Assembly (NCBI RefSeq): GCF_001591045.1
Contig: NZ_BCUA01000001.1
Span: forward strand, 62,001-126,000
Origin: Sphingopyxis granuli NBRC 100800
Lineage (GTDB): Bacteria > Pseudomonadota > Alphaproteobacteria > Sphingomonadales > Sphingomonadaceae
Length of the DNA: 64,000 nucleotides
Reading direction: 5' to 3'
The position numbers and the translations under genes are program-made. The notes below the pieces were generated by a model. It saw only the letters and a program-made list of their open reading frames with translations, searched no databases and had not been told where the DNA came from. Shown here one piece after another: positions 1-64,000 of the stretch (within the stretch, counting starts at the first letter, position 1; each line of letters begins with the position of its first letter).

Positions 1-1
1 T

Positions 2-1585
2 GCAGCCGAACTCTGGATGGCATCCGGCGAAACGGCCGATCTTGGAGCCGGGATGGCCAGCGATCGTTTCGATGAGCTATTGCGATATGGTGCGATGGCG
101 AGCGCCCCGATCCCCGTCGATCCGATGGAGGTGGCCTTCCACGAAGCTGCCGTTTCGGCGGCCTGCCAGGACGTACGCGGATGGACGCTGGTCCATACCA
201 ACGCTCTGCGACCTGATTTGCTGGCAATGTCGAATATCTGGGAGAGTCCCGGGGAGGAGGCGACATTCGCCGCCGCGGCCAAGGGCGCGCCCGAGGCGAT
301 TGGCCGCCTGTGCAGGCTCGACACGGAGGGCCAGGCCCGGCTCGAGGCGGCGGCCACCGCGATGGCGGTGCGCGGCATGCGTGTCCTTGGTGTGGCGGCC
401 GGACGTATCCCGCGCGAGACGGCGGCGCAGGACCATCTCGAGCATGATTTTGAGCTGCTTGGACTTGTTGGATTGAAGGATCCGCTCCGCTCTGGTGTCA
501 AAGAGGCGATTGCCCAATGCAGGACTGCCGGGATCCGTGTGATCATGATCACGGGTGACTATGCGGCAACAGCGCAGGCGATCGGCGCGGAAGCGGGTCT
601 CGATGCCGGTGAAACGCTCACGGGACCGATTATCAGCACCCTGAGCGATGAGGAATTGTCGGAGCGGATCAAAACCGTCTCGATCTGCGCGCGGACGATG
701 CCCGATCAGAAATTGCGGATCGTTTCGGCGCTCAAGGCTGCTGGTGACATCGTCGCCATGACGGGTGACGGCGTCAACGATGCACCAGCGTTGCGGGCCG
801 CACATATCGGTGTCGCCATGGGCAAGCGCGGTACCGATGTTGCGCGGGAGGCGTCCTCAATCGTGCTGGTGGAGGACGATTTTGGCGCGATCGTCTCGGC
901 GATCCGGCTCGGGCGGCGGATCTATGACAATATCCGAAAGGCGATAGGCTTCATTTTCGCGGTTCATGTGCCGATCGCGGGGCTTGCGCTATTGCCGCTG
1001 CTCCTGGGTATGCCGATTTTGTTGGGCCCCATCCAGATCGCCCTCCTCGAGATGATCATCGATCCGGTCTGCGCGCTTGTGTTCGAGGCAGAGCAGGAAG
1101 AGGAGAATTTGATGCAGCGGCCGCCGCGTGCGCCGCAGGAGCGTTTGTTCAACCTGCCTTTGGTGGCAAGTTCCATGTTTCAAGGGGGGCTGGCCCTCGC
1201 GGTGCTCGGTGCGATCCTCGTCGCCTCGGGTCGTATTTCGTTGCCGGTTGAAGAATTAAGGACATTCATGTTCTTTGCTCTTGTCGCCTCGGTGATTGCC
1301 CTGGTTCTCGCCCATCGGTCGTTCAGTGCGCATATCAGCCAGGCGGTTGTCCGGCACAATGTGGCGTTCCGCTTTGTCCTGGGATTTATCCTGGCCGGGA
1401 CGGTCCTGATCTTCGGGGTTGAACCGCTTCAGCAGCGTTTGGGTTTTGCGCCACTGGGCTGGGTTGAGGTCGGCTTGATCATATTGACAGGCGTTGCGTT
1501 GCTCGGCGCCTTTGAACTGATCAAAGCGGTCGGCGCACACCTGGCGCCGTTGATCAGGTCGGGGGGTAGCCGTCGCCTATCTTGA
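2..1585 (+). CDS. P-type cation-transporting ATPase, C-terminal part (5' end outside window)
   Basis: The reading frame is open from the first bases, so the gene starts upstream of the window. About 527 residues are visible: the end of the nucleotide-binding domain, the P-domain hinge TGDGVNDAP (around base 763) and a C-terminal membrane domain of roughly six helices. The DKTG phosphorylation loop must lie in the missing part. Family knowledge: these are integral inner-membrane pumps that couple ATP hydrolysis to cation transport through an aspartyl-phosphate. The segment before the hinge (DPLRSGVKEAI, then MITGD) and the M6-like LLEMIIDP suit the Ca2+/PacL-like P2 branch better than heavy-metal P1B pumps, since no CPC motif is seen. 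The ion cannot be decided from this half. Such pumps often sit near Usp and SulP genes like those after 27 kb. Confidence 0.9.
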   Translation, partial: AAELWMASGETADLGAGMASDRFDELLRYGAMASAPIPVDPMEVAFHEAAVSAACQDVRGWTLVHTNALRPDLLAMSNIWESPGEEATFAAAAKGAPEAIGRLCRLDTEGQARLEAAATAMAVRGMRVLGVAAGRIPRETAAQDHLEHDFELLGLVGLKDPLRSGVKEAIAQCRTAGIRVIMITGDYAATAQAIGAEAGLDAGETLTGPIISTLSDEELSERIKTVSICARTMPDQKLRIVSALKAAGDIVAMTGDGVNDAPALRAAHIGVAMGKRGTDVAREASSIVLVEDDFGAIVSAIRLGRRIYDNIRKAIGFIFAVHVPIAGLALLPLLLGMPILLGPIQIALLEMIIDPVCALVFEAEQEEENLMQRPPRAPQERLFNLPLVASSMFQGGLALAVLGAILVASGRISLPVEELRTFMFFALVASVIALVLAHRSFSAHISQAVVRHNVAFRFVLGFILAGTVLIFGVEPLQQRLGFAPLGWVEVGLIILTGVALLGAFELIKAVGAHLAPLIRSGGSRRLS

Positions 1586-1988
1586 ATCTGGAACTTTTAT
1601 GCGGCGCGCTTCCGGGTAGCGGCGGACGGTGGCCGAGGCGGTGCAATCGCGGCTGGCCTGACAGTCTTCACCCTGTTCATGGAGCGTGGAACGGTTGAGG
1701 CATCGCTCGATTGCAGGGGGGAGCGGATGGCGCGGTAGGTGCAGATACGCACGCGGATTCGGGTCAACGATGCCGGATGGGCATGCGTCGGCTCTTCGTT
1801 GGATCCAATTGCGCGAATGCTCGTTCCGAAGGTTTTTGCGAGCATGATCCAAGCGCGCATTTGGCCAGCGGTCGCGCTTTCAGCGCCGCGGCTTCGCACT
1901 GCCGAGCATAGCGCTCGTTGATAAACTGGGCGGTTTCAAGCCCGATGCTGTCGCCGGGAATGAGGCACCCGAGCATCGCCCCAGGTCC
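1586..1988. other. Gap with no confident gene
   Basis: About 400 bases between the ATPase and a small minus-strand gene. Several short open frames exist on both strands, all without a clear ribosome site or recognisable domain. A minus-strand frame at 1764-1976 has a helical, cysteine-containing start but is otherwise unremarkable. The stretch may be the remains of a decayed gene. Confidence 0.4.
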
Positions 1989-2261
1989 TTATCGCGCCGA
2001 TGGCGACGTGCTTTGACGCGGGGTCCGGTGCGTCGGCTCGAGACCGATGACATCGGTCGAGGCAAGCAGATAAACATCCTCTCCCCCGAAGAAGGCCTCG
2101 ACGCGTTCGTCGTTGTTGTCCGGACGAGGGATCTGGCCGAAGCGGCCTTGCCAACGCTGATCAACAAACTCCAGCAGTGCATCCCAAGCGGCGGAATCGG
2201 TGTCGTAGACCGCAAGCGTCTCTTGCCCCTGATAGAGAATGATGAGAACTATGGCCTGCAT
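1989..2261 (-). CDS. Small hypothetical protein (90 aa)
   Basis: A 90-residue acidic protein with a hydrophobic N-terminal strand (MQAIVLIILYQGQ), then an alternating helical and strand-like pattern with a conserved-looking FFGGEDVYLL segment. The last ~15 residues are low-complexity and polar. The amino-acid pattern looks like a real folded small protein rather than a GC-driven shadow. I do not recognise a family. No strong Shine-Dalgarno sequence precedes the ATG. It stands alone, opposite in strand to the ATPase and to the next membrane protein. Function unknown. Confidence 0.5.
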   Translation of the reverse strand: MQAIVLIILYQGQETLAVYDTDSAAWDALLEFVDQRWQGRFGQIPRPDNNDERVEAFFGGEDVYLLASTDVIGLEPTHRTPRQSTSPSAR

Positions 2262-2652
2262 GGGCGCGTCCAGTCGGCTGCGCCGACATGGCGCGTGGGG
2301 GCGTCCTACCTGCTAGTTTCGGCTCACACCTACCTTCAATAAGTAATCTTCCCAATCTTGAATTCGATCTGTCCTCACCCGATGCAGATGTTTTTATAGA
2401 AGAACATCCCAAAAGGTGTAAATATTCTGTTAATAATATTTATTTGATTTCGTTATGCGCTATAGCATGACGTTGTCTATGCTGTCCGGATGGGCAACAT
2501 TCCCGTGTCCGTCTTGTCATATTCTTGTAGAGCGCATTGCCGGGCCTGCTTTGCTCGATCCCGTCCGCCAAGGCCGATGGGTATTGGGTCGATTGCCCGG
2601 ATTTGCCCGCTGCGTTAGGCTTTTGCTGAACGACAGGCCCGGTGGAACCGAG
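2262..2652. other. Intergenic region with AT-rich island
   Basis: About 390 bases with no convincing gene. Bases 2390-2460 are clearly AT-rich against a GC-rich background and contain runs such as TTAATAATATTTATTTGATT. That is a likely promoter zone for the small plus-strand membrane protein at 2653, or a trace of acquired DNA. An open frame does run from 2455 into that gene, but its added N-terminus does not look protein-like. Confidence 0.4.
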
Positions 2653-2922
2653 ATGGGACAGCTGACGACAGTCGAAGCGGCCAACTGGATGGCATTGTAT
2701 CTGGCGACCGGGATCTGTTGCGCGATGGCGTTCGCGCTCTCGATCGGGATGATGCTATGCGCGGTGTACCGCGAACGCAGCTGGACCGCAGTGACCTCCT
2801 GGCAAGCGGCGCTGTTGTTTGTGCCGCGAACCTGGTGGCGTTGGCAGAAGCTCTATTTGACCTCAATGCCCGTGACCCTCGCGATCGTCATCTTGTTCGC
2901 GGCCTCGATGAACTGGGGCTAG
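2653..2922 (+). CDS. Small two-helix membrane protein (89 aa)
   Basis: Two hydrophobic segments are visible: one of about 25 residues from around residue 11 (ALYLATGICCAMAFALSIGMML) and one at the C-terminus (VTLAIVILFAAS). An aromatic and basic loop (PRTWWRWQK) lies between them. This predicts a small inner-membrane protein. I chose the ATG at 2653 rather than the in-frame one at 2455 because the extra 66 residues are cysteine- and proline-rich and unlike a signal or soluble domain, and a purine-rich stretch precedes 2653. Its stop codon overlaps the stop of the convergent gene at 2919 within a shared CTAG. Small membrane proteins of this type are common beside conjugation genes, but I assign no function. 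Confidence 0.5.
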   Translation: MGQLTTVEAANWMALYLATGICCAMAFALSIGMMLCAVYRERSWTAVTSWQAALLFVPRTWWRWQKLYLTSMPVTLAIVILFAASMNWG

Positions 2923-4214
2923 AGGCCGAAGCCGCGCAGGACGGCTGGTGCAATCCGGTTCCGCTCGAGATCGAGCGGTGAGACGCAGACGAGCGGAGCG
3001 AGTTGCTCCATTTGCGGGTGCGTTGCGGCTTTCGAAAGCAGGTACATCTCGTCATTCGAGCCCATGGCTTCGACCATGACGTGCCGGATTTCACCCGTGG
3101 ATCTCGATCGCGCCTCAAGAAGGAAATCCGGCCGGCAGGGACCGATCTGGGTCAGGGTGTCGAACACAGGCTTCTCGATCATCAGGTCGATATCATAGCG
3201 GTCAAATGTCACGCGTAGCTTGATCAAATCGCGCAGCACCGCGCGCTCGAATTCGGAGTCGACGGGCATGAACCGTCGGCCCGAAAGGATCGGCTGGGCG
3301 TATGCGCGAAGCGGCGCATATCCATGCGCCTCGGGATATTGTCCGGCCACGATGAGGACCAGATAGGGACCCTTGATGGTATTGCCGCGCACGGAGGGAG
3401 ATTGCACGCGGTTGGCGATCACGACCGGATCCGAGCCCGACACCTGGATCGTCGCGCCGCGGAACTCATGTGCGAAAAGGGCCAGGAAGGCCTGGGGCGC
3501 ATGGCCACGCGGCCAACGGCGGGCTATTGCGCGCAGGCTGGCATAAACGCGTTTGCTGTGGAGCGCCTGCGCATGGGTCCAGAAAGCGCGACCGAGCTCG
3601 ATCCCTGGCGCGATTTCGATTCTTGTCGCAGCGGCGGACAGGGTTCGGAACTCATCGCTGATCGAATGGCCGACATGATCTTCGCCAAGCGGCGGGACGC
3701 GGTTGAGACCGGAAATATGGAGGAGGCGCCAAAGCAGGCGGGCGAGCCGGGGGACTGAACCCTGGCGCGTCCGGTCGTCGCTACTGTCTTCTTCGGGCTT
3801 TTGCGCGAGCTTCTCCGGTGCCGGGCGCAGCACTTCGAAATAACCCATTGGCGGATCGGCGGCGCTTTCATGGGTGCGCACCTCGCTGAGCCGATTGGTG
3901 GCCTGCTCACGGAAAAAAGGGCAGTCGGGATGGTGCTCGGGGCGGTCGGTGCTGGTGAGCCGGCGAAGATAATAGGTTTCAGCCTCGGACAGGAAGGCGG
4001 GGGTCAGGATCGGCGGTGAAGCGCCGGGCTGCAGACAATCGCAGGCGATCCATTTCTCCCCAATGCGGGCTTGCTGGACGAGGGTGATGCCGGCCTCTTC
4101 GTCATGCCTTGAGCCCCTGCCGGAATACCATCGGACAAGGGCGTCGCGCACAGGTTGGGGCAGCGGAATTCTGCCCGTGCCAAGGCCATTGGTGCGGCGA
4201 GGGATCAGCCACAT
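2919..4214 (-). CDS. Plasmid-type protein of unknown function with Cys/His cluster and nuclease-like C-terminus (DUF1173-like, tentative)
   Basis: 431 residues. The N-terminal third has a possible metal site (CDC near residue 58, then HHPDC near 95-100), followed by an acidic linker. The C-terminal ~270 residues form a second domain ending with CRPDFLLE and, about 13 residues later, HVMVEAMG. PD followed by (E)xE beside a hydrophobic strand resembles the PD-(D/E)XK nuclease core, but the usual lysine is not obvious. The protein recalls plasmid-borne DUF1173-type proteins found beside tra genes in alphaproteobacteria; this is from memory and unverified. A shortened homologue lies at 28917-29795. 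It is transcribed divergently from the lytic transglycosylase, with a 110-base gap that may hold both promoters. Confidence 0.65.
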   Translation of the reverse strand: MWLIPRRTNGLGTGRIPLPQPVRDALVRWYSGRGSRHDEEAGITLVQQARIGEKWIACDCLQPGASPPILTPAFLSEAETYYLRRLTSTDRPEHHPDCPFFREQATNRLSEVRTHESAADPPMGYFEVLRPAPEKLAQKPEEDSSDDRTRQGSVPRLARLLWRLLHISGLNRVPPLGEDHVGHSISDEFRTLSAAATRIEIAPGIELGRAFWTHAQALHSKRVYASLRAIARRWPRGHAPQAFLALFAHEFRGATIQVSGSDPVVIANRVQSPSVRGNTIKGPYLVLIVAGQYPEAHGYAPLRAYAQPILSGRRFMPVDSEFERAVLRDLIKLRVTFDRYDIDLMIEKPVFDTLTQIGPCRPDFLLEARSRSTGEIRHVMVEAMGSNDEMYLLSKAATHPQMEQLAPLVCVSPLDLERNRIAPAVLRGFGL

Positions 4215-4324
4215 GCGCTGCCGTCCCAGGCCCTCATCGTCCGACTCTGATGGCGGCGGCGCGGATTGACAAGGTTGGATTTGATCCTCTCCACTTGGCT
4301 CAAGTGCGAATTGGAGAGGATCTC

Positions 4325-5275
4325 ATGCGAGCATTTCTGATCGGCATCGCGGTCGCCGCGATAGGGTGGGGAACCAATGGTGTGGCTGCGGAGCCGCCGC
4401 TGGCGGCGCGTAGCGTACAGTTGATTTCGATGGGAGCCACCAGTCCGCAGAGGCCGCTCCGGGCGGGCGAGGATGTCGAGGATGAGGCCCCTCAGGCGGC
4501 TGATCACGCGGCGTTGCCGGCACTGCCCCCCGCGTTCCGCATCCACGATCTGAGCCGCCGCTGGGTGGAGTTTCAGATGGTTGACAGTTTCAGCGCTGCG
4601 CCGGAGGTACCGGCGCGTACCAGTGTGGCGCAGCCGTCGGTGCCGCCCTCCACAGGTCTGCTCCCGGCGGCAGGATCGATCCCCGTCCCGATCTGGATGC
4701 GGGGCGGACCCATATTTGCGTCCGCTTCGCCGCGTTACGTGCCGGAATGTTCCGCAGCGCCCTACCGCCCGACCGGCTTCCTGCGGTCTGATGCGGAGTT
4801 CCGCCGGGCGACCTATTATGGATTGATGAGCAATATTGCATGTGAACATGGCATCCCGGTCGGTCTGTTCGACGCAATGATCATCCGGGAAAGTCAGTAT
4901 CAGCCCAACATTTATTCGCCCAAAAATGCCTTCGGGTTGACCCAGTTGATGCCGGGAACGGCGGCGCAGCTGGGGGTCGACCGCTACCATGTGGAGAGCA
5001 ACCTTCGAGGCGGCGCCAAATATCTGCGGCGGCAACTCGACCGCTTTGGTCACTATCACCTTGCCCTGGCGGCCTACAACGCTGGACCCGGCCGCGTCCG
5101 GAACGGGGCCGTGCCGCGGATCCCGGAAACGCGGGAGTATGTCGACAATGTGCTGATGAACTGGTCGCGGCTGAGCGGTTATGAGCGCCGGGCAACCATA
5201 GTCCCCCAAGTGACCGCTGTCCCGGCAACGGCGGCACGTCCTGCCGGGCGCGCTGCGACAGTGTCGACCTTTTGA
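4325..5275 (+). CDS. Periplasmic lytic transglycosylase, SLT family (VirB1-like)
   Basis: Cleaves the peptidoglycan glycan strand, opening the wall for assembly of the transfer apparatus. 316 residues: a signal peptide (cleavage near residue 22, VAA/EPP), a proline-rich linker, then an SLT/lysozyme-like domain at about 165-285. The catalytic glutamate is E189 in RESQYQPN. Downstream family motifs are GLTQLMPGTA and the AYNAGPGRV segment. I chose ATG 4325 because a strong GGAGAGGA lies five bases upstream and a signal peptide begins there; the longer frame from 4109 adds a Cys/Pro-rich stretch with no signal sequence. Its position just ahead of the type IV secretion operon fits the VirB1/Orf169 role. 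Confidence 0.92.
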   Translation: MRAFLIGIAVAAIGWGTNGVAAEPPLAARSVQLISMGATSPQRPLRAGEDVEDEAPQAADHAALPALPPAFRIHDLSRRWVEFQMVDSFSAAPEVPARTSVAQPSVPPSTGLLPAAGSIPVPIWMRGGPIFASASPRYVPECSAAPYRPTGFLRSDAEFRRATYYGLMSNIACEHGIPVGLFDAMIIRESQYQPNIYSPKNAFGLTQLMPGTAAQLGVDRYHVESNLRGGAKYLRRQLDRFGHYHLALAAYNAGPGRVRNGAVPRIPETREYVDNVLMNWSRLSGYERRATIVPQVTAVPATAARPAGRAATVSTF

Positions 5276-5305
5276 ACCAGGGCGTGCGGCGTGCGGTGCG
5301 TCGTT

Positions 5306-5322
5306 GGCGCGATAGCCGCGCC
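5306..5322. terminator. Possible bidirectional hairpin between convergent genes
   Basis: GGCGCG and CGCGCC arms surround a five-base loop, between the stop of the transglycosylase and the stop of the convergent HTH gene. There is no T-tract, so intrinsic termination would be weak. Confidence 0.3.
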
Positions 5323-5816
5323 TAGATCTGGAAATCATCGCCATCTGTGATCCGTGCCCGTCGTTCACGGATCTTCACGACTTCTTCGGCGACCCGCTTG
5401 ACGACCGCCTTCTGGAGCGGGGCGCCCCAATCGCGTTTCACCTCCGATCCGTCGATGCCGTTGATCTCATCGAGCGCCTCGATGATCTTGCGGGGCAGGC
5501 CGGCGAACATCTCGCAGAGCATCGAAATGACGGTCGCATATCGCTCCCTGTCGGGCAATTCGAGGCCTTTGAAGGTCTCGATGCAGATATACGCCTGCAG
5601 GATGTTGGTGCCGAGCGCGTGAAGAATTTTCTCAAGTTCAGGCAGGGTCATCACCGACCGTTTGTCGGGATCGCTATGAAGGAGGAGGCCAAGGCGGGAT
5701 TTGCTGATCCCGGTCATATGCGCCAGCCTGCGCTGCGCGGTGTCCCGCACAGCCATGGTTTGAAGGATCAGGGGTACGTAATCCCGCTGCGGTTCGTCGC
5801 GTTCGACGGCCTCCAC
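5322..5816 (-). CDS. HTH-domain DNA-binding protein, probable regulator
   Basis: 164 residues. Residues ~18-75 contain a helix-turn-helix pattern (TAQRRLAHMTGISKSRLGLL, then a second helical pair with LPELEKILHALG), typical of XRE-like repressors. A helical C-terminal half is rich in charged residues and includes KIIEALDEING. The start is GTG at 5816, because an in-frame stop lies only two codons upstream. It lies on the strand opposite the tra operon, next to another minus-strand gene and within 1 kb of the hairpin array before traA. A regulator of transfer genes is a reasonable inference, not shown. Part of the GTACGTAAT palindrome at 5774 lies inside this gene. Confidence 0.65.
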   Translation of the reverse strand: MEAVERDEPQRDYVPLILQTMAVRDTAQRRLAHMTGISKSRLGLLLHSDPDKRSVMTLPELEKILHALGTNILQAYICIETFKGLELPDRERYATVISMLCEMFAGLPRKIIEALDEINGIDGSEVKRDWGAPLQKAVVKRVAEEVVKIRERRARITDGDDFQI

Positions 5817-5969
5817 AACTTACGCCCCCACTTTGGCAAGAGATGACATTTCGATCTCGCATTGCCGCCTGGATCAAGGGAGACAATCATAGGCGAATCG
5901 GCAATGCAAGCCTGGTTTGAGCCATGTGGGCGGGTAATTGGTTGGCTAACACACTGTGGACCAAGCCGT

Positions 5970-6413
5970 TTAACTGGAATGACCGTTGGCGAATCCGTTA
6001 CGTCCGAATGGGTCTGGGCCGCTGAGATCCAGCTTGTCCATGACCTGCGCGGCCTTCTGTTCGACCACATAATCGAACAAAAGGAATGATAAGGCATCCG
6101 CCACAGTCAGCTTGGAGTCGAGCTGGCGGCTCAGTAAATCCTTCACTTCATCAAGGCTTGTTGCGCTCGTTCTGGAAATATTGAGACGAATTCGAATGGT
6201 CCCGTCCGATGGAATTGAAGTAAGATGTTCCTTGAGAGTGCGGGTATCGTGGCTTCCGATCTTTTCGGTACGGGAACTTCTATGGTCGATCAGATTCGAA
6301 AGCGTCTGATGATGCAGGGTTTCATTTGAATGCAGGCGGATGCCTTCGGTTGTCAGCCGGAACAGGGGTTCGGAGATATTGAGGGTGATGTCTCGTGAGT
6401 CTGCGGCGCCCAT
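5970..6413 (-). CDS. Hypothetical protein, possible tra regulator or relaxosome accessory
   Basis: 147 residues from the ATG at 6413, which has AGGA ten bases upstream; a GTG at 6422 is too close to that site. The protein is polar. It has a strand-like segment IRIRLNIS near the middle, followed by helices (SLDEVKDLLSRQ, then VADALSFLLFDYVVEQKAAQVMDKL). A strand followed by two helices is loosely reminiscent of ribbon-helix-helix proteins, though I cannot assign it. It is divergent from the tra operon and shares the 370-base control region with the hairpin array, which is the classical place for a TraM/TraY-like or repressor gene. Role is inference only. Confidence 0.5.
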   Translation of the reverse strand: MGAADSRDITLNISEPLFRLTTEGIRLHSNETLHHQTLSNLIDHRSSRTEKIGSHDTRTLKEHLTSIPSDGTIRIRLNISRTSATSLDEVKDLLSRQLDSKLTVADALSFLLFDYVVEQKAAQVMDKLDLSGPDPFGRNGFANGHSS

Positions 6414-6541
6414 AGTGCCCACGTCCTGAAGTTGCGATCCATAAGAAGCCCGATCTACGCGTCTGGCTTACGGCAGCGATTATGAACCGAGAATGGTTAA
6501 GTTCCGATAATCGTGCCGCCGAATCTACCGCGATTGCCGCG

Positions 6542-6636
6542 TGCCCGCAAATGCGGGGCAAGCCGCCCCGCAATCACGGGCATCTTGCCCCGTTTTGACG
6601 GGCAGCCCGCCCCGGATGTCGGGGCACCGTGCCCCG
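6542..6636. repeat. Array of GC-rich hairpins upstream of the tra operon
   Basis: Several short inverted repeats follow one another about 20-24 bases apart. One is CGGGGC/GCCCCG at 6554-6570. One is GGGCA/TGCCC at 6578-6590. One is CGGGC/GCCCG at 6599-6609. The last is a perfect 7-base-arm palindrome CGGGGCA CCG TGCCCCG at 6620-6636. A further imperfect one starts at 6542. All are variants of GGGGCA-N(3-5)-TGCCCC. They occupy the intergenic region (6414-6783) between a divergent unknown gene and traA, so they may be an operator array, part of a transfer origin or mRNA structure controlling traA. The rest of the gap shows no gene; a short A-rich stretch (GATAAAAAAGTC) follows at 6644. Confidence 0.75.
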
Positions 6637-6783
6637 TGGCCATGATAAAAAAGTCGAGAATCGCAAAATGATGGGCGAATCGAGGGAACCTCCTCGGGCC
6701 GCCCGTTGCGACCACGCAAGGCATCTGACCACCCTTTCACTTGGGCGCGGATCCGTCGCGTCTCCATGTGAAGGGAACCCAAC

Positions 6784-7104
6784 ATGCAGTCAGTCCTGAA
6801 AAAGAGCGGACGCACGGAGCGGGCGATCGTCGCCATCGCCCTCCTCCTGTTCGCCTGTCTCTGGTTCGCGGGGCCAGCATTCGCCGGCGCCGATACCACC
6901 TTCGATACCGCGCTCACCAAGTTCACCGACTTCCTCGAGGGTTCGGGCGGCAAGATCATCACCGTGCTCAGCCTTGCCGGCGGCATTGTCGCGCTGGCGT
7001 CGGGTCGCTTTTCCATGGGGCAGATCGCTATCCCGGTTGGGGTCGGGGTTGGTGCCGGGACCGGCATTCCGATCGTCACGTCCACTGTGACGGCGACGAT
7101 CTGA
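6784..7104 (+). CDS. traA: F-type conjugative pilin precursor TraA
   Basis: 106 residues. A long signal peptide with basic N-terminus and hydrophobic core ends at AFA (residue 34), leaving a mature pilin of about 72 residues, close to F pilin (70). The mature part has the expected two hydrophobic helices (IITVLSLAGGIVALAS and IAIPVGVGVGAGTGIPIV) separated by a short polar loop (GRFSMGQ). Pilin is stored in the inner membrane and assembled into the conjugative pilus by the proteins encoded downstream. It is the first gene of the operon, preceded by the hairpin array, and is followed 58 bases later by traL. Maturation may involve the S26 peptidase at 15579. Confidence 0.85.
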   Translation: MQSVLKKSGRTERAIVAIALLLFACLWFAGPAFAGADTTFDTALTKFTDFLEGSGGKIITVLSLAGGIVALASGRFSMGQIAIPVGVGVGAGTGIPIVTSTVTATI

Positions 7105-7162
7105 GCGTTCCTGCGGTCGGACGAAGTAGCAGCTTCGACCGATCCAAGGAGAGGGTGGTGCA

Positions 7163-7453
7163 ATGGCCGCGGACAAGTACGTTATCCCGACTCATCTGGA
7201 TGATCCCGAGCTGATCGGGCTGTGGACCCTGGATGAGTTCCTGGCGATGATCATACCCTTCGCGTGGGGGATCCTGTCTCAGCATATTCTCATCGGCATG
7301 GCGCTTTCGGGTGCAGGCTGGTGGGGTCTCAGAAAAGCTAAGGCAGGCCGGGCGACATCGTGGCTTCTCCATCTGGCCTATTGGTATCTTCCGGCCGGGT
7401 TCACCGGTCTGAGAGCCACGCCACCCTCGTACCTTCGATTGATGGCGGGGTGA
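7163..7453 (+). CDS. traL: TraL, type IV secretion pilus assembly membrane protein
   Basis: 96 residues, matching the usual size of TraL. An N-terminal polar segment (IPTHLDDPE) leads into two hydrophobic stretches (FLAMIIPFAWGIL and ILIGMALSGAGWWGL) and a C-terminal aromatic segment. TraL is a small inner-membrane component of F-type systems (VirB3-like) needed for pilus assembly. A strong AAGGAGAGG lies upstream of the ATG. The gene sits in its canonical place between traA and traE, with only one base separating its stop from the next start, implying translational coupling. Confidence 0.88.
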   Translation: MAADKYVIPTHLDDPELIGLWTLDEFLAMIIPFAWGILSQHILIGMALSGAGWWGLRKAKAGRATSWLLHLAYWYLPAGFTGLRATPPSYLRLMAG

Positions 7454-7454
7454 T

Positions 7455-8021
7455 ATGGAACTTTCCTACAGTCATTCGCACAGCCAGCGCATCCTGCGAC
7501 AGCGGAACATCCTCGCGATCGTCGCGAGCGGGCTCGGCGCGCTGACCCTGTTGCTGTTCATCTTCACCGTGTCGAGGGACCGGGAGGTCGTGCTGCAACC
7601 CATTTTGCGCTCGCCCGTCACGGTGAGCTCGGCCGGGGTCAGCCGCGAATATCTCGAGATGATCACCCGCGATACCGTGGTGCTCACCCTCAATCGCAGC
7701 CCGCAGAATCTCGAATACTGGATGAATTCGGTGCTCGATATCACGGCGCCGTCCGCCCAGGGCAAAATCAAGGCCGATCTGCTCAAGATCGTCAACGAAC
7801 AGCGGGGATCTTCGATCTCCCAATTCTACACCATCGAGAAAATGGACCTCGACACGAAGAACCTTCGCTCGGAGGTGACGGGCAGTCTGCACACCATCGT
7901 CGGCAACAAGGTCATTTCGAACGAGCGTCGGACCTTCCGGTACGACTGGGAATATTCAGGCCTGTCCCTGAAGCTGATCGGCTTCGGCATGGTGGTGGCC
8001 GAGCAGGGGAAGGAAAAATGA
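7455..8021 (+). CDS. traE: TraE, type IV secretion core protein (VirB5/VirB8-like in role)
   Basis: 188 residues with one N-terminal membrane helix (about 19-42, ILAIVASGLGALTLLLFIF) and a periplasmic domain. The region SREYLEMITRD and the following LTLNRSPQNLEYWM match the TraE pattern. Known role: a membrane-anchored periplasmic component of the F-type apparatus needed for pilus extension. It overlaps traK by the ATGA tetranucleotide at 8018-8021, a tight translational coupling repeated throughout this operon. Confidence 0.9.
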   Translation: MELSYSHSHSQRILRQRNILAIVASGLGALTLLLFIFTVSRDREVVLQPILRSPVTVSSAGVSREYLEMITRDTVVLTLNRSPQNLEYWMNSVLDITAPSAQGKIKADLLKIVNEQRGSSISQFYTIEKMDLDTKNLRSEVTGSLHTIVGNKVISNERRTFRYDWEYSGLSLKLIGFGMVVAEQGKEK

Positions 8022-8836
8022 TGTCGGTCTATGTCATCGGCAGTGCCGCGGCCGGCACGGCCTTCCTCTCGCGCGTCCATTGCCATTTGAGCCGGTGCAT
8101 GGGCGCAGGACTGCTGGCGATCGCCGTGCTTCTCGTCGCAGAACCGGCGAGGGCGGACCAGACGATCATGGCGTCGGACAGTGCCCAGGTCGACTGCCAG
8201 GCGTCGGCCAAGGACCTCACGCGCATCAGCCTTGTCGAGGATGAGTTCGCGTCGGTCTCGAAGATCTCGACCGGCAACCCGATCGATGACTTTTCGGTCG
8301 TCAACGAGCCTGTCCGCGGCGATATTTATCTATCCGTTCCTGATGGATTTGCCCGCAGCGCCCTCTCATTTTTCGCCACGAGCAAGCGCGGATATGTCTA
8401 CAAGTTCGTGTGCCGGATCGGTGGCGACCAGGCCGCGCAAGTCTTCGTTTCCAATCCGGCGATCGCGAATGAACGAGCCGCTGAGAACGGTCCGGCGGAA
8501 AAGCTCGGGACGCGCGATGCCGCTGTCGAGCTTGTGCAGGCCATGTACTCGAATGCGGTCGCCGACGGCTATGAGATGCGGCAGCGCGCCTTGCGACCGG
8601 TCTATGTCGGTACGCTCCAGGTGCAGATGATCGCCGAATACCGGGGTTCGGAACTTACCGGCAAGGTTTTGCGCATCGAAAACAAGGGCGCGTCCGAAAT
8701 CGAGCTGACCGAAGCCATGGTCGCCCCCGCCAGTGCGCTGGCCGTGTCGATTGCCGAGGGCCGGCTCGCCCCGGGCAAGGTCACGACGGCCTACCTCGTC
8801 TCCCAGAACGCCCAATACGCGCAGACACAAAGGTGA
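8018..8836 (+). CDS. traK: TraK, secretin-like outer-membrane-associated protein (VirB9-like)
   Basis: 272 residues. An unusually long N-terminus (about 46 residues) ends in the signal peptide core GAGLLAIAVLLVAEPARA; the internal ATG at 8099 is an alternative start that would give a conventional signal peptide. The mature protein is beta-rich, as expected for TraK, which forms the outer core ring with TraV and TraB. The ATG at 8018 overlaps the traE stop, which supports it as the used start. The stop is followed after four bases by traB. Confidence 0.88.
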   Translation: MMSVYVIGSAAAGTAFLSRVHCHLSRCMGAGLLAIAVLLVAEPARADQTIMASDSAQVDCQASAKDLTRISLVEDEFASVSKISTGNPIDDFSVVNEPVRGDIYLSVPDGFARSALSFFATSKRGYVYKFVCRIGGDQAAQVFVSNPAIANERAAENGPAEKLGTRDAAVELVQAMYSNAVADGYEMRQRALRPVYVGTLQVQMIAEYRGSELTGKVLRIENKGASEIELTEAMVAPASALAVSIAEGRLAPGKVTTAYLVSQNAQYAQTQR

Positions 8837-8840
8837 GGAC

Positions 8841-10163
8841 ATGGCCCTATCCGATTTCTTGAACCGTAAGCGTCCTCCCCTCGATGGTGGGACGGGCGAG
8901 GGCGTCTCGCCGCTTTCGGGCGACCTTGCCGGGAACGAGGCGGTTCGACGGAAGCAGCGGCTGCTCCTGGCAGGCGCGGCGGGCGGCGGCCTCATCCTGT
9001 CCTCCTTCTGGATTTTCAGCGGTGGGGACAGCGAGAAACTCGGTGAGGATGGCGTCAGCGAGGTCACCGTCTCGACCAAGGATCTGGTAAATCGCAACCT
9101 CTCCCAGCAGGAGTGGATGGCGCTCTCGGAGAACAGATTCCAGTCGACGGAAAACCAGCTCAAATCGATCGACGGGCAGAACCGGCGGCTCGAGATGCTG
9201 ACCGCGCAGGTCGAGACGCTCAAGGGTCAGAATCAGGCGATGCAGGCCGATGGTCAGCGGGTTTTGTCGGCGTATCAGTCAGAAAATGAGCAGCTGAGGC
9301 GGCAGATCAGCGAACGTCAGGTGGCCGCCGCTCCGGCGCCTGGGCCGGCGGCGCTCTATGGCCCGAACGGGCCCCAGGGCTATCAGCGGCCGGACGGTCC
9401 AGCAGGGGGTCCGGGCCGCGGCGCGATCGGTGGGCCGAGCGAGGTCAAACTTGTCAGCTTCTCGACGGCTGAGACGGGTAACGCCACGCGCGTCGCCAAG
9501 GGGAATACTACCTATGCCGACAGCATCAACTATCTGCCGCCTAACAGCTTCGCACGGGCCAAGGTCATCGTCGGCGTCGACGCCAGTGCCGGCGTCAACA
9601 GCCAGACAGACCCGCTTCCTGTCGTCCTGCGCGTCACTGGTCCGGCCCGTTCGGTCTACCAGAACGGGCGGTTGCTCACGACCAGGATCGATGGGTGTCT
9701 CGTCAATGGCGCGGCGCGTGGCGACCTCTCGAGCGAGAAAGTCTATGTGAAGCTGCAGAAGATGACCTGCCCGCAGCCCGGTGGCCGTTATGCGGTGTCC
9801 GAGGTGAAGGGCTTCCTCGCCTTCGGCGGGAAGACCGGGGTGCGAGGCAGGGTTGTGTCCCGCGAGGGTTCGCTTGTCACCCAAGCCTTCATCGCGGGTC
9901 TGGCCGGCGGCTTTGGCCGCGGTTTCTCAGCGAACGCGAACAGCGTGTTCCAGGGCACCAATATCACCACCAACGGAAAGCGCGAGAAGCTCTCGACCGG
10001 CGAGATTCTGGAGGGAGGCTTTGGCGAGGGCATGGCCCAAACGGGCGACATGGTCTCGAAATATCTGATCGAGCGCGCCGAGCAATATCAGCCGGTCATT
10101 GAAATGCCGACCGGAATCGACGTCGAAATTGTCTTCCTGGAGGGTGTCTATGTCCGCAATTGA
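8841..10163 (+). CDS. traB: TraB, type IV secretion core scaffold (VirB10/TrbI-like)
   Basis: 440 residues. Order of features: a short cytoplasmic N-terminus, one membrane helix near 36-54 (LLLAGAAGGGLILSSFWIF), a long coiled coil at about 90-155 (repeated N/Q/E/L pattern), a proline- and glycine-rich linker (GPNGPQGYQRPDGPAG), then the C-terminal beta domain that lines the outer-membrane channel. TraB spans from inner to outer membrane with TraK and TraV. I chose ATG 8841, which has AGGTGAGG just upstream, over the frame start at 8733 lying inside traK. Its end overlaps the dsbC start by 14 bases. Confidence 0.92.
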   Translation: MALSDFLNRKRPPLDGGTGEGVSPLSGDLAGNEAVRRKQRLLLAGAAGGGLILSSFWIFSGGDSEKLGEDGVSEVTVSTKDLVNRNLSQQEWMALSENRFQSTENQLKSIDGQNRRLEMLTAQVETLKGQNQAMQADGQRVLSAYQSENEQLRRQISERQVAAAPAPGPAALYGPNGPQGYQRPDGPAGGPGRGAIGGPSEVKLVSFSTAETGNATRVAKGNTTYADSINYLPPNSFARAKVIVGVDASAGVNSQTDPLPVVLRVTGPARSVYQNGRLLTTRIDGCLVNGAARGDLSSEKVYVKLQKMTCPQPGGRYAVSEVKGFLAFGGKTGVRGRVVSREGSLVTQAFIAGLAGGFGRGFSANANSVFQGTNITTNGKREKLSTGEILEGGFGEGMAQTGDMVSKYLIERAEQYQPVIEMPTGIDVEIVFLEGVYVRN

Positions 10164-11022
10164 CCGTATCCGCTCGCTTACCCGGCGATCGCGCCTTTTG
10201 GTCGCGACCGCCGCGGGCCTGAGCCTGGCTGGCATCGCGCTTGCTGCCGATGCCAGCAGTGCCGAGGATCGTGTCCGGGCGTTGTTGAAAACGCGGCTGC
10301 CCAAGACGTCTGTAACGGCGATCGACTGCGGGAAGGTCGGCGGACTGTGCGAAATCACCGCAGGCGAGAATCTCTTCTATGTCGATTCCGGGGCTCGCTA
10401 CCTCGTGATCGGCCGGGTCTACGACATGGAGACCCGGCAGGACATCACGGCAGCGCGGCTGCTCGAGATGAATCCCGACATGCTGGTCGGGTCTGCGGCG
10501 CGCGCGAATGCGCTGGCAAGTGGCGGGGAGGAGGAAGGGGCGCAGCAACTGGCGGCTGCGCCGACACGGATTGAGCGCCCCGTCGCCCCCGCGCAAGCGC
10601 GCAAGCTTTCACTGTCCGGCTTGCCGCGGGATGGCGCGATTATCTGGGGCAATCCGTCGGGCCAGACCGTTACGGTCTTTTCCGACTTCCGGTGCGGATA
10701 TTGCCGCGCTCTGACAGGCGTTCTCAAGGACATGAACGTGCGGGTCGTTGAGCGACCGATCTCGGTGCTGGGCAGCCGGGATGTCGCGGCCCGGGTCTAT
10801 TGCGCGAGGAACCGCGAAGCCGCGCTTCATGCCGCTTATGCCGGGGAGCCGATCAAGGCGGGGCCTGCCTGCAACACCTCGGGCCTCGATGCGAACGAGG
10901 CCTTCGCGCACCGGCACGGGCTCAGTGGCACGCCGGTGATCGTGCGCGGCGACGGGGCGGTGCTCGAGGGGTATCGGCCGCGCGCCTTCCTCGAGAAGTG
11001 GCTCAAGGAGGCGCAGTCATGA
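10150..11022 (+). CDS. dsbC: DsbC-type periplasmic disulfide isomerase of the transfer operon
   Basis: 290 residues. A basic N-terminus and hydrophobic signal segment lead to a DsbC-like dimerisation domain (FYVDSGARYLVIGRVYD) and a thioredoxin-fold catalytic domain. The active site is CGYC at residues 182-185, and the cis-proline segment is SGTPVIV. DsbC isomerises wrong disulfides; in F-type operons it serves the cysteine-rich TraN, TraU and TraH, all encoded downstream. The alternative name in related operons is TrbB. ATG 10150 is inside the end of traB; the longer frame from 10099 lacks a signal sequence. The stop overlaps the traV ATG (ATGA). Confidence 0.9.
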   Translation: MSAIDRIRSLTRRSRLLVATAAGLSLAGIALAADASSAEDRVRALLKTRLPKTSVTAIDCGKVGGLCEITAGENLFYVDSGARYLVIGRVYDMETRQDITAARLLEMNPDMLVGSAARANALASGGEEEGAQQLAAAPTRIERPVAPAQARKLSLSGLPRDGAIIWGNPSGQTVTVFSDFRCGYCRALTGVLKDMNVRVVERPISVLGSRDVAARVYCARNREAALHAAYAGEPIKAGPACNTSGLDANEAFAHRHGLSGTPVIVRGDGAVLEGYRPRAFLEKWLKEAQS

Positions 11023-11999
11023 CGAGGAGCGCATCTCGGCGCCGGCGCTTGTGCCAGGCTTCCGCTCTCACGTTGTGCAGTGCTGTAACGCTCGGTGGAT
11101 GCGCGACATTCGGCGGGAACATTCGCGGCGACTTTTCCTGTGCCGCGCCCGATGGCATCTGCGCTCCGAGTTCGACCATCGATGATCGTGCGCTTGCCAT
11201 GATCTCCGCCGAAGGGGCGGATGGCGATACACGTCCCGCGGCGAGTACCCCGCGTGGTTCGTCGCGCCGGGTCAATCGCGTCGCCGCGCCGCAGACTGCC
11301 AGGATTGCTGCGGCTGATCCCGCCCGGACGCGCGAGAAGGTGCTGAGGATCGTGTTCCAGCCCTATATTGATGAACGGGGCCGACTGCATGAGGCAAGCG
11401 CTGTCCGCGCGGTTGTCGCGAACGGAGAATGGCAACAGGCGCTTGGGCAAGCTGTCGTGCCTTCCGCCCGACTGAGCTATGGGTCCGGCAGCCCCGAGAC
11501 GCTTGCCGATGCTGTCGATCGCGTGGACCCGCCTGGCGGAACGCTCGCTGCCGTTGATCCGGGCATGCCGGACCCGGCGGTTGTGGCGGCTGCCCGCACG
11601 CGAAAACCTGATCCCGTTGAGGCGATCAAGGCTGATGTCGCGAACCGCCTCGCTCCCAAGGCAGGCATCGCACGTGGCGCTGCGACGGTGGATGATGCAG
11701 CGCATCCTCCGTCCGCGGCCGTCTCGCCGGCGCTTCCGACCCCCGCGGAGGTGCCGGCGAGCGGTAGCGTAGCTGCCGACCCGGACCCGGGAAAACCCCA
11801 GGTCGGCGTTTCCGCAGCGGGCGTTCAGGCGGTCGAGCGCGTGAAGGAATATCCGGTCTACCAGGGGATAGCGGGTTCTGCGGCCCAGGGTGCGCGGGAT
11901 GCGACCGCGCAAAGCGGCGCCGTTCCAACCGCGCCGTCGGCGGGCACATCCACGGTTCGCGCCGCTGATTTTCCGGCTGCTGTGCAGGAGGACAACTGA
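11019..11999 (+). CDS. traV: TraV, outer-membrane lipoprotein of the transfer core (VirB7-like)
   Basis: 326 residues. The basic signal peptide ends in a lipobox LGGC with the acylated cysteine at residue 28. The segment that follows, GDFSCAAPDGICAPSS, is the diagnostic cysteine-containing TraV motif. The rest is Ala/Pro-rich and probably extended; F TraV is much shorter (about 170 residues), so this one carries a long low-complexity C-terminal extension. TraV anchors the TraK-TraB core in the outer membrane. ATG 11019 overlaps the dsbC stop; the frame extending back to 10800 is antisense-type noise within dsbC. Confidence 0.88.
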   Translation: MTRSASRRRRLCQASALTLCSAVTLGGCATFGGNIRGDFSCAAPDGICAPSSTIDDRALAMISAEGADGDTRPAASTPRGSSRRVNRVAAPQTARIAAADPARTREKVLRIVFQPYIDERGRLHEASAVRAVVANGEWQQALGQAVVPSARLSYGSGSPETLADAVDRVDPPGGTLAAVDPGMPDPAVVAAARTRKPDPVEAIKADVANRLAPKAGIARGAATVDDAAHPPSAAVSPALPTPAEVPASGSVAADPDPGKPQVGVSAAGVQAVERVKEYPVYQGIAGSAAQGARDATAQSGAVPTAPSAGTSTVRAADFPAAVQEDN

Positions 12000-12000
12000 G

Positions 12001-14592
12001 ATGGCGGGCAAGGCCGGTATGATCGAGAGCTTGATGTCCGGCATTCTCGGCGACAGTCGGCGGCCTGATGCCGATCGGCCCGCGCTTGGTGTTCCCATGT
12101 TGGCCGACTGGCTACCCTATCGCAGCTTCGACGCAAAGACGGGCATCTTCTACAACAGCGCGTCGCGGGGTTTCGTCGTCGAGGCTGCGCCGCTCATCGG
12201 CGCGGACGAGCGCACGGGCGAGATCCTCACCCAGTTCCTGTCTGAAGCGATCCCCGAGCCAGGCTGCCTCCAGTTCCACCAGTGGATGAGCCCGCGCATA
12301 TCGGAGCGTCTCTCGCGCTGGTATCTTCCGCGCTATTCGGCGCGCGGCGTCTATGAGCGCATGGCCAAGCACCGGGTGGATTTCCTGACCGATGGTGTCT
12401 GGCAGTCGCTGTCCGCCGACGCGCCCTTTTGCCTGCGTAATCACCGTGTTGCGATATCCTATTCGACACCGGAATCGTCGAACGTGTCGGTCGAAGAGAT
12501 TGTGGCCGTCATGGACGGCCTGATCTCGGCGCTCGCGTCGATCAATGTCTTGGCGCGCAAGATGGATCCGACGGATCTCATTGGTTGGGTCGATGACATC
12601 ACATCACCGACGACGGCCGCTGGCGAAGACGTGGTCAATTACAATCCGCTCGATCCGATCGCGGACCAGGCGGTCCGCCGGGATGTCGAGCTGCACATCG
12701 AGCCCGATCGCATGTTGCTGCGCACCGAGCGATTTCGGCCGACCGGGCACACGGTGGATGAAGCGCCCGAGATCGGTGAGATCCTGCCCGACGTCTTCGA
12801 CGTTCGGTCCTTCTCGGTACGGAACCTGCCGACCCGCTGGGCGCCATGGGACGTCGCGCGGCTGATCGGCGACATGTTCACGGACAAGCTCCGGATGCCG
12901 TGCCCGGTCGCGACGAATCTGTGCGTCGAATTCCCCGACCTGCAGGCGTCTACCAATAAGGCGAGCTTCAAGTTCATGCGGACGACGAGCCTCGCGGATT
13001 CCAAATCGGCCCGGTTCCTGCCGCAGCTGCGCGAACAAAGCCAGGAATGGCGCTATGTGAACGACGAACTGCGCCAGGGGCGCAAGCTGGTGCGCGTCTT
13101 CTTTTCGGTTACGGCATTCTCGCCCAAGGGAAAAGGTGACGCTAACGAACGCGTGCTGAAATCGGTGTATCGGGCGGCGGGCTGGGATCTGCTCGACGAC
13201 CGCTACCTGCAGATCATGGGCCTCTTGTGTGCGATGCCCATGACGATGGCGAATGGCCTCTCGCGCGATCTCGAACGCATGAAGCGGATGCGCACGCTGT
13301 TGACGACCACGGCCGCGAACCTCGCGCCCATCCAGGGCGAGTTTCTGGGTGGGCAGGTGCCGCATCTCATGCTTATCGGCCGGCGCGGCCAGCCATTTTT
13401 CTGGAGTCCGTTCGAGAATGCGGCCGGTAACCATAATGTCGCGGTGTTCGGCAAGTCCGGGTCGGGCAAATCGGTAACCCTGCAGGAGCTCTGCGCGTCG
13501 CTGTGCGGTGCCGGCGCGCGTGTTGTCGTGATCGATGACGGGCGCTCGTTTGAGCATTCGGCGAAGCTCCAGGGCGGGGCGTTCGTCGAGTTCACGCTTG
13601 GCTCGGGCTTTTGCCTCAACCCGTTCAGCATGATCGACGAAGAGTTGGCCGCCACGGACGAAGACTATCTGCTCGACTGCATGGCGATGCTGAAGGCGAT
13701 CGTGAACCAGATGTCGCGCCACATCGACCGGCTGAACGACACCGAGCGAGGCCTCATCGACGGCGCCGTCAACAGCGTCTGGGTCGAGAAGGGGCGGCAC
13801 GGATCGATCGACGACGTGATCGCCGCGCTTGACGCCACCGGCAACGGACTCGCCATGGATCTCGGCATCGCCATGCGCCCTTTTTCGTCGGGCGGTACGT
13901 ATGGACGGTTTTTCCAGGGGGAGGTCTCGTTCGAGCTGTCCGCACAGCTGACGGTATTCGAACTCTCGGATCTGTCCTCTCGCGAGGAGCTGCGCAGTGT
14001 CGTGCTGACCGCCATCATGTTCATGTCGCAGCAGATGATGCGCAAGGTCGATCGCGCGACCCCGAAGGCCCTGCTCCTCGACGAAGCCTGGCAGATGCTC
14101 CGCGGCGGCGCGATGGCCGACTTCATCGAAACCTATGCGCGCACCTGCCGCAAATATGGCGCGTCGCTGGTCACCGCGACCCAATCGCTGAACGACTATT
14201 ACAAGTCGGCCGGATCGATTGCCGCACTCGAGAACTCGGACTGGTTCGTCATCCTTCAGCAGAAGCCCGAGACGATCGCCGATTTCAAGAAGCACGACCG
14301 CTTCGAGATGGACGATTACACCGACGCCTTGCTGCGGTCGCTCAAGATCAACGGCCGCGAATATTCCGATATCCTGATCAAGGGCCCGGAAACGCTGGCG
14401 GTCGGCCGCCTCGTGCTCGATCCTTTTTCGGCCACCGTCTTTTCCTCGAGTCCGGCGGTCTACGCGGCGATCGAGGGACTGGTGGCCCAGGGGTTCAGCA
14501 TGGACGAGGCGATCGAGCGCGTTGCCTACCCCGAAAATCCGGAAAAATGGGCAGCCCGTGCGGATGACGGTATCGCCGAGGCGGCGGAGTGA
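12001..14592 (+). CDS. traC: TraC, type IV secretion ATPase (VirB4 family)
   Basis: 863 residues, the expected size. N-terminal TraC-specific half, then the VirB4 ATPase domain with Walker A GKSGSGKS at 484-491 and Walker B LLLDEAW with the acidic pair D694-E695. A further ATPase signature follows (TATQSLNDYY). TraC is peripheral to the inner membrane and energises pilus assembly. The start is ATG 12001, one base after the traV TGA, with AGGAGG just upstream. The long antisense frame on the other strand is a GC shadow. The stop lies three bases before the following small membrane gene. Confidence 0.95.
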   Translation: MAGKAGMIESLMSGILGDSRRPDADRPALGVPMLADWLPYRSFDAKTGIFYNSASRGFVVEAAPLIGADERTGEILTQFLSEAIPEPGCLQFHQWMSPRISERLSRWYLPRYSARGVYERMAKHRVDFLTDGVWQSLSADAPFCLRNHRVAISYSTPESSNVSVEEIVAVMDGLISALASINVLARKMDPTDLIGWVDDITSPTTAAGEDVVNYNPLDPIADQAVRRDVELHIEPDRMLLRTERFRPTGHTVDEAPEIGEILPDVFDVRSFSVRNLPTRWAPWDVARLIGDMFTDKLRMPCPVATNLCVEFPDLQASTNKASFKFMRTTSLADSKSARFLPQLREQSQEWRYVNDELRQGRKLVRVFFSVTAFSPKGKGDANERVLKSVYRAAGWDLLDDRYLQIMGLLCAMPMTMANGLSRDLERMKRMRTLLTTTAANLAPIQGEFLGGQVPHLMLIGRRGQPFFWSPFENAAGNHNVAVFGKSGSGKSVTLQELCASLCGAGARVVVIDDGRSFEHSAKLQGGAFVEFTLGSGFCLNPFSMIDEELAATDEDYLLDCMAMLKAIVNQMSRHIDRLNDTERGLIDGAVNSVWVEKGRHGSIDDVIAALDATGNGLAMDLGIAMRPFSSGGTYGRFFQGEVSFELSAQLTVFELSDLSSREELRSVVLTAIMFMSQQMMRKVDRATPKALLLDEAWQMLRGGAMADFIETYARTCRKYGASLVTATQSLNDYYKSAGSIAALENSDWFVILQQKPETIADFKKHDRFEMDDYTDALLRSLKINGREYSDILIKGPETLAVGRLVLDPFSATVFSSSPAVYAAIEGLVAQGFSMDEAIERVAYPENPEKWAARADDGIAEAAE

Positions 14593-14595
14593 GCC

Positions 14596-14955
14596 ATGGG
14601 GACAGCAAGCCCTCCGCCGGACGCCGCAACCCGAAAGCACGCCCGCCTGCCGGACCTTCGGGCGATGCTCCACTTCTATTTGCATCTGATTGGTTTCACT
14701 GCGTCCACATTGCTTCTTACCTGGGGCCTGTTCACGCTTCTCTTTCTCGCCCTGGGCGGCTTCTCGCTCGACGGGCTCATGCATCAGCTGAACAACCTGA
14801 CGAGCCGCTATGTCCGCGCGAGCCCTGAGCGGATCGCGTCATTCAAGCACCTCTTTATCGCCGCGCATCTCGTCGTTGCGTCCGGACTGATCGTCCTGCG
14901 GCGCGAGAAAATCGTGCCCGCGGCATTGCCAGAAGGGAAATCCGATCATGGCTGA
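14596..14955 (+). CDS. Small membrane protein of the tra operon, unknown
   Basis: 119 residues with two hydrophobic helices: one around 27-55 (FYLHLIGFTASTLLLTWGLFTLLFLALGG) and a second near 88-100 (LFIAAHLVVASGLIVL). A loop between them contains LNNLTSRYVRASPERI. No catalytic motif. It lies between traC and trbI, overlapping trbI by eight bases, so it is made with the apparatus. F has small non-essential genes in comparable positions, but I see no sequence match that I recognise. Confidence 0.65.
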   Translation: MGTASPPPDAATRKHARLPDLRAMLHFYLHLIGFTASTLLLTWGLFTLLFLALGGFSLDGLMHQLNNLTSRYVRASPERIASFKHLFIAAHLVVASGLIVLRREKIVPAALPEGKSDHG

Positions 14956-15598
14956 ACAGACAGAACTCGACCTGCCGAATCCCGCTCCGCAGCCGGCGCG
15001 CCGCGCAAAACGCGCGATTTTCGGGGGCTTCACCCGCCTGCAAATACTGGTCGGCCTCATGGTCCTCGCCGCGCTGATCTGGGGCATGTGGGTCACCAAG
15101 CTTTTGGTTACGCCGAAGCAGGAGAGCATCGTCTCCGCGCGGCTCTCAACCATTGTCGGCGAATATGTGCAGGCCCAGGCGAGATCCACGTCGCCACCGG
15201 CCCAGGTCGAGGCGGAAATGCGCAAATTCATGGCGTCGCTTGACGATGAGCTCCAGCGTCGAGGTTCGAGCGGTCAGATCGTCCTCGTCGGCGAGGCGGT
15301 CCTCACAAAGAATGTCCCGGACATTACCGACAAGCTCAAAGAGGCGGTCTATGCGTCGGGTGTGGCGCGGCCGAAGCAGGCGTCGGCTCTGGAGCTGCAG
15401 CAGCTTGAGCAGCAGGCCATGCTGGCAGCGCAGCCGCAAGCGGTGATACCGGGTCAACCTGCGGAGCCCGCCGAATATATCGACCCCATGACCTCGGCGC
15501 GGATGCCGCAAGCGTCGCCCATGGCCCGGCCACAATATGGACAGCCAGGGGCGTCGGTCTCAACCTTTGGAGGCCCCGATGCCAGCGGCGACCGCTAA
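14948..15598 (+). CDS. trbI: TrbI, F-type transfer protein
   Basis: 216 residues. One N-terminal membrane helix (LQILVGLMVLAALIWGMWV, about 35-53) is followed by a periplasmic coiled region with the TrbI-type pattern ending VLVGEAVLTKNVPDITDKL. The C-terminal ~70 residues are a Gln/Pro-rich tail absent from F TrbI (128 residues). In F, TrbI influences pilus outgrowth and retraction. The order traC-(orf)-trbI-(peptidase)-traW matches F-type operons. The 3' end overlaps the start of the peptidase gene by 20 bases. Confidence 0.82.
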   Translation: MAEQTELDLPNPAPQPARRAKRAIFGGFTRLQILVGLMVLAALIWGMWVTKLLVTPKQESIVSARLSTIVGEYVQAQARSTSPPAQVEAEMRKFMASLDDELQRRGSSGQIVLVGEAVLTKNVPDITDKLKEAVYASGVARPKQASALELQQLEQQAMLAAQPQAVIPGQPAEPAEYIDPMTSARMPQASPMARPQYGQPGASVSTFGGPDASGDR

Positions 15599-16115
15599 CC
15601 GGCCGGTCCGGCGCTGGCGCCCCAACGGGCAGCTCTGGCTTCTGCTCGGAGCCTTCATCATGGGCTGCGTGGTTCTACAGGCGCTCGCAGAGTGGCGCGA
15701 CAAGCATCTCTTTTTGATCAACACGACGCATTCCCTGCCGAACTGGGCATTTCTCATCGATCGGGCGCGCATGCCGGCGAAGGGCGAATTCATCTTCTTC
15801 GATCCACCGGCGAGCCCGCTGCTGCGACGTCATTTCGGACCCAAGCCAAGGATGTTCGGGAAGAAGGTCTATGGTGTCGGCGGCGATGTCGTGGGTCACG
15901 ATGGCTTCGAGGTCCTGATCAATGGCGTGCCGACGGTTCGCATGAAACCGTTCACGAAGGCTGGAGAGCCGCTGACGCCTGGCGCGACCGGGGTGGTTCC
16001 CAAGGGGTGCTATTTCGCGGCAACGCCGCACATGGACGGCTTTGACAGCCGCTATGCCGAAATCGGCTTCGTCTGCGGCAAGCAGATCATCGGTACGGGG
16101 GAGCCGATCCTATGA
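15579..16115 (+). CDS. S26-family signal peptidase of the transfer system (TraF/TrhF-like)
   Basis: 178 residues. A membrane anchor (LWLLLGAFIMGCVVLQALA) precedes the signal-peptidase-I fold. The catalytic serine is S52 (TTHSLP) and the general-base lysine is probably K95 in FGKKVYGVGGD. A later segment (PKGCYFA) matches box D/E. Enzymes of this group (RP4 TraF, TrhF of H-type plasmids) process the pilin, so this one may mature or cyclise TraA; that is inference. ATG 15579 has TTGGAGG upstream. Its stop overlaps the traW ATG (ATGA). It is distinct from the thioredoxin-fold traF at 20822 despite the shared name in the literature. Confidence 0.88.
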   Translation: MPAATANRPVRRWRPNGQLWLLLGAFIMGCVVLQALAEWRDKHLFLINTTHSLPNWAFLIDRARMPAKGEFIFFDPPASPLLRRHFGPKPRMFGKKVYGVGGDVVGHDGFEVLINGVPTVRMKPFTKAGEPLTPGATGVVPKGCYFAATPHMDGFDSRYAEIGFVCGKQIIGTGEPIL

Positions 16116-16768
16116 AAGCCATTCTGACAGCCAGCGCGGCAATTGTGCCGATGGCCGCGGCCCTGCTGTTCATCGGGCCGATGCGCAGTGAAGCCAGGGA
16201 CTATGGCCATGCTGGCCAGACCTTCCCAGTGATCGAGCCCGATCTTCTTTCGACGATCGAAGCGCGCTTGCGCGGGGCAGAAGCGAGCGGAGAGCTGGCG
16301 CGGATGAATGAGGTGTTCGCGAAGCGCGTTGAGCAGCGTGTTCGCAGGCCAAAGCCTGTCGAGGGGGTCACGCCCGCACGGACTGCCCGGAGCTGGGATT
16401 ATGACCCGAGCATCGCCATCGAACGGGATATTCGCGATCAGAAGGGTAACCTCATCGCCGCGGCCGGGCACCGGGTCAATCCGCTCGACTTCGTTGCGAT
16501 CAAGCAGGACCTGGTCTTTGTCGATGGGGACGATGCCGCGCAGCTCGCCTGGGCAACATCGCGCTATACCGACCTCAAGGCGAAGATCATCTTCGTGAAC
16601 GGTTCGCCGATCGAGCAGATGACCGCGAAGCAGCGGCGCTTCTACTTCGACCAGGAAGGCAGGCTCACCGGGACCTTCGGCATCGAGCACACGCCCGCCG
16701 TCGTCAGCCAGAACGGCAGGACGATGCGGGTGTCGGAGATCGTCGTGAAGTCGGGGAGGCCCGGATGA
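16112..16768 (+). CDS. traW: TraW, pilus assembly protein
   Basis: 218 residues, close to F TraW (210). Cleavable signal peptide (about residues 1-28), then a periplasmic domain with RDIRDQKGNLIAAAGHRVNPL and the following LVFVDGDD, the TraW signature order. The C-terminal part ends with the segment FGIEHTPAVVSQ seen in the family. TraW acts with TraU and TrbC in F-pilus assembly in the periplasm. Its 3' end overlaps the next small gene by four bases. Confidence 0.92.
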   Translation: MKAILTASAAIVPMAAALLFIGPMRSEARDYGHAGQTFPVIEPDLLSTIEARLRGAEASGELARMNEVFAKRVEQRVRRPKPVEGVTPARTARSWDYDPSIAIERDIRDQKGNLIAAAGHRVNPLDFVAIKQDLVFVDGDDAAQLAWATSRYTDLKAKIIFVNGSPIEQMTAKQRRFYFDQEGRLTGTFGIEHTPAVVSQNGRTMRVSEIVVKSGRPG

Positions 16769-17037
16769 TGCCGCTGTGGCTGGACATGTTGCGGACGCCC
16801 ATGGCGGCTCCTGAGACGATCAGGCTGCGGGTGATGCGTCTGGCCTGGCTGTCGCTTTGTGTCGCGCTGGCTGGCTCGGTAATCCTCCTGGAGCCGCTGC
16901 AGGACCATCTGGGCAAGGCGGCGCCGTGCATGATCGCGCTTCTGCTCACCGCGACGCTGACGCTCGCGGTCGTCTATCTGCGGGCGAAGCAGCGCGCCGA
17001 CGCGGCCTATCTCGATCAGCTGGGGGAGGGGGACTGA
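16765..17037 (+). CDS. Small two-helix membrane protein of the tra operon, unknown
   Basis: 90 residues with two hydrophobic helices (LAWLSLCVALAGSVILL and MIALLLTATLTLAVVYL) and a charged C-terminal tail. It is coupled on both sides: its start overlaps the traW stop and its last base is the first base of the traU ATG. The pairing of helices and lack of a catalytic motif suggest a structural or accessory role in the apparatus. I do not recognise a family; F has no obvious counterpart between traW and traU. Confidence 0.65.
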   Translation: MMPLWLDMLRTPMAAPETIRLRVMRLAWLSLCVALAGSVILLEPLQDHLGKAAPCMIALLLTATLTLAVVYLRAKQRADAAYLDQLGEGD

Positions 17038-18056
17038 TGCGCGCCGTTCGCACGATCTTCGGTGCGCTGCTCATCGCAATCTGCGCCATGGCTTTCGCGC
17101 CGAGCGCCCAGGCGGCCGGGCCTACCTGCAACGGCAAATTCGTGAATCCGATCACCGACGTCTGCTGGTCCTGCCTGTTCCCCCTCTCCGTCGGCGGCCT
17201 GAAGATCTGGCCGAGTGGCCGACCGGACACGAACAATCCCGCCTCACCGATCTGTGCCTGCGCAGATCCGTTGCCGCGCATCGGGATTTCGGTGGGATTC
17301 TGGGAGCCGGCGCGGCTCGCGGACGTTACCATGAAGCCTTGGTGCTTCCCCAATCTAGGCGGGGTCCGCATCGCTCCGGGCTTCGATATCGGCCAGGGCT
17401 ATCTGGCAGGGCCTTCGATGGTCGGGGGACGATCGCAGAGCACCGCCAAGTGGCACGTCCATTGGTATGTCTATCCCCTGCTTTACTGGATGGAGATACT
17501 GACCGACTTCGTGTGCTTCGAGCAGGCGTCGTTCGACATCGCCTATATGACCGAGGTCGATCCCCTCTGGCAGGATGACTCCCTCGCGGCGTTGATCAAT
17601 CCCGAAGCGATCATCTTCGCCAACCCGCTGGCCAAAGCCGCCTGTGCCGGAGACTGCATCGCCGGAACGGTGAACCTGCCGCTCGACCAGCTGTTCTGGT
17701 GCGCCGGCTGCCAGGGCGGGATGTATCCTTTGAACGGGAACATCCCAGCCTCGATCGGCCATGTGCAGTCCTCGCGCCTCGCGCTGTCCCGCTTCGCCTA
17801 CAAGATGCACCGGCAGGCGCTCGCCTGGGGCACGATGGGCTCGGCCGGCCTCTGCAAGAAATATCTGATGCCGGTGATGCGCAAGCAGCAATACCGGTTC
17901 CAGATGACCAATCCGATCCCGACCGTGAACGGGCGTTTCGCCTGTTCGGCGATCGGGGCCTCGACCATGCCGCCGGATGCTGGCCGCGCCTACCCCGCGG
18001 GTGGCGAGGACATGGGCTATCTCGTCTGGCGCAAACGCAACTGCTGCGTGTTGTGA
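17037..18056 (+). CDS. traU: TraU, DNA transfer and pilus assembly protein
   Basis: 339 residues (F TraU is 330). Signal peptide cleaved after about residue 26 (SAQA). The mature protein is cysteine-rich, with CNGKFVNPITDVCWSCLFP at its start, CACADPLPRIG shortly after, CAGCQGG in the middle and a terminal NCCVL; this is the diagnostic TraU architecture. It needs disulfide formation, consistent with dsbC in the operon. ATG 17037 shares a base with the stop of the preceding gene. TraU is required mainly for DNA transfer rather than piliation in F. Confidence 0.95.
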   Translation: MRAVRTIFGALLIAICAMAFAPSAQAAGPTCNGKFVNPITDVCWSCLFPLSVGGLKIWPSGRPDTNNPASPICACADPLPRIGISVGFWEPARLADVTMKPWCFPNLGGVRIAPGFDIGQGYLAGPSMVGGRSQSTAKWHVHWYVYPLLYWMEILTDFVCFEQASFDIAYMTEVDPLWQDDSLAALINPEAIIFANPLAKAACAGDCIAGTVNLPLDQLFWCAGCQGGMYPLNGNIPASIGHVQSSRLALSRFAYKMHRQALAWGTMGSAGLCKKYLMPVMRKQQYRFQMTNPIPTVNGRFACSAIGASTMPPDAGRAYPAGGEDMGYLVWRKRNCCVL

Positions 18057-18067
18057 AGGAGGGGGCG

Positions 18068-18814
18068 ATGCGACTTCTCACCTTGGGTGCATTCGGCCTT
18101 GTCGCCGCGGCCAGTATGACCGCCCTTCTTGCCCAAACCGTCGACGGGATCGACGTGCAGGCGATCAAGAAAAAGTCGGCGGATCTGCAGGCAGACGCAC
18201 AGGCCTTCGTCGACCAGATCAAGGACCGCGGCGATGCGTTCCGGGACGAGGCCGTCACGGTGCGCGATGGCGGCATGGAGAACATGCAGCGTGTGGCCTC
18301 TACCGATCTGCCAACCGGCCCGGCCGGCCCGATCGACTTTGACGAGATCGTTCAGGGCGCGGCGACGAACGCCGCGGCGAGTGGCGGCGAGGCCCCGCGG
18401 CTGATTGCCTTTGCCAGCCTGTCGATGCCGCCAAAGGCACTTCGGCAGCTCATCCAGGACACGGCGAGGGCAGGGGGCGTGGTGGTGTTCCGCGGCTTCC
18501 CGAACAATTCGATGAAGGCGTTCTCGCAAGCGCTTGGCAAGATCGTCGAACGACAGGACGATTTTGCCAATATCGGCATCGATCCGAGGCTGTTCCGGGC
18601 CTTCGACGTCCAGGCGGTGCCGACGTACATCGCCGTCTCGTCGGATTTCGATCTTTGCGCCGGCTTTTCCTGCCGGACCCAGGTTCCGCCTTACGATCGG
18701 ATGATCGGCAATGTGACGGTCGAATATGCGCTGACGTCATTCGCGGACGGGAATGGCCCCGGTGCGCGCGTTGCGGCGGTGGGTCTCGCCAATCTCCGGA
18801 AAACCACGCCGTGA
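18068..18814 (+). CDS. trbC: TrbC, F-type pilus assembly protein (thioredoxin-like)
   Basis: 248 residues. Signal peptide (LGAFGLVAAASMTALLAQ), a charged helical N-terminal region, then a thioredoxin-fold domain from about residue 115 with FASLSMPPKALRQLI followed by VVVFRGFP. The usual CxxC is replaced by SLSMPP, as is normal for TrbC, so a redox role is unlikely. The domain includes the cis-Pro-like AVPTYIA. It is periplasmic and works with TraW. The stop overlaps the GTG start of traN. Confidence 0.9.
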   Translation: MRLLTLGAFGLVAAASMTALLAQTVDGIDVQAIKKKSADLQADAQAFVDQIKDRGDAFRDEAVTVRDGGMENMQRVASTDLPTGPAGPIDFDEIVQGAATNAAASGGEAPRLIAFASLSMPPKALRQLIQDTARAGGVVVFRGFPNNSMKAFSQALGKIVERQDDFANIGIDPRLFRAFDVQAVPTYIAVSSDFDLCAGFSCRTQVPPYDRMIGNVTVEYALTSFADGNGPGARVAAVGLANLRKTTP

Positions 18815-20646
18815 GGATATGGGCGTCCGTTGCGGCATTGCTTGTGGTCCTGATGGCCAGTTCGCCGGCGGTTGCCCAGATGACCGTCGAGGAAGCGCGC
18901 CAGGAGGGGAGGGCGCTCGGCAACGAAAAGCGGCAGGATTCGACGCTGGTTCCCACGGATAGCGCCCGGGCGGAGGCGGTGCCGGGATATGGCGGGACGT
19001 CGCTTCCACAGGGCGCCTACTTTGATAACCCCGAGAGGATGGAGGCTGAGGCCGCCGCGACGAAGTCTTCGAACGAGCAGTACCGCATCACCACGGACGC
19101 CGATCGTACGCGCCCGACCTTCAGCAATGCCGAGATCCTCGAAACGACGGCACGCGCCACTGCGGTCGAGAAGGACCCGGCAGCCTTTTTGGAGGGGGAG
19201 GAGATGAGCAGCGCCTCGGGTAGCTGTACGCCCTTGCCACCCGCAACGGGTGGTGCGGGATATTATGAGGCGACCTGCAATGCGGGCACCAAAGTTGAGG
19301 AGCGACCACGTTCGTGTTTCATCCGAATGGTCCCGGATGTCACGACGATTACGTCATACAAATATTATGTCGTGCCCGATAATGCGTACGGGACGCCGTT
19401 CGCGCGCCGTGCAGCCATGGTCCCTCATGCCGCATCCGGTGTCTGCAAGCCGACCGGCGTGGTCAAGCAGGCGTGCGCCGCCCATCGCGATTATGGCTGG
19501 CCGTGGCCCGATAACAAATATTGCGACGATTATTATGCGACTGAATATGAATGTTCAGCCGACCTGCCAATCGCCATGGAAGTCAGTCCGGTTACCGGTG
19601 CCTCGTGGCATGCCAAGGGCAGCACCAATCAGATCGTCAACAGACGGGTCGATAGCTGCGGCGACCTTGCCGGCGACGGGATGTGCCTGCCCGATGGAGG
19701 CGCAGAAGTCTGCGTTGAGGGTCCCGAGACCCGCATCATAGACGGCGTGCCGATCACCGAAGCATGCTGGGCGTGGAAACGCGATTACATGTGCCACGCG
19801 TTCTCGAGCGGAAATGATTGCACCGCACTCGAGACGAATGCGAGTTGCAGCTTCCTGCGGACCGAATGCCTGGATGAGGAGCTGAACGGCGCGTGCCAGG
19901 TTGAAGAGTGGATTTACCGCTGTCCGACCCCTGGCGGCGCGGTGAGCGATGTGCCGCAATATATCTGCGGCGATGATGTCTACTGTATCAACGGTGACTG
20001 CGAACCGATCGTCCGCGAGGCATCGACCGAGTTCAAGGACGCGCTGGTCGCGCTGCATGCGATCGATCAGGCGGGGAAGGAGTTTGACGAGAATAATTTC
20101 ACGGTATTCCAGGGCACGCGCGAGACCTGCCACAAGCCGGTGTTCGGGCTTATCAACTGCTGCGCCGGCAAGGTGTCCGGCCTATTGACCGTCGGCGCCG
20201 GGGCGGCGGCACTGGCCGGTGGTCCGACTGCGGTCGCGGCGCTGGCAACTCCATTCCTGACGCTCTTCGCTTGCTCCCAGAGCGAGATGAGGCTCGATAT
20301 CAAGGACCGCATGGGCTTCTGTCACAAGGTCGGGACTTATTGTTCGTCGAGCTTTCTTGGCATCTGCAAGACCCGGCGCACGGCCTATTGCTGCTTCGAG
20401 AGCAAGCTCAGCCGTATTCTTCAGGAGCAGGGACGGATCCAGCTCGGCAGGCCTTGGGGCGCGCCGAAGCGCGAGCAGTGCCTAGGCTTCACCATCGACG
20501 AGTTTGCGCGCCTTGATCTCTCGGTGATGGATTTCACCGAGGTCTATGCCGAGTTCGTGGATGCCGCACGGCTCCCGGACGAGGTCGAGACGATGACCCA
20601 GATCCAGCAGAAAATTCAGGGCTATTATGACCTGCACGGCAAATAG
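18811..20646 (+). CDS. traN: TraN, cysteine-rich outer-membrane mating-pair stabilisation protein
   Basis: 611 residues (F TraN is 602). I place the start at the GTG of 18811, which overlaps the trbC TGA and begins a clean signal peptide (SVAALLVVLMASSPAVAQ). The mature protein carries many cysteines, particularly in the second half (CCAGKVSG, CHKVGTYC, YCCFESKLSRIL), as expected for TraN, the outer-membrane protein that contacts the recipient. The C-terminal LSRILQEQGR and the following GWG-like region are typical. The large number of disulfides explains DsbC in the same operon. A 175-base gap follows, unusual in this tightly packed operon. Confidence 0.92.
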   Translation: MRIWASVAALLVVLMASSPAVAQMTVEEARQEGRALGNEKRQDSTLVPTDSARAEAVPGYGGTSLPQGAYFDNPERMEAEAAATKSSNEQYRITTDADRTRPTFSNAEILETTARATAVEKDPAAFLEGEEMSSASGSCTPLPPATGGAGYYEATCNAGTKVEERPRSCFIRMVPDVTTITSYKYYVVPDNAYGTPFARRAAMVPHAASGVCKPTGVVKQACAAHRDYGWPWPDNKYCDDYYATEYECSADLPIAMEVSPVTGASWHAKGSTNQIVNRRVDSCGDLAGDGMCLPDGGAEVCVEGPETRIIDGVPITEACWAWKRDYMCHAFSSGNDCTALETNASCSFLRTECLDEELNGACQVEEWIYRCPTPGGAVSDVPQYICGDDVYCINGDCEPIVREASTEFKDALVALHAIDQAGKEFDENNFTVFQGTRETCHKPVFGLINCCAGKVSGLLTVGAGAAALAGGPTAVAALATPFLTLFACSQSEMRLDIKDRMGFCHKVGTYCSSSFLGICKTRRTAYCCFESKLSRILQEQGRIQLGRPWGAPKREQCLGFTIDEFARLDLSVMDFTEVYAEFVDAARLPDEVETMTQIQQKIQGYYDLHGK

Positions 20647-20699
20647 CAGGCCCGCCCGGTGCGCAGGCCGATATCGGCTCCAAGCGCCGGATCATCCCC

Positions 20700-20717
20700 G
20701 CGCGCCTCGAGGCGCGC
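20700..20717. repeat. Perfect 18-base palindrome in the traN-traF gap
   Basis: GCGCGCCTCGAGGCGCGC is perfectly self-complementary. As RNA it could form a 7-base stem with a TCGA loop. The gap 20647-20821 holds no gene and is the longest gap in the operon after traA. No T-tract follows, so it is more likely an RNA-processing or stability element, an attenuator, or a protein site than an intrinsic terminator. Confidence 0.55.
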
Positions 20718-20821
20718 TGCTGACCTCCACGCGCGGCACCACACGCGCCATCCCAATCACTTCTTCCTTCCGCGCCTGTCCTCCGAGCCGCGAAAGGAAT
20801 CTCCGGAAAGGAAGTTCGTCC

Positions 20822-21646
20822 ATGTTTCGCATTGTGGTTGCGCCATTGCTGGCGCTTTCGCTTGCCGGTGTCGCGGTACCGGTTCTGGCGCAATCGCGGG
20901 GCGCGACAACGGACGGTGTCGAAAGGACTGATGCCAGCGACGACTTCTACTGTGCCGAGCGCCGGCTGGGGCAATGGTTCTATTGCAGCAAGCCCATGCC
21001 TGCCGAGCAGGAAAGGCAGGTGTCCGCCGGTCCGCAACAAAGTTCGGTCGAGCGCATGGCCGCGATCACGCGCCAGCTTGACGAACTGAAGGCGAAAGCA
21101 ATCCTCGATCCGAGCGAGGAAAACGTCATCGCCTATGTTCGCTTCCAGCGCGAACAGCTCGACCGTGCGTCGACCTTCTCGGATACCTGGCAGCGGGCGC
21201 TCTGGCAGAACCCCGACCTCGATTATACGCTGCAGCGGCCGGTTTCGACGGTCGGCAAGCGCGCCTGGCTCGACAACCGGCGTGCGGATCGCGATGCCGT
21301 GTTGGCCAGCCTCAGCCAGCGCTACGGCCTTTTCTACTTCTACGCTCAGAGCTGCGGCGCCTGCGACCTGTTCTCACCGATCCTGCGCTCCGTTGCGGAC
21401 AGCCATCGGATGGCGGTCATGGCTGTCTCGATGGATGGCGGTCCGAGCCGGGATTTCCCGAACTATGTGGTGGACGCCGGTCAGCGAGCGCGAATGGGAA
21501 TCCCGGGCAATGAAACACCGGCGCTGGTGCTGTTCGACACGGCCACCAAGCGCACCATCCCCGTAGGCTACGGGATTCTGAGCGCCGACGAGATCATGGA
21601 CCGAATCTTCGCGCTGACCAACACCAGAGTGGGGAGCGACTTCTGA
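20822..21646 (+). CDS. traF: TraF, F-type pilus assembly protein (thioredoxin-like with CGAC)
   Basis: 274 residues (F TraF is 247). Signal peptide to about residue 23 (VPVLAQ), a helical N-terminal region containing FYCAERRLGQWFYC, and a C-terminal thioredoxin-fold domain. The site CGAC at residues 178-181 (YAQSCGACDLF) suggests that this TraF is redox-active, unlike F TraF, which I recall lacks the motif. A cis-proline-like ETPALVLF follows. ATG 20822 is preceded by GGAAAGGAAG; the frame start at 20627 lies inside traN. The last base overlaps the traH ATG. Confidence 0.9.
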   Translation: MFRIVVAPLLALSLAGVAVPVLAQSRGATTDGVERTDASDDFYCAERRLGQWFYCSKPMPAEQERQVSAGPQQSSVERMAAITRQLDELKAKAILDPSEENVIAYVRFQREQLDRASTFSDTWQRALWQNPDLDYTLQRPVSTVGKRAWLDNRRADRDAVLASLSQRYGLFYFYAQSCGACDLFSPILRSVADSHRMAVMAVSMDGGPSRDFPNYVVDAGQRARMGIPGNETPALVLFDTATKRTIPVGYGILSADEIMDRIFALTNTRVGSDF

Positions 21647-23112
21647 TGGGACAGGATCGCGGCAGCGGCATTATTCGCCGCGTCATTCGCAGCACTGCCA
21701 GTTGGGCTGGCATGGTCGCGGTCGCCAATCTCGCTGTCACCGGCACTGCACACGCCGATGTCGCCTCCGAGATGAACAGTTTCTTCTCGGACGCCGGGGG
21801 CGCTGCCAACGTCACGGGACCATCGGCATTCCAGGGGCAGTCGGCTGGCTATTATTCGCTGGGCAATGTCTGGACGCGTTTTCCGCAAAAGAGCGTGCAG
21901 CCTTTCAACCTGCAGCTTCCCAGCGCCCGCGCCGGGTGCGGGGGCATCGATCTGTTCAGCGGAAGCTTTTCGTTCATCAACGCCTCCGAGATCATTGCCA
22001 TGCTGAAGGCGACCGCGAACAACGCGCTCGGCTTCGCGTTCAAGCTCGCGATTGATTCTGTATCGCCCGAGATCGGCAAGGTGATGGATGAGTTCTCCCA
22101 GAAGGCACAGCTGCTCAACCAGATGAATATCTCGAGCTGCGAGACGGCGCAGGCGCTGGTCGGCGGGATCTGGCCGCAGATGGAGACGACGCGCGCGACG
22201 ATCTGCGAAGCGGTGGGCAACAGCCAGGGTGTCTTTTCGGACTGGGCCGCTGCGCGGCAGGGCTGCAACAACGGCAACCGGCGGGATTCGACGATTGCCG
22301 GGAACACCGATGCCTCGATGAAGGATCAGCTTATCGGGGAGCCGCACAACTACACATGGGAGGCCCTCAGGAAATCGGCGAAATTCGGAGCATTCGACAA
22401 GAATTTCTCGGAATATGTCATGACCCTGGTCGGAACGGTCGTGACAACGCCGTCGACCGATCCGAGTGTCGGCGGCAAGGTGGTCATGTTCGGGCCCGCC
22501 GAGGAAGCGGTGGTAACCGCGCTGCTCGATGGCACGGCGGATGCCCCTCCCGTCAGGATCCTCAGATGTAACGACGAGAACTGCTACGATGTGGGTGAGC
22601 AGACGCTCTCGGTGCCGGCTTCCTCGGCACTTCGTCCGCGGATCGGCACGATGATCCGGTCGATGAGCGACAAGATTCGCTCCGACACGCCGCTCGATGC
22701 GGCCGAAAAGCAGCTCCTCAATCTCGCGACGGTGCCGATCTACAAGATCCTGAGCGTTCAGGCCTATGCCCATTATGCGCTGACCGAAGGCGAGATAGAG
22801 ACATTGTCGGAGATCGTGGCGGTCGATCTGCTTTCGGCCATGCTCGATAATATGCTCGACCGGGTCGAGCAGGCGAAGGTTCATTACCAGACCTTCGACC
22901 AGGAAACCGCGACGCAGTGGAAGCAGCAGATCGCGTCGACACGGGCCAGGTTCAGCCAGCGTGACGTGCGGCTGAACAACAAATTGCAGGTCACCATGCA
23001 GATCATAAATCGCAGCATCATGCTGGAATCGACGCTTCAGAATTCGATGACGCCGGGGATGGCGGCTGCGCTCAATTTCTCGCGCGGTCTCAACGCACAG
23101 GGTCTGAACTAG
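21646..23112 (+). CDS. traH: TraH, pilus assembly and mating-pair protein
   Basis: 488 residues (F TraH is 458). Signal peptide (SWAGMVAVANLAVTGTAHAD), then conserved segments: an N-terminal GYYSLGNVWTRFP motif, CGGIDLFSGSFSFIN, and a Cys-containing middle (NISSCETAQALVGGIWP). A helical C-terminus has coiled-coil character (around 400-470). TraH is a periplasmic/outer-membrane-associated component working with TraF, TraU and TrbI. It is separated from traG by 15 bases. Confidence 0.94.
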   Translation: MGQDRGSGIIRRVIRSTASWAGMVAVANLAVTGTAHADVASEMNSFFSDAGGAANVTGPSAFQGQSAGYYSLGNVWTRFPQKSVQPFNLQLPSARAGCGGIDLFSGSFSFINASEIIAMLKATANNALGFAFKLAIDSVSPEIGKVMDEFSQKAQLLNQMNISSCETAQALVGGIWPQMETTRATICEAVGNSQGVFSDWAAARQGCNNGNRRDSTIAGNTDASMKDQLIGEPHNYTWEALRKSAKFGAFDKNFSEYVMTLVGTVVTTPSTDPSVGGKVVMFGPAEEAVVTALLDGTADAPPVRILRCNDENCYDVGEQTLSVPASSALRPRIGTMIRSMSDKIRSDTPLDAAEKQLLNLATVPIYKILSVQAYAHYALTEGEIETLSEIVAVDLLSAMLDNMLDRVEQAKVHYQTFDQETATQWKQQIASTRARFSQRDVRLNNKLQVTMQIINRSIMLESTLQNSMTPGMAAALNFSRGLNAQGLN

Positions 23113-23127
23113 GCGCGGGGGCAGGCC

Positions 23128-25920
23128 ATGCTTGAGGTTTTCACGGTCGGTGGCGGCGAGTATCTCGTAAACATCTTCAACGCGGTCGCGGCCTGGTCGG
23201 GCGGCGGAGGCTATCGCTCTCTGATCCGCGTCGTCATGGTGATGGGGCTCATTTACTCGTTGCTCGTGGTGGCCTTCACGCTCAACTACAAGGCGTGGCT
23301 GAACTGGTTTCTGCAGGCGACCGCGATCTACCTGTGCCTGATGGTGCCGACCGTCGACATCAAGGTCACTGATCGCATCAACCCGAGCCTCGCGCCGGCG
23401 ACGGTCGACAACGTGCCCATGGGATTAGGCATCCTCGCCAGCTTTACTACCCAGGTCGGCGATTGGTTGACCCGGACGGCGGAAACGGTGTTCGTCATGC
23501 CAAACGAGCTGAATTATTCGACCAACGGCATGGTCTATGGCGCGCGGCTGTTCGATGCGACGCGCAATTTCATCATCCGCGATGCCGAGTTCTCGACCAA
23601 TCTCGAAAACCACTTCAAGAACTGCCTGTTCGGCGATGTGATGCTCTATCAGAAATCGCTCACCACGCTGGCGAAGGCGACCGACCTCTGGGCCGCGGTA
23701 GGGCCAGGGTCGCAGGCTCGGTCGCAGCAGTGGCTCGAGCGTCAGGGCGACGGAACAGTCCATAGCTTCATCGTCACCTGCCGGCAGGCCTACCAGGCGC
23801 TCGATGCTCAATGGGGGCCGATGATCGAGGCCAACACACCTCTCTGGGGGAAGGAGGCCTATCCCAAGCTGAGCAATGCGCTGGCGGCGGACAAGTTGAA
23901 GCATGACGTACCCATCGTCAGTGCGGCCTTCACCGGCGCAAGTGGCAGCTATGCGGAGGTGATGCGCCAGAATACAGCGATCAACGCGTTCATGCAGGCC
24001 CGCAATGGTATGTCCGGTGGCGCCGGCGCGGCCGCGATCGACACGTTCGCGCAGACCCGGGCGGACATTCAAGCGCGCAACACCTATAACTCGATCGCCC
24101 AGCAGGCGATGGCCTGGGTGCCGATCCTGAACATTGTCCTGACGGTCGTCTTCTTCGCGATGTTCCCGGTGATCTTTCCCCTGTTTCTCATGCCACAGAC
24201 GGGCCTGAGTTCGCTCAAGGGTTACACGATGGGGTTTTTCTATCTCGCAGCCTGGGGCCCGCTTTACGTCATCCTCCATATGATCTGCATGACGCGTGCG
24301 ACATCGGCGGCGACCGGGGTTGCCGGGGGCGGGGTGTCGCTTGCGAGCTATGCAGGGATCGGCGCGGTGAACGGCGAAACCGCGACCATCGCGGGGTTCA
24401 TGCTCATGAGCGTGCCGTTTCTTGCCGCGGGGCTGGCGCGCGGCGCGATGTCGATCGCCGGCCATTCCATGTCGATGCTGGCGCCGGCGCAGAACGCCGC
24501 GGAAGCAGCCGCGCTCGAGCAGACCACTGGAAACTACGCCTATGGCAATGTGAGCTGGGCGAACGCGACGTCGAATATGCGCCAGGCCGATCAGTGGTCG
24601 ACAGCACCGACCTATATGGGCGGAGGCGCGAGCTTTGGATGGCGGCAGGACAATGGCGCGATGGTGACGGGCTTCGGCAATGGGCAGGAGGTCTACGATA
24701 CATCCACGGCGATTTCGCGGCTCGGCTTCACGCCGACGATGACCACGGGTTCGGTCGCCGAATGGCGTGAGATGGCGAGCGAAGCGCACCGGCAGGCACA
24801 AGCCTATGAGAATGCGGCCAACGAGATCCTGACGGCGACCCACGCCAATCGTAGCGCGTTCGGAACCTCGGCCGAGCACACCCGAGGGTGGGATTCGAGT
24901 AGCGGGAGTCAGGCGAATAGCTCGGTCGAGCAGTTCGATCGGCGCACAGGTAGCAGTTCTCAAGGGACCGAGGAGCGCTCGACAATTTCGCAGACCGAGC
25001 GGGTGTCGGGACGCCACGACCGTCAGGCGCAGATTTCCGATCAGGTGAGCGGAACCATCGGTGCCGGCGTTGGTGGTCGGGGTAAAGGTGGAGGCGGCGG
25101 TAGAGGGCTACCCGGCATTAGCGGCAATGTCACAAAGGCGGGCACTCAGACAGATTCGATGAATTGGACCACGGACGATTCCCGGAGCAGCGAAAACGGG
25201 AATACATCGTCCAGTGGGGTCCGTGACGAGCACGCGAATGGGACGGGTGCTTCGACGTCGGACGGCACCTATGCCCGTAGCGGTGTCTTCGCTCGCGCGT
25301 CGACGACGAATTCCTCATCGACGAGCACCGAGGATTCGCTGGCGCTGGCCAAATCCTATTCGGAAACCGCGCGCCGGCTTGATGAACTGTCGCAACAGCT
25401 TTCGCGTGACGCGAGCTATGCCGAGACACACGGCATGCAGTTGAGCGAGAATCTAAGTCAGGATCTCGCGCAATGGTATCGGCATCAGCAGGTCGCGAAC
25501 CCTGGGCTTGATGCGCCGGAACTCTGGGCCACCGATCTGACGGATCAGCAGCGCGCCGTGCGCCAGGAGATGATCACGCGCTGGATGCATGACAAGCAAA
25601 CCTCGATCCGCTCCGAGATCGAAGGCCAACTCCATGCTCCTGAGTTGGTCGACGTCCACCGCCCCTCTGTGGACAGTGCGGCCGATGTGCGGGCGGCGTA
25701 TCGGCCGCAAGGTGTTGGCGGCCTGCCCGCGGGGCCGGGGAGCGGGCAACCATCGGGCGCGGCGGATATCATCGAAGCCGGCAAGGCGGAGCTCGAAGGC
25801 ACACGCACAGCCGCGCAGACCATGCGTGGGCAACGCGTCCAGGGTGCGGTCGATGTGCAGGGCGAAGTGAGCCGCGGCAGGGACCACGGCTTCTTCCATG
25901 ATCCCAAGCTACGCGAATGA
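23128..25920 (+). CDS. traG: TraG, mating-pair stabilisation and entry-exclusion-target membrane protein
   Basis: 930 residues (F TraG is 938). The N-terminal half carries several membrane helices (first near 31-50; others around 330-370 and 430-450) as in the TraG N domain that is required for piliation. The C-terminal half from about residue 480 is a Ser/Gly/Thr-rich, low-complexity periplasmic region with a helical stretch (SETARRLDELSQQLSRDAS) resembling the TraG C domain that meets the exclusion protein in the recipient. It ends the operon. No traS/traT, traD or traI follows; the next genes are unrelated and the strand changes six bases later. Confidence 0.94.
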   Translation: MLEVFTVGGGEYLVNIFNAVAAWSGGGGYRSLIRVVMVMGLIYSLLVVAFTLNYKAWLNWFLQATAIYLCLMVPTVDIKVTDRINPSLAPATVDNVPMGLGILASFTTQVGDWLTRTAETVFVMPNELNYSTNGMVYGARLFDATRNFIIRDAEFSTNLENHFKNCLFGDVMLYQKSLTTLAKATDLWAAVGPGSQARSQQWLERQGDGTVHSFIVTCRQAYQALDAQWGPMIEANTPLWGKEAYPKLSNALAADKLKHDVPIVSAAFTGASGSYAEVMRQNTAINAFMQARNGMSGGAGAAAIDTFAQTRADIQARNTYNSIAQQAMAWVPILNIVLTVVFFAMFPVIFPLFLMPQTGLSSLKGYTMGFFYLAAWGPLYVILHMICMTRATSAATGVAGGGVSLASYAGIGAVNGETATIAGFMLMSVPFLAAGLARGAMSIAGHSMSMLAPAQNAAEAAALEQTTGNYAYGNVSWANATSNMRQADQWSTAPTYMGGGASFGWRQDNGAMVTGFGNGQEVYDTSTAISRLGFTPTMTTGSVAEWREMASEAHRQAQAYENAANEILTATHANRSAFGTSAEHTRGWDSSSGSQANSSVEQFDRRTGSSSQGTEERSTISQTERVSGRHDRQAQISDQVSGTIGAGVGGRGKGGGGGRGLPGISGNVTKAGTQTDSMNWTTDDSRSSENGNTSSSGVRDEHANGTGASTSDGTYARSGVFARASTTNSSSTSTEDSLALAKSYSETARRLDELSQQLSRDASYAETHGMQLSENLSQDLAQWYRHQQVANPGLDAPELWATDLTDQQRAVRQEMITRWMHDKQTSIRSEIEGQLHAPELVDVHRPSVDSAADVRAAYRPQGVGGLPAGPGSGQPSGAADIIEAGKAELEGTRTAAQTMRGQRVQGAVDVQGEVSRGRDHGFFHDPKLRE

Positions 25921-25926
25921 CACCGC

Positions 25927-26139
25927 TCAGATGAACAGGACGAAGTAGCCGATGAAGCCCGCCATTAGCGCATAGGCCAAACCATAGCCAATCCTACCGC
26001 CCAGCGTGGGATTGCCCTCGCTGTCAGTGATCATCTCGATATCAGGCGTTTCTTCTTCGACGAACGTATAAATCGGAGAGTCGGAAAGACCCTTTGTGCG
26101 ATTGTACGTTTCAACGTCGAATTTTACGAAGGTGACCAT
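25927..26139 (-). CDS. Small membrane-anchored hypothetical protein (70 aa)
   Basis: A 70-residue frame with an acidic soluble N-terminal part (VEEETPDIEMITDSEG) and a single C-terminal hydrophobic helix (IGYGLAYALMAGFIGYFVLFI). It converges on traG with six bases between the stops. It looks like a genuine tail-anchored small protein, but I do not recognise it. A role in surface exclusion would suit its position, but nothing in the sequence shows that. Confidence 0.45.
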   Translation of the reverse strand: MVTFVKFDVETYNRTKGLSDSPIYTFVEEETPDIEMITDSEGNPTLGGRIGYGLAYALMAGFIGYFVLFI

Positions 26140-26311
26140 GACATTGAAATGTCTACCACAACGCCTGCTTGTTCACAACTGAGCGCGCTCGTTCTTGGAA
26201 GAATTCGCCCTGACCCGGCCCAGGCTCCAATCCGGCGATGCTCCTTGTGGGAGCGGCCTGACGAACACCGGCTCACCTCGCGTGAGGCATGGATCCTTTC
26301 ACACGCACCCC

Positions 26312-26733
26312 TCACAGCGCCAGCGCCCGGGTGAGGTCACTGTGTGCGAAGGCGCTGGCCATGCGCGTGATCTCGGCCGAGCGGGCGCCGACGGTCTTGG
26401 CGGTATCGCGCCACGTAGCGGTGACAACCGCGACTTCTTTGATGATGGCGCGTGCCTGCGGCAGCGGGAGTGCAAAAAAGCCGATGCAACCTCCAGGAGG
26501 TCGATGTTCGTCGTCAGCACTCGCGCCTTGAGATCGGCCGGGACTGGATTGAGGTCATAGGCGGGAGAGAGCGACCAACCTGCCTTGCCACGCCAGAGGA
26601 AGCCATGGTTGCGCAGATGATCGTCGACATTGGAAATGAGCACGTTGAAGGCGACGCGCCGATAGAGGGCATGAGCGTCCGTCTTCCCTTGCGAGCCATG
26701 TTGCGCGAGGGCATCGACGATCTCCGGGTATCC
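26312..26733 (-). pseudogene. hipA C-terminal remnant with frameshift
   Basis: Read on the minus strand, the piece begins YPEIVDALAQHG, just after an in-frame stop. It continues through LISNVDDHLRNHGFLW and LSPAYDLNP (the HipA kinase catalytic loop and metal-binding segment) to LTTNIDLLEV. Near 26485-26505 the homology jumps to another frame, continuing QARAIIKEVAVVTATWRD to a normal HipA C-terminus ending ALAL and a stop at 26312. The N-terminal two thirds are missing. So this is a truncated and frameshifted HipA-family kinase; the remnant is dead. An intact hipBA pair of a different lineage lies at 50.6-52.1 kb. Confidence 0.8.
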
Positions 26734-26738
26734 TTACC

Positions 26739-27220
26739 AAGCTTGCGCAGCGCACGTCGCACAGCGGCGGGTGGATTATGCGGTGTCGGCATTTGCTGCC
26801 TTCGCACTTCAGATTGGCATATTATGTAGCACGAAGATTACAATATCTCGATCCTGATTGGACTGAAGGGTAGCGAGAGGGCGGGGCGTGGAGAGGACGA
26901 CAAACAACACCAAGCGAGAACAAATCCGGTCCGAGGAATGATTGCGCAGGTCGGCTATCCACGATTTCCGCCTGAAAGCAGGTTAACCGGAAGCGACCCA
27001 ATTGTGGTCGAAACGCCGCTCCGTCATGCCGTCCGACAGCGTTTTTCACCGCGAATTCTTGCAAAATCCGGGTCAGTGCGTCTAAGGGCCAGCCATTCGC
27101 AAGGACCCGGTGGAAACCCGGGTGGCTATCCTGGCCGCCGATCCGCCGGGCAACATCATGCACGTTCATCTCCCCCGCGCGTTCCCGCGCCGTGTGCCTT
27201 GTTGTGGATTCCCTTTTTCG
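26739..27220. other. Intergenic region upstream of the SulP gene
   Basis: About 480 bases with no convincing gene after the hipA remnant. The open frames here are shadows. At 27070-27090 there is GGGTCAGTGCGTC followed by TAAGGGCC, similar to the motif upstream of ppsA (48606-48625). It may be a promoter-proximal regulatory site for the SulP gene, about 130 bases from its start. Confidence 0.35.
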
Positions 27221-28714
27221 ATGACCGAACATGTTTCCCGTTACCGCCAGGAATGGTTTGGCGGTGTGAGCGCGGCGCGCGCTGACATCCTCGCCGGGAT
27301 TGTCGTTGCGCTTGCGCTCATTCCTGAGGCGATAGGCTTCTCGATTATCGCCGGCGTCGACCCTCGGGTCGGACTTTACGCATCGGTCGCTATCGCCATG
27401 GTGATCGCTTTCACGGGCGGGCGACCTGGCATGATCTCGGCCGCGACGGCGGCTGTCGCTGTACTTGTGGGACCGCTCGTGCGCGAGCATGGTGTCGAAT
27501 ACCTCTTCGCGGCAACGATCCTCATGGGTCTTATCCAGATCGTTGCCGGCCTGCTTCGACTGGACCTGCTGATGCAGTTCGTGTCGCGCTCCGTCATCAC
27601 CGGCTTCGTCAACGCACTGGCCATCCTCATCTTCCTCGCGCAGTTGCCGCAGCTTATCGGCGTCGGCTGGGAAACCTACGCCATGGTCGCGGGCGGCCTG
27701 GCGATCATCTACCTGTTTCCACGGTTGACGACCGCCGTGCCATCCCCGCTCGTCGCCATTCTTGTGCTGAGCGCAATCAGCATCGGTCTTGGCCTTTCCG
27801 TCCATACCGTGGGCGACATGGGCAAGCTGCCCGAGGGGTTGCCGAGCTTTGCCTTTCCGCAAGTGCCGCTGACCCTGGAAACGCTGCAGATCATCTTTCC
27901 TTATTCCATTACAATGGCCGCAGTCGGCCTTCTGGAGTCACTGCTCACTGCGCAGATCGTCGACGACATGACCGATACCGACAGCGATAAGCGCCGGGAA
28001 TGCGCCGGCCAGGGCAGCGCTAATATTGTCGCGGCGTTGCTGGGCGGCATGGGTGGCTGCGCGATGATTGGGCAGTCCGTGATCAATGTCACCTCTGGCG
28101 GGCGCAGGCGCCTTTCAACGTTCGTGGCGGGGGCGTTCCTGCTATTCCTTCTTGCGGTGCTTGGCCCGTGGGTCGGCAGGATTCCCATGCCAGCGCTGGT
28201 TGCGGTGATGATTATGGTGTCGATCGGCACGTTCAGCTGGAATTCGATCCCAAACCTTCGCCGCCATCCGCCGGCCTCGTCGGTGGTAATGGTCGCCACA
28301 GTTGTGGTGGTGGTGGCGACGCACGATCTTTCGCTTGGGGTGCTTACGGGCGTATTGCTCTCGGGCATCTTCTTTGCCGGCAAGGTCCGCCGTATGTTCG
28401 CGGTCGAACGTTCGATGGTCGAGGACGGCGGCGCGGTGCTCTACCGCGTTAGCGGCGAGATTTTCTTTGCCTCGGTGGACCGCTTCACCAGTGCCTTTGA
28501 CGCAGAAGCGGGGCGACCCGTCATCATCGACGTATCGGCGGCGCACTTTTGGGACATTTCCGGCGTGGGGGCGTTGGACAAAATCATCGCGCGCCTGCGG
28601 CGCGACGGCTCGGATGTAGAGGTGATCGGCTACAACAAGGCTAGCGCGGACCTGGTGGATCGCTTCGCGATGCACGACAAGACCGGCGTCGAGCTGGGTG
28701 CCGTGCCACATTAA
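27221..28714 (+). CDS. SulP-family inorganic anion transporter with STAS domain
   Basis: 497 residues. The membrane domain has about 10-12 helices starting at residue ~20 with the family hallmark [35 protein letters not shown]-terminal STAS domain (about 400-490) has [19 protein letters not shown]. SulP proteins move sulfate, bicarbonate or other anions across the inner membrane; the substrate is not decidable here. The start at 27221 ([12 protein letters not shown]) matches the usual N-terminus; an in-frame ATG at 27158 would add a Pro/Arg-rich leader. Ribosome-site evidence is weak for both. It stands alone between a decayed hipA and a hypothetical on the other strand. Confidence 0.9.
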
Positions 28715-28721
28715 GCAGCAG

Positions 28722-28746
28722 GGAATTGCGCTTGCGCGCAAATTCC
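28722..28746 (+). terminator. Possible terminator hairpin after the SulP gene
   Basis: GGAATTGCGC pairs with GCGCAAATTCC across a TTGC loop (one bulged base), eight bases after the stop. No clear T-tract follows, so strength is uncertain. Confidence 0.4.
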
Positions 28747-28916
28747 TCGTGGGCAGACGGTCCGTTTGCCATCCCAAAATGATCATTGATCGCGAGGAAA
28801 AGTGTGCTTGAAAGCGGACTTCTCACCGACCTAAAGATACCGGCCAGTGCCCATGCCGTAAGGAACTGGACAGGTTGGACACTCGACAGCCGGTCGGTGT
28901 CGGCGCGGCTTGGAGA

Positions 28917-29795
28917 TTACAGCAGGGTTTTTCCGAGCCAGCGGATAAAGGTGCCATCCGCCCAGTTCGCCGACGTCACCAGAAAATCGATTGGCGGGGG
29001 ATTGACGGCGGACTGGTCGGGCCGTTCATCGCCGGTGACCCCCAGGCGAATTTCGCGGATCGTACGGCCCGGCAAGGAGAGGCTCAGCGTGAGCCGTGTC
29101 GGCCCTGTGCCAGAAAACGGTAATTCGCGCCGGATTGCGCATTCGGCGCCGTGGGCGTCAAGCGCCACCTGGAGATGCTCGAGCGCACGGAGCACGTCAC
29201 GGTCGAGGCTTGTGGATACGGGAACGAAGCGGCGGGCATGGTAGATCGGCATCGCACAGGCTTTGACGGCCTGTGCCCGGCCATCCGCGGTGGCCTCGCA
29301 CCGGATGAGGGCCAGAAAGGGGCCGCCGGCTGCTTCATGGGCTATCTCGATACTATCCCGGACGCGGAGAGGTTGCCTTTGCGGTAAATAGAGCAGGGGC
29401 GACCGGGCATCGACCGCGTAGAGGAGCAGAAAGCCTGGGATGGCGTGCCCGGGAGGTCCGCCGCGGATCAGCGTTGACGCGACCTCGCCAGAGCGGAGGG
29501 GCGCGGCGTGGGTCCACAGATGGTCGGCCAGGCTCATACCGGGGACCACTTCGAAATCCCGGGCGGCCACACGCAGCGCGTCGAACGCGTCTGTTATGGA
29601 CGGATGGTCTGGAGCAGCGGCGGGCGCTGGAATGATGTGCCGGCCGGAGGCGCCAATCAGACCTTCGAGTAGCGCAGCGAGGTCGTTTGCGGGGGAGAAA
29701 TTGTTCACTCCGGGAAGGGGAGGAACGCCGTCGTCCACCGACAGAAAGAATGGTCGTCGGCGAGAATCCGGCGGTGATGGATTCTTTTCGATCAC
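28917..29795 (-). CDS. Shortened paralogue of the 2919-4214 protein, unknown function
   Basis: 292 residues, starting with GTG at 29795. It aligns by eye with the C-terminal two thirds of the 2.9-4.2 kb protein. Shared blocks are SITDAF against SISDEF; FEVVPGMSL against IEIAPGIEL; LWTHAAPL against FWTHAQAL; PPGHA..GFLLLYA against PRGHA..AFLALFA; GGPFLALI against KGPYLVLI; and ARRFVPVSTSLDRDVLRAL against GRRFMPVDSEFERAVLRDL. It lacks the N-terminal Cys/His region, and the nuclease-like PDFLLE...VEAMG block is degenerate (LTLSLSL...RLGVTGD). It is probably a diverged copy that has lost any enzymatic activity. No clear operon partner. Confidence 0.6.
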   Translation of the reverse strand: MIEKNPSPPDSRRRPFFLSVDDGVPPLPGVNNFSPANDLAALLEGLIGASGRHIIPAPAAAPDHPSITDAFDALRVAARDFEVVPGMSLADHLWTHAAPLRSGEVASTLIRGGPPGHAIPGFLLLYAVDARSPLLYLPQRQPLRVRDSIEIAHEAAGGPFLALIRCEATADGRAQAVKACAMPIYHARRFVPVSTSLDRDVLRALEHLQVALDAHGAECAIRRELPFSGTGPTRLTLSLSLPGRTIREIRLGVTGDERPDQSAVNPPPIDFLVTSANWADGTFIRWLGKTLL

Positions 29796-29930
29796 GTTGG
29801 CTGCCCATCTCGCTCTGAAGATTTGAGCCTGGGGCCTGGTTCGTGACTCACAAAATGTAGCCTTGTAGTTCGGTCGCGGCCTGGGCCGCGAGAGGCCACC
29901 GGTCTGTTCACAAGATGCGCTGAAAGGTGG

Positions 29931-30257
29931 TCACTGCTCGCTACGCGCGCATTCGATGCAAAGCGCCGCCTCGGGTCGGACCGCGAGGCGTGCGGCTGCG
30001 ATGGTGGCGCCGCAACGGACGCATTCACCGTAGGTGCCCTTCTCGATCCTTTCGAGAGCGCGGCTCACAGATGCGATCTGGCGGTCGATGAGGGCGGCCT
30101 GGCCCTCGAGCGCGGCATCGTCTTCCATTTCCACCGCCTGTTCGGAGGAATCGGCATTCAGCGGTTCCGCGAGGTCGGTCTCGACCCGAGCCTGCCTGCC
30201 GCGAAGTTCGGCGAGTTGTTCTTCAAGCCGGGTCTTGACGGCGGCGAGGTCGCTCAT
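29931..30257 (-). CDS. DksA/TraR-family zinc-finger protein
   Basis: 108 residues. A coiled-coil N-terminal half has an acidic tip (MEDDAALEG near 44-52) and is followed by a C4 zinc finger formed by C79, C82, C100 and C103. DksA-type proteins enter the secondary channel of RNA polymerase and modulate promoters, often with ppGpp; shorter TraR-type versions are carried by conjugative elements. This one is intermediate in size. AAGGA lies 11 bases before the ATG. It neighbours a small helical protein and stress genes, so it may coordinate a stress response. Confidence 0.85.
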   Translation of the reverse strand: MSDLAAVKTRLEEQLAELRGRQARVETDLAEPLNADSSEQAVEMEDDAALEGQAALIDRQIASVSRALERIEKGTYGECVRCGATIAAARLAVRPEAALCIECARSEQ

Positions 30258-30333
30258 TCGGTCGTTCCTTCACATGCGTACGCCGTCCACCGAGGGTGGG
30301 GCTAAGGGCGCGGAATTGCAGCGGGCAGGCCGC

Positions 30334-30570
30334 TCAAATGGCCTGCTTCAGGCGCTGATATGCGGCGCGAAGTTCATTGCCGAGGCTTTGCAGGGCTGCC
30401 TTGATGCCCTCGCCGCTCTTGTGAAGACCAGCCTCCGCGACGAAGCGGTTCCACTTGGCTTCGATTTCTTCCCACTCTTGCTTTGTTTCCATGGTCCCGA
30501 GGTGGACCTGAACCTTGGCTTCGTCCCTGAGCTTGGCGAGATCCGCCTTCAGGCCATCAAGTGCGCTCAT
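30334..30570 (-). CDS. Small helical hypothetical protein (78 aa)
   Basis: A charged, entirely helical protein (ALDGLKADLAKLRDEAKVQ followed by EEIEAKWNRFVAEAG), with heptad-like spacing suggesting a helical bundle or coiled coil. The GGGAGAAA upstream of the ATG is a good ribosome site. It is 76 bases upstream of the DksA-like gene on the same strand and may share its transcript. I recognise no family. Upstream (30639) lies a TACGTA palindrome. Confidence 0.6.
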   Translation of the reverse strand: MSALDGLKADLAKLRDEAKVQVHLGTMETKQEWEEIEAKWNRFVAEAGLHKSGEGIKAALQSLGNELRAAYQRLKQAI

Positions 30571-30737
30571 GTCATTTCTCCCTGGCCGGCAAAGCGCCGC
30601 AGCCTCATTTCACTACCGAACGAGGACAACGGACGCGCTACGTAATGCACCGGATGCCGGTGCCACCAGCCTGCCGCCGCTTGTTCATCCGATGCGCGCA
30701 TGTGGTGCCCAATCGTCGATCCGGCTCGGGAAAGTGC

Positions 30738-31367
30738 CTAGCGCTTCGGAGGTTTGGGCTGCTGCAAGCGGATTGCGGAAAGCAGCGTGCCGAGTTGCTT
30801 TCGTGCTTCGGCGGCCTGGCTTTCGGGGTAGGCTGCGGTCATTCGTCCGCTCCAGTAGCCATAGTTTACGGTTGTAAGACTGAAATGCCAGGGTTTGCTG
30901 TCCCGCGCCCCGGTGAATGTGCCGCGATAGGCGTCGAGACGGCGTTGGTTGGGGATTTTTGTGGGACCCTGCGAGAGCAGTGTCGGGGCCGAGAAATGGG
31001 ACATCGTGGACTGCCGCATGATCTCATAATGATCATGCGCGGACATATCCTCGATGTGGACTACGGCGATGCGCACGACGATGCGGTCGCTACCTGCACC
31101 CAGTGGCCGATCATAACCCACAGCGATATATTCGCCGCCAGGGTCGAAGGCACGTTCGCGCAGTCGGATGAATCCAGCGAATTCGGTCGGAAAACGAAGG
31201 CCGCTTGCGGTGTGGACAAGAGTTGTCCCATCAGGCGCGAGGACGAAGCCATCCGGAATCTCGGTCGCGGCCGCGATGGCCGCCAGCGGTTGTTCGGCTG
31301 CGATGGATGGCGTGGCCAGAAACAGGCTGGAAAAGGCAAGTGGTCGGAGAGCGGAAAATAGCGTCAC
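30738..31367 (-). CDS. Secreted hypothetical protein (209 aa)
   Basis: Starts at GTG 31367 with a signal peptide (LRPLAFSSLFLATPSIAA, cleavage near residue 24). The mature domain has mixed strands and helices, a hydrophobic core, a segment IRLRERAFDPGGEYIAVGYDRP and a C-terminal basic tail (QQPKPPKR). No cysteine pair or catalytic motif is evident. Predicted periplasmic. A TACGTAG site lies 85 bases upstream of the start. I cannot name a family. Confidence 0.6.
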   Translation of the reverse strand: MTLFSALRPLAFSSLFLATPSIAAEQPLAAIAAATEIPDGFVLAPDGTTLVHTASGLRFPTEFAGFIRLRERAFDPGGEYIAVGYDRPLGAGSDRIVVRIAVVHIEDMSAHDHYEIMRQSTMSHFSAPTLLSQGPTKIPNQRRLDAYRGTFTGARDSKPWHFSLTTVNYGYWSGRMTAAYPESQAAEARKQLGTLLSAIRLQQPKPPKR

Positions 31368-31537
31368 GGCGAGATCCTGGCTGGAAGGGCCTGCGGGCAG
31401 CGGATATTTTTCCTGTTATCGGCGGCAAGGCGCAATCGGAACTGGGAACTATACGTAGCGTCGCGCTGAGTGCCAAGCTTTGCCGGGTACTGGCGGCGGG
31501 ATTTCACCAAGTTTGCGGTACAGTGGAGGTGGATGCG

Positions 31538-31984
31538 ATGCTTGCAGGAACAGTACAATCGTACTTGCCAGGCTCGGTCTCGGTTGATCCGCCCACAATT
31601 TTGTCGGCGCCATCTACAGGCGGGGCCTATGCCTTGATGCTTGAGCTTGCCGAACCCGTGATCTTTTGTCGATCGAATGAACTGCATCAATTTGAGCCCG
31701 GGCGCTATGTTTATGCCGGGAGCGCCTATGGCCCGGGCGGCATGAGAGCGAGAGTGGGTCGCCACTTTCGGAAAGGCGAGGTGATCCGATGGCACATCGA
31801 CCATCTCACCCGTCGGGCCGCGACGCTGCAGGCGATCCTGATCGAGGGCGGGCCCGAATGTGATATCGTCAAAGCTCTGGTTGCTACCGGAGAATGTCGA
31901 ATTCCCCTGCGAGGCTTCGGGAGCACCGATTGCAGGCGCTGTCGTTCCCATTTGCTCCAGTGGCGCACTGGAAGCTGCGGGTAA
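31538..31984 (+). CDS. GIY-YIG nuclease-like protein (DUF123 type)
   Basis: 148 residues. The pattern is a GAYALMLEL strand, then GRYVYAGSA with the YxG element, followed by RARVGRHFR, the WHIDHLT segment and a C-terminal FGSTDCRRCRSHL. This is the DUF123 arrangement, a GIY-YIG-like fold that also occurs fused to endonuclease III-type proteins. Family knowledge: the nuclease activity of stand-alone DUF123 proteins is not well established. ATG 31538 has GGAGGTGG six bases upstream; the longer frame from 31205 crosses the promoter of the divergent gene. It may be transcribed with the Usp gene that follows. Confidence 0.8.
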   Translation: MLAGTVQSYLPGSVSVDPPTILSAPSTGGAYALMLELAEPVIFCRSNELHQFEPGRYVYAGSAYGPGGMRARVGRHFRKGEVIRWHIDHLTRRAATLQAILIEGGPECDIVKALVATGECRIPLRGFGSTDCRRCRSHLLQWRTGSCG

Positions 31985-32162
31985 ACGGGCGAGGACCAAT
32001 TGGCCTGACCTTGCTTCAGGCATCTGTCCCATATGCGGAATACTGGCCCCAGGGGCGATCCAATCGCCCGGCAGGTATGTGATGGGCGTCAGGCTCCGGA
32101 ACTTTACGGATCGGTTGGTCGCCAGCCATGTGCCACAGGAACGGGGAAGTTGGAGGAAAACG

Positions 32163-32999
32163 ATGACCGTGCGAGATATTCTGCTGCAGGCCAACACGCA
32201 TCCCGAGCCGACTCCGGAGTGGGCGATCGACAGGGTCAGGGAGCTTGCCGCTCGCCTTGGCGCGAGGGTGTTCCTTGGGGTCTGCCAGGTTCACATTCCT
32301 CGCGTCTCGAACTGGCTGGCGAACAAGCTGCTGAACATCGATGGCATGATCGCCGGCGAGAACAAGAAGAGCGGGGTCAATGCGGACGCGCTCATGGAAA
32401 CCTTCAAGGCCAGGGTGCCCGCCGATCAACTCGGCGAGACATTCGTCATAAACTGCCCGGGTACGGTGACCCATTGGCAGCTTGCCGTGCGGGCGAGGAC
32501 CCATGATCTCACTGTCGTTCCGGTCTATGGGCATGCGGAGACGATCTCGGTGGCCGAAGGCCTGGTCTTCGAAAGCGGCCGTCCGGTTCTGTTGCTGCCC
32601 GAGGTGACCGTGCCCGAGTTCAAGTTCGACAGGATCGCCGTCGCCTGGGATGGGAGCAGCGTCGCGGCGCGGGCCCTGTCTGACGCGATGCCGCTGTTGC
32701 GGCAGGCAAGTTCGGTGGCGATCGTGCAGATCACGGGTGAGAAGGATCTGTCGAAGGCTGCGGACCCGGCGGAGGCGGTCCGCAATCTGAAGCTCCACGG
32801 CATTGCGGCCGAGGTGGTGGCAGTCGAACTGGAAGAGCGCGATGCGGCGACAACGCTCCAGGCCTATTGCGAACGCGACGGCCGCGAACTGCTGGTCATG
32901 GGTGCGTTCGGGCACTCACGGGCGCGTGAGTTCGTGCTGGGGGGCGTGACGCGATCCGTTCTCGATGCGCCGAAGCTGCCGATATTTATCTCGCACTGA
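32163..32999 (+). CDS. Universal stress protein, tandem Usp domains
   Basis: 278 residues. Two Usp-like halves: the N-terminal half is divergent, while the C-terminal half (from about 155) keeps the nucleotide-binding G-x2-G-x9-G pattern in LLVMGAFGHSRAREFVLGG. Usp proteins are cytosolic and induced by starvation, redox or low-oxygen stress. The start has TTGGAGGAAAA five bases upstream. It is one of three Usp proteins in this 18-kb stretch, which suggests a shared stress regulon. Confidence 0.88.
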   Translation: MTVRDILLQANTHPEPTPEWAIDRVRELAARLGARVFLGVCQVHIPRVSNWLANKLLNIDGMIAGENKKSGVNADALMETFKARVPADQLGETFVINCPGTVTHWQLAVRARTHDLTVVPVYGHAETISVAEGLVFESGRPVLLLPEVTVPEFKFDRIAVAWDGSSVAARALSDAMPLLRQASSVAIVQITGEKDLSKAADPAEAVRNLKLHGIAAEVVAVELEERDAATTLQAYCERDGRELLVMGAFGHSRAREFVLGGVTRSVLDAPKLPIFISH

Positions 33000-33388
33000 C
33001 CTTCAGAACCCTTGCGAGAAGACCTGGCACGTTGCCCATTTGCGGGGCTGGAAGGGCGCCGCCGCTTCCAGCCACACCGCGACCAATTCCGACACCCGCT
33101 GTTCCGCCGCAGTGGACGGTGGCGGCTCTGGCCTCTTGAATTTCGCAAAGGGACCGGAAAGGCGGTGGTAGCCGAAATTGGTCTACCGCCCCGCATACAA
33201 GAAGTGATGCTCTATCGGCGTCTTGTCTATCAAGCGGTTCTGAAACGGCCCAGCTATTATCGGCCGGGGTCGCCGTCGTCCAAGAACCGCCATCTTCGAA
33301 GCCGGATGTTCACCGTCATGCGCTATGAGTTTGCCGTGATGATACGATATCGACCGTGTGAAGCGCGAGCCGTTGCAAGAGGATATGC
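33000..33388. other. Gap without a confident gene
   Basis: About 390 bases. Frames such as 33012-33404 on the plus strand are basic and Arg-rich and have no ribosome site or recognisable fold. Promoter for the CYTH gene is presumably within the last 100 bases. Confidence 0.4.
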
Positions 33389-34375
33389 ATGGCGGATGAA
33401 ATAGAATTGAAGCTCGACCTGACGCCGGAGGCGGCGGATGCGCTCGAAGCCGCCACCGTGCTGCCGGGCGATCCCGGCATCGCCGAGCAGCGGTCGGTCT
33501 ATTTCGATACGCTCGACCACCAGCTGTCGAAGACCGGGCTTTCGCTTCGCATCCGCCGTTCAGGCAGCAAGCGCCTCCAGACGATCAAGGCGGACGGTGC
33601 CAGCGCCGCCGGGCTGTTCGCGCGCTCTGAATGGGAACGCCCTGTCAGCAACGATACGCCGGTTCTCGACGACACGACACCAATCCGGGCGGTGCTCGGC
33701 GATGCGGCGGATGCCATTACCCCGGTGTTCGAGGTGCGGATCGAGCGGCGCACATGGATCATCAGCGAAGGCGGCGCGACGATCGAACTGGTGCTGGATA
33801 GCGGCGAGGTAGTGGCCGGCGAGAGAACCTCTCCGATCTGCGAGATCGAGTTGGAGCTGAAGCAGGGCGACCCCGGCGCGCTCTTCGCGTTCGCCCGCCG
33901 CATCGACGCGGTCGCGCCCGCCCGTCTCGGCGTGCAAAGCAAGGCCGAGCGGGGCTATCGGCTCACCGGCCCAGCCCCGACGATGGTCAAGGCTGAGCTG
34001 GTGAAGCTCGCCGCCGGGATGACGGCGGCTGATGCGTTCCGGCATATCGCCCAGAGCTGCGTGCGGCAGTTTCGGTTGAATGAGGCGTTGCTGCTCGCTG
34101 GCCGGGACGCGGGCGCGCTGCACCAGGTGCGGGTGGCGCTGCGGCGTCTGCGCTCCGCCTTCTCGATCTTCAAGCCGGTGATCGGCGGAGATGCTCATAC
34201 GCCACTGGGCGATGAACTGCGCTGGCTTGCCTCGGAACTGGCCAATGCCCGCAATCTCGACGTGTTGCTCGAACGCGCCAAACCTGGCGCGTTGCGTGAC
34301 CGTATCGCGGCGGCGCGCGAGGCGGCCTATGACGCGGTCGGAGAGGTACTGGCGTCGGCGCGCGTGCGGGCGTAG
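33389..34375 (+). CDS. CYTH-CHAD protein, N-terminal part ending at in-frame amber codon
   Basis: 328 residues. The CYTH domain (about 1-200) has the metal-binding E4-I-E6-L-K8 pattern at its N-terminus and further acidic strands (FEVRIERR, CEIELELK). It acts on triphosphate compounds in related enzymes; many members bind polyphosphate. A CHAD domain begins near residue 220 (LHQVRVALRRLRSAF, the histidine helix) but the frame stops at TAG 34373-34375. The same frame continues without a shift to 34846 and encodes the remaining CHAD helices. So this is either one gene interrupted by an amber mutation or a case of readthrough. AGAGGAT precedes the ATG. Confidence 0.8.
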   Translation: MADEIELKLDLTPEAADALEAATVLPGDPGIAEQRSVYFDTLDHQLSKTGLSLRIRRSGSKRLQTIKADGASAAGLFARSEWERPVSNDTPVLDDTTPIRAVLGDAADAITPVFEVRIERRTWIISEGGATIELVLDSGEVVAGERTSPICEIELELKQGDPGALFAFARRIDAVAPARLGVQSKAERGYRLTGPAPTMVKAELVKLAAGMTAADAFRHIAQSCVRQFRLNEALLLAGRDAGALHQVRVALRRLRSAFSIFKPVIGGDAHTPLGDELRWLASELANARNLDVLLERAKPGALRDRIAAAREAAYDAVGEVLASARVRA

Positions 34376-34846
34376 ATGCTCGACCTGGCGGAATGGGCCG
34401 CAAGCGGCGACTGGCAGGGCGCGCCCGACACCATGACGGCCCCCGATCAGCCGGCGCGCGACTTCGCGATCTCCGCGCTCGACCGGTTTCGACGCAAGGT
34501 GAAGAGGGACGGGCGCGATCTCGCCCATATCGAGGACGAGGCCCGCCACGAGGTTCGCAAGGATGCCAAGAAGCTGCGCTATGCCTCGGAATTCTTCACA
34601 AGCCTGTTCGACCGCAAGCGCGAGCGGCGGCGGCACAAGAAGTTCGTCGCGGCGCTGGAAGGCGTCCAGGACAAGCTCGGCGCGCTCAACGATCTTGCGA
34701 CTGCGCCGCAGCTATTGGAACAACTTGGCCTTGCCGATGATCCCGATGCCGCCCGGCTGCTGGCCGGCGGTAAGCGCAAAGCGCTGCTGGAGGCGGCCGC
34801 CGAGGCCCATGAGGATCTGATCGACGTGAAGCGCTTTTGGCGCTGA
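34376..34846 (+). pseudogene. C-terminal half of the interrupted CHAD domain
   Basis: 156 residues in exactly the same frame as the CYTH-CHAD gene, immediately after its TAG. The sequence is normal CHAD: ARHEVRKDAKKLRYASEFF carries the second conserved His/basic helix, followed by FVAALEGVQDKLGALNDL. Without the stop the two parts make a typical protein of about 485 residues. An in-frame ATG directly follows the TAG, so a separate polypeptide is conceivable, but no ribosome site is apparent. Most simply it is the lost 3' part of a gene. Confidence 0.7.
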
Positions 34847-35240
34847 GCGCCGATCGTGAGCGTTCCTGTGATGCGGGCCTTCCGCGCTGGGGACGCTCGA
34901 GGCTCAATCTCGTCGCCCGCTTCAGGTCGCGGTCCCAATCGGCGGATGAACGTCACGCGGCGCGATCCAATCGAACAGCGGTCGCTCCACAGCCCTTCAC
35001 GATCCGCAACTGCGCCAGCGCCTGCTGGTCCGCTACAGCATTGAACGGCTTGTCATCGAGACATGATGAACGAGGACAAAGCCTGATAGCCGCTCCACAA
35101 GAGGGGTAGGGTCGATGCCGCTGCCAGAAACACGCATTCGATTTCGAGAACTGTGGGGCGGCGCATCATTCAGCTTTTCAACTGCCGAGTGGCAATATTG
35201 CGCAGTCCGCTTCGTGCCGGATATGCCTCCATGACGAGCA
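34847..35240. other. Gap without a confident gene
   Basis: About 390 bases between a plus-strand and a minus-strand gene that converge. No recognisable frame, repeat or clear terminator was found. Confidence 0.4.
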
Positions 35241-36242
35241 TTATTCTGGATCCTCACCCGTGATCACGGTGACCGGCGCGCCCGTGCTTCCACTCTGCAA
35301 GCTATCCGCTGTCACAATAAGCGTGCTTCCCGGCTTGAGGATCGTCAAAAGATTCTGGCGGAACTCCTCGGGCAGTGTCAGCCGCTCACGCTCCTGTCGG
35401 GATACTTCGCCCGCCCGGGCGCTCCCGAGCAAGGGCAGATACATCCAATGTGTTCCGTGTTGGTCGATGGAGGAAAGCGTGAAGGCCTGCAGCCCCGAGA
35501 TCCGTCCGCGGATCGCGATGGGCGTGGAGCCGATCTCGATCCCATTGCGCAAGACCACGGCCCGCTCGTCGGAAGCGCTGAGAATGATGGAGACCGGGCC
35601 GGTGGGCGCTTTTTCCGGTTGCCAGGTCGTGGAGAAGGCGCTCTCGAATGAAGAGGGCGGGCTTCCTCCATCTTCCAACACGTTCGGGGCTGGAGCGAAA
35701 CGCGGAATGTCCGACGATTGGGTAATGATCACCGTCAATCCGAGTTGGGTAACCCCATAGAGGCGTTCAGCAAAGTCCAGGGGCAGCCGTATGCAGCCAT
35801 GCGATGCAGGATAGCCTGGGAGATTGCCGGCATGCATGGCGATGCCGCTCCAGGTGAGCCTTTGCATGTACGGCATAGGCGCATCATCGTAGAGGTTTGA
35901 TTTGTGATCGACCTTCTTCTGCAGGATCGTGAAAATCCCCGTCGGCGTCTCATGGCCGGCAGTACCTGACGATATGGTCGAAATCCCGATCAGGACACCG
36001 TTGCGGTAAACATAGGCGCGCTGCTTGCTGAGGCTGACGACGATGATGACGGGGCCTTCCGGAGCGGCTTCGGGCGCCCAGAGAAATTGTCCCGGTCGCA
36101 GGTTCTGGGCGGTTGCTGCGATCGAGCCTTCATCAAGCCTTGCCTGGGCGAATGCCGGCGGAATTGCCAAACCAAACACGCTCATCGTTGCGGTTGCCAG
36201 CAAGGAACGGCGCGTGAGGTGCGAGGCTGAGCCTATTGTCAT
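35241..36242 (-). CDS. L,D-transpeptidase (YkuD domain), exported
   Basis: 333 residues. An N-terminal twin-arginine-like signal (TRRSLLATATMSVFG, cleavage near AFA) is followed by a YkuD catalytic domain with HAGNLPGYPASHGCIRL; the nucleophile is C150 and the second histidine is H148. Such enzymes cross-link peptidoglycan through 3-3 bonds or attach lipoproteins. The C-terminal ~130 residues after the catalytic domain are a second, less clear domain, possibly repeated (VSIILSASDERAVVLRNG mirrors VIIVVSLSKQRAYVYRNG). That internal repeat suggests two related beta domains, with only the first keeping the active site. Confidence 0.88.
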   Translation of the reverse strand: MTIGSASHLTRRSLLATATMSVFGLAIPPAFAQARLDEGSIAATAQNLRPGQFLWAPEAAPEGPVIIVVSLSKQRAYVYRNGVLIGISTISSGTAGHETPTGIFTILQKKVDHKSNLYDDAPMPYMQRLTWSGIAMHAGNLPGYPASHGCIRLPLDFAERLYGVTQLGLTVIITQSSDIPRFAPAPNVLEDGGSPPSSFESAFSTTWQPEKAPTGPVSIILSASDERAVVLRNGIEIGSTPIAIRGRISGLQAFTLSSIDQHGTHWMYLPLLGSARAGEVSRQERERLTLPEEFRQNLLTILKPGSTLIVTADSLQSGSTGAPVTVITGEDPE

Positions 36243-36441
36243 TCAACATCTCATTCATGGAACAATGCGTGGGCAGGGGATGAAATAAAGCAGATGGAAG
36301 ATCGTCGACCAAAGCTGGTGCCGGCTCATAGCTATATGGGCAAACACTATATGGTCGGGGAGCGTGGAAAGCATTTCAAGCACCAAGCCGGAATTGGTAG
36401 ATTACCGGATGGCGTGCGAGGGAGGCGATGTGTGCCTGACG

Positions 36442-39400
36442 TCACGCGGGCCGAGCAAGCCGGACGAGGACGTTGCGCGTTGCCCCGCCTTCAGGAAACG
36501 GAACTCCGGGCGCATGCCACTCCGCGCCATCGACGAATATCCGCGCTTCCTGATCGAGATCGTGATCAACCTGCAGCGTCACGGTAATAACCGCCGACCC
36601 GCGACGGAAGGTCATCTCCGCTCGATCCCAATCTCGCGGCAAGCTCGGGCGGATCTGCAATTCATTCTGGATGAGCCGTACGCCAAGGATTTCCTCGACG
36701 GCCAGGCGCCAGGTCCAGGCAGCCGCACCGGTGTACCAGGTCCATCCGCCGCGACCCAGATGGGGTGCCACACCCGCAATGTCGGCAGCGACCACATAGG
36801 GTTCGGTCCGATAATGTTCCGCAGACTCTCGGGTTGATGTGTGCCGGATCGGATTGATTCGGTCGAACAGAGACATAGCGCTGTCGCCATCGCGCGTGCG
36901 CGCAACGGCGATGGCGAGCCAGGCTGCGGCATGGGTGTATTGGCCGCCATTTTCACGAATGCCGGGCGGATAGGCCTTGATGTAGCCCGGTTCGCGCGGT
37001 GTTCGGTCGAAGGCGGGGTCAAGGAGCCGGATAATGTTGTCGTCATCCCGGACGAGGTGTTTTCTCGCTGATGCGATAGCCTTCTCCGTCCGCTCAGGAT
37101 CCCCGGCGCCCGAGAGTATGGACCAGGACTGCGCGATCGAATCGATGCGGCACTCTTGCTCTTCGGACGTGCCCCAAGCCCTGCCGTCATCGTCGAATGC
37201 GCGCAGATACCATTCGCCGTCCCATGCGGATCGTTCGACGGCGGCCGCGAGAGAGTCGGCGCGCCCGTTCCAGCGATCCCGAAACCCGGTTTGGTTTTCG
37301 TCGAGACAGTTTCGCGTGAAATTTCGGATGGTCGCGATGATAAACCAGGCGAGCCATACGCTTTCACCGTGTCCCCGGCTACCCACGCGGTCCATGCCGT
37401 CATTCCAGTCGCCGGCACCGATCAAGGGAAGCCCATGCGGTCCGAGACGATAGGCATGCGAAAGCGCCCGGTCGCAGTGGTTAAAGAGGGACCGGGTGTA
37501 TGTGCTGACGTCAAAACGCGCATAGCGGTCGCCTTCATCGGCCGCGAGCGGCGGCGCTTGCAGATAGGAAATCCGCTCTGCAAGAATCCCCGTATCGCCT
37601 GTGGCTTCCACATAATGTGCAACGGCATAAGGGAGCCAGGCGAGATCGTCCGAACACCGGGTCCGTACGCCCCGGTCAAAGGGCGGATGCCACCAGTGGA
37701 GGACATCGCCTTCCTCGAACTGATGGGCGGCCGCGGCCAGGATATGGCGCCGCGTCGCCGCTGGATCGACGTGCAACTGGGCGAGGACATCCTGGAGCTG
37801 ATCGCGGAAGCCGAATGCTCCGCTTGCCTGGTAGAAGCCGGCGCGGGCGCGCACGCGGGCGCTGATTGACTGGTGGGGGAGCCAGCGGTTGACCATGAGG
37901 TCAAAGGCCGGGTCGGGTGTCGTGACCTGGACGCGGCTTAGCCTTTCGTCCCAGGCGGCGGCACAGGCGCTGGCGGCAGCTTCGATGTTCGCCGGATCCT
38001 GCCAGGTGTGCACCAGTTCACGGGCATGATCCCAATTCTCGCCTTGTCCGAGAACGAAGCAGACATCCGCGGTTCCATCGGCCGGAATGTCGAGATGGAC
38101 CTGAAGCGCCGCGCAGCAATCGTCGGCGGCGGCAGCCGGCCTGTTTCCGAGATCCCAGCTCAAAAGTGCTCCCGGGCGTGCGGGATCGGATTGGCCGCCC
38201 TCGAAATCCTGGCGAGAGGTCGTGAAGCTGTGGACCGGATGCGTGGTAGCGAGGAAGGCTACCCGGTCACCGAATTCCTCGGTCCAGGGGTTCCGCGCGA
38301 GAATTGCGTGGCATGCCGGATCGTAATCGGATGTGCGCAGAGGCGCCTGCTCGCCGTGGACTGCGCCGAGCAGCCATTCCGCATAATAGGTCGCCGTGAT
38401 CCGGCGAGGGGTCGGCGTGAGGTTGCGCAAGCGCAGGCGGACCAGTTTGACGGGGGCGGCGGTGGGAACGAAGACCGAGAGCTCCTGTTCAAGTCCCTCG
38501 CTGCTCTTCCGCCATGTGGTCTGGCCCGGGCCATGCTGAATTTGACATGCCGAATGCCTGCCTGCCGGCAAAGGCGTGGGGCTCCACAGGCGGACATTTT
38601 CTTCGTCGCGCAGGTACAGTCGTTCGCACTGGGGGTCGCGGATGGGGTCGTTGAACCAGGGCGTGAGCCTGTTCTCACCGCTGTTGGCCGCCCAGGTGAA
38701 CCCCAGCCCGCCTTCGGTCACGATCGTACCGAAGGCGTCGTTGGCGAGGACGTTCGACCAGGGCGCCGGAGTGGTGGCGCCGGGCTCCAGACAGATGACA
38801 TAGTCTCCGCTATTGGGAGCAAAACCACCCCAGCCATTGTCGAATCGCAGATCGGACGGCCTCGGCAGCGGAGAAGAGGAGTGTATCGCTGCCGTGCCAT
38901 CGACGGGGGTGAACGACGGCCCCTGGTGGCATGGCTGCTCCTGGCGGGTGAGTTGATTGCCGAGTGGCCCGCCGCCCTCGTCGAGGATCACCCGCGAAAC
39001 CCGATCGAGGAGCGCCGCGCGTTCGCCATCGCCGGGCCCGATACCGATCACGTGGATGCCGCCGTTCGTCCCGAGGCGATCCTGGGCGTTCTGGTCTCTG
39101 AGCACCTCAAGAAGCTGCTCGCGCACAGGCTCGATATAGCCTGACGTTCCTTCGTGCGTGATCACAAGATCCACGCTTATTCCCCGTTGCCGCCAGAGCG
39201 CCTGCGCCGAGATGACGAAACGCAGCAGACCGGTCTGTTCCGCGGTTCCGGCGCGCAGCAGGAGGACGGGGTGGTCACCCGAAATGCCAAGTGCCCAAAG
39301 ATCACCACGGCGGAATCCGTGAGAAGCCGATGGAGGAGGATTGGTGCGGGCAGAGAGGAGGAAGGACAAGAGTTCCTGTGCTTGCGGTACCAACGCTGGC

Positions 39401-42400
39401 GACAGGCCGAGGGCGTGCATGTCGCGCGCTGTTGCGGTCGCGGCATCGCTAACGGCCCACTCGAGTGAAGCGAGGGTTGTGTAGCGCTCGGCGATATCGA
39501 GCGTGGACTGGTGGGACGCGGCGGCGATTGTCACAAAGGCGAGTTCGCGCCGGCCATGCGGCGGAAGTTCGATCCTGAGCCTGACCGCACAAACCGGATC
39601 GAGCGTCCAGCCCAGCGTTCCGCTGAGCGCTTCTCCTTCCATCCCGGCCGGTCGGCTGGCGCTGCCGTGGCGGCCGAGGAAAGCCCTGCGATCGGCCTCC
39701 ACGCCAAGGCGCGTGAAGCCATCGTCATCGCCGATCACCCGATGGAGCATGACGGGGGGCTTCTCGGCGGGATTCCGGGGGCGCCGGGTGAACAGCAGCC
39801 CGTCACCACCCGGCAGTGCTTCCGCGCCGACGAATAATTTGCTGAAAGCAGGATGGCGCGCCGCGTCTTGGGCCGGCGCCAGCACGATCTCGGCGTAGCT
39901 GGTGATTTCGATGATGCGAGGACGGTCTTCTTCATTGACGAGGCTGAGGCGCCGGATCTCGAGGTCATCACCATTGGCGATGGTGATCGTCGTTGTGGCC
40001 GACAGGCCATGTGCACGCCGATGGAATTCGACCTGATGGGCGTGGAAAACCACCTGTGGCGGCTCTTCCGGTTGAGGAAATGGACCTCCCGTCGCCGCCC
40101 AGACATCGCCGCCGTCGATGTCGCGCAGATAGAGCCAATGGCCCGCCTCCGGATCGTCCGGGGCGACCCTGGTGAGCGCGTTCTGGTTCCAGCTGGTGCT
40201 CCCAGCGCCGTCCGTGCGGATTCGGGTTGAGAGGCGACCATTCCCGAGCACCTGCCAGGCAGGATTGCCGTAACGGTGGTTTGGCGTCCAGCTGTAGAGG
40301 CCGGGAATTGCGCTTTCGGGCGTGGCTTGCGGTTCCCGGATCTCGACCCGTGCAATTTCGGGGGGCAGTTCCCACGGGATGCGCTCGTTGAGGAGGAGAT
40401 CGACGGTTCGCACATGAGGGTCTGTGTGGAACCAGCGAACATGCAGGTTCTCGAACAGGACATTGCCAAGAGCCCCGAGGCTCATGCCATGGTGGTGCGC
40501 CATGTAGGAGCGCACGAGGGCGAACCGCTTTCCTGTCGGCACGCGCTCGGGCGTGAAGTCGATGGCCTCATAGAAGCCGTAGCGGCCGATGACGCCCAGC
40601 TCCTCAAGCACCCTGAGATTTCGTACGGCGACTGCGGGGCGTGTCGTCAGCGCAAGGGCGGTTGCATAAGGTGCGACGACGAGATCGCGGCCCAGGCCGC
40701 GTTGCAGCCCGAGTTCCGGGACGCCGAAGGCGTGGTACCGATAGACACGGTCCTGACTCATCGAGGCAAATGAGGACTCGGAAATTCCCCAGGGGATCGC
40801 CTGCGATCGACCGAACGCGATCTGGATGTCGATCGACGTGCGATCGCTCATGCCGAGAAGAGTGGTTGGATCGCTGTGCAGGAAGATATTCGGCATGAGG
40901 TATTCGAACATCGAACCGTTCCAGGACACCAACGCCAGTCCGGTATCCTTCCTGGTGATCGGGCGGCCCAGGTGGAACCAATGCTCCGGCGCTATGTCGC
41001 CCTTGGCGATTGCGAAATAGCTGGCAAGTCGGGCTTCGCTGGCCAGGAGGTCATAGTGATGGGGATCGATGCGGTCGGCGCTGAGATTGTAGCCGATGTG
41101 GAAGAGCCGGGTGGCGGGATCGAAGAGCAGCGCAAAATCCATCTCGTGGGCGAGTGTGGTCGCGCGGTGCGCGAGGCCCTCCAGGCGATCGGAAAGCTCC
41201 TGCGCGGCCAGGCGGCCCTCCGCGATCGAAGCGCGGAGATCCTGTATCCATTCCCGGACGGCATCAGGAACCGCATCTCGTGAGAAGGCGTCGAGGGCGT
41301 CGAGGGCTTGCGCCTCCCCGGCGCTGACCGGCGATGTCATGCCGTAGGTCATGAGAGCCGCGACCCGGGCCGCGATTTCGGCGCAGCCTGACGGCGGAGA
41401 TGCAAGGCGCTCGGTCCAGGGGGCGAAGATGCGAAGATCACGCCGCATGCCCAGCAGATGATGCTCCAGCCGCTCAAGCCAGGTCTGAACGTCCCGAAGG
41501 GCGGCGATATTGTTCTCGGCAGCGCTCTCGGCAAGCAAGCCGGCCTGTTCTCGCAGCCTCTGCATGTCGATCGTGATCAGATCTTCGATCGCCCAGATCC
41601 ATTCGGGTTCATTGTCCCACGCGTGCTCGGCGGTTTGACGCATGGTAGCGAGAGTGGTGCGGATTCCTTGAGCCGCCTCCGAATCGAGTGCATCCAGCGC
41701 TCCGGCGAGCAGGCCGATGGTGTCTTCGAGCCCGTGCCACAGATCGAGGCCAACCGGTGGTGCGTTACGCGCATCGCGCAGAGCTTGCGTGACGGTGATC
41801 AGGCTGACCGCCAGATTGCCGCTATCGACGGTTGAGACGTACCGGGGCTCGAGAGCGGCCAGCGTTCTGGTCTCGTACCAGTTGAGAATATGGCCTCGAT
41901 AGCGTTCGAGGCGATCGATCGTCTCGAGTGCGTTGCGCAGGCGCATCTCGAGTTCATTGAGGCCGATATGTCCGAACCGCCAGGCGGTCAGGGATGAGAT
42001 CAGCATCATGCCGATGTTGGTTGGGGAGGTACGGTGCGCGGTCTCTTCGTTCGGCGGTTCCTGATAATTGTCGGGAGGGAGCCAGTTGTCCTCCGGCCGC
42101 ACGAAAGTTTCGAAAAAGAGCCAGGTGCGGCGCGCCACAAGCCGGAGGAACTTCCTGTCCGCTTCGGAGATGGGTTCCGTGCGCCGGGGGAGAATGCGGC
42201 TGATCGAAATCGCAACTTCTGGCGCAACAAACCAGAGCAGCAGCACAGGTGCGGCGGCCGGCAAGGCGGCAGGGGCGATCATGACAATGGCGCCAGCAAC
42301 AAGCACTGCGAGCACTGGAGACGCGGCCATATCACGCCAGGCGGCGAGCCGGGGATGCCGGGCGGCGATGCGGCCCGCCATATGTGCAGCCGAAGTCCAT

Positions 42401-44868
42401 TCGAGCCTCTTTCGCCCCGATCGCAGCCGCCAGAGGGTGACGAAGATCGCGTGGAGCGCGATAAATGAGTCGCTGACGAGGAACGTGATCGCCAGCGCCC
42501 ATCGGCCGAGTTGATCTGCTTGTTGCCGAAGAACGCGTTGCATGACACCGCGCCGACGGCCCCGGGCGACGCCGGTGACGAGATCGGTGAAGAGATAGGC
42601 AGCGGGCGCAGCAAGTGCGAGGAGCGTCCATACCCAGGGCTGGCCATGGAGCAGGAACCAGCCGCCCAGCAGAAGCGCGACGATGCTGAAGGGGATCAGA
42701 CTGCGGCGCAGATTGTCGAATATCTTGAGGCGGTCGAGCCAGCCGAGCCGGTTGCGGAGCCAGCGTCCGTCGCGGCCGGGTACGAAGGGAAACAGCCAGG
42801 GCAGGATTTGCCAGTCGCCGCGCACCCAGCGGTGCCATCGCCACGCGAAATCGAGGTAGCCGGTCGGGAAGCTCTCGTAGACGATGATATCGCTCGCCAG
42901 CGCTGCGCGGCCATGCAGGCCCTCGAACAGATCATGGCTGAGCAAAGTGTTCTCAGGGACGCGGCCATCGAGACTGCGCTCGAAAGTGGCGACCTCATAG
43001 ATCCCCTTTCCGACGAAGACACCGGAGCCAAGGAGGTCCTGGTAGACGTCCGATACGGCGCGCGAATAGATGTCGATCGCCGTGTCTCCGCCATAAAAGC
43101 GGGAGAAGAGCGACTGACCGGTCGTGTCCGGCGCCAGTTCAACGCGAGGCTGGATGATCGTGTAGCCGCGTTCCACGCGACCTGAAGCGGGATCGAAACG
43201 GGCTTTGTTGAGCGGATGCGCGAGCGTGCCGACCAATCGGCGAACGACCCCGTGCGGGAGACGGGTGTCGGCATCGGCGGTCACGACGAAGCGACATTTG
43301 CGCAGGGCGTCGATCCGACCGGCGATCACGCTGAAAGGCGTGGAAATCCCATGGAGGATGTACGCATTGAATTGTTCAAGTTTACCGCGTTTGCGTTCCC
43401 AACCCATCCAGGATCGGTGTGTCTCATTGTAGAGGCGAGGCCGGTGGAGCAGGTGAAACGGACCGTCGCCCCGGGCGCCCGGGTAGCGCTTGTTGAGCTC
43501 GTCGACACCCGAGACCAGCGCCTGCGTAATGTCGTCATCGGTCGGCATGTCCTCAGCATCTGCGTCCGCGAAGTCGCTGAGCAGGACGAACTGGAGAGCT
43601 GTATCGGAATTTGCCAGTCGATGCGCCTCAAGCCGTTGCAGGAGGGAAGGGATGTCGGAGGCGTTCGCAACGAGGACAGGCATGGCGACGGCAGTGGCGC
43701 AGTCCTTGGGGATTCCTTTCTTGAATTCGAGCTTGGGGAGGACCCGTGGAGGGACGATCTGGGTCACGAGCCAGTTCACGAACGTGATGCTCAGGATCGA
43801 CGCAGGGAGCAGCGTCAGGGCGATGCCGAGCAGCCAGGAGCCGATCGAGGCCTCTGTTGACGCGAGATAGGCGGCTGGCACGGCGAAGGCGGTGAGTCCT
43901 GCCAAGAGTAAAGCGCACGCGTAGAGGACGCCAGGGTAACGGCGTATGCGGCGCAGCATCGGGCCCAAAGTCCAGGGGCGCGGATCGATGGCATCCGAAA
44001 AGAAGGCCCGCCCTTCGTCGATCAACCAATAGCCGACATGGCCCGAGGGCGAGTTCTCGCTGCTATGGCATTGTCGCAGGGCTCGCTCCGCAACCTCCCA
44101 TTCCGCCAACCGTGACTGCTCGGCAAGTTGCTCAACGGCGTGACGGTATCGGTCGCGGGTATCGAAATCCATGCGCGGATAGACCCCGGCCGGATCGCGC
44201 CTGAGGATTGCCTCGACCCGGCTCGTCCGATCGAAAAAGTCATTCCACTGGATGGTCGCGATCACCGCCAGGTTGGCGATGGCGCGTGCCACATATTCTG
44301 TATCGTCGAATGCCGCTGCGCATGCGTCCGGGGTCTCGACGATCTGGAACGGTGGCTCAACTTCGGGGAAGAGCCGGCTGAACGCAGTGACCAGAAGCTC
44401 CAGGCAGACGATGCGGAGCATCGTCGGGAAGGCCCAGATTTCGGCGATGCTGAGCGGCATCTGCTCCTGATAGCGGTCGACATAATGGACCGCCGTGTTC
44501 AGCGATACCTGAAGGTGGGAAGCCTGCAGGAGCGAGTGGGCCAGTTGATGGATGCGCGGGCGCGCGAGGCCGCCTTCGCCGAGGCCTGGCAGTTTCGCGT
44601 AGAATTCCTGCGGAAGATCCTCACGGATCTGGAGGATGGCTCGCTGGATCTGATAATCATTGTCCAACAGCCACTCGGCCGCCGAACTGGCCTGTGGTTC
44701 GGCCTTGCCCGCGGCGAGCCGTGCCTTGGTCAACCATCCTTTCATCGCATCAAGGCGGGTCCAGGCCATGAGAGGGGCCGAGCGGCTGATCAGGCCGGTG
44801 AGCTGGTGGCGGGCCGCAGTGTCGGCGGCGGCCCCGCTGATGGGATCGCGTTCCTCGAGATCGGCCAT
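36442..44868 (-). CDS. ndvB: Cyclic beta-1,2-glucan synthase (NdvB/ChvB type)
   Basis: 2808 residues, the length of full NdvB/ChvB (about 2800-2870). Makes and cyclises beta-1,2-glucan at the inner membrane for the periplasm, using UDP-glucose in known members. Features in order: an N-terminal helical region with membrane segments (about 325-385); a GT84 glycosyltransferase domain with DADTR near 532, LLSHDLFEG and RWVRGDWQ at 680-687; more membrane segments (about 720-900); a glycoamylase-like domain; and a C-terminal GH94 domain with GDWNDGMDRVG near 2486-2496, needed for chain-length control by phosphorolysis. It starts two bases after the stop of the upstream Usp gene, so both are in one operon. 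Periplasmic glucans serve osmotic adaptation and surface properties. Confidence 0.95.
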   Translation of the reverse strand: MADLEERDPISGAAADTAARHQLTGLISRSAPLMAWTRLDAMKGWLTKARLAAGKAEPQASSAAEWLLDNDYQIQRAILQIREDLPQEFYAKLPGLGEGGLARPRIHQLAHSLLQASHLQVSLNTAVHYVDRYQEQMPLSIAEIWAFPTMLRIVCLELLVTAFSRLFPEVEPPFQIVETPDACAAAFDDTEYVARAIANLAVIATIQWNDFFDRTSRVEAILRRDPAGVYPRMDFDTRDRYRHAVEQLAEQSRLAEWEVAERALRQCHSSENSPSGHVGYWLIDEGRAFFSDAIDPRPWTLGPMLRRIRRYPGVLYACALLLAGLTAFAVPAAYLASTEASIGSWLLGIALTLLPASILSITFVNWLVTQIVPPRVLPKLEFKKGIPKDCATAVAMPVLVANASDIPSLLQRLEAHRLANSDTALQFVLLSDFADADAEDMPTDDDITQALVSGVDELNKRYPGARGDGPFHLLHRPRLYNETHRSWMGWERKRGKLEQFNAYILHGISTPFSVIAGRIDALRKCRFVVTADADTRLPHGVVRRLVGTLAHPLNKARFDPASGRVERGYTIIQPRVELAPDTTGQSLFSRFYGGDTAIDIYSRAVSDVYQDLLGSGVFVGKGIYEVATFERSLDGRVPENTLLSHDLFEGLHGRAALASDIIVYESFPTGYLDFAWRWHRWVRGDWQILPWLFPFVPGRDGRWLRNRLGWLDRLKIFDNLRRSLIPFSIVALLLGGWFLLHGQPWVWTLLALAAPAAYLFTDLVTGVARGRRRGVMQRVLRQQADQLGRWALAITFLVSDSFIALHAIFVTLWRLRSGRKRLEWTSAAHMAGRIAARHPRLAAWRDMAASPVLAVLVAGAIVMIAPAALPAAAPVLLLWFVAPEVAISISRILPRRTEPISEADRKFLRLVARRTWLFFETFVRPEDNWLPPDNYQEPPNEETAHRTSPTNIGMMLISSLTAWRFGHIGLNELEMRLRNALETIDRLERYRGHILNWYETRTLAALEPRYVSTVDSGNLAVSLITVTQALRDARNAPPVGLDLWHGLEDTIGLLAGALDALDSEAAQGIRTTLATMRQTAEHAWDNEPEWIWAIEDLITIDMQRLREQAGLLAESAAENNIAALRDVQTWLERLEHHLLGMRRDLRIFAPWTERLASPPSGCAEIAARVAALMTYGMTSPVSAGEAQALDALDAFSRDAVPDAVREWIQDLRASIAEGRLAAQELSDRLEGLAHRATTLAHEMDFALLFDPATRLFHIGYNLSADRIDPHHYDLLASEARLASYFAIAKGDIAPEHWFHLGRPITRKDTGLALVSWNGSMFEYLMPNIFLHSDPTTLLGMSDRTSIDIQIAFGRSQAIPWGISESSFASMSQDRVYRYHAFGVPELGLQRGLGRDLVVAPYATALALTTRPAVAVRNLRVLEELGVIGRYGFYEAIDFTPERVPTGKRFALVRSYMAHHHGMSLGALGNVLFENLHVRWFHTDPHVRTVDLLLNERIPWELPPEIARVEIREPQATPESAIPGLYSWTPNHRYGNPAWQVLGNGRLSTRIRTDGAGSTSWNQNALTRVAPDDPEAGHWLYLRDIDGGDVWAATGGPFPQPEEPPQVVFHAHQVEFHRRAHGLSATTTITIANGDDLEIRRLSLVNEEDRPRIIEITSYAEIVLAPAQDAARHPAFSKLFVGAEALPGGDGLLFTRRPRNPAEKPPVMLHRVIGDDDGFTRLGVEADRRAFLGRHGSASRPAGMEGEALSGTLGWTLDPVCAVRLRIELPPHGRRELAFVTIAAASHQSTLDIAERYTTLASLEWAVSDAATATARDMHALGLSPALVPQAQELLSFLLSARTNPPPSASHGFRRGDLWALGISGDHPVLLLRAGTAEQTGLLRFVISAQALWRQRGISVDLVITHEGTSGYIEPVREQLLEVLRDQNAQDRLGTNGGIHVIGIGPGDGERAALLDRVSRVILDEGGGPLGNQLTRQEQPCHQGPSFTPVDGTAAIHSSSPLPRPSDLRFDNGWGGFAPNSGDYVICLEPGATTPAPWSNVLANDAFGTIVTEGGLGFTWAANSGENRLTPWFNDPIRDPQCERLYLRDEENVRLWSPTPLPAGRHSACQIQHGPGQTTWRKSSEGLEQELSVFVPTAAPVKLVRLRLRNLTPTPRRITATYYAEWLLGAVHGEQAPLRTSDYDPACHAILARNPWTEEFGDRVAFLATTHPVHSFTTSRQDFEGGQSDPARPGALLSWDLGNRPAAAADDCCAALQVHLDIPADGTADVCFVLGQGENWDHARELVHTWQDPANIEAAASACAAAWDERLSRVQVTTPDPAFDLMVNRWLPHQSISARVRARAGFYQASGAFGFRDQLQDVLAQLHVDPAATRRHILAAAAHQFEEGDVLHWWHPPFDRGVRTRCSDDLAWLPYAVAHYVEATGDTGILAERISYLQAPPLAADEGDRYARFDVSTYTRSLFNHCDRALSHAYRLGPHGLPLIGAGDWNDGMDRVGSRGHGESVWLAWFIIATIRNFTRNCLDENQTGFRDRWNGRADSLAAAVERSAWDGEWYLRAFDDDGRAWGTSEEQECRIDSIAQSWSILSGAGDPERTEKAIASARKHLVRDDDNIIRLLDPAFDRTPREPGYIKAYPPGIRENGGQYTHAAAWLAIAVARTRDGDSAMSLFDRINPIRHTSTRESAEHYRTEPYVVAADIAGVAPHLGRGGWTWYTGAAAWTWRLAVEEILGVRLIQNELQIRPSLPRDWDRAEMTFRRGSAVITVTLQVDHDLDQEARIFVDGAEWHAPGVPFPEGGATRNVLVRLARPA

Positions 44869-44870
44869 GA

Positions 44871-45884
44871 TCAGCCCAGGCCGCCGACCGGCAACCGGAG
44901 CCTTTCGTGCACAGTTGGGAGGGATGTCTGCGCCGGGCGAACTGTGGTCGGCAGAACGAGCATCGGTACGCTGCAGTGCGTCATCAGGTAGGAGGCGACC
45001 GTGCCATAGGGAACGTCCGCCACATGCTCGTGGCTATGGCCACGGGCTGACATCACGGCGAGATCCACGGCTTCCTTTTGGATCAGTTCGTTGAGCGCCT
45101 CGCGGACATCGTCTGCGCGGGTGGACAGGATGCGAACGCGAAGGCCGGTCGCTGTCAGGTTGGATTTGACCCGCTGAAGATAGCTGCACGCGGCCTGTTC
45201 GTTGCGCTCGATGAGACTTTGGCGAAGCTCCTTGTCTTCCATTTCCAGCGGCCGTGCCTCGATCATTTCGGGGGCAGGGACGACATGGGCGAGGAGGATT
45301 TCCGCGTTGGCGGCGCGCGCAATGCGTGCGGCCAACGGCAGCACGCTCTCTGCCCAGCGGGAACCGTCAAGTGGCACGAGAATTCGCTGGTAGCTCTGGT
45401 CCGGCGCTTGAGCCTCGACGGGGACGAGCAGAATGGGACTGGGCGCGTGGGCCAGGATTTTCTGAGCGGTGCCGCCAATCCCGCTCTTGCCCAACTCCTT
45501 CCTTCCGCGCCTTCCCAGCACGATCAGGCCATCGCTCCGTTCGCCGATGAAGCGACAAATCTCCTCTGCCGTTTGTCCTTCGGCGAGTTCGATCGTGGTA
45601 TGGGGTGTTGGCGTCCGAGCAGCGTTGGCGCATCGATCCAGCGCGCGCAATGCTTCCCGGCGCCGAAGATTCCACTCGATAGGATCGGGGCGCACGTCAG
45701 GAGACGCCTCGGCGTCGAGAACCTGAAGGAGTGTTACCGGGAAATCGAGTGCGTCCGCGAGCGCAGCGGCGTGCGGATAGACCCAGGCATTGCGATCCGC
45801 GCAGTCGATACAGGCAACGATGCCTGGGTCGGATGCGGGCGGATGGGGCTGGGGTGGGAGAGGAAACGCAGCGACGGCAGACAT
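44871..45884 (-). CDS. Universal stress protein, tandem Usp domains, cotranscribed with the glucan synthase
   Basis: 337 residues from ATG 45884, which has CAGGAGG nine bases upstream; the longer frame to 46007 has an Arg-rich leader without a ribosome site. The first Usp domain keeps the nucleotide-binding loop (VLGRRGRKELGKSGIGGTA), while the second ends VMSARGHSHEHVADVPYGTVA. Cytosolic, probably ATP-binding. The stop is two bases before the start of the glucan synthase gene, implying translational coupling and a stress-linked control of glucan synthesis. Confidence 0.88.
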   Translation of the reverse strand: MSAVAAFPLPPQPHPPASDPGIVACIDCADRNAWVYPHAAALADALDFPVTLLQVLDAEASPDVRPDPIEWNLRRREALRALDRCANAARTPTPHTTIELAEGQTAEEICRFIGERSDGLIVLGRRGRKELGKSGIGGTAQKILAHAPSPILLVPVEAQAPDQSYQRILVPLDGSRWAESVLPLAARIARAANAEILLAHVVPAPEMIEARPLEMEDKELRQSLIERNEQAACSYLQRVKSNLTATGLRVRILSTRADDVREALNELIQKEAVDLAVMSARGHSHEHVADVPYGTVASYLMTHCSVPMLVLPTTVRPAQTSLPTVHERLRLPVGGLG

Positions 45885-46131
45885 GAGACACAACCTCCTG
45901 TTGCCGTTCGTCCCCCGGCGATCGGCGGCTTTGAGTGCTGCGGACCCTCTTGGTGCGCTGCGTGGACCAGCTCTTGCTCCCTGCCGATTCGAGCCAGTGT
46001 GGGGCACGCTATCGGGGCCAGTCAGGGGATGACATTAGGGCTTTTACGAATAGGGATGGCTGGGGGTGGAGGAGCTGAACCGGTGTGGCGGCAAATGTCG
46101 CGACATACACGCTGGTCAGGCAAGTCGGAGA

Positions 46132-48516
46132 TCAGCTCGTCGAGAGGCCTTCGGCTGCGGAAACAGCCTGCGCCGTCCGCACGAAGCTGTCCGGGTTCAG
46201 CGATATGGAGTCGATACCCTCAGCAACGAGGAAAGCAGCGAAGTCGGGATGATTGCTCGGTGCCTGGCCACAGATGCCGATCTTGATGCCGGCCGCGTGA
46301 GCCTTGCGAATGGCCTCGGCGATCATCCGCGTAACGGCCTCGTCGCGCTCGTCGAACAAGCTGGCCAGAAAGCCCGAATCGCGATCAACGCCAAGCACCA
46401 GCTGGGTGAGGTCGTTTGACCCGATTGAAAAGCCGTCGAAGCGCGTGGCGAACTGCTCGGCCAGGATGACGTTTGAGGGAATCTCGCACATCATATAGAT
46501 TTGGAGGTCGTTCTCGGCGCGGCGCAGGCCGTTCTCGGCCATGGCTTCGAGGACGCGATCGGCTTCGGCCGGGGTGCGGCAGAACGGGACCATCACGATG
46601 ACGTTGCGGAAGCCCATGGTTTCACGCACCCGTTTGAGGGCGCGGCACTCGAGCGCAAACCCTTCGCGATAGCGTTCGTCATAATAGCGCGACGCGCCCC
46701 GGAATCCGAGCATCGGGTTCTCTTCCTCGGGTTCGAAAACGTCACCGCCTACAAGGTGGGCATATTCGTTGGTCTTGAAGTCGCTGAGGCGAACGATGGC
46801 GGGGTGCGGGTGATAGGGACTTGCGAGCTTGGCGATACCGCGAGCGAGGACATCGACGAAATAGTCGGACGGGTGTGCGTATCCGCGCGTGAGGTCCCGG
46901 ATCTGGCGCTGGGCTTCCGGGCTCGCCCGCTCGGGGTGGACGAGCGCCATGGGATGGACCTTGATGTGGGCGTTGATAATGAATTCCATACGGGCAAGGC
47001 CGACGCCCTTTGCGGGCAGCCTCCACCACTGGAAGGCTGCTGCCGGGTTGGCGATATTGACCATCATGTCGGTCCTGGTGGCCGGCAGGGCGCCGATATC
47101 GACCTCGGTCGCCGAGAAATCGAGGATGCCGTCGTAGATCGTGCCAACGTCGCCGTCGGCGCAACTGATCGTGATGTCCTGATTTTCGGCAATGACCTCG
47201 GTGGCGTTGCCTGTGCCGACGATCGCGGGCACACCAAGTTCGCGGCTGACGATGGCGGCATGGCTGGTGGTCCCGCCATGGTTGGTCACGATACCCGCAG
47301 CCCGTTTCATGACAGGGACCCAGTCGGGATCTGTCGTCTCGGTCACGAGGATCGATCCATCGCGGAACTGTTCGATGTCGGCGGCGGTGCGGATCACGCA
47401 GGCCTTGCCGGCGGCGATGGCTGTGCCGATGGCGGCGCCGGTCGTAATCGCGGCGCCTTTCGATTGGAGGCGGTAATGCCGGAAGGCGGTGGCGCTGGAT
47501 TGCGCCTGGACTGTCTCGGGCCGGGCCTGGACGATGTAGAGTTCGCCTGTCTCGCCGTCCTTGGCCCACTCCATATCCATCGGGCGTTGATAATGGTCCT
47601 CGATCGCGACGGCCCAGCGTGCGAGTTGGAGGATATCGGCATTGTCGAGCACGAAGGACCGGCGTTCCTGCACGGTCGTCTCGACGATGCGCGTGCGGTG
47701 GCTTCCGCCCTCGCCATAAACCATGCGGAAGGCTTTGCCACCGAGCTCCTTGTCTATAATCGGCTCGTTTTCCGGCTGCGCGAGAAGCGGCTTGAAAACG
47801 ACATATCTGTCCGGATTGACGGTCCCCTGAACCACGGTTTCACCAAGGCCCCAGGCGGCACTGATGACGATGGCGTTGGGAAATCCGGTTTCGGTGTCGA
47901 TCGAGAACATGACGCCCGAACCGGACAAATCCGAACGCACCATCTGCTGGATGCCGATCGAAAGGGCAACGTCGAGATGATCGAAGCCCTTCGCTTCGCG
48001 GTAAGCGATCGCCCGGTCCGTGAACAGCGAGGCGAAACAGCGCCGGCAGGCATCCTGCAGTGCGAGCTGCCCTTTCACGTTCAGGAAGGTTTCCTGTTGT
48101 CCCGCGAAACTTGCATCCGGAAGGTCCTCGGCGGTGGCGCTGCTACGGACGGCAACGGCCGGACGATCGTTTCCCGTGCGACGGCCGAGTTCCAGATAGG
48201 CAGTCAGTATTTCTTCCGCGATGTAGGAGGGCATCTCACCCTCCAGAAACAGGCTGCGAATAGCCTGCCCGGTGTCCTGCAGGGTGTATTTTCCGGAATG
48301 GAAAGCGGCGAGATATTGGGCGATCAGCGGGGCAAGCTGGTTGTGACGAACAAATGCGCGATAAGCATCGGCGGTTGTGGCGAAACCGGATGGCACCTTG
48401 ACGCCCTTTTGAGAAAGAGCCGCAGTCATCTCGCCGAGAGACGCGTTCTTGCCGCCAACGGCCAGCACGTCAGCGATGGCGATTTCCTCGAACCACAGGA
48501 TCAATGGCTTGGGCAT
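46132..48516 (-). CDS. ppsA: Phosphoenolpyruvate synthase
   Basis: 794 residues, the usual length. Converts pyruvate, ATP and water to PEP, AMP and phosphate. N-terminal ATP-grasp-like domain (SLGEMTAAL near the start, then VRSSATAEDLPDASFAGQQ). Central phosphohistidine domain with H419 in GGTTSHAAI. C-terminal PEP-binding barrel with the catalytic Cys at about 749 (GICGQAPS). The ATG has GGAGGAAA upstream. It is monocistronic between two Usp-containing operons; its upstream region carries a TTACGTAA palindrome. PpsA adds gluconeogenic capacity and suits an energy-stress island. Confidence 0.95.
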   Translation of the reverse strand: MPKPLILWFEEIAIADVLAVGGKNASLGEMTAALSQKGVKVPSGFATTADAYRAFVRHNQLAPLIAQYLAAFHSGKYTLQDTGQAIRSLFLEGEMPSYIAEEILTAYLELGRRTGNDRPAVAVRSSATAEDLPDASFAGQQETFLNVKGQLALQDACRRCFASLFTDRAIAYREAKGFDHLDVALSIGIQQMVRSDLSGSGVMFSIDTETGFPNAIVISAAWGLGETVVQGTVNPDRYVVFKPLLAQPENEPIIDKELGGKAFRMVYGEGGSHRTRIVETTVQERRSFVLDNADILQLARWAVAIEDHYQRPMDMEWAKDGETGELYIVQARPETVQAQSSATAFRHYRLQSKGAAITTGAAIGTAIAAGKACVIRTAADIEQFRDGSILVTETTDPDWVPVMKRAAGIVTNHGGTTSHAAIVSRELGVPAIVGTGNATEVIAENQDITISCADGDVGTIYDGILDFSATEVDIGALPATRTDMMVNIANPAAAFQWWRLPAKGVGLARMEFIINAHIKVHPMALVHPERASPEAQRQIRDLTRGYAHPSDYFVDVLARGIAKLASPYHPHPAIVRLSDFKTNEYAHLVGGDVFEPEEENPMLGFRGASRYYDERYREGFALECRALKRVRETMGFRNVIVMVPFCRTPAEADRVLEAMAENGLRRAENDLQIYMMCEIPSNVILAEQFATRFDGFSIGSNDLTQLVLGVDRDSGFLASLFDERDEAVTRMIAEAIRKAHAAGIKIGICGQAPSNHPDFAAFLVAEGIDSISLNPDSFVRTAQAVSAAEGLSTS

Positions 48517-48605
48517 GGCTTTCCTCCAGCTTGGGCATGGCGCCAGGCGAGCTGCCGCCTTGATCGCCTCGTTTTCGGGGCAACCATCGCCGGGCAGGAG
48601 GTGAG

Positions 48606-48625
48606 GGTCATTACGTAAGGGTCCT
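48606..48625. promoter_or_regulatory. TTACGTAA palindrome upstream of ppsA, possible response-regulator site
   Basis: The palindrome TTACGTAA (48611-48618) lies in GGGTCATTACGTAAGGGTCC, about 90 bases upstream of the ppsA start. TACGTA also occurs at 30639 and 31452, both upstream of minus-strand stress-island genes. The FixJ response regulator of rhizobia is reported to prefer TACGTAG-like sites. This is a suggestion from pattern only. Confidence 0.3.
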
Positions 48626-48748
48626 ATGCGTGGGTTGCACAGGAGGGTCCGTTGGTCAGGGCGCCATTGGAGGTCTTCGCGGGTTTTGCCGTCAGTCGGC
48701 CTGCTTCAGGCGATCCCCGTGCGCCGTCCGCAGGATGGTGATCGCAAT

Positions 48749-49432
48749 TCAATCACCGAAGAACTGGGGATTGCGAGCGATGAAGCGTCTTGCCCAGTTG
48801 TCCAGGTAGGAGGATCGGGCGCGACTGAGATAGCGCCAGCCAGCCACGCTGATCGCGAGCGCGCCGATGGCGTTGACGATGAGATCCCACATTGTGTCGG
48901 TGAGGCCAGACGGGTCGCCGAGCATGGGCTTCTGCATGGTCAACCCGAAAACCTGGTCCATCGTGAACTCGAATATCTCCCAGAGAGCGCCGATCGCCTG
49001 GGAGAAGCAGAATGCAAAGACCGCGAGAAATGAAGGCCTCATATGGAGGTCCACATGCCGATCCTCATTGAGGATGTAGACCGTCATGAACCCCTGAAGT
49101 CCCAGCAGTAGCCCTGCCGTTGCATGGAGGATCAGATCCCACCACCAAAAGCGCTCGTAATAGTCGCGCACCTCTCCGAGGAAGAGCGCCGCGAAACCGA
49201 ACAGAATGGCAAGTATCTGTACTTCGGGCGGTATGTGAACGGAAAAGCGGGCTTTCAGCACGATGGGCATCGCCATCGTCAGCATGATCCCGGCCACCAG
49301 GAAGACGTGGATCCATTGCTGCTCGATGGTCAGGAGAATGAGCTCCGCTGCCATCACGGACTGTAGGGCGACGAGGATGACGAGATGAGCGAGCCTGACT
49401 CGCCTTTCTTCATCTCGCTTGTTATCCCGCAT
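48749..49432 (-). CDS. DUF2238-like inner-membrane protein
   Basis: 227 residues from ATG 49432. Five or six hydrophobic segments (LVILVALQSVMAAELILL, VFLVAGIMLTMAMPIVL, ILAILFGFAALFLG, and more). The family-like features are WWWDLILHATAGLLLGLQGF, the ALWEIFEFTMD segment and GLTDTMWDLIVNAIGALAI, with conserved Asp, His and Glu in membrane helices. This is the YjdF/DUF2238 pattern as I remember it; function unknown. It overlaps the end of the upstream Usp gene by 11 bases, so they form an operon. Confidence 0.7.
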   Translation of the reverse strand: MRDNKRDEERRVRLAHLVILVALQSVMAAELILLTIEQQWIHVFLVAGIMLTMAMPIVLKARFSVHIPPEVQILAILFGFAALFLGEVRDYYERFWWWDLILHATAGLLLGLQGFMTVYILNEDRHVDLHMRPSFLAVFAFCFSQAIGALWEIFEFTMDQVFGLTMQKPMLGDPSGLTDTMWDLIVNAIGALAISVAGWRYLSRARSSYLDNWARRFIARNPQFFGD

Positions 49433-50315
49433 CGTCAGGTGCGATTCCCTGGATAATGCGTTGCGCTGGTTCGCTCGCCCGGCTGTCCTGTGGAACAAGC
49501 AGTACGTCGCATTCAAGGCAGCCGACAAGGGCTCGCGCCGTGCTCCCGAGCATCGCTGTCGCTAGCGCCGAGCGTCCATGGGTTCCAATGACCGCGAGAT
49601 CGACAGCGTTCGCCTGCACATGGTCGCGCGCAACCCGGCAGACGTCACCATAGTCCACGCTGACATCGAGGAGTGCTTGCGTCGCAGGAGACAGGGCGGT
49701 CGCGCTCAGGAATGCGTCCAGCTCGTATGCGATATCCGCCTGTTGCGCCGCGGCAGGGCCCTCGCGACCGCGCAACGTCTCGAGCCGAACATGATACGCG
49801 TGCAGGAGCGTGATTGCCGCCGTCGGGAACAGGTCGACCGCGGTTGTAAGCGCAGTTCTTGAGCATTCCGAAAAATCCGTGGCCGCCATCAACTGCCGAT
49901 ACTCTGCTTCCGCGCGTCCCTTGACGATCAGGAGCGGCAAGCCTGCCCGCCGTGCCAAGCGTTCGACCGTGGTTCCAATGAGGAAATCTCCGAGCTCATC
50001 CTTGCGGGAAATGCCCGTGACGATGAGCTCGACCGAGAATTCGGCAGCGACATCGAGAATGGTCGAAGTGACATCGCCGAACGCGACCCTCGTGCAAATC
50101 GCAATATTATCGTCTTGCACTTCGCTCTCGAGCTTCGCCTGGGCCCGATCCATGGCTTCTTCGCGATCCCAAGGTATCGTCGCATCGTTCTCGAGGACGT
50201 GAAGAAGCACTAACCTGGCGCCCCAGGCGCGTGCCAATAGCACCGCCCGGTCGCGGGAGCGATCGCACCGGCCGGTAAAGTCGGTGGGCAGCAGGATAGT
50301 TCGTGGCGTGACCAT
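49422..50315 (-). CDS. Universal stress protein, tandem Usp domains
   Basis: 297 residues. Two complete Usp domains: the first starts ILLPTDFTGRCDRS and carries TGISRKDELGDFLIGTTVE; the second has ATDFSEC and the ATP-binding loop GTHGRSALATAMLGSTA. Cytosolic stress protein. It precedes the DUF2238-like membrane protein with an overlap, and lies divergently from hipBA. The 260-base gap to hipB holds hip operators but may also carry this gene's promoter. Confidence 0.9.
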   Translation of the reverse strand: MVTPRTILLPTDFTGRCDRSRDRAVLLARAWGARLVLLHVLENDATIPWDREEAMDRAQAKLESEVQDDNIAICTRVAFGDVTSTILDVAAEFSVELIVTGISRKDELGDFLIGTTVERLARRAGLPLLIVKGRAEAEYRQLMAATDFSECSRTALTTAVDLFPTAAITLLHAYHVRLETLRGREGPAAAQQADIAYELDAFLSATALSPATQALLDVSVDYGDVCRVARDHVQANAVDLAVIGTHGRSALATAMLGSTARALVGCLECDVLLVPQDSRASEPAQRIIQGIAPDDAG

Positions 50316-50450
50316 AAATTCAACCGAGGAGACAAGCAGGTACCATGGACGGGAAGGTATCAGCGGTCGTCGACGTCTGCAAAGGGACTTGCATCAGCTT
50401 GTCTCAACTTCAGGATATGGGCCGGTTCGATTGCGGCGCGTGCGCGGCGA

Positions 50451-50565
50451 TATCCCGAGCAGGAAATTTATTAGCTTTCTTGCTGGGATCGGATCAATAA
50501 TATCCCGATCGGGTAAATTGTGGGTTGAAATTGCATCCAGGACTTAATATTTCCCGACCGGGAAA
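50451..50565. promoter_or_regulatory. Three evenly spaced palindromic operators upstream of hipB
   Basis: The three boxes are: TATCCCGAGCAGGAAA at 50451-50466 (imperfect), TATCCCGATCGGGTAA at 50501-50516 (nearly perfect), and TTTCCCGACCGGGAAA at 50550-50565 (perfect 7-base arms around AC). Starts are 50 and 49 bases apart. The last box ends 10 bases before the hipB GTG. E. coli HipB binds TATCC-N8-GGATA boxes, so autorepression by HipB is the likely role. Confidence 0.75.
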
Positions 50566-50575
50566 GTGAGGGGTC

Positions 50576-50809
50576 GTGCTGGACGCAACAACGATCGGGC
50601 AGATCGTCCGGAATGAGCGCAAGGAGCTTGGACTTCGCCAGGATGAGCTGGCAGCCGCTAGCGGAGTTGGACTGCGCTTCGTCGTCGATCTCGAGCGGGG
50701 CAAGGCGACTGCGCAGATCGGCAAGGTCATCACAGTCCTCGCCGCGCTGGGATGTGAGCTGCAGATCCGGCGGCCGGACGGGGTCGTGCTTGTAGGCCGG
50801 CCGGCATGA
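50576..50809 (+). CDS. hipB: HipB-type antitoxin, XRE-family repressor
   Basis: 77 residues with a typical HTH: TTIGQIVRNERKELGLRQDELAAASGVGLRFVVDLERGK. It neutralises HipA and represses its own operon. The start is GTG at 50576, since no ATG exists between the last operator and the HTH; GTGAGGGG precedes it. The stop overlaps the hipA ATG (ATGA). The three palindromes just upstream are its likely binding sites. Confidence 0.92.
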   Translation: MLDATTIGQIVRNERKELGLRQDELAAASGVGLRFVVDLERGKATAQIGKVITVLAALGCELQIRRPDGVVLVGRPA

Positions 50810-52071
50810 CCCCCGATATCGTCGATCGCCTTGTCATCTGGTCGGATCAGCGCATTGCCGGGGAGCTTGCGCTCGATCGCGGCGGTGCGATGCATTTTAC
50901 CTATGCTTCCGAATGGCTGGCGGATCAGATAGCAAAACCGCTCTCGCACGCTCTACCGAAGCAGGCGGAGTCGTTCGGCGACGCGCTATGCAAGGCTGTT
51001 TTTGGGGGACTGTTACCCGAGGAAGGGCAGCGAACCGCCATCGCGCGGGTGCTCGGCGTATCGCCTGACAATCCGTTTCGTCTGTTGGCGGCGCTTGGCG
51101 GTGATGTTGCCGGGGCACTTGCATTTCTCCCGGAAGGCGAGACGCCGCCCGCTGCACCCGCAGGTGAGCCCGCCCATCCGCTGGATGAGGTTGAGCTTGC
51201 GGCCTTGCTTGTTCGCTTGCCTCGTGTGCCGATGCTGGCTGGGGAAGGGGGCGCCCGGCTCAGCCTGGCCGGCGCCCAGGGTAAGTTGCCCGTCGTTCTG
51301 ATCGATCGTGCCATCGCTATCCCCCGCATCGGCGAGCCATCGACCCATCTCATCAAACCAGAGCCTGACCGCTTTCCCGGCCTGGCAGCCAATGAGGCCT
51401 TCTGTCTGGCGCTGGCGCGGGCGGTGGGTCTCGACGCAGCCATGGCGGAATGGCGGGCCATCGCTGGCCAGCCCTATTTGCTCGTGACGCGCTATGATCG
51501 CCTTGAGGCCGATGTCGGCACCACTCGGTTGCATCAGGAAGATTTTGCCCAGGCGCTCGGCGTGCCGTCGAACCGCAAATATGCGAGTGAAGGCGGGCCA
51601 ACTTTTCGCGATGGCTTCGCATTGGTGCGTCGGGCCACCACGCGGCCCGCACGCGAGGTGCTTAAGCTCGCCGATGCGGCGATCTTCAATCTGGTCATCG
51701 GCAATGCCGACGCCCATGCCAAGAATTACAGCCTGCTGCGCCGGGATAATGGCGAGGTGGTGCTGGCACCGCTTTATGATCTCGTGGCGACCCATATGTG
51801 GCCGGAGCTCTCAGCGAAGCTCGCCATGCGGTTCGGCCGTGCGGCGACCCTTGAGGACGTAGGGGCAGAGAGTTTCGAGCGCTTCGCCGAAGATGCGGGC
51901 CTGGCTCTTCCGTTCCTGCGCCGGCGTGCCGCGGCGATGGCCGCGGCTATCCGCGGCGCCATCGCCGATGGGATCGAGGTGCCAGGGCTTGAGGATGCGT
52001 CTCGTCTTGGTGAACTGCCGACGATTGTACGCGACCGTGCGGATCGGTTCGCGCTCAAGACCAAGCCGTGA
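50806..52071 (+). CDS. hipA: HipA-family serine/threonine kinase toxin
   Basis: 421 residues. The P-loop-like SLAGAQGKLPVV, then a HLIKPEPDRFPGL segment, VTRYDR and RLHQEDFAQALG, followed by the catalytic loop GNADAHAKN with D302, and the metal-binding LYDL near 322-325. HipA kinases phosphorylate glutamyl-tRNA synthetase in E. coli and drive dormancy; the target here is unknown. All main catalytic residues are present, so it should be active. It overlaps hipB and is followed by an AT-rich stretch and a strong hairpin before the convergent defence operon. Confidence 0.93.
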   Translation: MTPDIVDRLVIWSDQRIAGELALDRGGAMHFTYASEWLADQIAKPLSHALPKQAESFGDALCKAVFGGLLPEEGQRTAIARVLGVSPDNPFRLLAALGGDVAGALAFLPEGETPPAAPAGEPAHPLDEVELAALLVRLPRVPMLAGEGGARLSLAGAQGKLPVVLIDRAIAIPRIGEPSTHLIKPEPDRFPGLAANEAFCLALARAVGLDAAMAEWRAIAGQPYLLVTRYDRLEADVGTTRLHQEDFAQALGVPSNRKYASEGGPTFRDGFALVRRATTRPAREVLKLADAAIFNLVIGNADAHAKNYSLLRRDNGEVVLAPLYDLVATHMWPELSAKLAMRFGRAATLEDVGAESFERFAEDAGLALPFLRRRAAAMAAAIRGAIADGIEVPGLEDASRLGELPTIVRDRADRFALKTKP

Positions 52072-52155
52072 AGGGCGAAAAATATAAGATATTGATATAC
52101 AAGGATAAAAGATTGATAATATATCTTATGTTAAATTTTAGACGTGCGGCATGGT

Positions 52156-52185
52156 GGATGGCGGATGCATTAGTGTCCGCCATCC
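52156..52185. terminator. Bidirectional terminator-like hairpin between hipA and the defence operon
   Basis: GGATGGCGGA and TCCGCCATCC form a perfect 10-base stem with a ten-base loop. It lies between the convergent stops of hipA and the Res-like gene, next to a markedly AT-rich stretch (52080-52140). On the minus strand the sequence after the stem leads into A/T-rich DNA. Confidence 0.65.
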
Positions 52186-52197
52186 AAGTTTGCGCTG

Positions 52198-55100
52198 TTA
52201 TGCCGTTGAAACAGCTCCGATACTTTTTAACATCTTGCTCAAATACTTCTCGGAGCCATCGTCCATGAAAAGCACATTGCGCGTCTCCAGATCCTCCTTT
52301 GAACCTGCAGTCCCGACGTTCAAGAGGTCGCTGTACTGAGTGTAAGACAGGATGAAGGCATTCAGGATTAGGTCCGGATCGTCTAGTTCCTTCTGACGTT
52401 CCTTGATCTCGGAATAGAGCCCTAGCTTCGGGTCGTTGAGGTCGAGGTTCCGGATGCCTTTCGGATCAACAAAGCTGAGCCACTGCTGGCCCGTCGCATC
52501 ATCGACCAGCCATAGCAGAAAGTCGGGATAGAAATTACCGGCTCTTGCGAAGCCTAGGCCTTTCGCCTGAGTGTCTGCATTGCGCAGCAGATACAGGCTC
52601 CGCCCAGCAAGCAGCTCTTTGGCGACCGATGAATTGTAGAACGCTTCTAGATCGCGAACGAATTGAACCTCGCTGGGGGAATCGAAGGCCAGAGGACGCA
52701 TCTTCAGAGGCAAGTTACCGGTCACGTCAGGTGCCATCAGCGGATAATATAGGTGGCGAGCAAAGCTGATCGCGACCATGTGAGGCGCATTCCACTTGCT
52801 CGCTTCGCCGATCTTGCTAGCGGCAACTAGGTCCTTGAGAACCTTTAGCTTGGCCTCGTATTCCCGACCATCGTCCGTGGCGTCAATCTCGAACTGATAG
52901 AGCTTTAGCATCGAGCCGTGATCGTCGGTGATGTAGGCGACGTCGTAGAACTGCCCCTCGTACCCGGCTTTCAATGCCTGATAGAAGCGATCGGTATATT
53001 CGGTCAGTAGCTGAACGAGAATGTCCTGCTGCTTGTTGACGTCGGCAAAGCCGTTTATGGCCAACTCTGCCTGGGGAATGAACAACGTGTACCAAGCGTC
53101 GCTGCCAGCGCAGAAGTCGATCAGGCGCTGCCGGTCTAGCCGAAGGTTGCTCCAGGCCTTCAATAGCTTGTATTCCTGCAATGCGAGAAACACCGCGTCC
53201 CAGTCGAACATGGCCATGGCGGCGTGATCAATCTTGCCCTTGTAACGCGCATCGGGCGCAACCTTGACGGCAGAATTGTCCTTCGTGCTGAGCGCTTCGA
53301 TCCTCGGATAAAGGTCTAGCGTGGCATGCGGCAGCTTGATCTTGCCGACGAAATCCGCTGGCACTTCATACAGCCAAGGGAAGTGCGTGCGCTTGAAGCC
53401 CTTGATCTGATTGTCCTTGTAGCCGTCCTTCAGCTTGAGCGTCTTGAGGCGCTTGTCAGCCGGCAGGTTGGACCTCGTGGGGAAGTTCAGCTCGATTATC
53501 TCGTCGCTGGGCGTGATGCCCTCTTCCTTTAGGTAATCCTTGAAGGCGGCCATGTAGTTGGCCCGAACGCCGAAGATGTTGAGCGTTTCCAGCCGCTCCA
53601 GATGCACACCTTTGGGCCGTTCGTTCGGAAGCGAGCGTTTGAGTGACATGCCCCTGCCCTTCAGGCGCACGCCGCGCCCGAACAGCTGGATGATCTGCGA
53701 GCCTTCGCCTTGGCCCATGTTGAGCAGGCCCATGGTCGAGACGCGCCAGCTGGACCAGCCTTCGGTGAACTTGCGCGAACCGATCAAGACGTTGAGCTTG
53801 CTGCCCTCCTGATTGATCGTGCCGAACAGGCCGTCGCCGAAGTCGTCGGATTCGGTATCGAAGGCGTCGACATCCTCCGCCGTTTTGAAGAACCCGGCAT
53901 CGTCGCCGATGTTGATGACGCCAAAGTGGGGCGCATTGCCGATGCGCAAGGCTAGTTCGCCCTTGCTGCCCTTGAGATTGACCAGCTTTAGCCGCTGGCG
54001 CGCTTCGGCGTTGAACAGGCGGCGCAGTACGTCGGCATATATCGTTTCGGCATCGCGCTGCATGAGGGGCGAGAATCGCCCGGCAAAAACGTCGTTACCC
54101 TTTGGATCCAGCAATCGCGCCTTGTCTGCGATCAGGTCGGCGATCCATTCGATGGACTGGGCGTCATCGTTCAGGAACGAGGCCAGGAACTCGAGCACCG
54201 ACAGAACATCGCTGTCTTCGCCCGACACGGTATTGCCGACGAATACCCACAGCGGCTTGTCGATGTTGAATTCGGCAATCTGGTCACGGTGCGTGTCCCA
54301 CAGCCAGAGCTGCTGGTAAAAGCTGAGCAGGCAGGCTGTGAAATAAAGCGCACCATGCTTGTCGTACCCGGCATCGTCCAGGTTCAGGATCAGCGACTCC
54401 TTCCCGTAGCCGTCGGCGTAGAAGTACTTGTAGCTGTAATCGATCAGCACGGCCTTGGCGTAAGCCTCGCGAACGCCTTCGATCCGCGCGCGGGCATGGT
54501 CGGCCGAAGTGAGCGCGACCTGCGCCTTCTCGCTCTCGTCGAGCTGCCGATAGGTCCTTGCAAACTGGCGCCGGGCCTTGGCGTTCAGAATGTCCTGCTC
54601 GGCCTTTTCGACCGTTGCGCCCTTGGCGACCGACTGACTGAAGGTGGCGCTGTATTCGAAGGCGAAGCCGCCGCGTACCAGCGCCGCGCGCCGTGCCATC
54701 CAAACGCCACCCGCCGTGCCGGCGCCGCGATGCCCTTCGTCGACTAGGACAAGGTTGTTGCCTTCGAAGGCACCCGTGGCGACGGTCTTGTCACCCATTT
54801 CCTCGGCCAGCTTTGTTACTTCGATGACATCGATCCAACCCTTGTAGAGGCTGTCAGACTGGTTCTTGTCGAACAGGTGGGCGTTGATACCGGAGAGCCG
54901 GAATTCCTCCAGATGCTGGCGCGACAGGCCTTCGTTCGGCGTCAGCAGGATGATCCGGTCGGGCCAGACGTTGCTTCGGCCGTTCTGGAAATAGTGCAGG
55001 TACTGGTGGATGTTGACGTGCAGCAGCAGCGTCTTGCCGCTGCCGGTGGCGTTCCAGAAAGCCAGCTTGTTTAGGTCGTCCGCCGTGTAGTCACGGAAAT

Positions 55101-55539
55101 TCTCGGCGCCCGGCTCCAGCCGGTAGGCCGCCATCTGCTCGTTCAGGCCATCGAGCAATTGCTGGGGCCGGTTAAAATACCAGTCGAGATAGATTTCAGC
55201 AAAAAGCAGCGACAGGTACTGGAAGTACTTCAGCGTCAGGATCACACCATCGGTGGCGTTGCGGCGGTGGGTGATGGCCTGCCAGTGACGCACGATGTTG
55301 AGGTCATAGCGCCGCAGATCCGCCTCGCTGATCCGGTCCATGTTGAACAGGTTGCGGGTCAGCTCGTGGAAGAAGCGGGTCTGGCCGTCGTCGTCGATGC
55401 CTTCGTGCCGGTCTTCGCCCAGCCGTTCTTTAAGCGCGGAAAGCGATCCGCCCTTGAAATGGCTGAGCATCCAGCGGTTGAGCACCAGCTCCTGGTGGAA
55501 CGTGCGCCGGGCACGCGCGGCGCGGGGAGTGCGAGCCAT
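52198..55539 (-). CDS. Type III Res-like DEAD/DEAH helicase with C-terminal PD-(D/E)XK nuclease
   Basis: 1113 residues. Helicase core: Walker A ATGSGKT near 164-170, Walker B VDEGHRG, motif III FEYSATF, then a RecA2 domain with FTEGWSSW and QLFGRGVRL. Near the C-terminus PDFLLWL and, about 15 residues on, FVDPKG give the PD...DxK nuclease active site. It is the restriction arm expected to translocate on DNA and cut. The start is ATG 55539, whose bases overlap the TGA of the ASCH-like gene (ATGA), so the frame start at 55551 is rejected. Last gene of a five-gene operon. Confidence 0.9.
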   Translation of the reverse strand: MARTPRAARARRTFHQELVLNRWMLSHFKGGSLSALKERLGEDRHEGIDDDGQTRFFHELTRNLFNMDRISEADLRRYDLNIVRHWQAITHRRNATDGVILTLKYFQYLSLLFAEIYLDWYFNRPQQLLDGLNEQMAAYRLEPGAENFRDYTADDLNKLAFWNATGSGKTLLLHVNIHQYLHYFQNGRSNVWPDRIILLTPNEGLSRQHLEEFRLSGINAHLFDKNQSDSLYKGWIDVIEVTKLAEEMGDKTVATGAFEGNNLVLVDEGHRGAGTAGGVWMARRAALVRGGFAFEYSATFSQSVAKGATVEKAEQDILNAKARRQFARTYRQLDESEKAQVALTSADHARARIEGVREAYAKAVLIDYSYKYFYADGYGKESLILNLDDAGYDKHGALYFTACLLSFYQQLWLWDTHRDQIAEFNIDKPLWVFVGNTVSGEDSDVLSVLEFLASFLNDDAQSIEWIADLIADKARLLDPKGNDVFAGRFSPLMQRDAETIYADVLRRLFNAEARQRLKLVNLKGSKGELALRIGNAPHFGVINIGDDAGFFKTAEDVDAFDTESDDFGDGLFGTINQEGSKLNVLIGSRKFTEGWSSWRVSTMGLLNMGQGEGSQIIQLFGRGVRLKGRGMSLKRSLPNERPKGVHLERLETLNIFGVRANYMAAFKDYLKEEGITPSDEIIELNFPTRSNLPADKRLKTLKLKDGYKDNQIKGFKRTHFPWLYEVPADFVGKIKLPHATLDLYPRIEALSTKDNSAVKVAPDARYKGKIDHAAMAMFDWDAVFLALQEYKLLKAWSNLRLDRQRLIDFCAGSDAWYTLFIPQAELAINGFADVNKQQDILVQLLTEYTDRFYQALKAGYEGQFYDVAYITDDHGSMLKLYQFEIDATDDGREYEAKLKVLKDLVAASKIGEASKWNAPHMVAISFARHLYYPLMAPDVTGNLPLKMRPLAFDSPSEVQFVRDLEAFYNSSVAKELLAGRSLYLLRNADTQAKGLGFARAGNFYPDFLLWLVDDATGQQWLSFVDPKGIRNLDLNDPKLGLYSEIKERQKELDDPDLILNAFILSYTQYSDLLNVGTAGSKEDLETRNVLFMDDGSEKYLSKMLKSIGAVSTA

Positions 55540-56000
55540 CAGAAACCACACGCCTTATCGATAATCGGCAGTGCCTCCCTTGAAACGAAAGAGAAGCTCT
55601 GTGGCGCGAAGTATTCAAGCATCTCGGTCAGCTCGGATATCTTCGCGGCCTTAGGAGCAATTTCGATACTTTCGAATTTGAAGAGGCCAATTGTGGGAGC
55701 ATTGCCTACATAAGACAGGATGTCGCTCTTAGTCATTTCGAGATATTGGTGGTGCTCCGCAGCAAAAGTGGCAGAAACTCTCCCAATGGTACCGACTCTG
55801 CCCCGAGCGATTATCGCACTAACAGGGGCATTCACGTGGAAATAGACAAATTCAGGCTTCGTCACCAATGGCACACGCTTTCTGATAACCCACGTTGTCG
55901 CGCCACGTTTGATCGGATCAGCCCATTTCGCTCCGAACGACAAAATAACGGCATTAGACCTGTCGTCGGGATTGGCTGGTCGAACCGGGATCTGGTCCAT
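55539..56000 (-). CDS. ASCH/PUA-like small protein between methyltransferase and Res
   Basis: 153 residues from ATG 56000. The N-terminal pattern (AVILSFGAKWADPIKRGATTWVIRKR, then a VYFHVNAPVSAIIARGRVG strand set) is that of ASCH/PUA-like beta-barrels, which bind RNA or modified bases. The C-terminal half is helical (SKIS/ELTEMLEYF-like). ATG 56000 is one base from the stop of the methyltransferase gene; the stop overlaps the Res start. Such coupling argues it is an obligate component, perhaps a sensor of modified DNA. The domain call rests on pattern memory only. Confidence 0.6.
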   Translation of the reverse strand: MDQIPVRPANPDDRSNAVILSFGAKWADPIKRGATTWVIRKRVPLVTKPEFVYFHVNAPVSAIIARGRVGTIGRVSATFAAEHHQYLEMTKSDILSYVGNAPTIGLFKFESIEIAPKAAKISELTEMLEYFAPQSFSFVSREALPIIDKACGF

Positions 56001-56001
56001 A

Positions 56002-59000
56002 TCAGGCCCCCTCTGCATTAGAGAACATGGCCTCCAGAAAAGCCGGTTCAATCTGGCGTAGCTTCAAGGCCTTAGTGACCTCCCCTTCAGCCTCGCTGGC
56101 GGTCAGCACCGATGGGATGTTGTGGTCGCCGTTGAGGTAGACAATCTCGTATTCACTGTCCGCCGGGTTGATCGCCAGCTTGTCGCACAAGCGGGTCAGG
56201 CCTTCGTAATCGAGCACTTCGCAATCGCGCCACAGGATCAGCGTCTTCTCGCCAGTCGGCAATGTCCCCTCGACCGTCACAAAGCCCTGCTTGTGCTGAA
56301 TGTCGATGTGCCGAACGGTGAGGCCGATCAGGTAGTTGAAGGTCTCGACCAAATCGACCTTGCGCGGTTCATAGGCGCCCGCGCTGTCGACCGCGATGTT
56401 GAGCGTATAGTCGAACGGCTTGCGGAAATCCTCTACTGACAGCAGCGACCCGCGCGCTTCTACATTGAGCATGTAGCGCATCAGATAATCGTCGCGCGCC
56501 TGGTCGCTCATGGCATCGAGCAATGCACCCTGCCGGTCGTCGCGCCGTAGGTTCAGGTTGTTCAGCGTGTCCTCGTAGCTCTCGACCCTAAGGACCTTGA
56601 AGGTGTGGCTAACGCCGGTCTGGGGAGTCGTCGGATGCCCGTTATCCCATTCTTTCGAATAGACAGTCTTTTGAACACGAGGCTTCAGAACAGGGTCGAA
56701 GTACTCTCCTTGCTCAACAATTATATATTTGCGCCGACCACCATCTGACCGATTGAGTTCTATAATCGCGTGAGCTGTCGTGCCGGATCCTCCAAAATAA
56801 TCCAGAGCAATTGCGTCCGACTTATTGCATCCGGAAATATAAATTGCGTCACGAACAGCATGAATAGATTTTGGATAAGAAAATACAGAGGTTCCAAATA
56901 GATCTTTAATTAGAGCGGTTCCATGCTCTGTTGCGGAGTACTTTGCATCATTCCAAGTCGAAACTGATACAACGCCGAGCTCGTGCGGTCGACGCTTCAA
57001 ATAAGGATACAAGCGTCCAGATCGATCAGCGCGGACTTGGATTTGGTTGCCGGCTGCGCGGACTGTCTCAGACTCCCACCGCCACCTCTTTTCGTGACCG
57101 TCATCGTTCGTCGGCCACGCCACCTGCTCATCGTCGTTGGGTTGTTCTAGAATGGTCCACTCGTTGCGATCCGCGTTCCATTCCATTTGAGGTACGCGAT
57201 AAGAATCGGACGTGAGATATATGGGGTAATACATGCGTGGGCGATCTCGACGGTTTGAGTCCGATCCCTCACGCCGCAAGTTTCGCCATTCGAATGGACC
57301 ATCCGCATCAATTTGATTGAAGCGAGCCGTTTGGTCTGGCGTCGGTGGCAGTCGGCCAATCGTTGCCTGATCTGAAGCGCCAGCGGCGATCAAGTACTCA
57401 TGAGAGATCGAGTAACCTGTTTGAGTTGGTCGGCCAGATGGATTTGCCCGAATGGAGAAGGTGCCAAGCAGGTTACCGGCAAAGACATCCTGGCAAATAA
57501 AGGAAAGCTCTCGGAATTGCACATCATCGATAGCGGCCATGAGGACGCCGTCACTGCGCATAAGCGGCGCACCTGCGGCTAGGCGACTTTGCAACAAGCA
57601 CGCCCATGAAGAGGACTTGTAGCCATTCTTGTAGTTAATGGCCGACGCGTCGGTGTTGTAAGGCGGGTCAATGTAAGTGGCTTTGACGCATCCCCTGTAT
57701 CGCTCGGTCAACAGCGTCAGTGCCTGGAAATTATCCCCATGTACCAATAGCCCGTCGGTGCTGGCATCCAAATCAGGAATGGCTTTCAGTAGATCGGCCC
57801 GGAACGCTGACTCGAACAATGCTGTGTCCACCATCAGATAAGGCGATGCCTTGAGGTCACTTATGCTGCCAGCCTCCGCGCTGTCGCGCATTCCCAGGTC
57901 ATGCCACTGCGCCCATTGCGCCGGGTTTGCGGCAATTGCCGGATAAAGGTCCTCTGGCGTCCGGTCGAGCGTGACGCAGTAGTGCGCCGACACGACGAAC
58001 TTCTTTTTCAGCCACAGCTTTTTTTGGAAATCCTCGATGCTGGCGAGGAACGTGATCAGGTGCAGTGCGATCGCGCGCAGGCACTGGATCATGCGCAGGT
58101 TCTTCTCGATCGCGCCGAACGCCGCTGCGTTTTGCACATCGTCGAGCTTCATGACCTCGTTCTTGATGTAGAAGTCCAGCTCCCGCCGCAGGAATCCGCC
58201 GAGATCCTTGTGAATGAAATAGTCGGCGGTGTTCTTCTGGGTGTAGTTGGTGAGGCACTTATCCAGAATGGTGCGCTGCGGGTTGCTTTCCGTCGGCGCA
58301 CGCTCGGTCAGGCCCAGCCACTTTGCCTTGACTGTTTCGTCCGCCAGCACGGAGGCAACCGCCTGGCTGACCAGTGCGTCCTGTTTCGTGCCCTTTGGCA
58401 TGGCCTTGTAATCGAAGCGGATCACCAGCGTGCCGTCTTCCTCGCTGACGGGGACGATGGTCTCGTCGTATTCCTCGCCGTCCTCGTCGATCCGGGTGAC
58501 GGTGCGGGATTCGGCCAGGACGAACCGGCGCTCCTTGTCATTGTCCTTGCGATTGTCCTTCGCGGTGTCGGCCGCGACGAGCCTGAATTGCACCGACCGC
58601 CCGTCTTCGAGCTTGAAGCCGTAGTTGCTGAACGCTTCGCCGGACTTGGTGTAATACTGATCCTTGTTGGCCCAGTGCAGCACCACCTCTTCCCCGGAAT
58701 AGGGGATGGCATAGGTATCGCCCTTGTACCGGCGCTGGCTGATGAAATCGCCCTTGTCGTAGTAGCGCGAGAAGAAGGTCAGCAGGTGGGAAAACACCTG
58801 ATTTTCATGTTCTGACGCACCGGTGATGGCGGCAGCGATGGCCTCGCGGAGCTTCTGCACGGCAGGCACGGTGTCCGGATTGACGCCGTCGGCTTCATAT
58901 TGAGCAATCTTGTCGGTCAGCTCCTTCGCCAGCGAGTCGGTGTTGGCGGCGGCACCTGAGGTAAACGCCTCTGCCACTTGCTCCTTGAGCCGGGTGGTCA

Positions 59001-59121
59001 GATAGGCATCGATCTCGCCGGCGCGGGCGTTGAGGATGCGATAGACGCCGAAATCCAGCTCGGGCCGGTCAATCTGGAAAATCTCACGTAGTTTGGTGAC
59101 CAGCGCGTCGAAATTGTTCAT
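56002..59121 (-). CDS. Type III Mod-like adenine-specific DNA methyltransferase (large, beta class)
   Basis: 1039 residues. The catalytic motif YIDPPYNT (DPPY at 485-488) precedes the S-adenosylmethionine motif YFGGSGTT (776-780), which is the beta-class order of N6-adenine methyltransferases. About 290 residues between them hold the target-recognition region. A long N-terminal domain (1-480) with coiled-coil-like helices (SLAKELTDKIAQYEADG) is larger than in classical type III Mod proteins of about 600-700 residues. It lies downstream of the SNF2 helicase with a 41-base gap and upstream of the ASCH gene. It is expected to methylate host DNA and give the system self/non-self discrimination. 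Confidence 0.9.
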   Translation of the reverse strand: MNNFDALVTKLREIFQIDRPELDFGVYRILNARAGEIDAYLTTRLKEQVAEAFTSGAAANTDSLAKELTDKIAQYEADGVNPDTVPAVQKLREAIAAAITGASEHENQVFSHLLTFFSRYYDKGDFISQRRYKGDTYAIPYSGEEVVLHWANKDQYYTKSGEAFSNYGFKLEDGRSVQFRLVAADTAKDNRKDNDKERRFVLAESRTVTRIDEDGEEYDETIVPVSEEDGTLVIRFDYKAMPKGTKQDALVSQAVASVLADETVKAKWLGLTERAPTESNPQRTILDKCLTNYTQKNTADYFIHKDLGGFLRRELDFYIKNEVMKLDDVQNAAAFGAIEKNLRMIQCLRAIALHLITFLASIEDFQKKLWLKKKFVVSAHYCVTLDRTPEDLYPAIAANPAQWAQWHDLGMRDSAEAGSISDLKASPYLMVDTALFESAFRADLLKAIPDLDASTDGLLVHGDNFQALTLLTERYRGCVKATYIDPPYNTDASAINYKNGYKSSSWACLLQSRLAAGAPLMRSDGVLMAAIDDVQFRELSFICQDVFAGNLLGTFSIRANPSGRPTQTGYSISHEYLIAAGASDQATIGRLPPTPDQTARFNQIDADGPFEWRNLRREGSDSNRRDRPRMYYPIYLTSDSYRVPQMEWNADRNEWTILEQPNDDEQVAWPTNDDGHEKRWRWESETVRAAGNQIQVRADRSGRLYPYLKRRPHELGVVSVSTWNDAKYSATEHGTALIKDLFGTSVFSYPKSIHAVRDAIYISGCNKSDAIALDYFGGSGTTAHAIIELNRSDGGRRKYIIVEQGEYFDPVLKPRVQKTVYSKEWDNGHPTTPQTGVSHTFKVLRVESYEDTLNNLNLRRDDRQGALLDAMSDQARDDYLMRYMLNVEARGSLLSVEDFRKPFDYTLNIAVDSAGAYEPRKVDLVETFNYLIGLTVRHIDIQHKQGFVTVEGTLPTGEKTLILWRDCEVLDYEGLTRLCDKLAINPADSEYEIVYLNGDHNIPSVLTASEAEGEVTKALKLRQIEPAFLEAMFSNAEGA

Positions 59122-59162
59122 TCTTTTGGTACTTCCCGGATTCTCTCAATGCATCCGCAGTC

Positions 59163-62036
59163 CTATACGACGGACCAGCGGATCGTGAACAAGGTTTCAC
59201 TGGCTTGCGCACGCTGCATGCGTTTCTGTAGCCCGGCAATCAGCTCATCGCGTTTCTCGGCAATCTCGTCTTCCTGGACGAAGATATCCTGTCGCTGCTT
59301 GCGCTGGCGGCGCTCCAGCTCCTGGATCCGTGACTGGAAGCCGTGCTCCTCCTCGAGGGTGGTCGCCTGACGGGCCTCTCGGCGGAGCATTTTGATCTGC
59401 TCCTTGGTGTCCTTCAACGCCTTTTCCGCCGCGAAGATCTTGTCCTCCGCCCAGTGCTCCAGCCGATCGCGGGCGACTGCAAAATGCTTGTTGTTGGCCT
59501 CCAGCGAGCGATTGAGCGTGGCGCGAACGTGCTGATCGGCTTCGGCATTCAGCCGAGCGGACAAGTCTGGCGGCAGGATGGAACATTCGTGAACCGTCGC
59601 GGCGACGCCGAACAGTTTTGTGCAGGCCTCCTGGTCGATGGATCGCCCGGCATCGTCGATAGCGGAGAACAGCAGATATTCTTCAGTTTCGAACGCGGAC
59701 ACCGTCAGGCGCCGCAGGGTTAGCCAGCCGCTCCGTCCCTTCAGCGCTTCGACAACCGCGACCCGTCCCGGATGCGAGGAAATTTCAAAGCGCAACTCGG
59801 CTATGGGTGTTTCGGCTGCTTTGGCCTGCTCTATCACGCATTCGCCCAGCGGGTGCGAGAGACGGTAGAGGAAATAACCATGCTCGGCCGCGGGGCGGTG
59901 ACCGGCGGCATTCCGGGATATCAGATGGTACCGGCCCTTGGGAATGTCCGCGGCGGGAGGTGACGTCAGTTCGAACGTCAGCGCCTCTTCATCAAAGCTG
60001 GCGCGGTCCTGCAGCACAAATTCGGTCAGGTTCCAGAAGGCGCGGCCTACCCGATCAAGCTGCTGGCGCGCATTTTCCAGCCGAAGTCGCAGCCTTGCGT
60101 GAACGTCCTCGTCGAAGTGCTCCAGCAGGGCCTTGCGGGTATCTTCCATGCGGGCGTTGATCTGTTCGTCGAGCTCGGCCTGCAGGGCATCGAACGCCGC
60201 AACGATTTCGTCTGGTGTACGGCAGTCCTGGTAGATCGCCAGGATCCGCTTCTCGAAATCAACGCCAGATTCGATCGAGCCAAGCACGTCGTCGGATGCA
60301 CCGAAGACACCGTCGAACAGGTTGAACTTCTCGGTCAGCAGGGCGTGAACCCGCTGATCGGCATCGTTACGTTCGTTCAGGAAATTGATGACGATGACAT
60401 CGTGGGTCTGTCCGTAGCGGTGGCAGCGGCCGATGCGCTGCTCGATCCGCTGCGGGTTCCAGGGCAAATCGTAATTGATGACCTGTGAGCAGAACTGCAG
60501 GTTCACACCTTCGGCCGCAGCCTCGGTGGCGATCATGATCGAGGCATGGTCTCGGAATTCGTCGATCAGGGCGCTGCGAAGGTCGATAGCGCGAGATCCC
60601 GTGACCCGGCCACTGTTGGCATTGGCCTTGACCCACTGGTCATAAATTTCGGCTGTGCGCGGACCGTTGTTGGTGCCGCTGAATGTGACGACCTGCCCGG
60701 CATATCCATGGGATTCGAGGAAAGCGTAGAGGTAATCCTGGGTGCGGCGGGATTCCGTGAAGATCAGAGCCTTGCGGGCGGCTCCCATCCGGCCCTGTTC
60801 GGCAAAACCGATGTCGAGTGCGGTAAGCAGGGCCTTGGACTTTGTGTCGGTGCCGATCGAGCGTGCCATTGCTGCCAGCGCGGCAATCTCGTCAATTTCG
60901 GAACGAAGCCGAGCTGGCTCGATGACGGTGGGTGACTGGTCGGCTTCATCTTCATCGGCAAGCCATTCGTCGAGCAATTCCTCCTCGATCTCCTCGGCTG
61001 TGATGATTTCATCAGTCCAGTTGTCATCTGGCTCGGCACCGTCGCGAAGATCGACCAGCCGCTGTTGCAACGTGGCCAGCGTGCCCGCGATGGCGTGGGA
61101 AGACGATGCCAGTAACTTGCGCAGGATCAGGACGGTCAGATGCCGCTGCCGCGTCGGGATCGCGTAGCTGTCCTCACGCTGCAGAAATTTGGAAATGGCG
61201 TCGTAAAGCGCCTGCTCGGCGTCCGTCGGGCAGAACGGCTGCGTGACGGCCCGGCGCTGGGTGTAGCGGACGTATTCCAAAACCTGCTTGCGCAGGGTGC
61301 GCTTGCAGAATGTCGCCAGCCGTTGGCGCAGACCAGGGATGTCGCCGCCAGCGTTTACGTATTTGGCGCGGAAGGCATTCGGGTCACCGAAAATGTTCTC
61401 GTCAATGAACGATGTCAGCCCGTAGAGTTCCATCAGGCTGTTTTGAAGCGGCGTGGCCGTGAGTAGGAGCTTTTTGCGGCCTTCAGTCCCCCAGCGCAGA
61501 GCCTGGCCAATACGATTGCTCGGGCGGTAGGCGTTGCGGAGCTTGTGGGCCTCGTCGATAACAACGAGGTCCCAGGCGATGTGACGAAGCTCGTCCTGCA
61601 GCTTGGCCGCGTAATGGTACGACAGGATGACCACGGCCTTTTGCTCCAGCGGCAAAGCGTGGCCTTCGCGTCGAAGTGATCGGTGCGTTTTGGCATCAAT
61701 AACGACTGCCGGAAGGTTAAATTTCTCCGTCAGCTCGTTGGCCCATTGCTGCCGGATTGATGCTGGGCAAATGATTAGAAGTCGTCTTTTGCGCTCTGCC
61801 CATTTTTGGCAAAGTACGATCCCCGCTTCGATCGTCTTTCCTAGGCCGACTTCATCGGCAAGAATGGCCCCTTCTGAGATTGGTGATTGTAAAGCAAACA
61901 TCGCTGCTTCGATCTGATGGGGATTAAGATCGACCGATGCATCGAATAGGGACATCGAGAGTTGGTCGGCATCGCCCGGGGGCGCCTGCCTTGTAAGATC
62001 GTAAGCGATGTATTTGCTGTGGTATGCGGTTGACAT
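59163..62036 (-). CDS. RapA/HepA-like SNF2 helicase with C-terminal coiled coil
   Basis: 957 residues. SNF2 motifs: Q-like NPHQIEA, motif I DEVGLGKT (61-68), motif II DEAH (161-164), TATPLQN, and a second RecA domain with ALIFTESRRT, ATEAAAEGVNLQ and the IGRCHRYGQ motif VI. The C-terminus, from about 830, is a long charged coiled coil (KALKDTKEQIKMLRREARQ). It resembles helicases of DISARM- and BREX-associated defence loci rather than the RNA-polymerase recycling factor. ATG 62036 is 95 bases from the stop of the upstream ATPase. No PLD nuclease domain was seen. Confidence 0.92.
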   Translation of the reverse strand: MSTAYHSKYIAYDLTRQAPPGDADQLSMSLFDASVDLNPHQIEAAMFALQSPISEGAILADEVGLGKTIEAGIVLCQKWAERKRRLLIICPASIRQQWANELTEKFNLPAVVIDAKTHRSLRREGHALPLEQKAVVILSYHYAAKLQDELRHIAWDLVVIDEAHKLRNAYRPSNRIGQALRWGTEGRKKLLLTATPLQNSLMELYGLTSFIDENIFGDPNAFRAKYVNAGGDIPGLRQRLATFCKRTLRKQVLEYVRYTQRRAVTQPFCPTDAEQALYDAISKFLQREDSYAIPTRQRHLTVLILRKLLASSSHAIAGTLATLQQRLVDLRDGAEPDDNWTDEIITAEEIEEELLDEWLADEDEADQSPTVIEPARLRSEIDEIAALAAMARSIGTDTKSKALLTALDIGFAEQGRMGAARKALIFTESRRTQDYLYAFLESHGYAGQVVTFSGTNNGPRTAEIYDQWVKANANSGRVTGSRAIDLRSALIDEFRDHASIMIATEAAAEGVNLQFCSQVINYDLPWNPQRIEQRIGRCHRYGQTHDVIVINFLNERNDADQRVHALLTEKFNLFDGVFGASDDVLGSIESGVDFEKRILAIYQDCRTPDEIVAAFDALQAELDEQINARMEDTRKALLEHFDEDVHARLRLRLENARQQLDRVGRAFWNLTEFVLQDRASFDEEALTFELTSPPAADIPKGRYHLISRNAAGHRPAAEHGYFLYRLSHPLGECVIEQAKAAETPIAELRFEISSHPGRVAVVEALKGRSGWLTLRRLTVSAFETEEYLLFSAIDDAGRSIDQEACTKLFGVAATVHECSILPPDLSARLNAEADQHVRATLNRSLEANNKHFAVARDRLEHWAEDKIFAAEKALKDTKEQIKMLRREARQATTLEEEHGFQSRIQELERRQRKQRQDIFVQEDEIAEKRDELIAGLQKRMQRAQASETLFTIRWSVV

Positions 62037-62131
62037 GTGATTCGTGTAGGCAATCGATCGTGCGCCTGTCGAGTGTGGAGGTCGTGCAGCTTTGAAGGGG
62101 GCCGGCGATTGCCCTGAGAGCGCCGCGGCGT

Positions 62132-64000
62132 TCAGAGTTGCACGCGGTTTGCGGACAAATGCCGGAACGCCCGGTCCCGGCAGGTGAGCAGGATCACCTG
62201 CATGCGTTGGGAGGCTTCCTCCAGGATTTCCGTCATAAGATCGAGCCGCCCATCGTCGGAATAGACCAGCGGATCGTCGAGGATCAGCGAGACCGGCAGG
62301 CCCTGCTCCAGCAGCATGTCGGCAAAGGCGAGGCGGGTCAGGACCGCCAGCTGCTCCTGCGTCCCCTTTGAGAGCGTTCCGCAGGCTTCGCTCAGACCGG
62401 ATCGCGTGACCGAGGCCAGGCCGAGCTCTTCATCGAAGCTGAGGTCGGCACCGGGAAACAGGCGCTCGACATGCACGCGAGCGCGCTGGGCCACTGGGCC
62501 GACAAAGGTCCGAGATGCCTCCCCGCGCGCCTCGTCCAGCACATCCTTGAGCAGTTTGATCGTGGCCGCCTCTTCGTCGAGCCGCGCCAGCGCCTGTGTT
62601 GCGGCATCGGCTTCTTCGGCTGCGGCTGCGGCCAGGCTCGCCAGGCCCTTGCCGCCCTCGCTCTCAATGATCGCCTCAAGGCGGGCGATATCCTTTTCGA
62701 GGTCGCTCCGCCGGATTTGCCCGGCCCTTGCCCGGCTATCGATCGTTTCGATCTTGCGGTTGATCGCCTGCACATCATGCGCGGTGGCGTCGCGCGTTGC
62801 TTCGGCCAGCTTGACAGCGGCCTGGGCAGCATCCTCCCGGGCTTTGGCGATGGCGTCGGCGAGCCCGGCAAAATCGGGCTTCCGTTCGATCTGAGTGATG
62901 CGATCCGACGCATGGCTCTGATCGCGCTCCGCGCCCGCCTGCTCAGCGGCAAGCGGGCGGTCCCTATCCTCTATTTCTCGCAGATCCTGAACGGCTTGGT
63001 CATACAGGGTTTCAGCGCGCACCGCGGCAGTTTCCGCCTCTTCCACGCTGCGGGTAAGCAGATCGATCGAGATCTCGTCTTCATCGGATGCCGGCGATTC
63101 CGTTGGAACACCGGCCACGAACAGCTTGAGCGCATCAGGGCCTGCCGCAAGATCCAACAGCGGCTGTGCCGGCGTGAGGGCGGTAATCTTGGTTTCGAGC
63201 AGTTGGACGGTCCCCTGCGCATCGCGGGCCGTATCGTTTCGCGTCCGCGCCGCGACAAGATCGACGACGTTCCACTCGGCCAGCTCTAGAGCTTGCCGCT
63301 CGAGCAATTCGGCCAGACTGGCTTCCGCACTGGCTGCCGTTGCCGGTGGGCGGATGACGAGGATGCCCCCGCCCAAGGCAATCTGCGTCTCACCGGTCAA
63401 GGTGCGCGGGCTATTTGGTGTCAGGGGCTCGCCGCCTATGGTGATGCCCGTAGCGTCGCCCGTAAGCTCGATAGTGGTAGCGCCGGCATTGACGGCTGCC
63501 CGCGCCTCCGCGATCGCACGGTCATTGGCATCTAGTCGAGCGAGCGTCTCAGCCGGAATGACCTGTGCGGCCTGATTGCGGGCATCCGCCAGCTGCTTTT
63601 CGAGATCGAGGAGTTTGGTGTGCCGCTGGCGTGCATCGGTGATGGCCGCGTGGCGCTGACGCTTAGCGAGACGTTCCTCCCCTTCGCTAAGCGCCTGGCG
63701 GGCTGCGGCGCGATCATCGCGCGCCTTGTCGAGTGCCGCCTTCGCCTCAGCCACCTTCGTGCGTCCCGCTTTCAGCTGACTAGCAAGCTGCTCGCGATCG
63801 GCGGTGATTGCGGTCAAAGATTCGCCAGCGACCCTCAGCGCTTCCCTCGCGGCCTCGTGCTGAGCCTGCAGATCCTCGATGCGATCGAGGTTGGCAGAGA
63901 CATTCTCATGTTCGGCCTTACGGGTCTCCAGGATCTGCGCGGCGGCCTTGGCGACATCTAGAGCCTGAACAAGACCGGCGCGCTGTTCTTGCTCGGTCTC
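62132..64000 (-). CDS. YhaN/SbcC-like coiled-coil ATPase (5' end outside window)
   Basis: The frame stays open to the right edge, so the start and Walker A lie outside; about 622 residues are visible. They are mostly long Glu/Ala/Arg-rich coiled coil, then a C-terminal ATPase half with the ABC signature-like LSKGTQEQLAVL and Walker B SLILDDPLVYSDDGR, then VILLTCR. This pattern is that of YhaN (AAA_27) proteins, relatives of SbcC/Rad50 that often pair with an SbcD-like phosphoesterase (YhaO). That partner would be upstream of this gene, beyond the window. It leads a five-gene co-directional set with a helicase, a methyltransferase, an ASCH protein and a Res-like nuclease. Confidence 0.8.
   Translation of the reverse strand, partial: ETEQEQRAGLVQALDVAKAAAQILETRKAEHENVSANLDRIEDLQAQHEAAREALRVAGESLTAITADREQLASQLKAGRTKVAEAKAALDKARDDRAAARQALSEGEERLAKRQRHAAITDARQRHTKLLDLEKQLADARNQAAQVIPAETLARLDANDRAIAEARAAVNAGATTIELTGDATGITIGGEPLTPNSPRTLTGETQIALGGGILVIRPPATAASAEASLAELLERQALELAEWNVVDLVAARTRNDTARDAQGTVQLLETKITALTPAQPLLDLAAGPDALKLFVAGVPTESPASDEDEISIDLLTRSVEEAETAAVRAETLYDQAVQDLREIEDRDRPLAAEQAGAERDQSHASDRITQIERKPDFAGLADAIAKAREDAAQAAVKLAEATRDATAHDVQAINRKIETIDSRARAGQIRRSDLEKDIARLEAIIESEGGKGLASLAAAAAEEADAATQALARLDEEAATIKLLKDVLDEARGEASRTFVGPVAQRARVHVERLFPGADLSFDEELGLASVTRSGLSEACGTLSKGTQEQLAVLTRLAFADMLLEQGLPVSLILDDPLVYSDDGRLDLMTEILEEASQRMQVILLTCRDRAFRHLSANRVQL

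Follow-up and report, generated by a model that had tools for sequence, protein, structure and literature searches.

The window, the 64,000-nucleotide stretch of DNA analysed here, carries at its end a run of minus-strand genes that continues past the window edge, and we describe the continuation in the numbering of locus L003, in which an L003 position plus 60000 gives the window count. The following features lie at the locus.

50806..52071, plus strand: HipA kinase (Pfam HipA_C, 162 bits), which marks the far end of the insert and lies outside the system
52198..55539, minus strand: Res, type III restriction subunit (helicase with a C-terminal PD-(D/E)XK-like motif); its start is the ATG at 55539
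55539..56000 (ORF bounds 55539-56051), minus strand: ASCH-like protein of 153 aa, a cargo gene in the Mod-Res interval
56002..59121, minus strand: Mod, type III N6-adenine-type methyltransferase with a long N-terminal region, 1039 aa
59163..62036, minus strand: SNF2-family helicase, DrmD-like, 957 aa
62037..62131, minus strand: SbcC-to-cargo junction, 95 bases, where the conserved front module ends and the exchangeable slot starts
62132..64000 within the window, minus strand: SbcC/Rad50/YhaN-like ATPase, 876 aa, cut by the window edge
L003:2132-4762 (window count 62132-64762), minus strand: the complete SbcC-like ATPase
L003:4759-5868, minus strand, beyond the window: SbcD-like gene
L003:5872-9171, minus strand, beyond the window: RecB-like nuclease-helicase
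L003:9172-9276, beyond the window: palindrome region
L003:9277-10260, plus strand, beyond the window: divergent WYL regulator

The ORF listing confirmed all five minus-strand genes of the initial annotation in their places, and the measured gaps (SbcC-SNF2 95, SNF2-Mod 41 and Mod-ASCH 1 bases) agree with its range of 1 to 95 bases; the ATGA overlap that it had read between the ASCH-like and Res genes is instead a TGATG junction with a 1-base overlap. The start of the ASCH-like gene is most likely the ATG at 56000, and the Res ORF itself is bounded by a GTG at 55551 (ORF 52198-55551). The annotation had also proposed looking upstream for a YhaO/SbcD-like gene, and an SbcD-like gene is indeed found past the window edge, followed on the same strand by the RecB-like nuclease-helicase and then by the divergent WYL regulator. 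The run may be co-transcribed.

Profile searches supported the domain assignments made earlier for the SNF2, type III Mod, Res and SbcC/YhaN-like proteins, and placed the SNF2 helicase more precisely as DrmD-like (PADLOC DrmD 685 bits; Pfam SNF2-rel_dom 126 bits). Its score against NCBIfam DISARM_DrmD_b was 688 bits, under the cut-off of 950. Mod scored 1122 bits against PADLOC MTase_III and 56 bits against Pfam N6_N4_Mtase, and its profile matched EcoP15I Mod (126 bits) and Mbo45V (175 bits); Res scored 1520 bits against PADLOC REase_III and 33.9 bits against Pfam ResIII, and its profile gave no match in a search of solved structures. The DPPY and FGGSG motifs are present in Mod, and TGSGKT, DEGH, GRGVR, YPDF and DPKG in Res, the K of the DPK motif being replaced by H in one of three aligned Res relatives. 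All motifs searched for were found in Res, Mod, SNF2, SbcC and SbcD, and three of the four tried were found in the RecB-like protein. By these matches Mod belongs to the type III beta-class methyltransferase family, and the adjoining Res has the SF2 helicase and nuclease motifs of a type III system. In type III systems, cleavage requires a head-to-head pair of unmethylated sites, and methylation is on one strand.

The ASCH-like gene is the weakest of the five. Its protein had no Pfam match of its own, even at E 5, and scored 22.9 bits against PDC-M11B, and the motif GxKxxExR, which we take to be canonical for ASCH domains, is degenerate in it. The earlier ASCH assignment may hold indirectly, by way of an intermediate: a plasmid search found an HTH-ASCH protein of Methylobacterium, 29% identical over 139 aa, which itself passes Pfam ASCH (28.5 bits, above 21.2). 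That protein was the one relative among plasmids, and searches of viral contigs, phages and 336 other genomes from the same class gave none. The codon score of the ORF is weak, the codon-usage caller having accepted just a 65-aa piece, and we took it as coding because of its tight packing and its one homologue. A structure prediction made without an alignment had a mean pLDDT of 30 and was set aside.

SNF2, Mod and Res stand side by side in three other genomes, with identities of 75/76/49% for SNF2, 66/61/44% for Mod and 70/68/38% for Res. Among 80 Mod loci, Res was present in 75 and SNF2 in 59, across several phyla; the SbcC-like ATPase and the other front genes were sought at the same 80 loci, including the 59 with SNF2, and found at none, and the ATPase was likewise absent beside 13 other SNF2 matches. 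The gap between Mod and Res, filled here by the short ASCH-like gene, carries other cargo elsewhere. SNF2-Mod-Res is thus a widespread unit that is conserved apart from the front module. Its spread hints at a third core gene, and at slots for accessory genes, in many type III systems that pass for 'ordinary', although the PADLOC models applied in this work treat these components as separate families.

These counts bear on a prediction of the initial annotation, according to which an ATPase not conserved beside the helicase, Mod and Res genes would make the five genes a chance neighbourhood and the last two an ordinary type III system. The ATPase is indeed not kept there (0/80 Mod loci, 0/13 SNF2 matches). 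The conclusion drawn from this does not follow, because SNF2 is itself kept together with Mod-Res, and the ATPase is part of a conserved front module that precedes several restriction systems. The five genes are not one conserved five-gene system; three modules meet here.

In the SbcD-SbcC pair, which extends past the window, the ATPase is the SbcC-like partner. It passed the Pfam cut-off for AAA_23 and fell just below that for SMC_N, with no DUF499; its PADLOC matches, among the best 25 of 40 families, included LmuB and mad3, both weak, and all 11 solved sequences that it matched were Rad50. A CxxC zinc hook was sought in the ATPase and is absent. The pair consists of a metallophosphoesterase and a Rad50-like ATPase in tandem, as in an SbcCD-type pair, and SbcD adjoins SbcC in all 21 further genome loci, for which flanks of about 8 kb were examined, one of them shortened by a contig end. 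SbcD-SbcC also lives alone, since neither WYL nor RecB was found within these flanks at 18 of the 21 genome loci, nor alongside the pair in two less similar plasmid records. The WYL regulator passed the Pfam cut-offs for WYL and WCX, with HTH_23 and HTH_11 below theirs. Relatives of the divergent WYL and RecB-like genes (WYL|RecB) neighbour McrBC, Dnd-like and DUF499 genes, in the case of McrBC on unrelated replicons, and in Paracoccus no restriction cargo follows WYL|RecB.

The whole front module, WYL|RecB-SbcD-SbcC, is shared with 8 sphingomonad plasmids, where its DNA identity is about 93% (92.6-93.7% over 8.2 kb on seven of them; on pDC01 it matches in two pieces, 95% and 93%, and an insertion sequence sits in the WYL gene). 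Behind SbcC these plasmids carry four types of cargo, typed on representatives:

4 plasmids: Mod, BPTD_3080 Res and DUF3320
2 plasmids (pISP0, pRSMS1): YprA-family protein (DruE, 281 bits in pISP0), DpdE/DrmD-like helicase, N6-MTase and HNH
1 plasmid (pTomMM15c): BREX
1 plasmid (pNIN3): WYL, DUF4391, MTase and Res, broken by insertion sequences

The first and last of these types are type III-like and the second is ARMADA-like. The second type represents one lineage, as pISP0 and pRSMS1 are 99.985% identical over 26.6 kb. The window is therefore the ninth example of the front module with a restriction system, and has the fifth cargo. The border of exchange is sharp: identity between the window and the 8 plasmids stops between 27 bases before and 14 bases after the SbcC stop, and plasmid pairs with unlike cargo are 93.8-98.6% identical in the last shared piece, which ends at -24 to +6 of that stop. 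In the window and all 8 plasmids the cargo starts 95-228 bases past SbcC and in the same direction (the cargo of pNIN3 being the broken one), and a T-run terminator (run of five T) was sought in six of the SbcC-cargo gaps (window and 5 plasmids) and found in none. The pTomMM15c BREX and the pNIN3 type III-like cargo are each led by a regulator gene of their own, so that a system in the slot may be independent of the WYL promoter. In three of the 8 plasmids insertion sequences break up the cargo region, which shows that cargo does not always stay intact. The 8 plasmids, on all of which the front module adjoins T4SS genes, have a common backbone, which means that the association of front and cargo may reflect one history, and the window is the sole copy seen on another backbone. 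The matching place in the related plasmid Sphingopyxis pDB-2 is without the window's block and still retains the HipA tail DNA. These comparisons cover the neighbourhoods in 10 out of 102 plasmid records matched by SbcC, in 16 of 41 matched by RecB (8 of the 10 records in the 95-99% band) and in 2 of 50 matched by SNF2.

Between the divergent genes, 21 of 23 WYL|RecB regions have a TGWCA-N5-TGWCA site at a distance of 10-24 nt from the WYL start. The motif was spotted by eye on part of the same sequences and then scored against shuffles, and 9 of these regions have almost the same sequence. The regions were hand-picked and hand-delimited, with pDC01, KK22 p1 and the Aminobacter record omitted, and one of them (G216) has no such site near the WYL start. 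The palindrome is perfect at 15 of the 21 sites and imperfect at 6, and in three of the 15 perfect ones both arms are exchanged. A search for inverted repeats with arms of at least 6 bases missed this 5-base palindrome. The conserved palindrome is a candidate WYL operator.

Together, these results show the locus to be a composite of separately conserved modules, and make it fairly probable that it works as a WYL-controlled end-processing front module followed by an exchangeable restriction slot behind SbcC. A reading without any coupling, in which the front module and the restriction system are independent defence units at a common recombination hotspot and the SbcC stop is the edge of the backbone, appears rather unlikely to us. 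It would account for the missing front genes at all 80 Mod loci (59 with SNF2), for the 18 of 21 genome loci at which SbcD-SbcC lacks WYL or RecB, for the Paracoccus WYL|RecB without restriction cargo behind it and for the two cargoes that lead with a regulator of their own; it sits less well with co-directional restriction-type cargo 95-228 bases past SbcC in the window and 8 plasmids (broken in pNIN3), with the six gaps free of a T-run terminator, and with the McrBC, Dnd-like and DUF499 genes that also adjoin WYL|RecB relatives.

By family, SbcCD and RecB-like proteins belong to DNA repair, and this, together with the T4SS genes beside the front module on the 8 plasmids, would suit a module that serves the plasmid in end repair or establishment in a new host, the restriction genes being stability cargo. 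We consider such a service role improbable, given the WYL|RecB relatives beside McrBC on unrelated replicons and the description, in a passage of PMC9122601, of WYL regulators as defence-island repressors. Least probable is a single dedicated machine, an Hma, DISARM or BREX subtype with five to eight fixed genes: the seven genes are tightly packed and co-directional and the SNF2 helicase is DrmD-like, yet the gene set occurs in 0/80 Mod, 0/13 other SNF2 and 0/21 SbcC loci and on 0/8 plasmids, and the separate conservation of the modules contradicts it.

Under the composite reading, Mod would methylate host sites, and unmethylated invader DNA would be scanned and cut by SNF2 and Res. Cut or blocked ends would next be degraded by the SbcCD-like pair and the RecB-like nuclease-helicase, so that front and cargo would be functionally coupled in a putative phage defence. 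A WYL dimer would hold the front genes low until infection, entry or damage relieves repression, and the slot might be held low too, by read-through from the front genes. We suggest only tentatively that any restriction system placed behind SbcC could use WYL|RecB-SbcD-SbcC as a general-purpose effector front end, a single regulated machine for end degradation. If so, evolution would exchange the part for recognition and methylation (type III, BREX, ARMADA-like and probably others) and leave the regulator and end degradation unchanged, whereas in the usual picture it is the effector that is swapped. The front module bears on an open question, the disposal of attacked DNA by restriction and BREX systems: the abstract of PMC9122589 states that BREX systems appear to lack any nuclease, and a passage in PMC12839542 assigns nuclease activity to PglZ. 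A mobile module with its own regulator and end-processing nucleases, and with natural cargo swaps on one backbone, makes the disposal of attacked DNA directly testable. Among open-licence papers we found no description of this combination, a search that does not establish its absence from print.

The locus compares with known systems as follows. A fixed five-gene system is discarded in view of the neighbourhood data (0/80 Mod, 0/13 SNF2 and 0/21 SbcC loci). Hma, of which the initial annotation had thought the locus a possible variant, a reading that the data do not support, is described in part of PMC12839542 as a DUF499 ATPase, an N6-MTase and a helicase, and it likewise has helicase, methylase and ATPase side by side; here, the DUF499 ATPase is absent, the SNF2 helicase scored 172.7 bits against HmaA and 684.7 against DrmD, the 20 families listed for the Mod protein do not include HmaB, and HmaC was not among the best 25 of 40 for the ATPase. 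For DISARM, whose class I DrmD is the closest relative of the window helicase (685 bits), the DrmD equivalog cut-offs were missed (688 of 950 and 277 of 610 bits), and drmA, drmB, drmC or drmMI was the best match of no operon protein. ARMADA was rejected as well, no operon protein of the window having a YprA-family model (DruE, DrmA) as best match; the type I gene order outlined in PMC12458937 (YprA-family, SNF2-type helicase, N6-MTase) matches the cargo of pISP0 and pRSMS1, whereas the window cargo is Mod-Res instead. EcoP15I and Mbo45V share with the window a DPPY/FGGSG Mod and a helicase/nuclease-like Res, the window Mod carrying an extra 330-360 residues or so ahead of its matched part, and the unit differs from type III restriction-modification in its SNF2 gene (59 of 80 loci) and in the cargo genes between SNF2, Mod and Res. 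The SbcCD/Mre11-Rad50 and YhaO-YhaN pairs have in common with the window a phosphoesterase-ATPase pair with intact motifs; the window ATPase differs in its 876 aa and in having no CxxC hook, and in the window and 8 plasmids the pair precedes a restriction system. WYL/BrxR defence islands, in the account given in part of PMC9122601, also place a WYL regulator beside defence genes and an inverted repeat with a 5-base spacer near it, with arms of 11 bases against 5 here. What distinguishes the window from these islands is the constant RecB-SbcD-SbcC operon between the regulator and the exchangeable system.

The five minus-strand genes that the initial annotation had grouped into one operon were all present among the ORFs of the window, with small corrections needed, and the same-strand gene run extends past the window edge (locus L003, whose positions plus 60000 give the window count), where an SbcD/YhaO-like gene, which that annotation had envisaged upstream, was found. 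The window corresponds to C1:62001-126000 of an assembly that comprises 4.26 Mb in 181 contigs. The genes of the locus are:

52198-55539, minus, type III Res subunit
55539-56000, minus, ASCH-like protein
56002-59121, minus, type III Mod subunit
59163-62036, minus, SNF2 protein
Complete only beyond the window edge, minus, SbcC/YhaN-like ATPase of 876 aa
Upstream of SbcC with a 4-base overlap, SbcD/YhaO-like phosphoesterase of 369 aa
Upstream of SbcD, RecB-like protein of 1099 aa with RNase H-like and SF1 helicase domains
Past the RecB-like gene, divergent, WYL regulator

Gaps of 95, 41, and 1 bases separate SbcC from SNF2, SNF2 from Mod, and Mod from the ASCH-like gene, respectively, and the ASCH-Res junction reads TGATG. 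Plasmid homologues of the 1099-aa protein are annotated as TM0106-family RecB-like nucleases. We refer to WYL and RecB-SbcD-SbcC as the front module and to the genes behind the SbcC stop as cargo.

SbcC was found at about 92% protein identity on 8 of 72,556 plasmid records, all eight being sphingomonad plasmids. The front module aligned to the window locus as a single 8.2-kb piece with 92.6-93.7% DNA identity in seven of them, and in two pieces in pDC01, which has an IS1380 element within the WYL gene. The plasmid-window match starts 65 bases past the WYL stop and ends between −27 and +14 bases of the SbcC stop, and all cargo on the eight plasmids lies behind SbcC in the same direction:

pMSHV, pDC01, pSF1, and CAP-1 p1: Mod, BPTD_3080 Res, and DUF3320
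pISP0 and pRSMS1: YprA-family protein, DpdE/DrmD-like helicase, N6-MTase, and HNH
pTomMM15c: BREX (BrxC 1764 bits, PglX 1467 bits, PglZ 359 bits on a partial piece)
pNIN3: WYL, DUF4391, MTase, and Res, broken by insertion sequences

In CAP-1 p1 the Mod gene is shortened, with IS21-type elements behind it, and in pDC01 the DUF3320 region is split by an IS1380 element. Since pISP0 and pRSMS1 are nearly identical, they represent one lineage. Pairwise comparison of plasmids with unlike cargo gave 93.8-98.6% identity in the piece reaching SbcC, and this identity ends between −24 and +6 bases of the SbcC stop. Replicon cluster 647 is common to 7/8 plasmids, pMSHV belonging to cluster 545. Where four plasmids were read onward, the far side of the slot carries HipA/HTH or DUF6088, and in three of them relaxase, MobC, and ParB are also annotated there. 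On a ninth plasmid, KK22 p1 of Sphingobium fuliginis (L199:12093-14783), the WYL gene overlaps a shortened DUF3320 gene and no RecB, SbcDC, Mod, or Res is annotated between them; the middle genes were apparently lost by deletion.

The window copy resides on a different replicon from the backbone of these eight plasmids. Positions 1-25000 match the Sphingopyxis plasmid pDB-2 over 93% of the stretch at 87% identity and carry F-type transfer (conjugation) genes, so the window most likely belongs to a sphingomonad conjugative plasmid. The two sequences agree up to 50820, at 51948-52136 (the tail of HipA), and again from what would be window position 74271; pDB-2 is without roughly 22 kb, a stretch that starts some 60 bases after the Res end (52198) and runs to beyond the WYL gene. 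This site is imperfectly empty, as most of HipA is also missing and about 1.7 kb of pDB-2's own DNA, with a VapC-type pair, is present. On the WYL side, the block common to both contexts starts within the final bases of the gene before it; the product of this gene ends in FLAELN in both. These observations indicate that the modules travel.

A SulP-type permease gene (L003:12537-14240) lies on the WYL side within the DNA that pDB-2 is without, and a RES-Xre/MbcA toxin-antitoxin pair (L003:10962-11821) adjoins that side. The defence block splits a stress/metabolism cluster (window 36442-50315 and L003:14598-20000), common to pDB-2 as far as compared and annotated there as a 2808-aa glucoamylase-family protein, phosphoenolpyruvate synthase, universal stress proteins, 1-phosphofructokinase, an MBL hydrolase, and a Ca/Na antiporter.

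In the window cargo, Res (REase_III, 1520 bits) and Mod (MTase_III, 1122 bits; EcoP15I Mod and Mbo45V matched by profile) are type III subunits. DrmD is the closest family to the SNF2 protein, yet the protein falls short of its equivalog cut-offs. Strong SNF2 relatives occur at 14 places in 13/296 genomes of the order, own genome counted, and 12 of these places, the window among them, have type III Mod- and Res-like genes nearby in the same orientation (two shorter Res families typed from one member each); the other two places hold a short SNF2 gene with neither Mod nor Res. An alignment search of a one-genome-per-species collection gave at least 515 Mod relatives, and the best 80 were retained. 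Among these 80, Res was found in 75 and SNF2 in 59, invariably on the strand of Mod, with SNF2 ahead of Mod in 56 and behind Res in 3, and SbcC, SbcD, RecB, and the ASCH-like gene in none. Many contigs end early; where the sequence extends 6 kb or more ahead of Mod and 7 kb or more behind it (52 loci), Res was present in 52 and SNF2 in 40, SNF2 being absent from 12 within the sequence examined. According to their record titles, the 80 loci come from Pseudomonadota, Chlorobi, Bacteroidota, Planctomycetes, Spirochaetes, Nitrospirales, Kiritimatiellae, Akkermansia, and Firmicutes. One MAG record labelled Exiguobacterium profundum (L097) has triad scores nearly equal to those of Tabrizicola L096, and this label may be wrong. 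The SNF2-Mod-Res unit also occurs on conjugative enterobacterial plasmids, such as Klebsiella pneumoniae p19-10_01 (L172; SNF2 53.7% identical), where a small HTH gene lies ahead of it.

One or two extra genes are frequent in the Mod-Res and SNF2-Mod gaps (L093-L166). Ten representatives were typed, giving YhcG nuclease (DUF1016), AAA_21 ATPase, DUF4276 (after the AAA_21 gene), RhuM, two AAA_15 ATPases, Fic, Abi_2, and GmrSD, with no match for one. The type III unit in these loci holds a variable accessory-gene slot (YhcG, RhuM, Fic, Abi_2, GmrSD, AAA plus DUF4276); type I restriction operons likewise contain similar accessory genes. The ASCH-like gene of the window takes the same position. 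Its ORF has a poor codon-usage score, the caller retaining only a 65-aa piece, and its protein sequence itself gave no Pfam match. It shares 29% identity over 139 aa with a Methylobacterium plasmid protein that passes Pfam ASCH, matches PADLOC PDC-M11B, and adjoins PDC-M11A. Since GEKTVELR in this relative reads GATTWVIR in the window protein, a binding role appears likelier than a catalytic one.

Relatives of SbcC were found in 7/296 genomes of the order at an E-value limit of 1e-15 and in 17/397 genomes of the family at a limit of 1e-100, both counts including the own genome. Besides the window's, 21 loci were examined; SbcD adjoins SbcC in all 21, RecB and WYL are both nearby in 2, and WYL alone in 1. 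RecB relatives occur in 24/296 genomes of the order (own genome counted), and among 14 genome loci examined a divergent WYL gene adjoins RecB in 7 and a McrC-like family, typed from a single member, is near it in 7. In eight plasmid records with a more distant RecB, a divergent WYL gene is annotated in seven; McrBC-like genes lie behind RecB in three, a Dnd-like gene set is nearby in one and a DUF499-DUF1156 pair in another, and in one RecB is not followed by any restriction gene. On Mesorhizobium plasmid pOM4 (L189), WYL-RecB and an SbcD-SbcC-like pair sit beside PAPS reductase, cysteine desulfurase, and DUF4007 genes, resembling a Dnd-type modification system.

The WYL-RecB gap contains a putative regulator site, TGWCA-N5-TGWCA, located 10-24 bases away from the start of WYL in 21/23 regions, 9 of the 23 being nearly one sequence. 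It scores 10 of 10 positions in 16 regions and 9 of 10 in 5; 15 of the 21 sites are perfect palindromes (12 TGTCA-N5-TGACA and 3 with arms exchanged, TGACA-N5-TGTCA), and 6 have one mismatched pair. Shuffles reached the site score in 0-11 of 300 for the 21 regions. For the best sites of the remaining two regions the figures were 1 and 34 of 300, and one of these two, CZR27, also shows a near-palindrome where the site usually lies. Exact TGTCA-N5-TGACA was found at 12 positions across 565 kb of these loci, 10 of which are by our own count the sites themselves, and 0 times in the window. The repeat bound by BrxR is 11 bases long with a spacer of 5 bases (PMC9122601).

The strongest evidence against coupling of front module and cargo is that every module also occurs independently of the others. 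In favour of coupling, the strongest evidence is that a modification-based restriction system lies close behind SbcC, in the same direction, in 9/9 copies; the cargo is broken or interrupted in 3/9. Because the eight plasmids form one backbone family, the nine copies represent fewer than nine independent events, with about five cargo arrivals. Judged from this anatomy, which is the part demonstrated, self would most likely be marked through Mod methylation, SNF2 and Res would most likely carry out restriction, SbcCD-like and RecB-like enzymes would most likely degrade the ends, and WYL would most likely limit the cost. The initial annotation had considered a possible Hma variant; its interpretation holds in part, and the locus is a variant of known defence architecture in modular form and not an Hma subtype.
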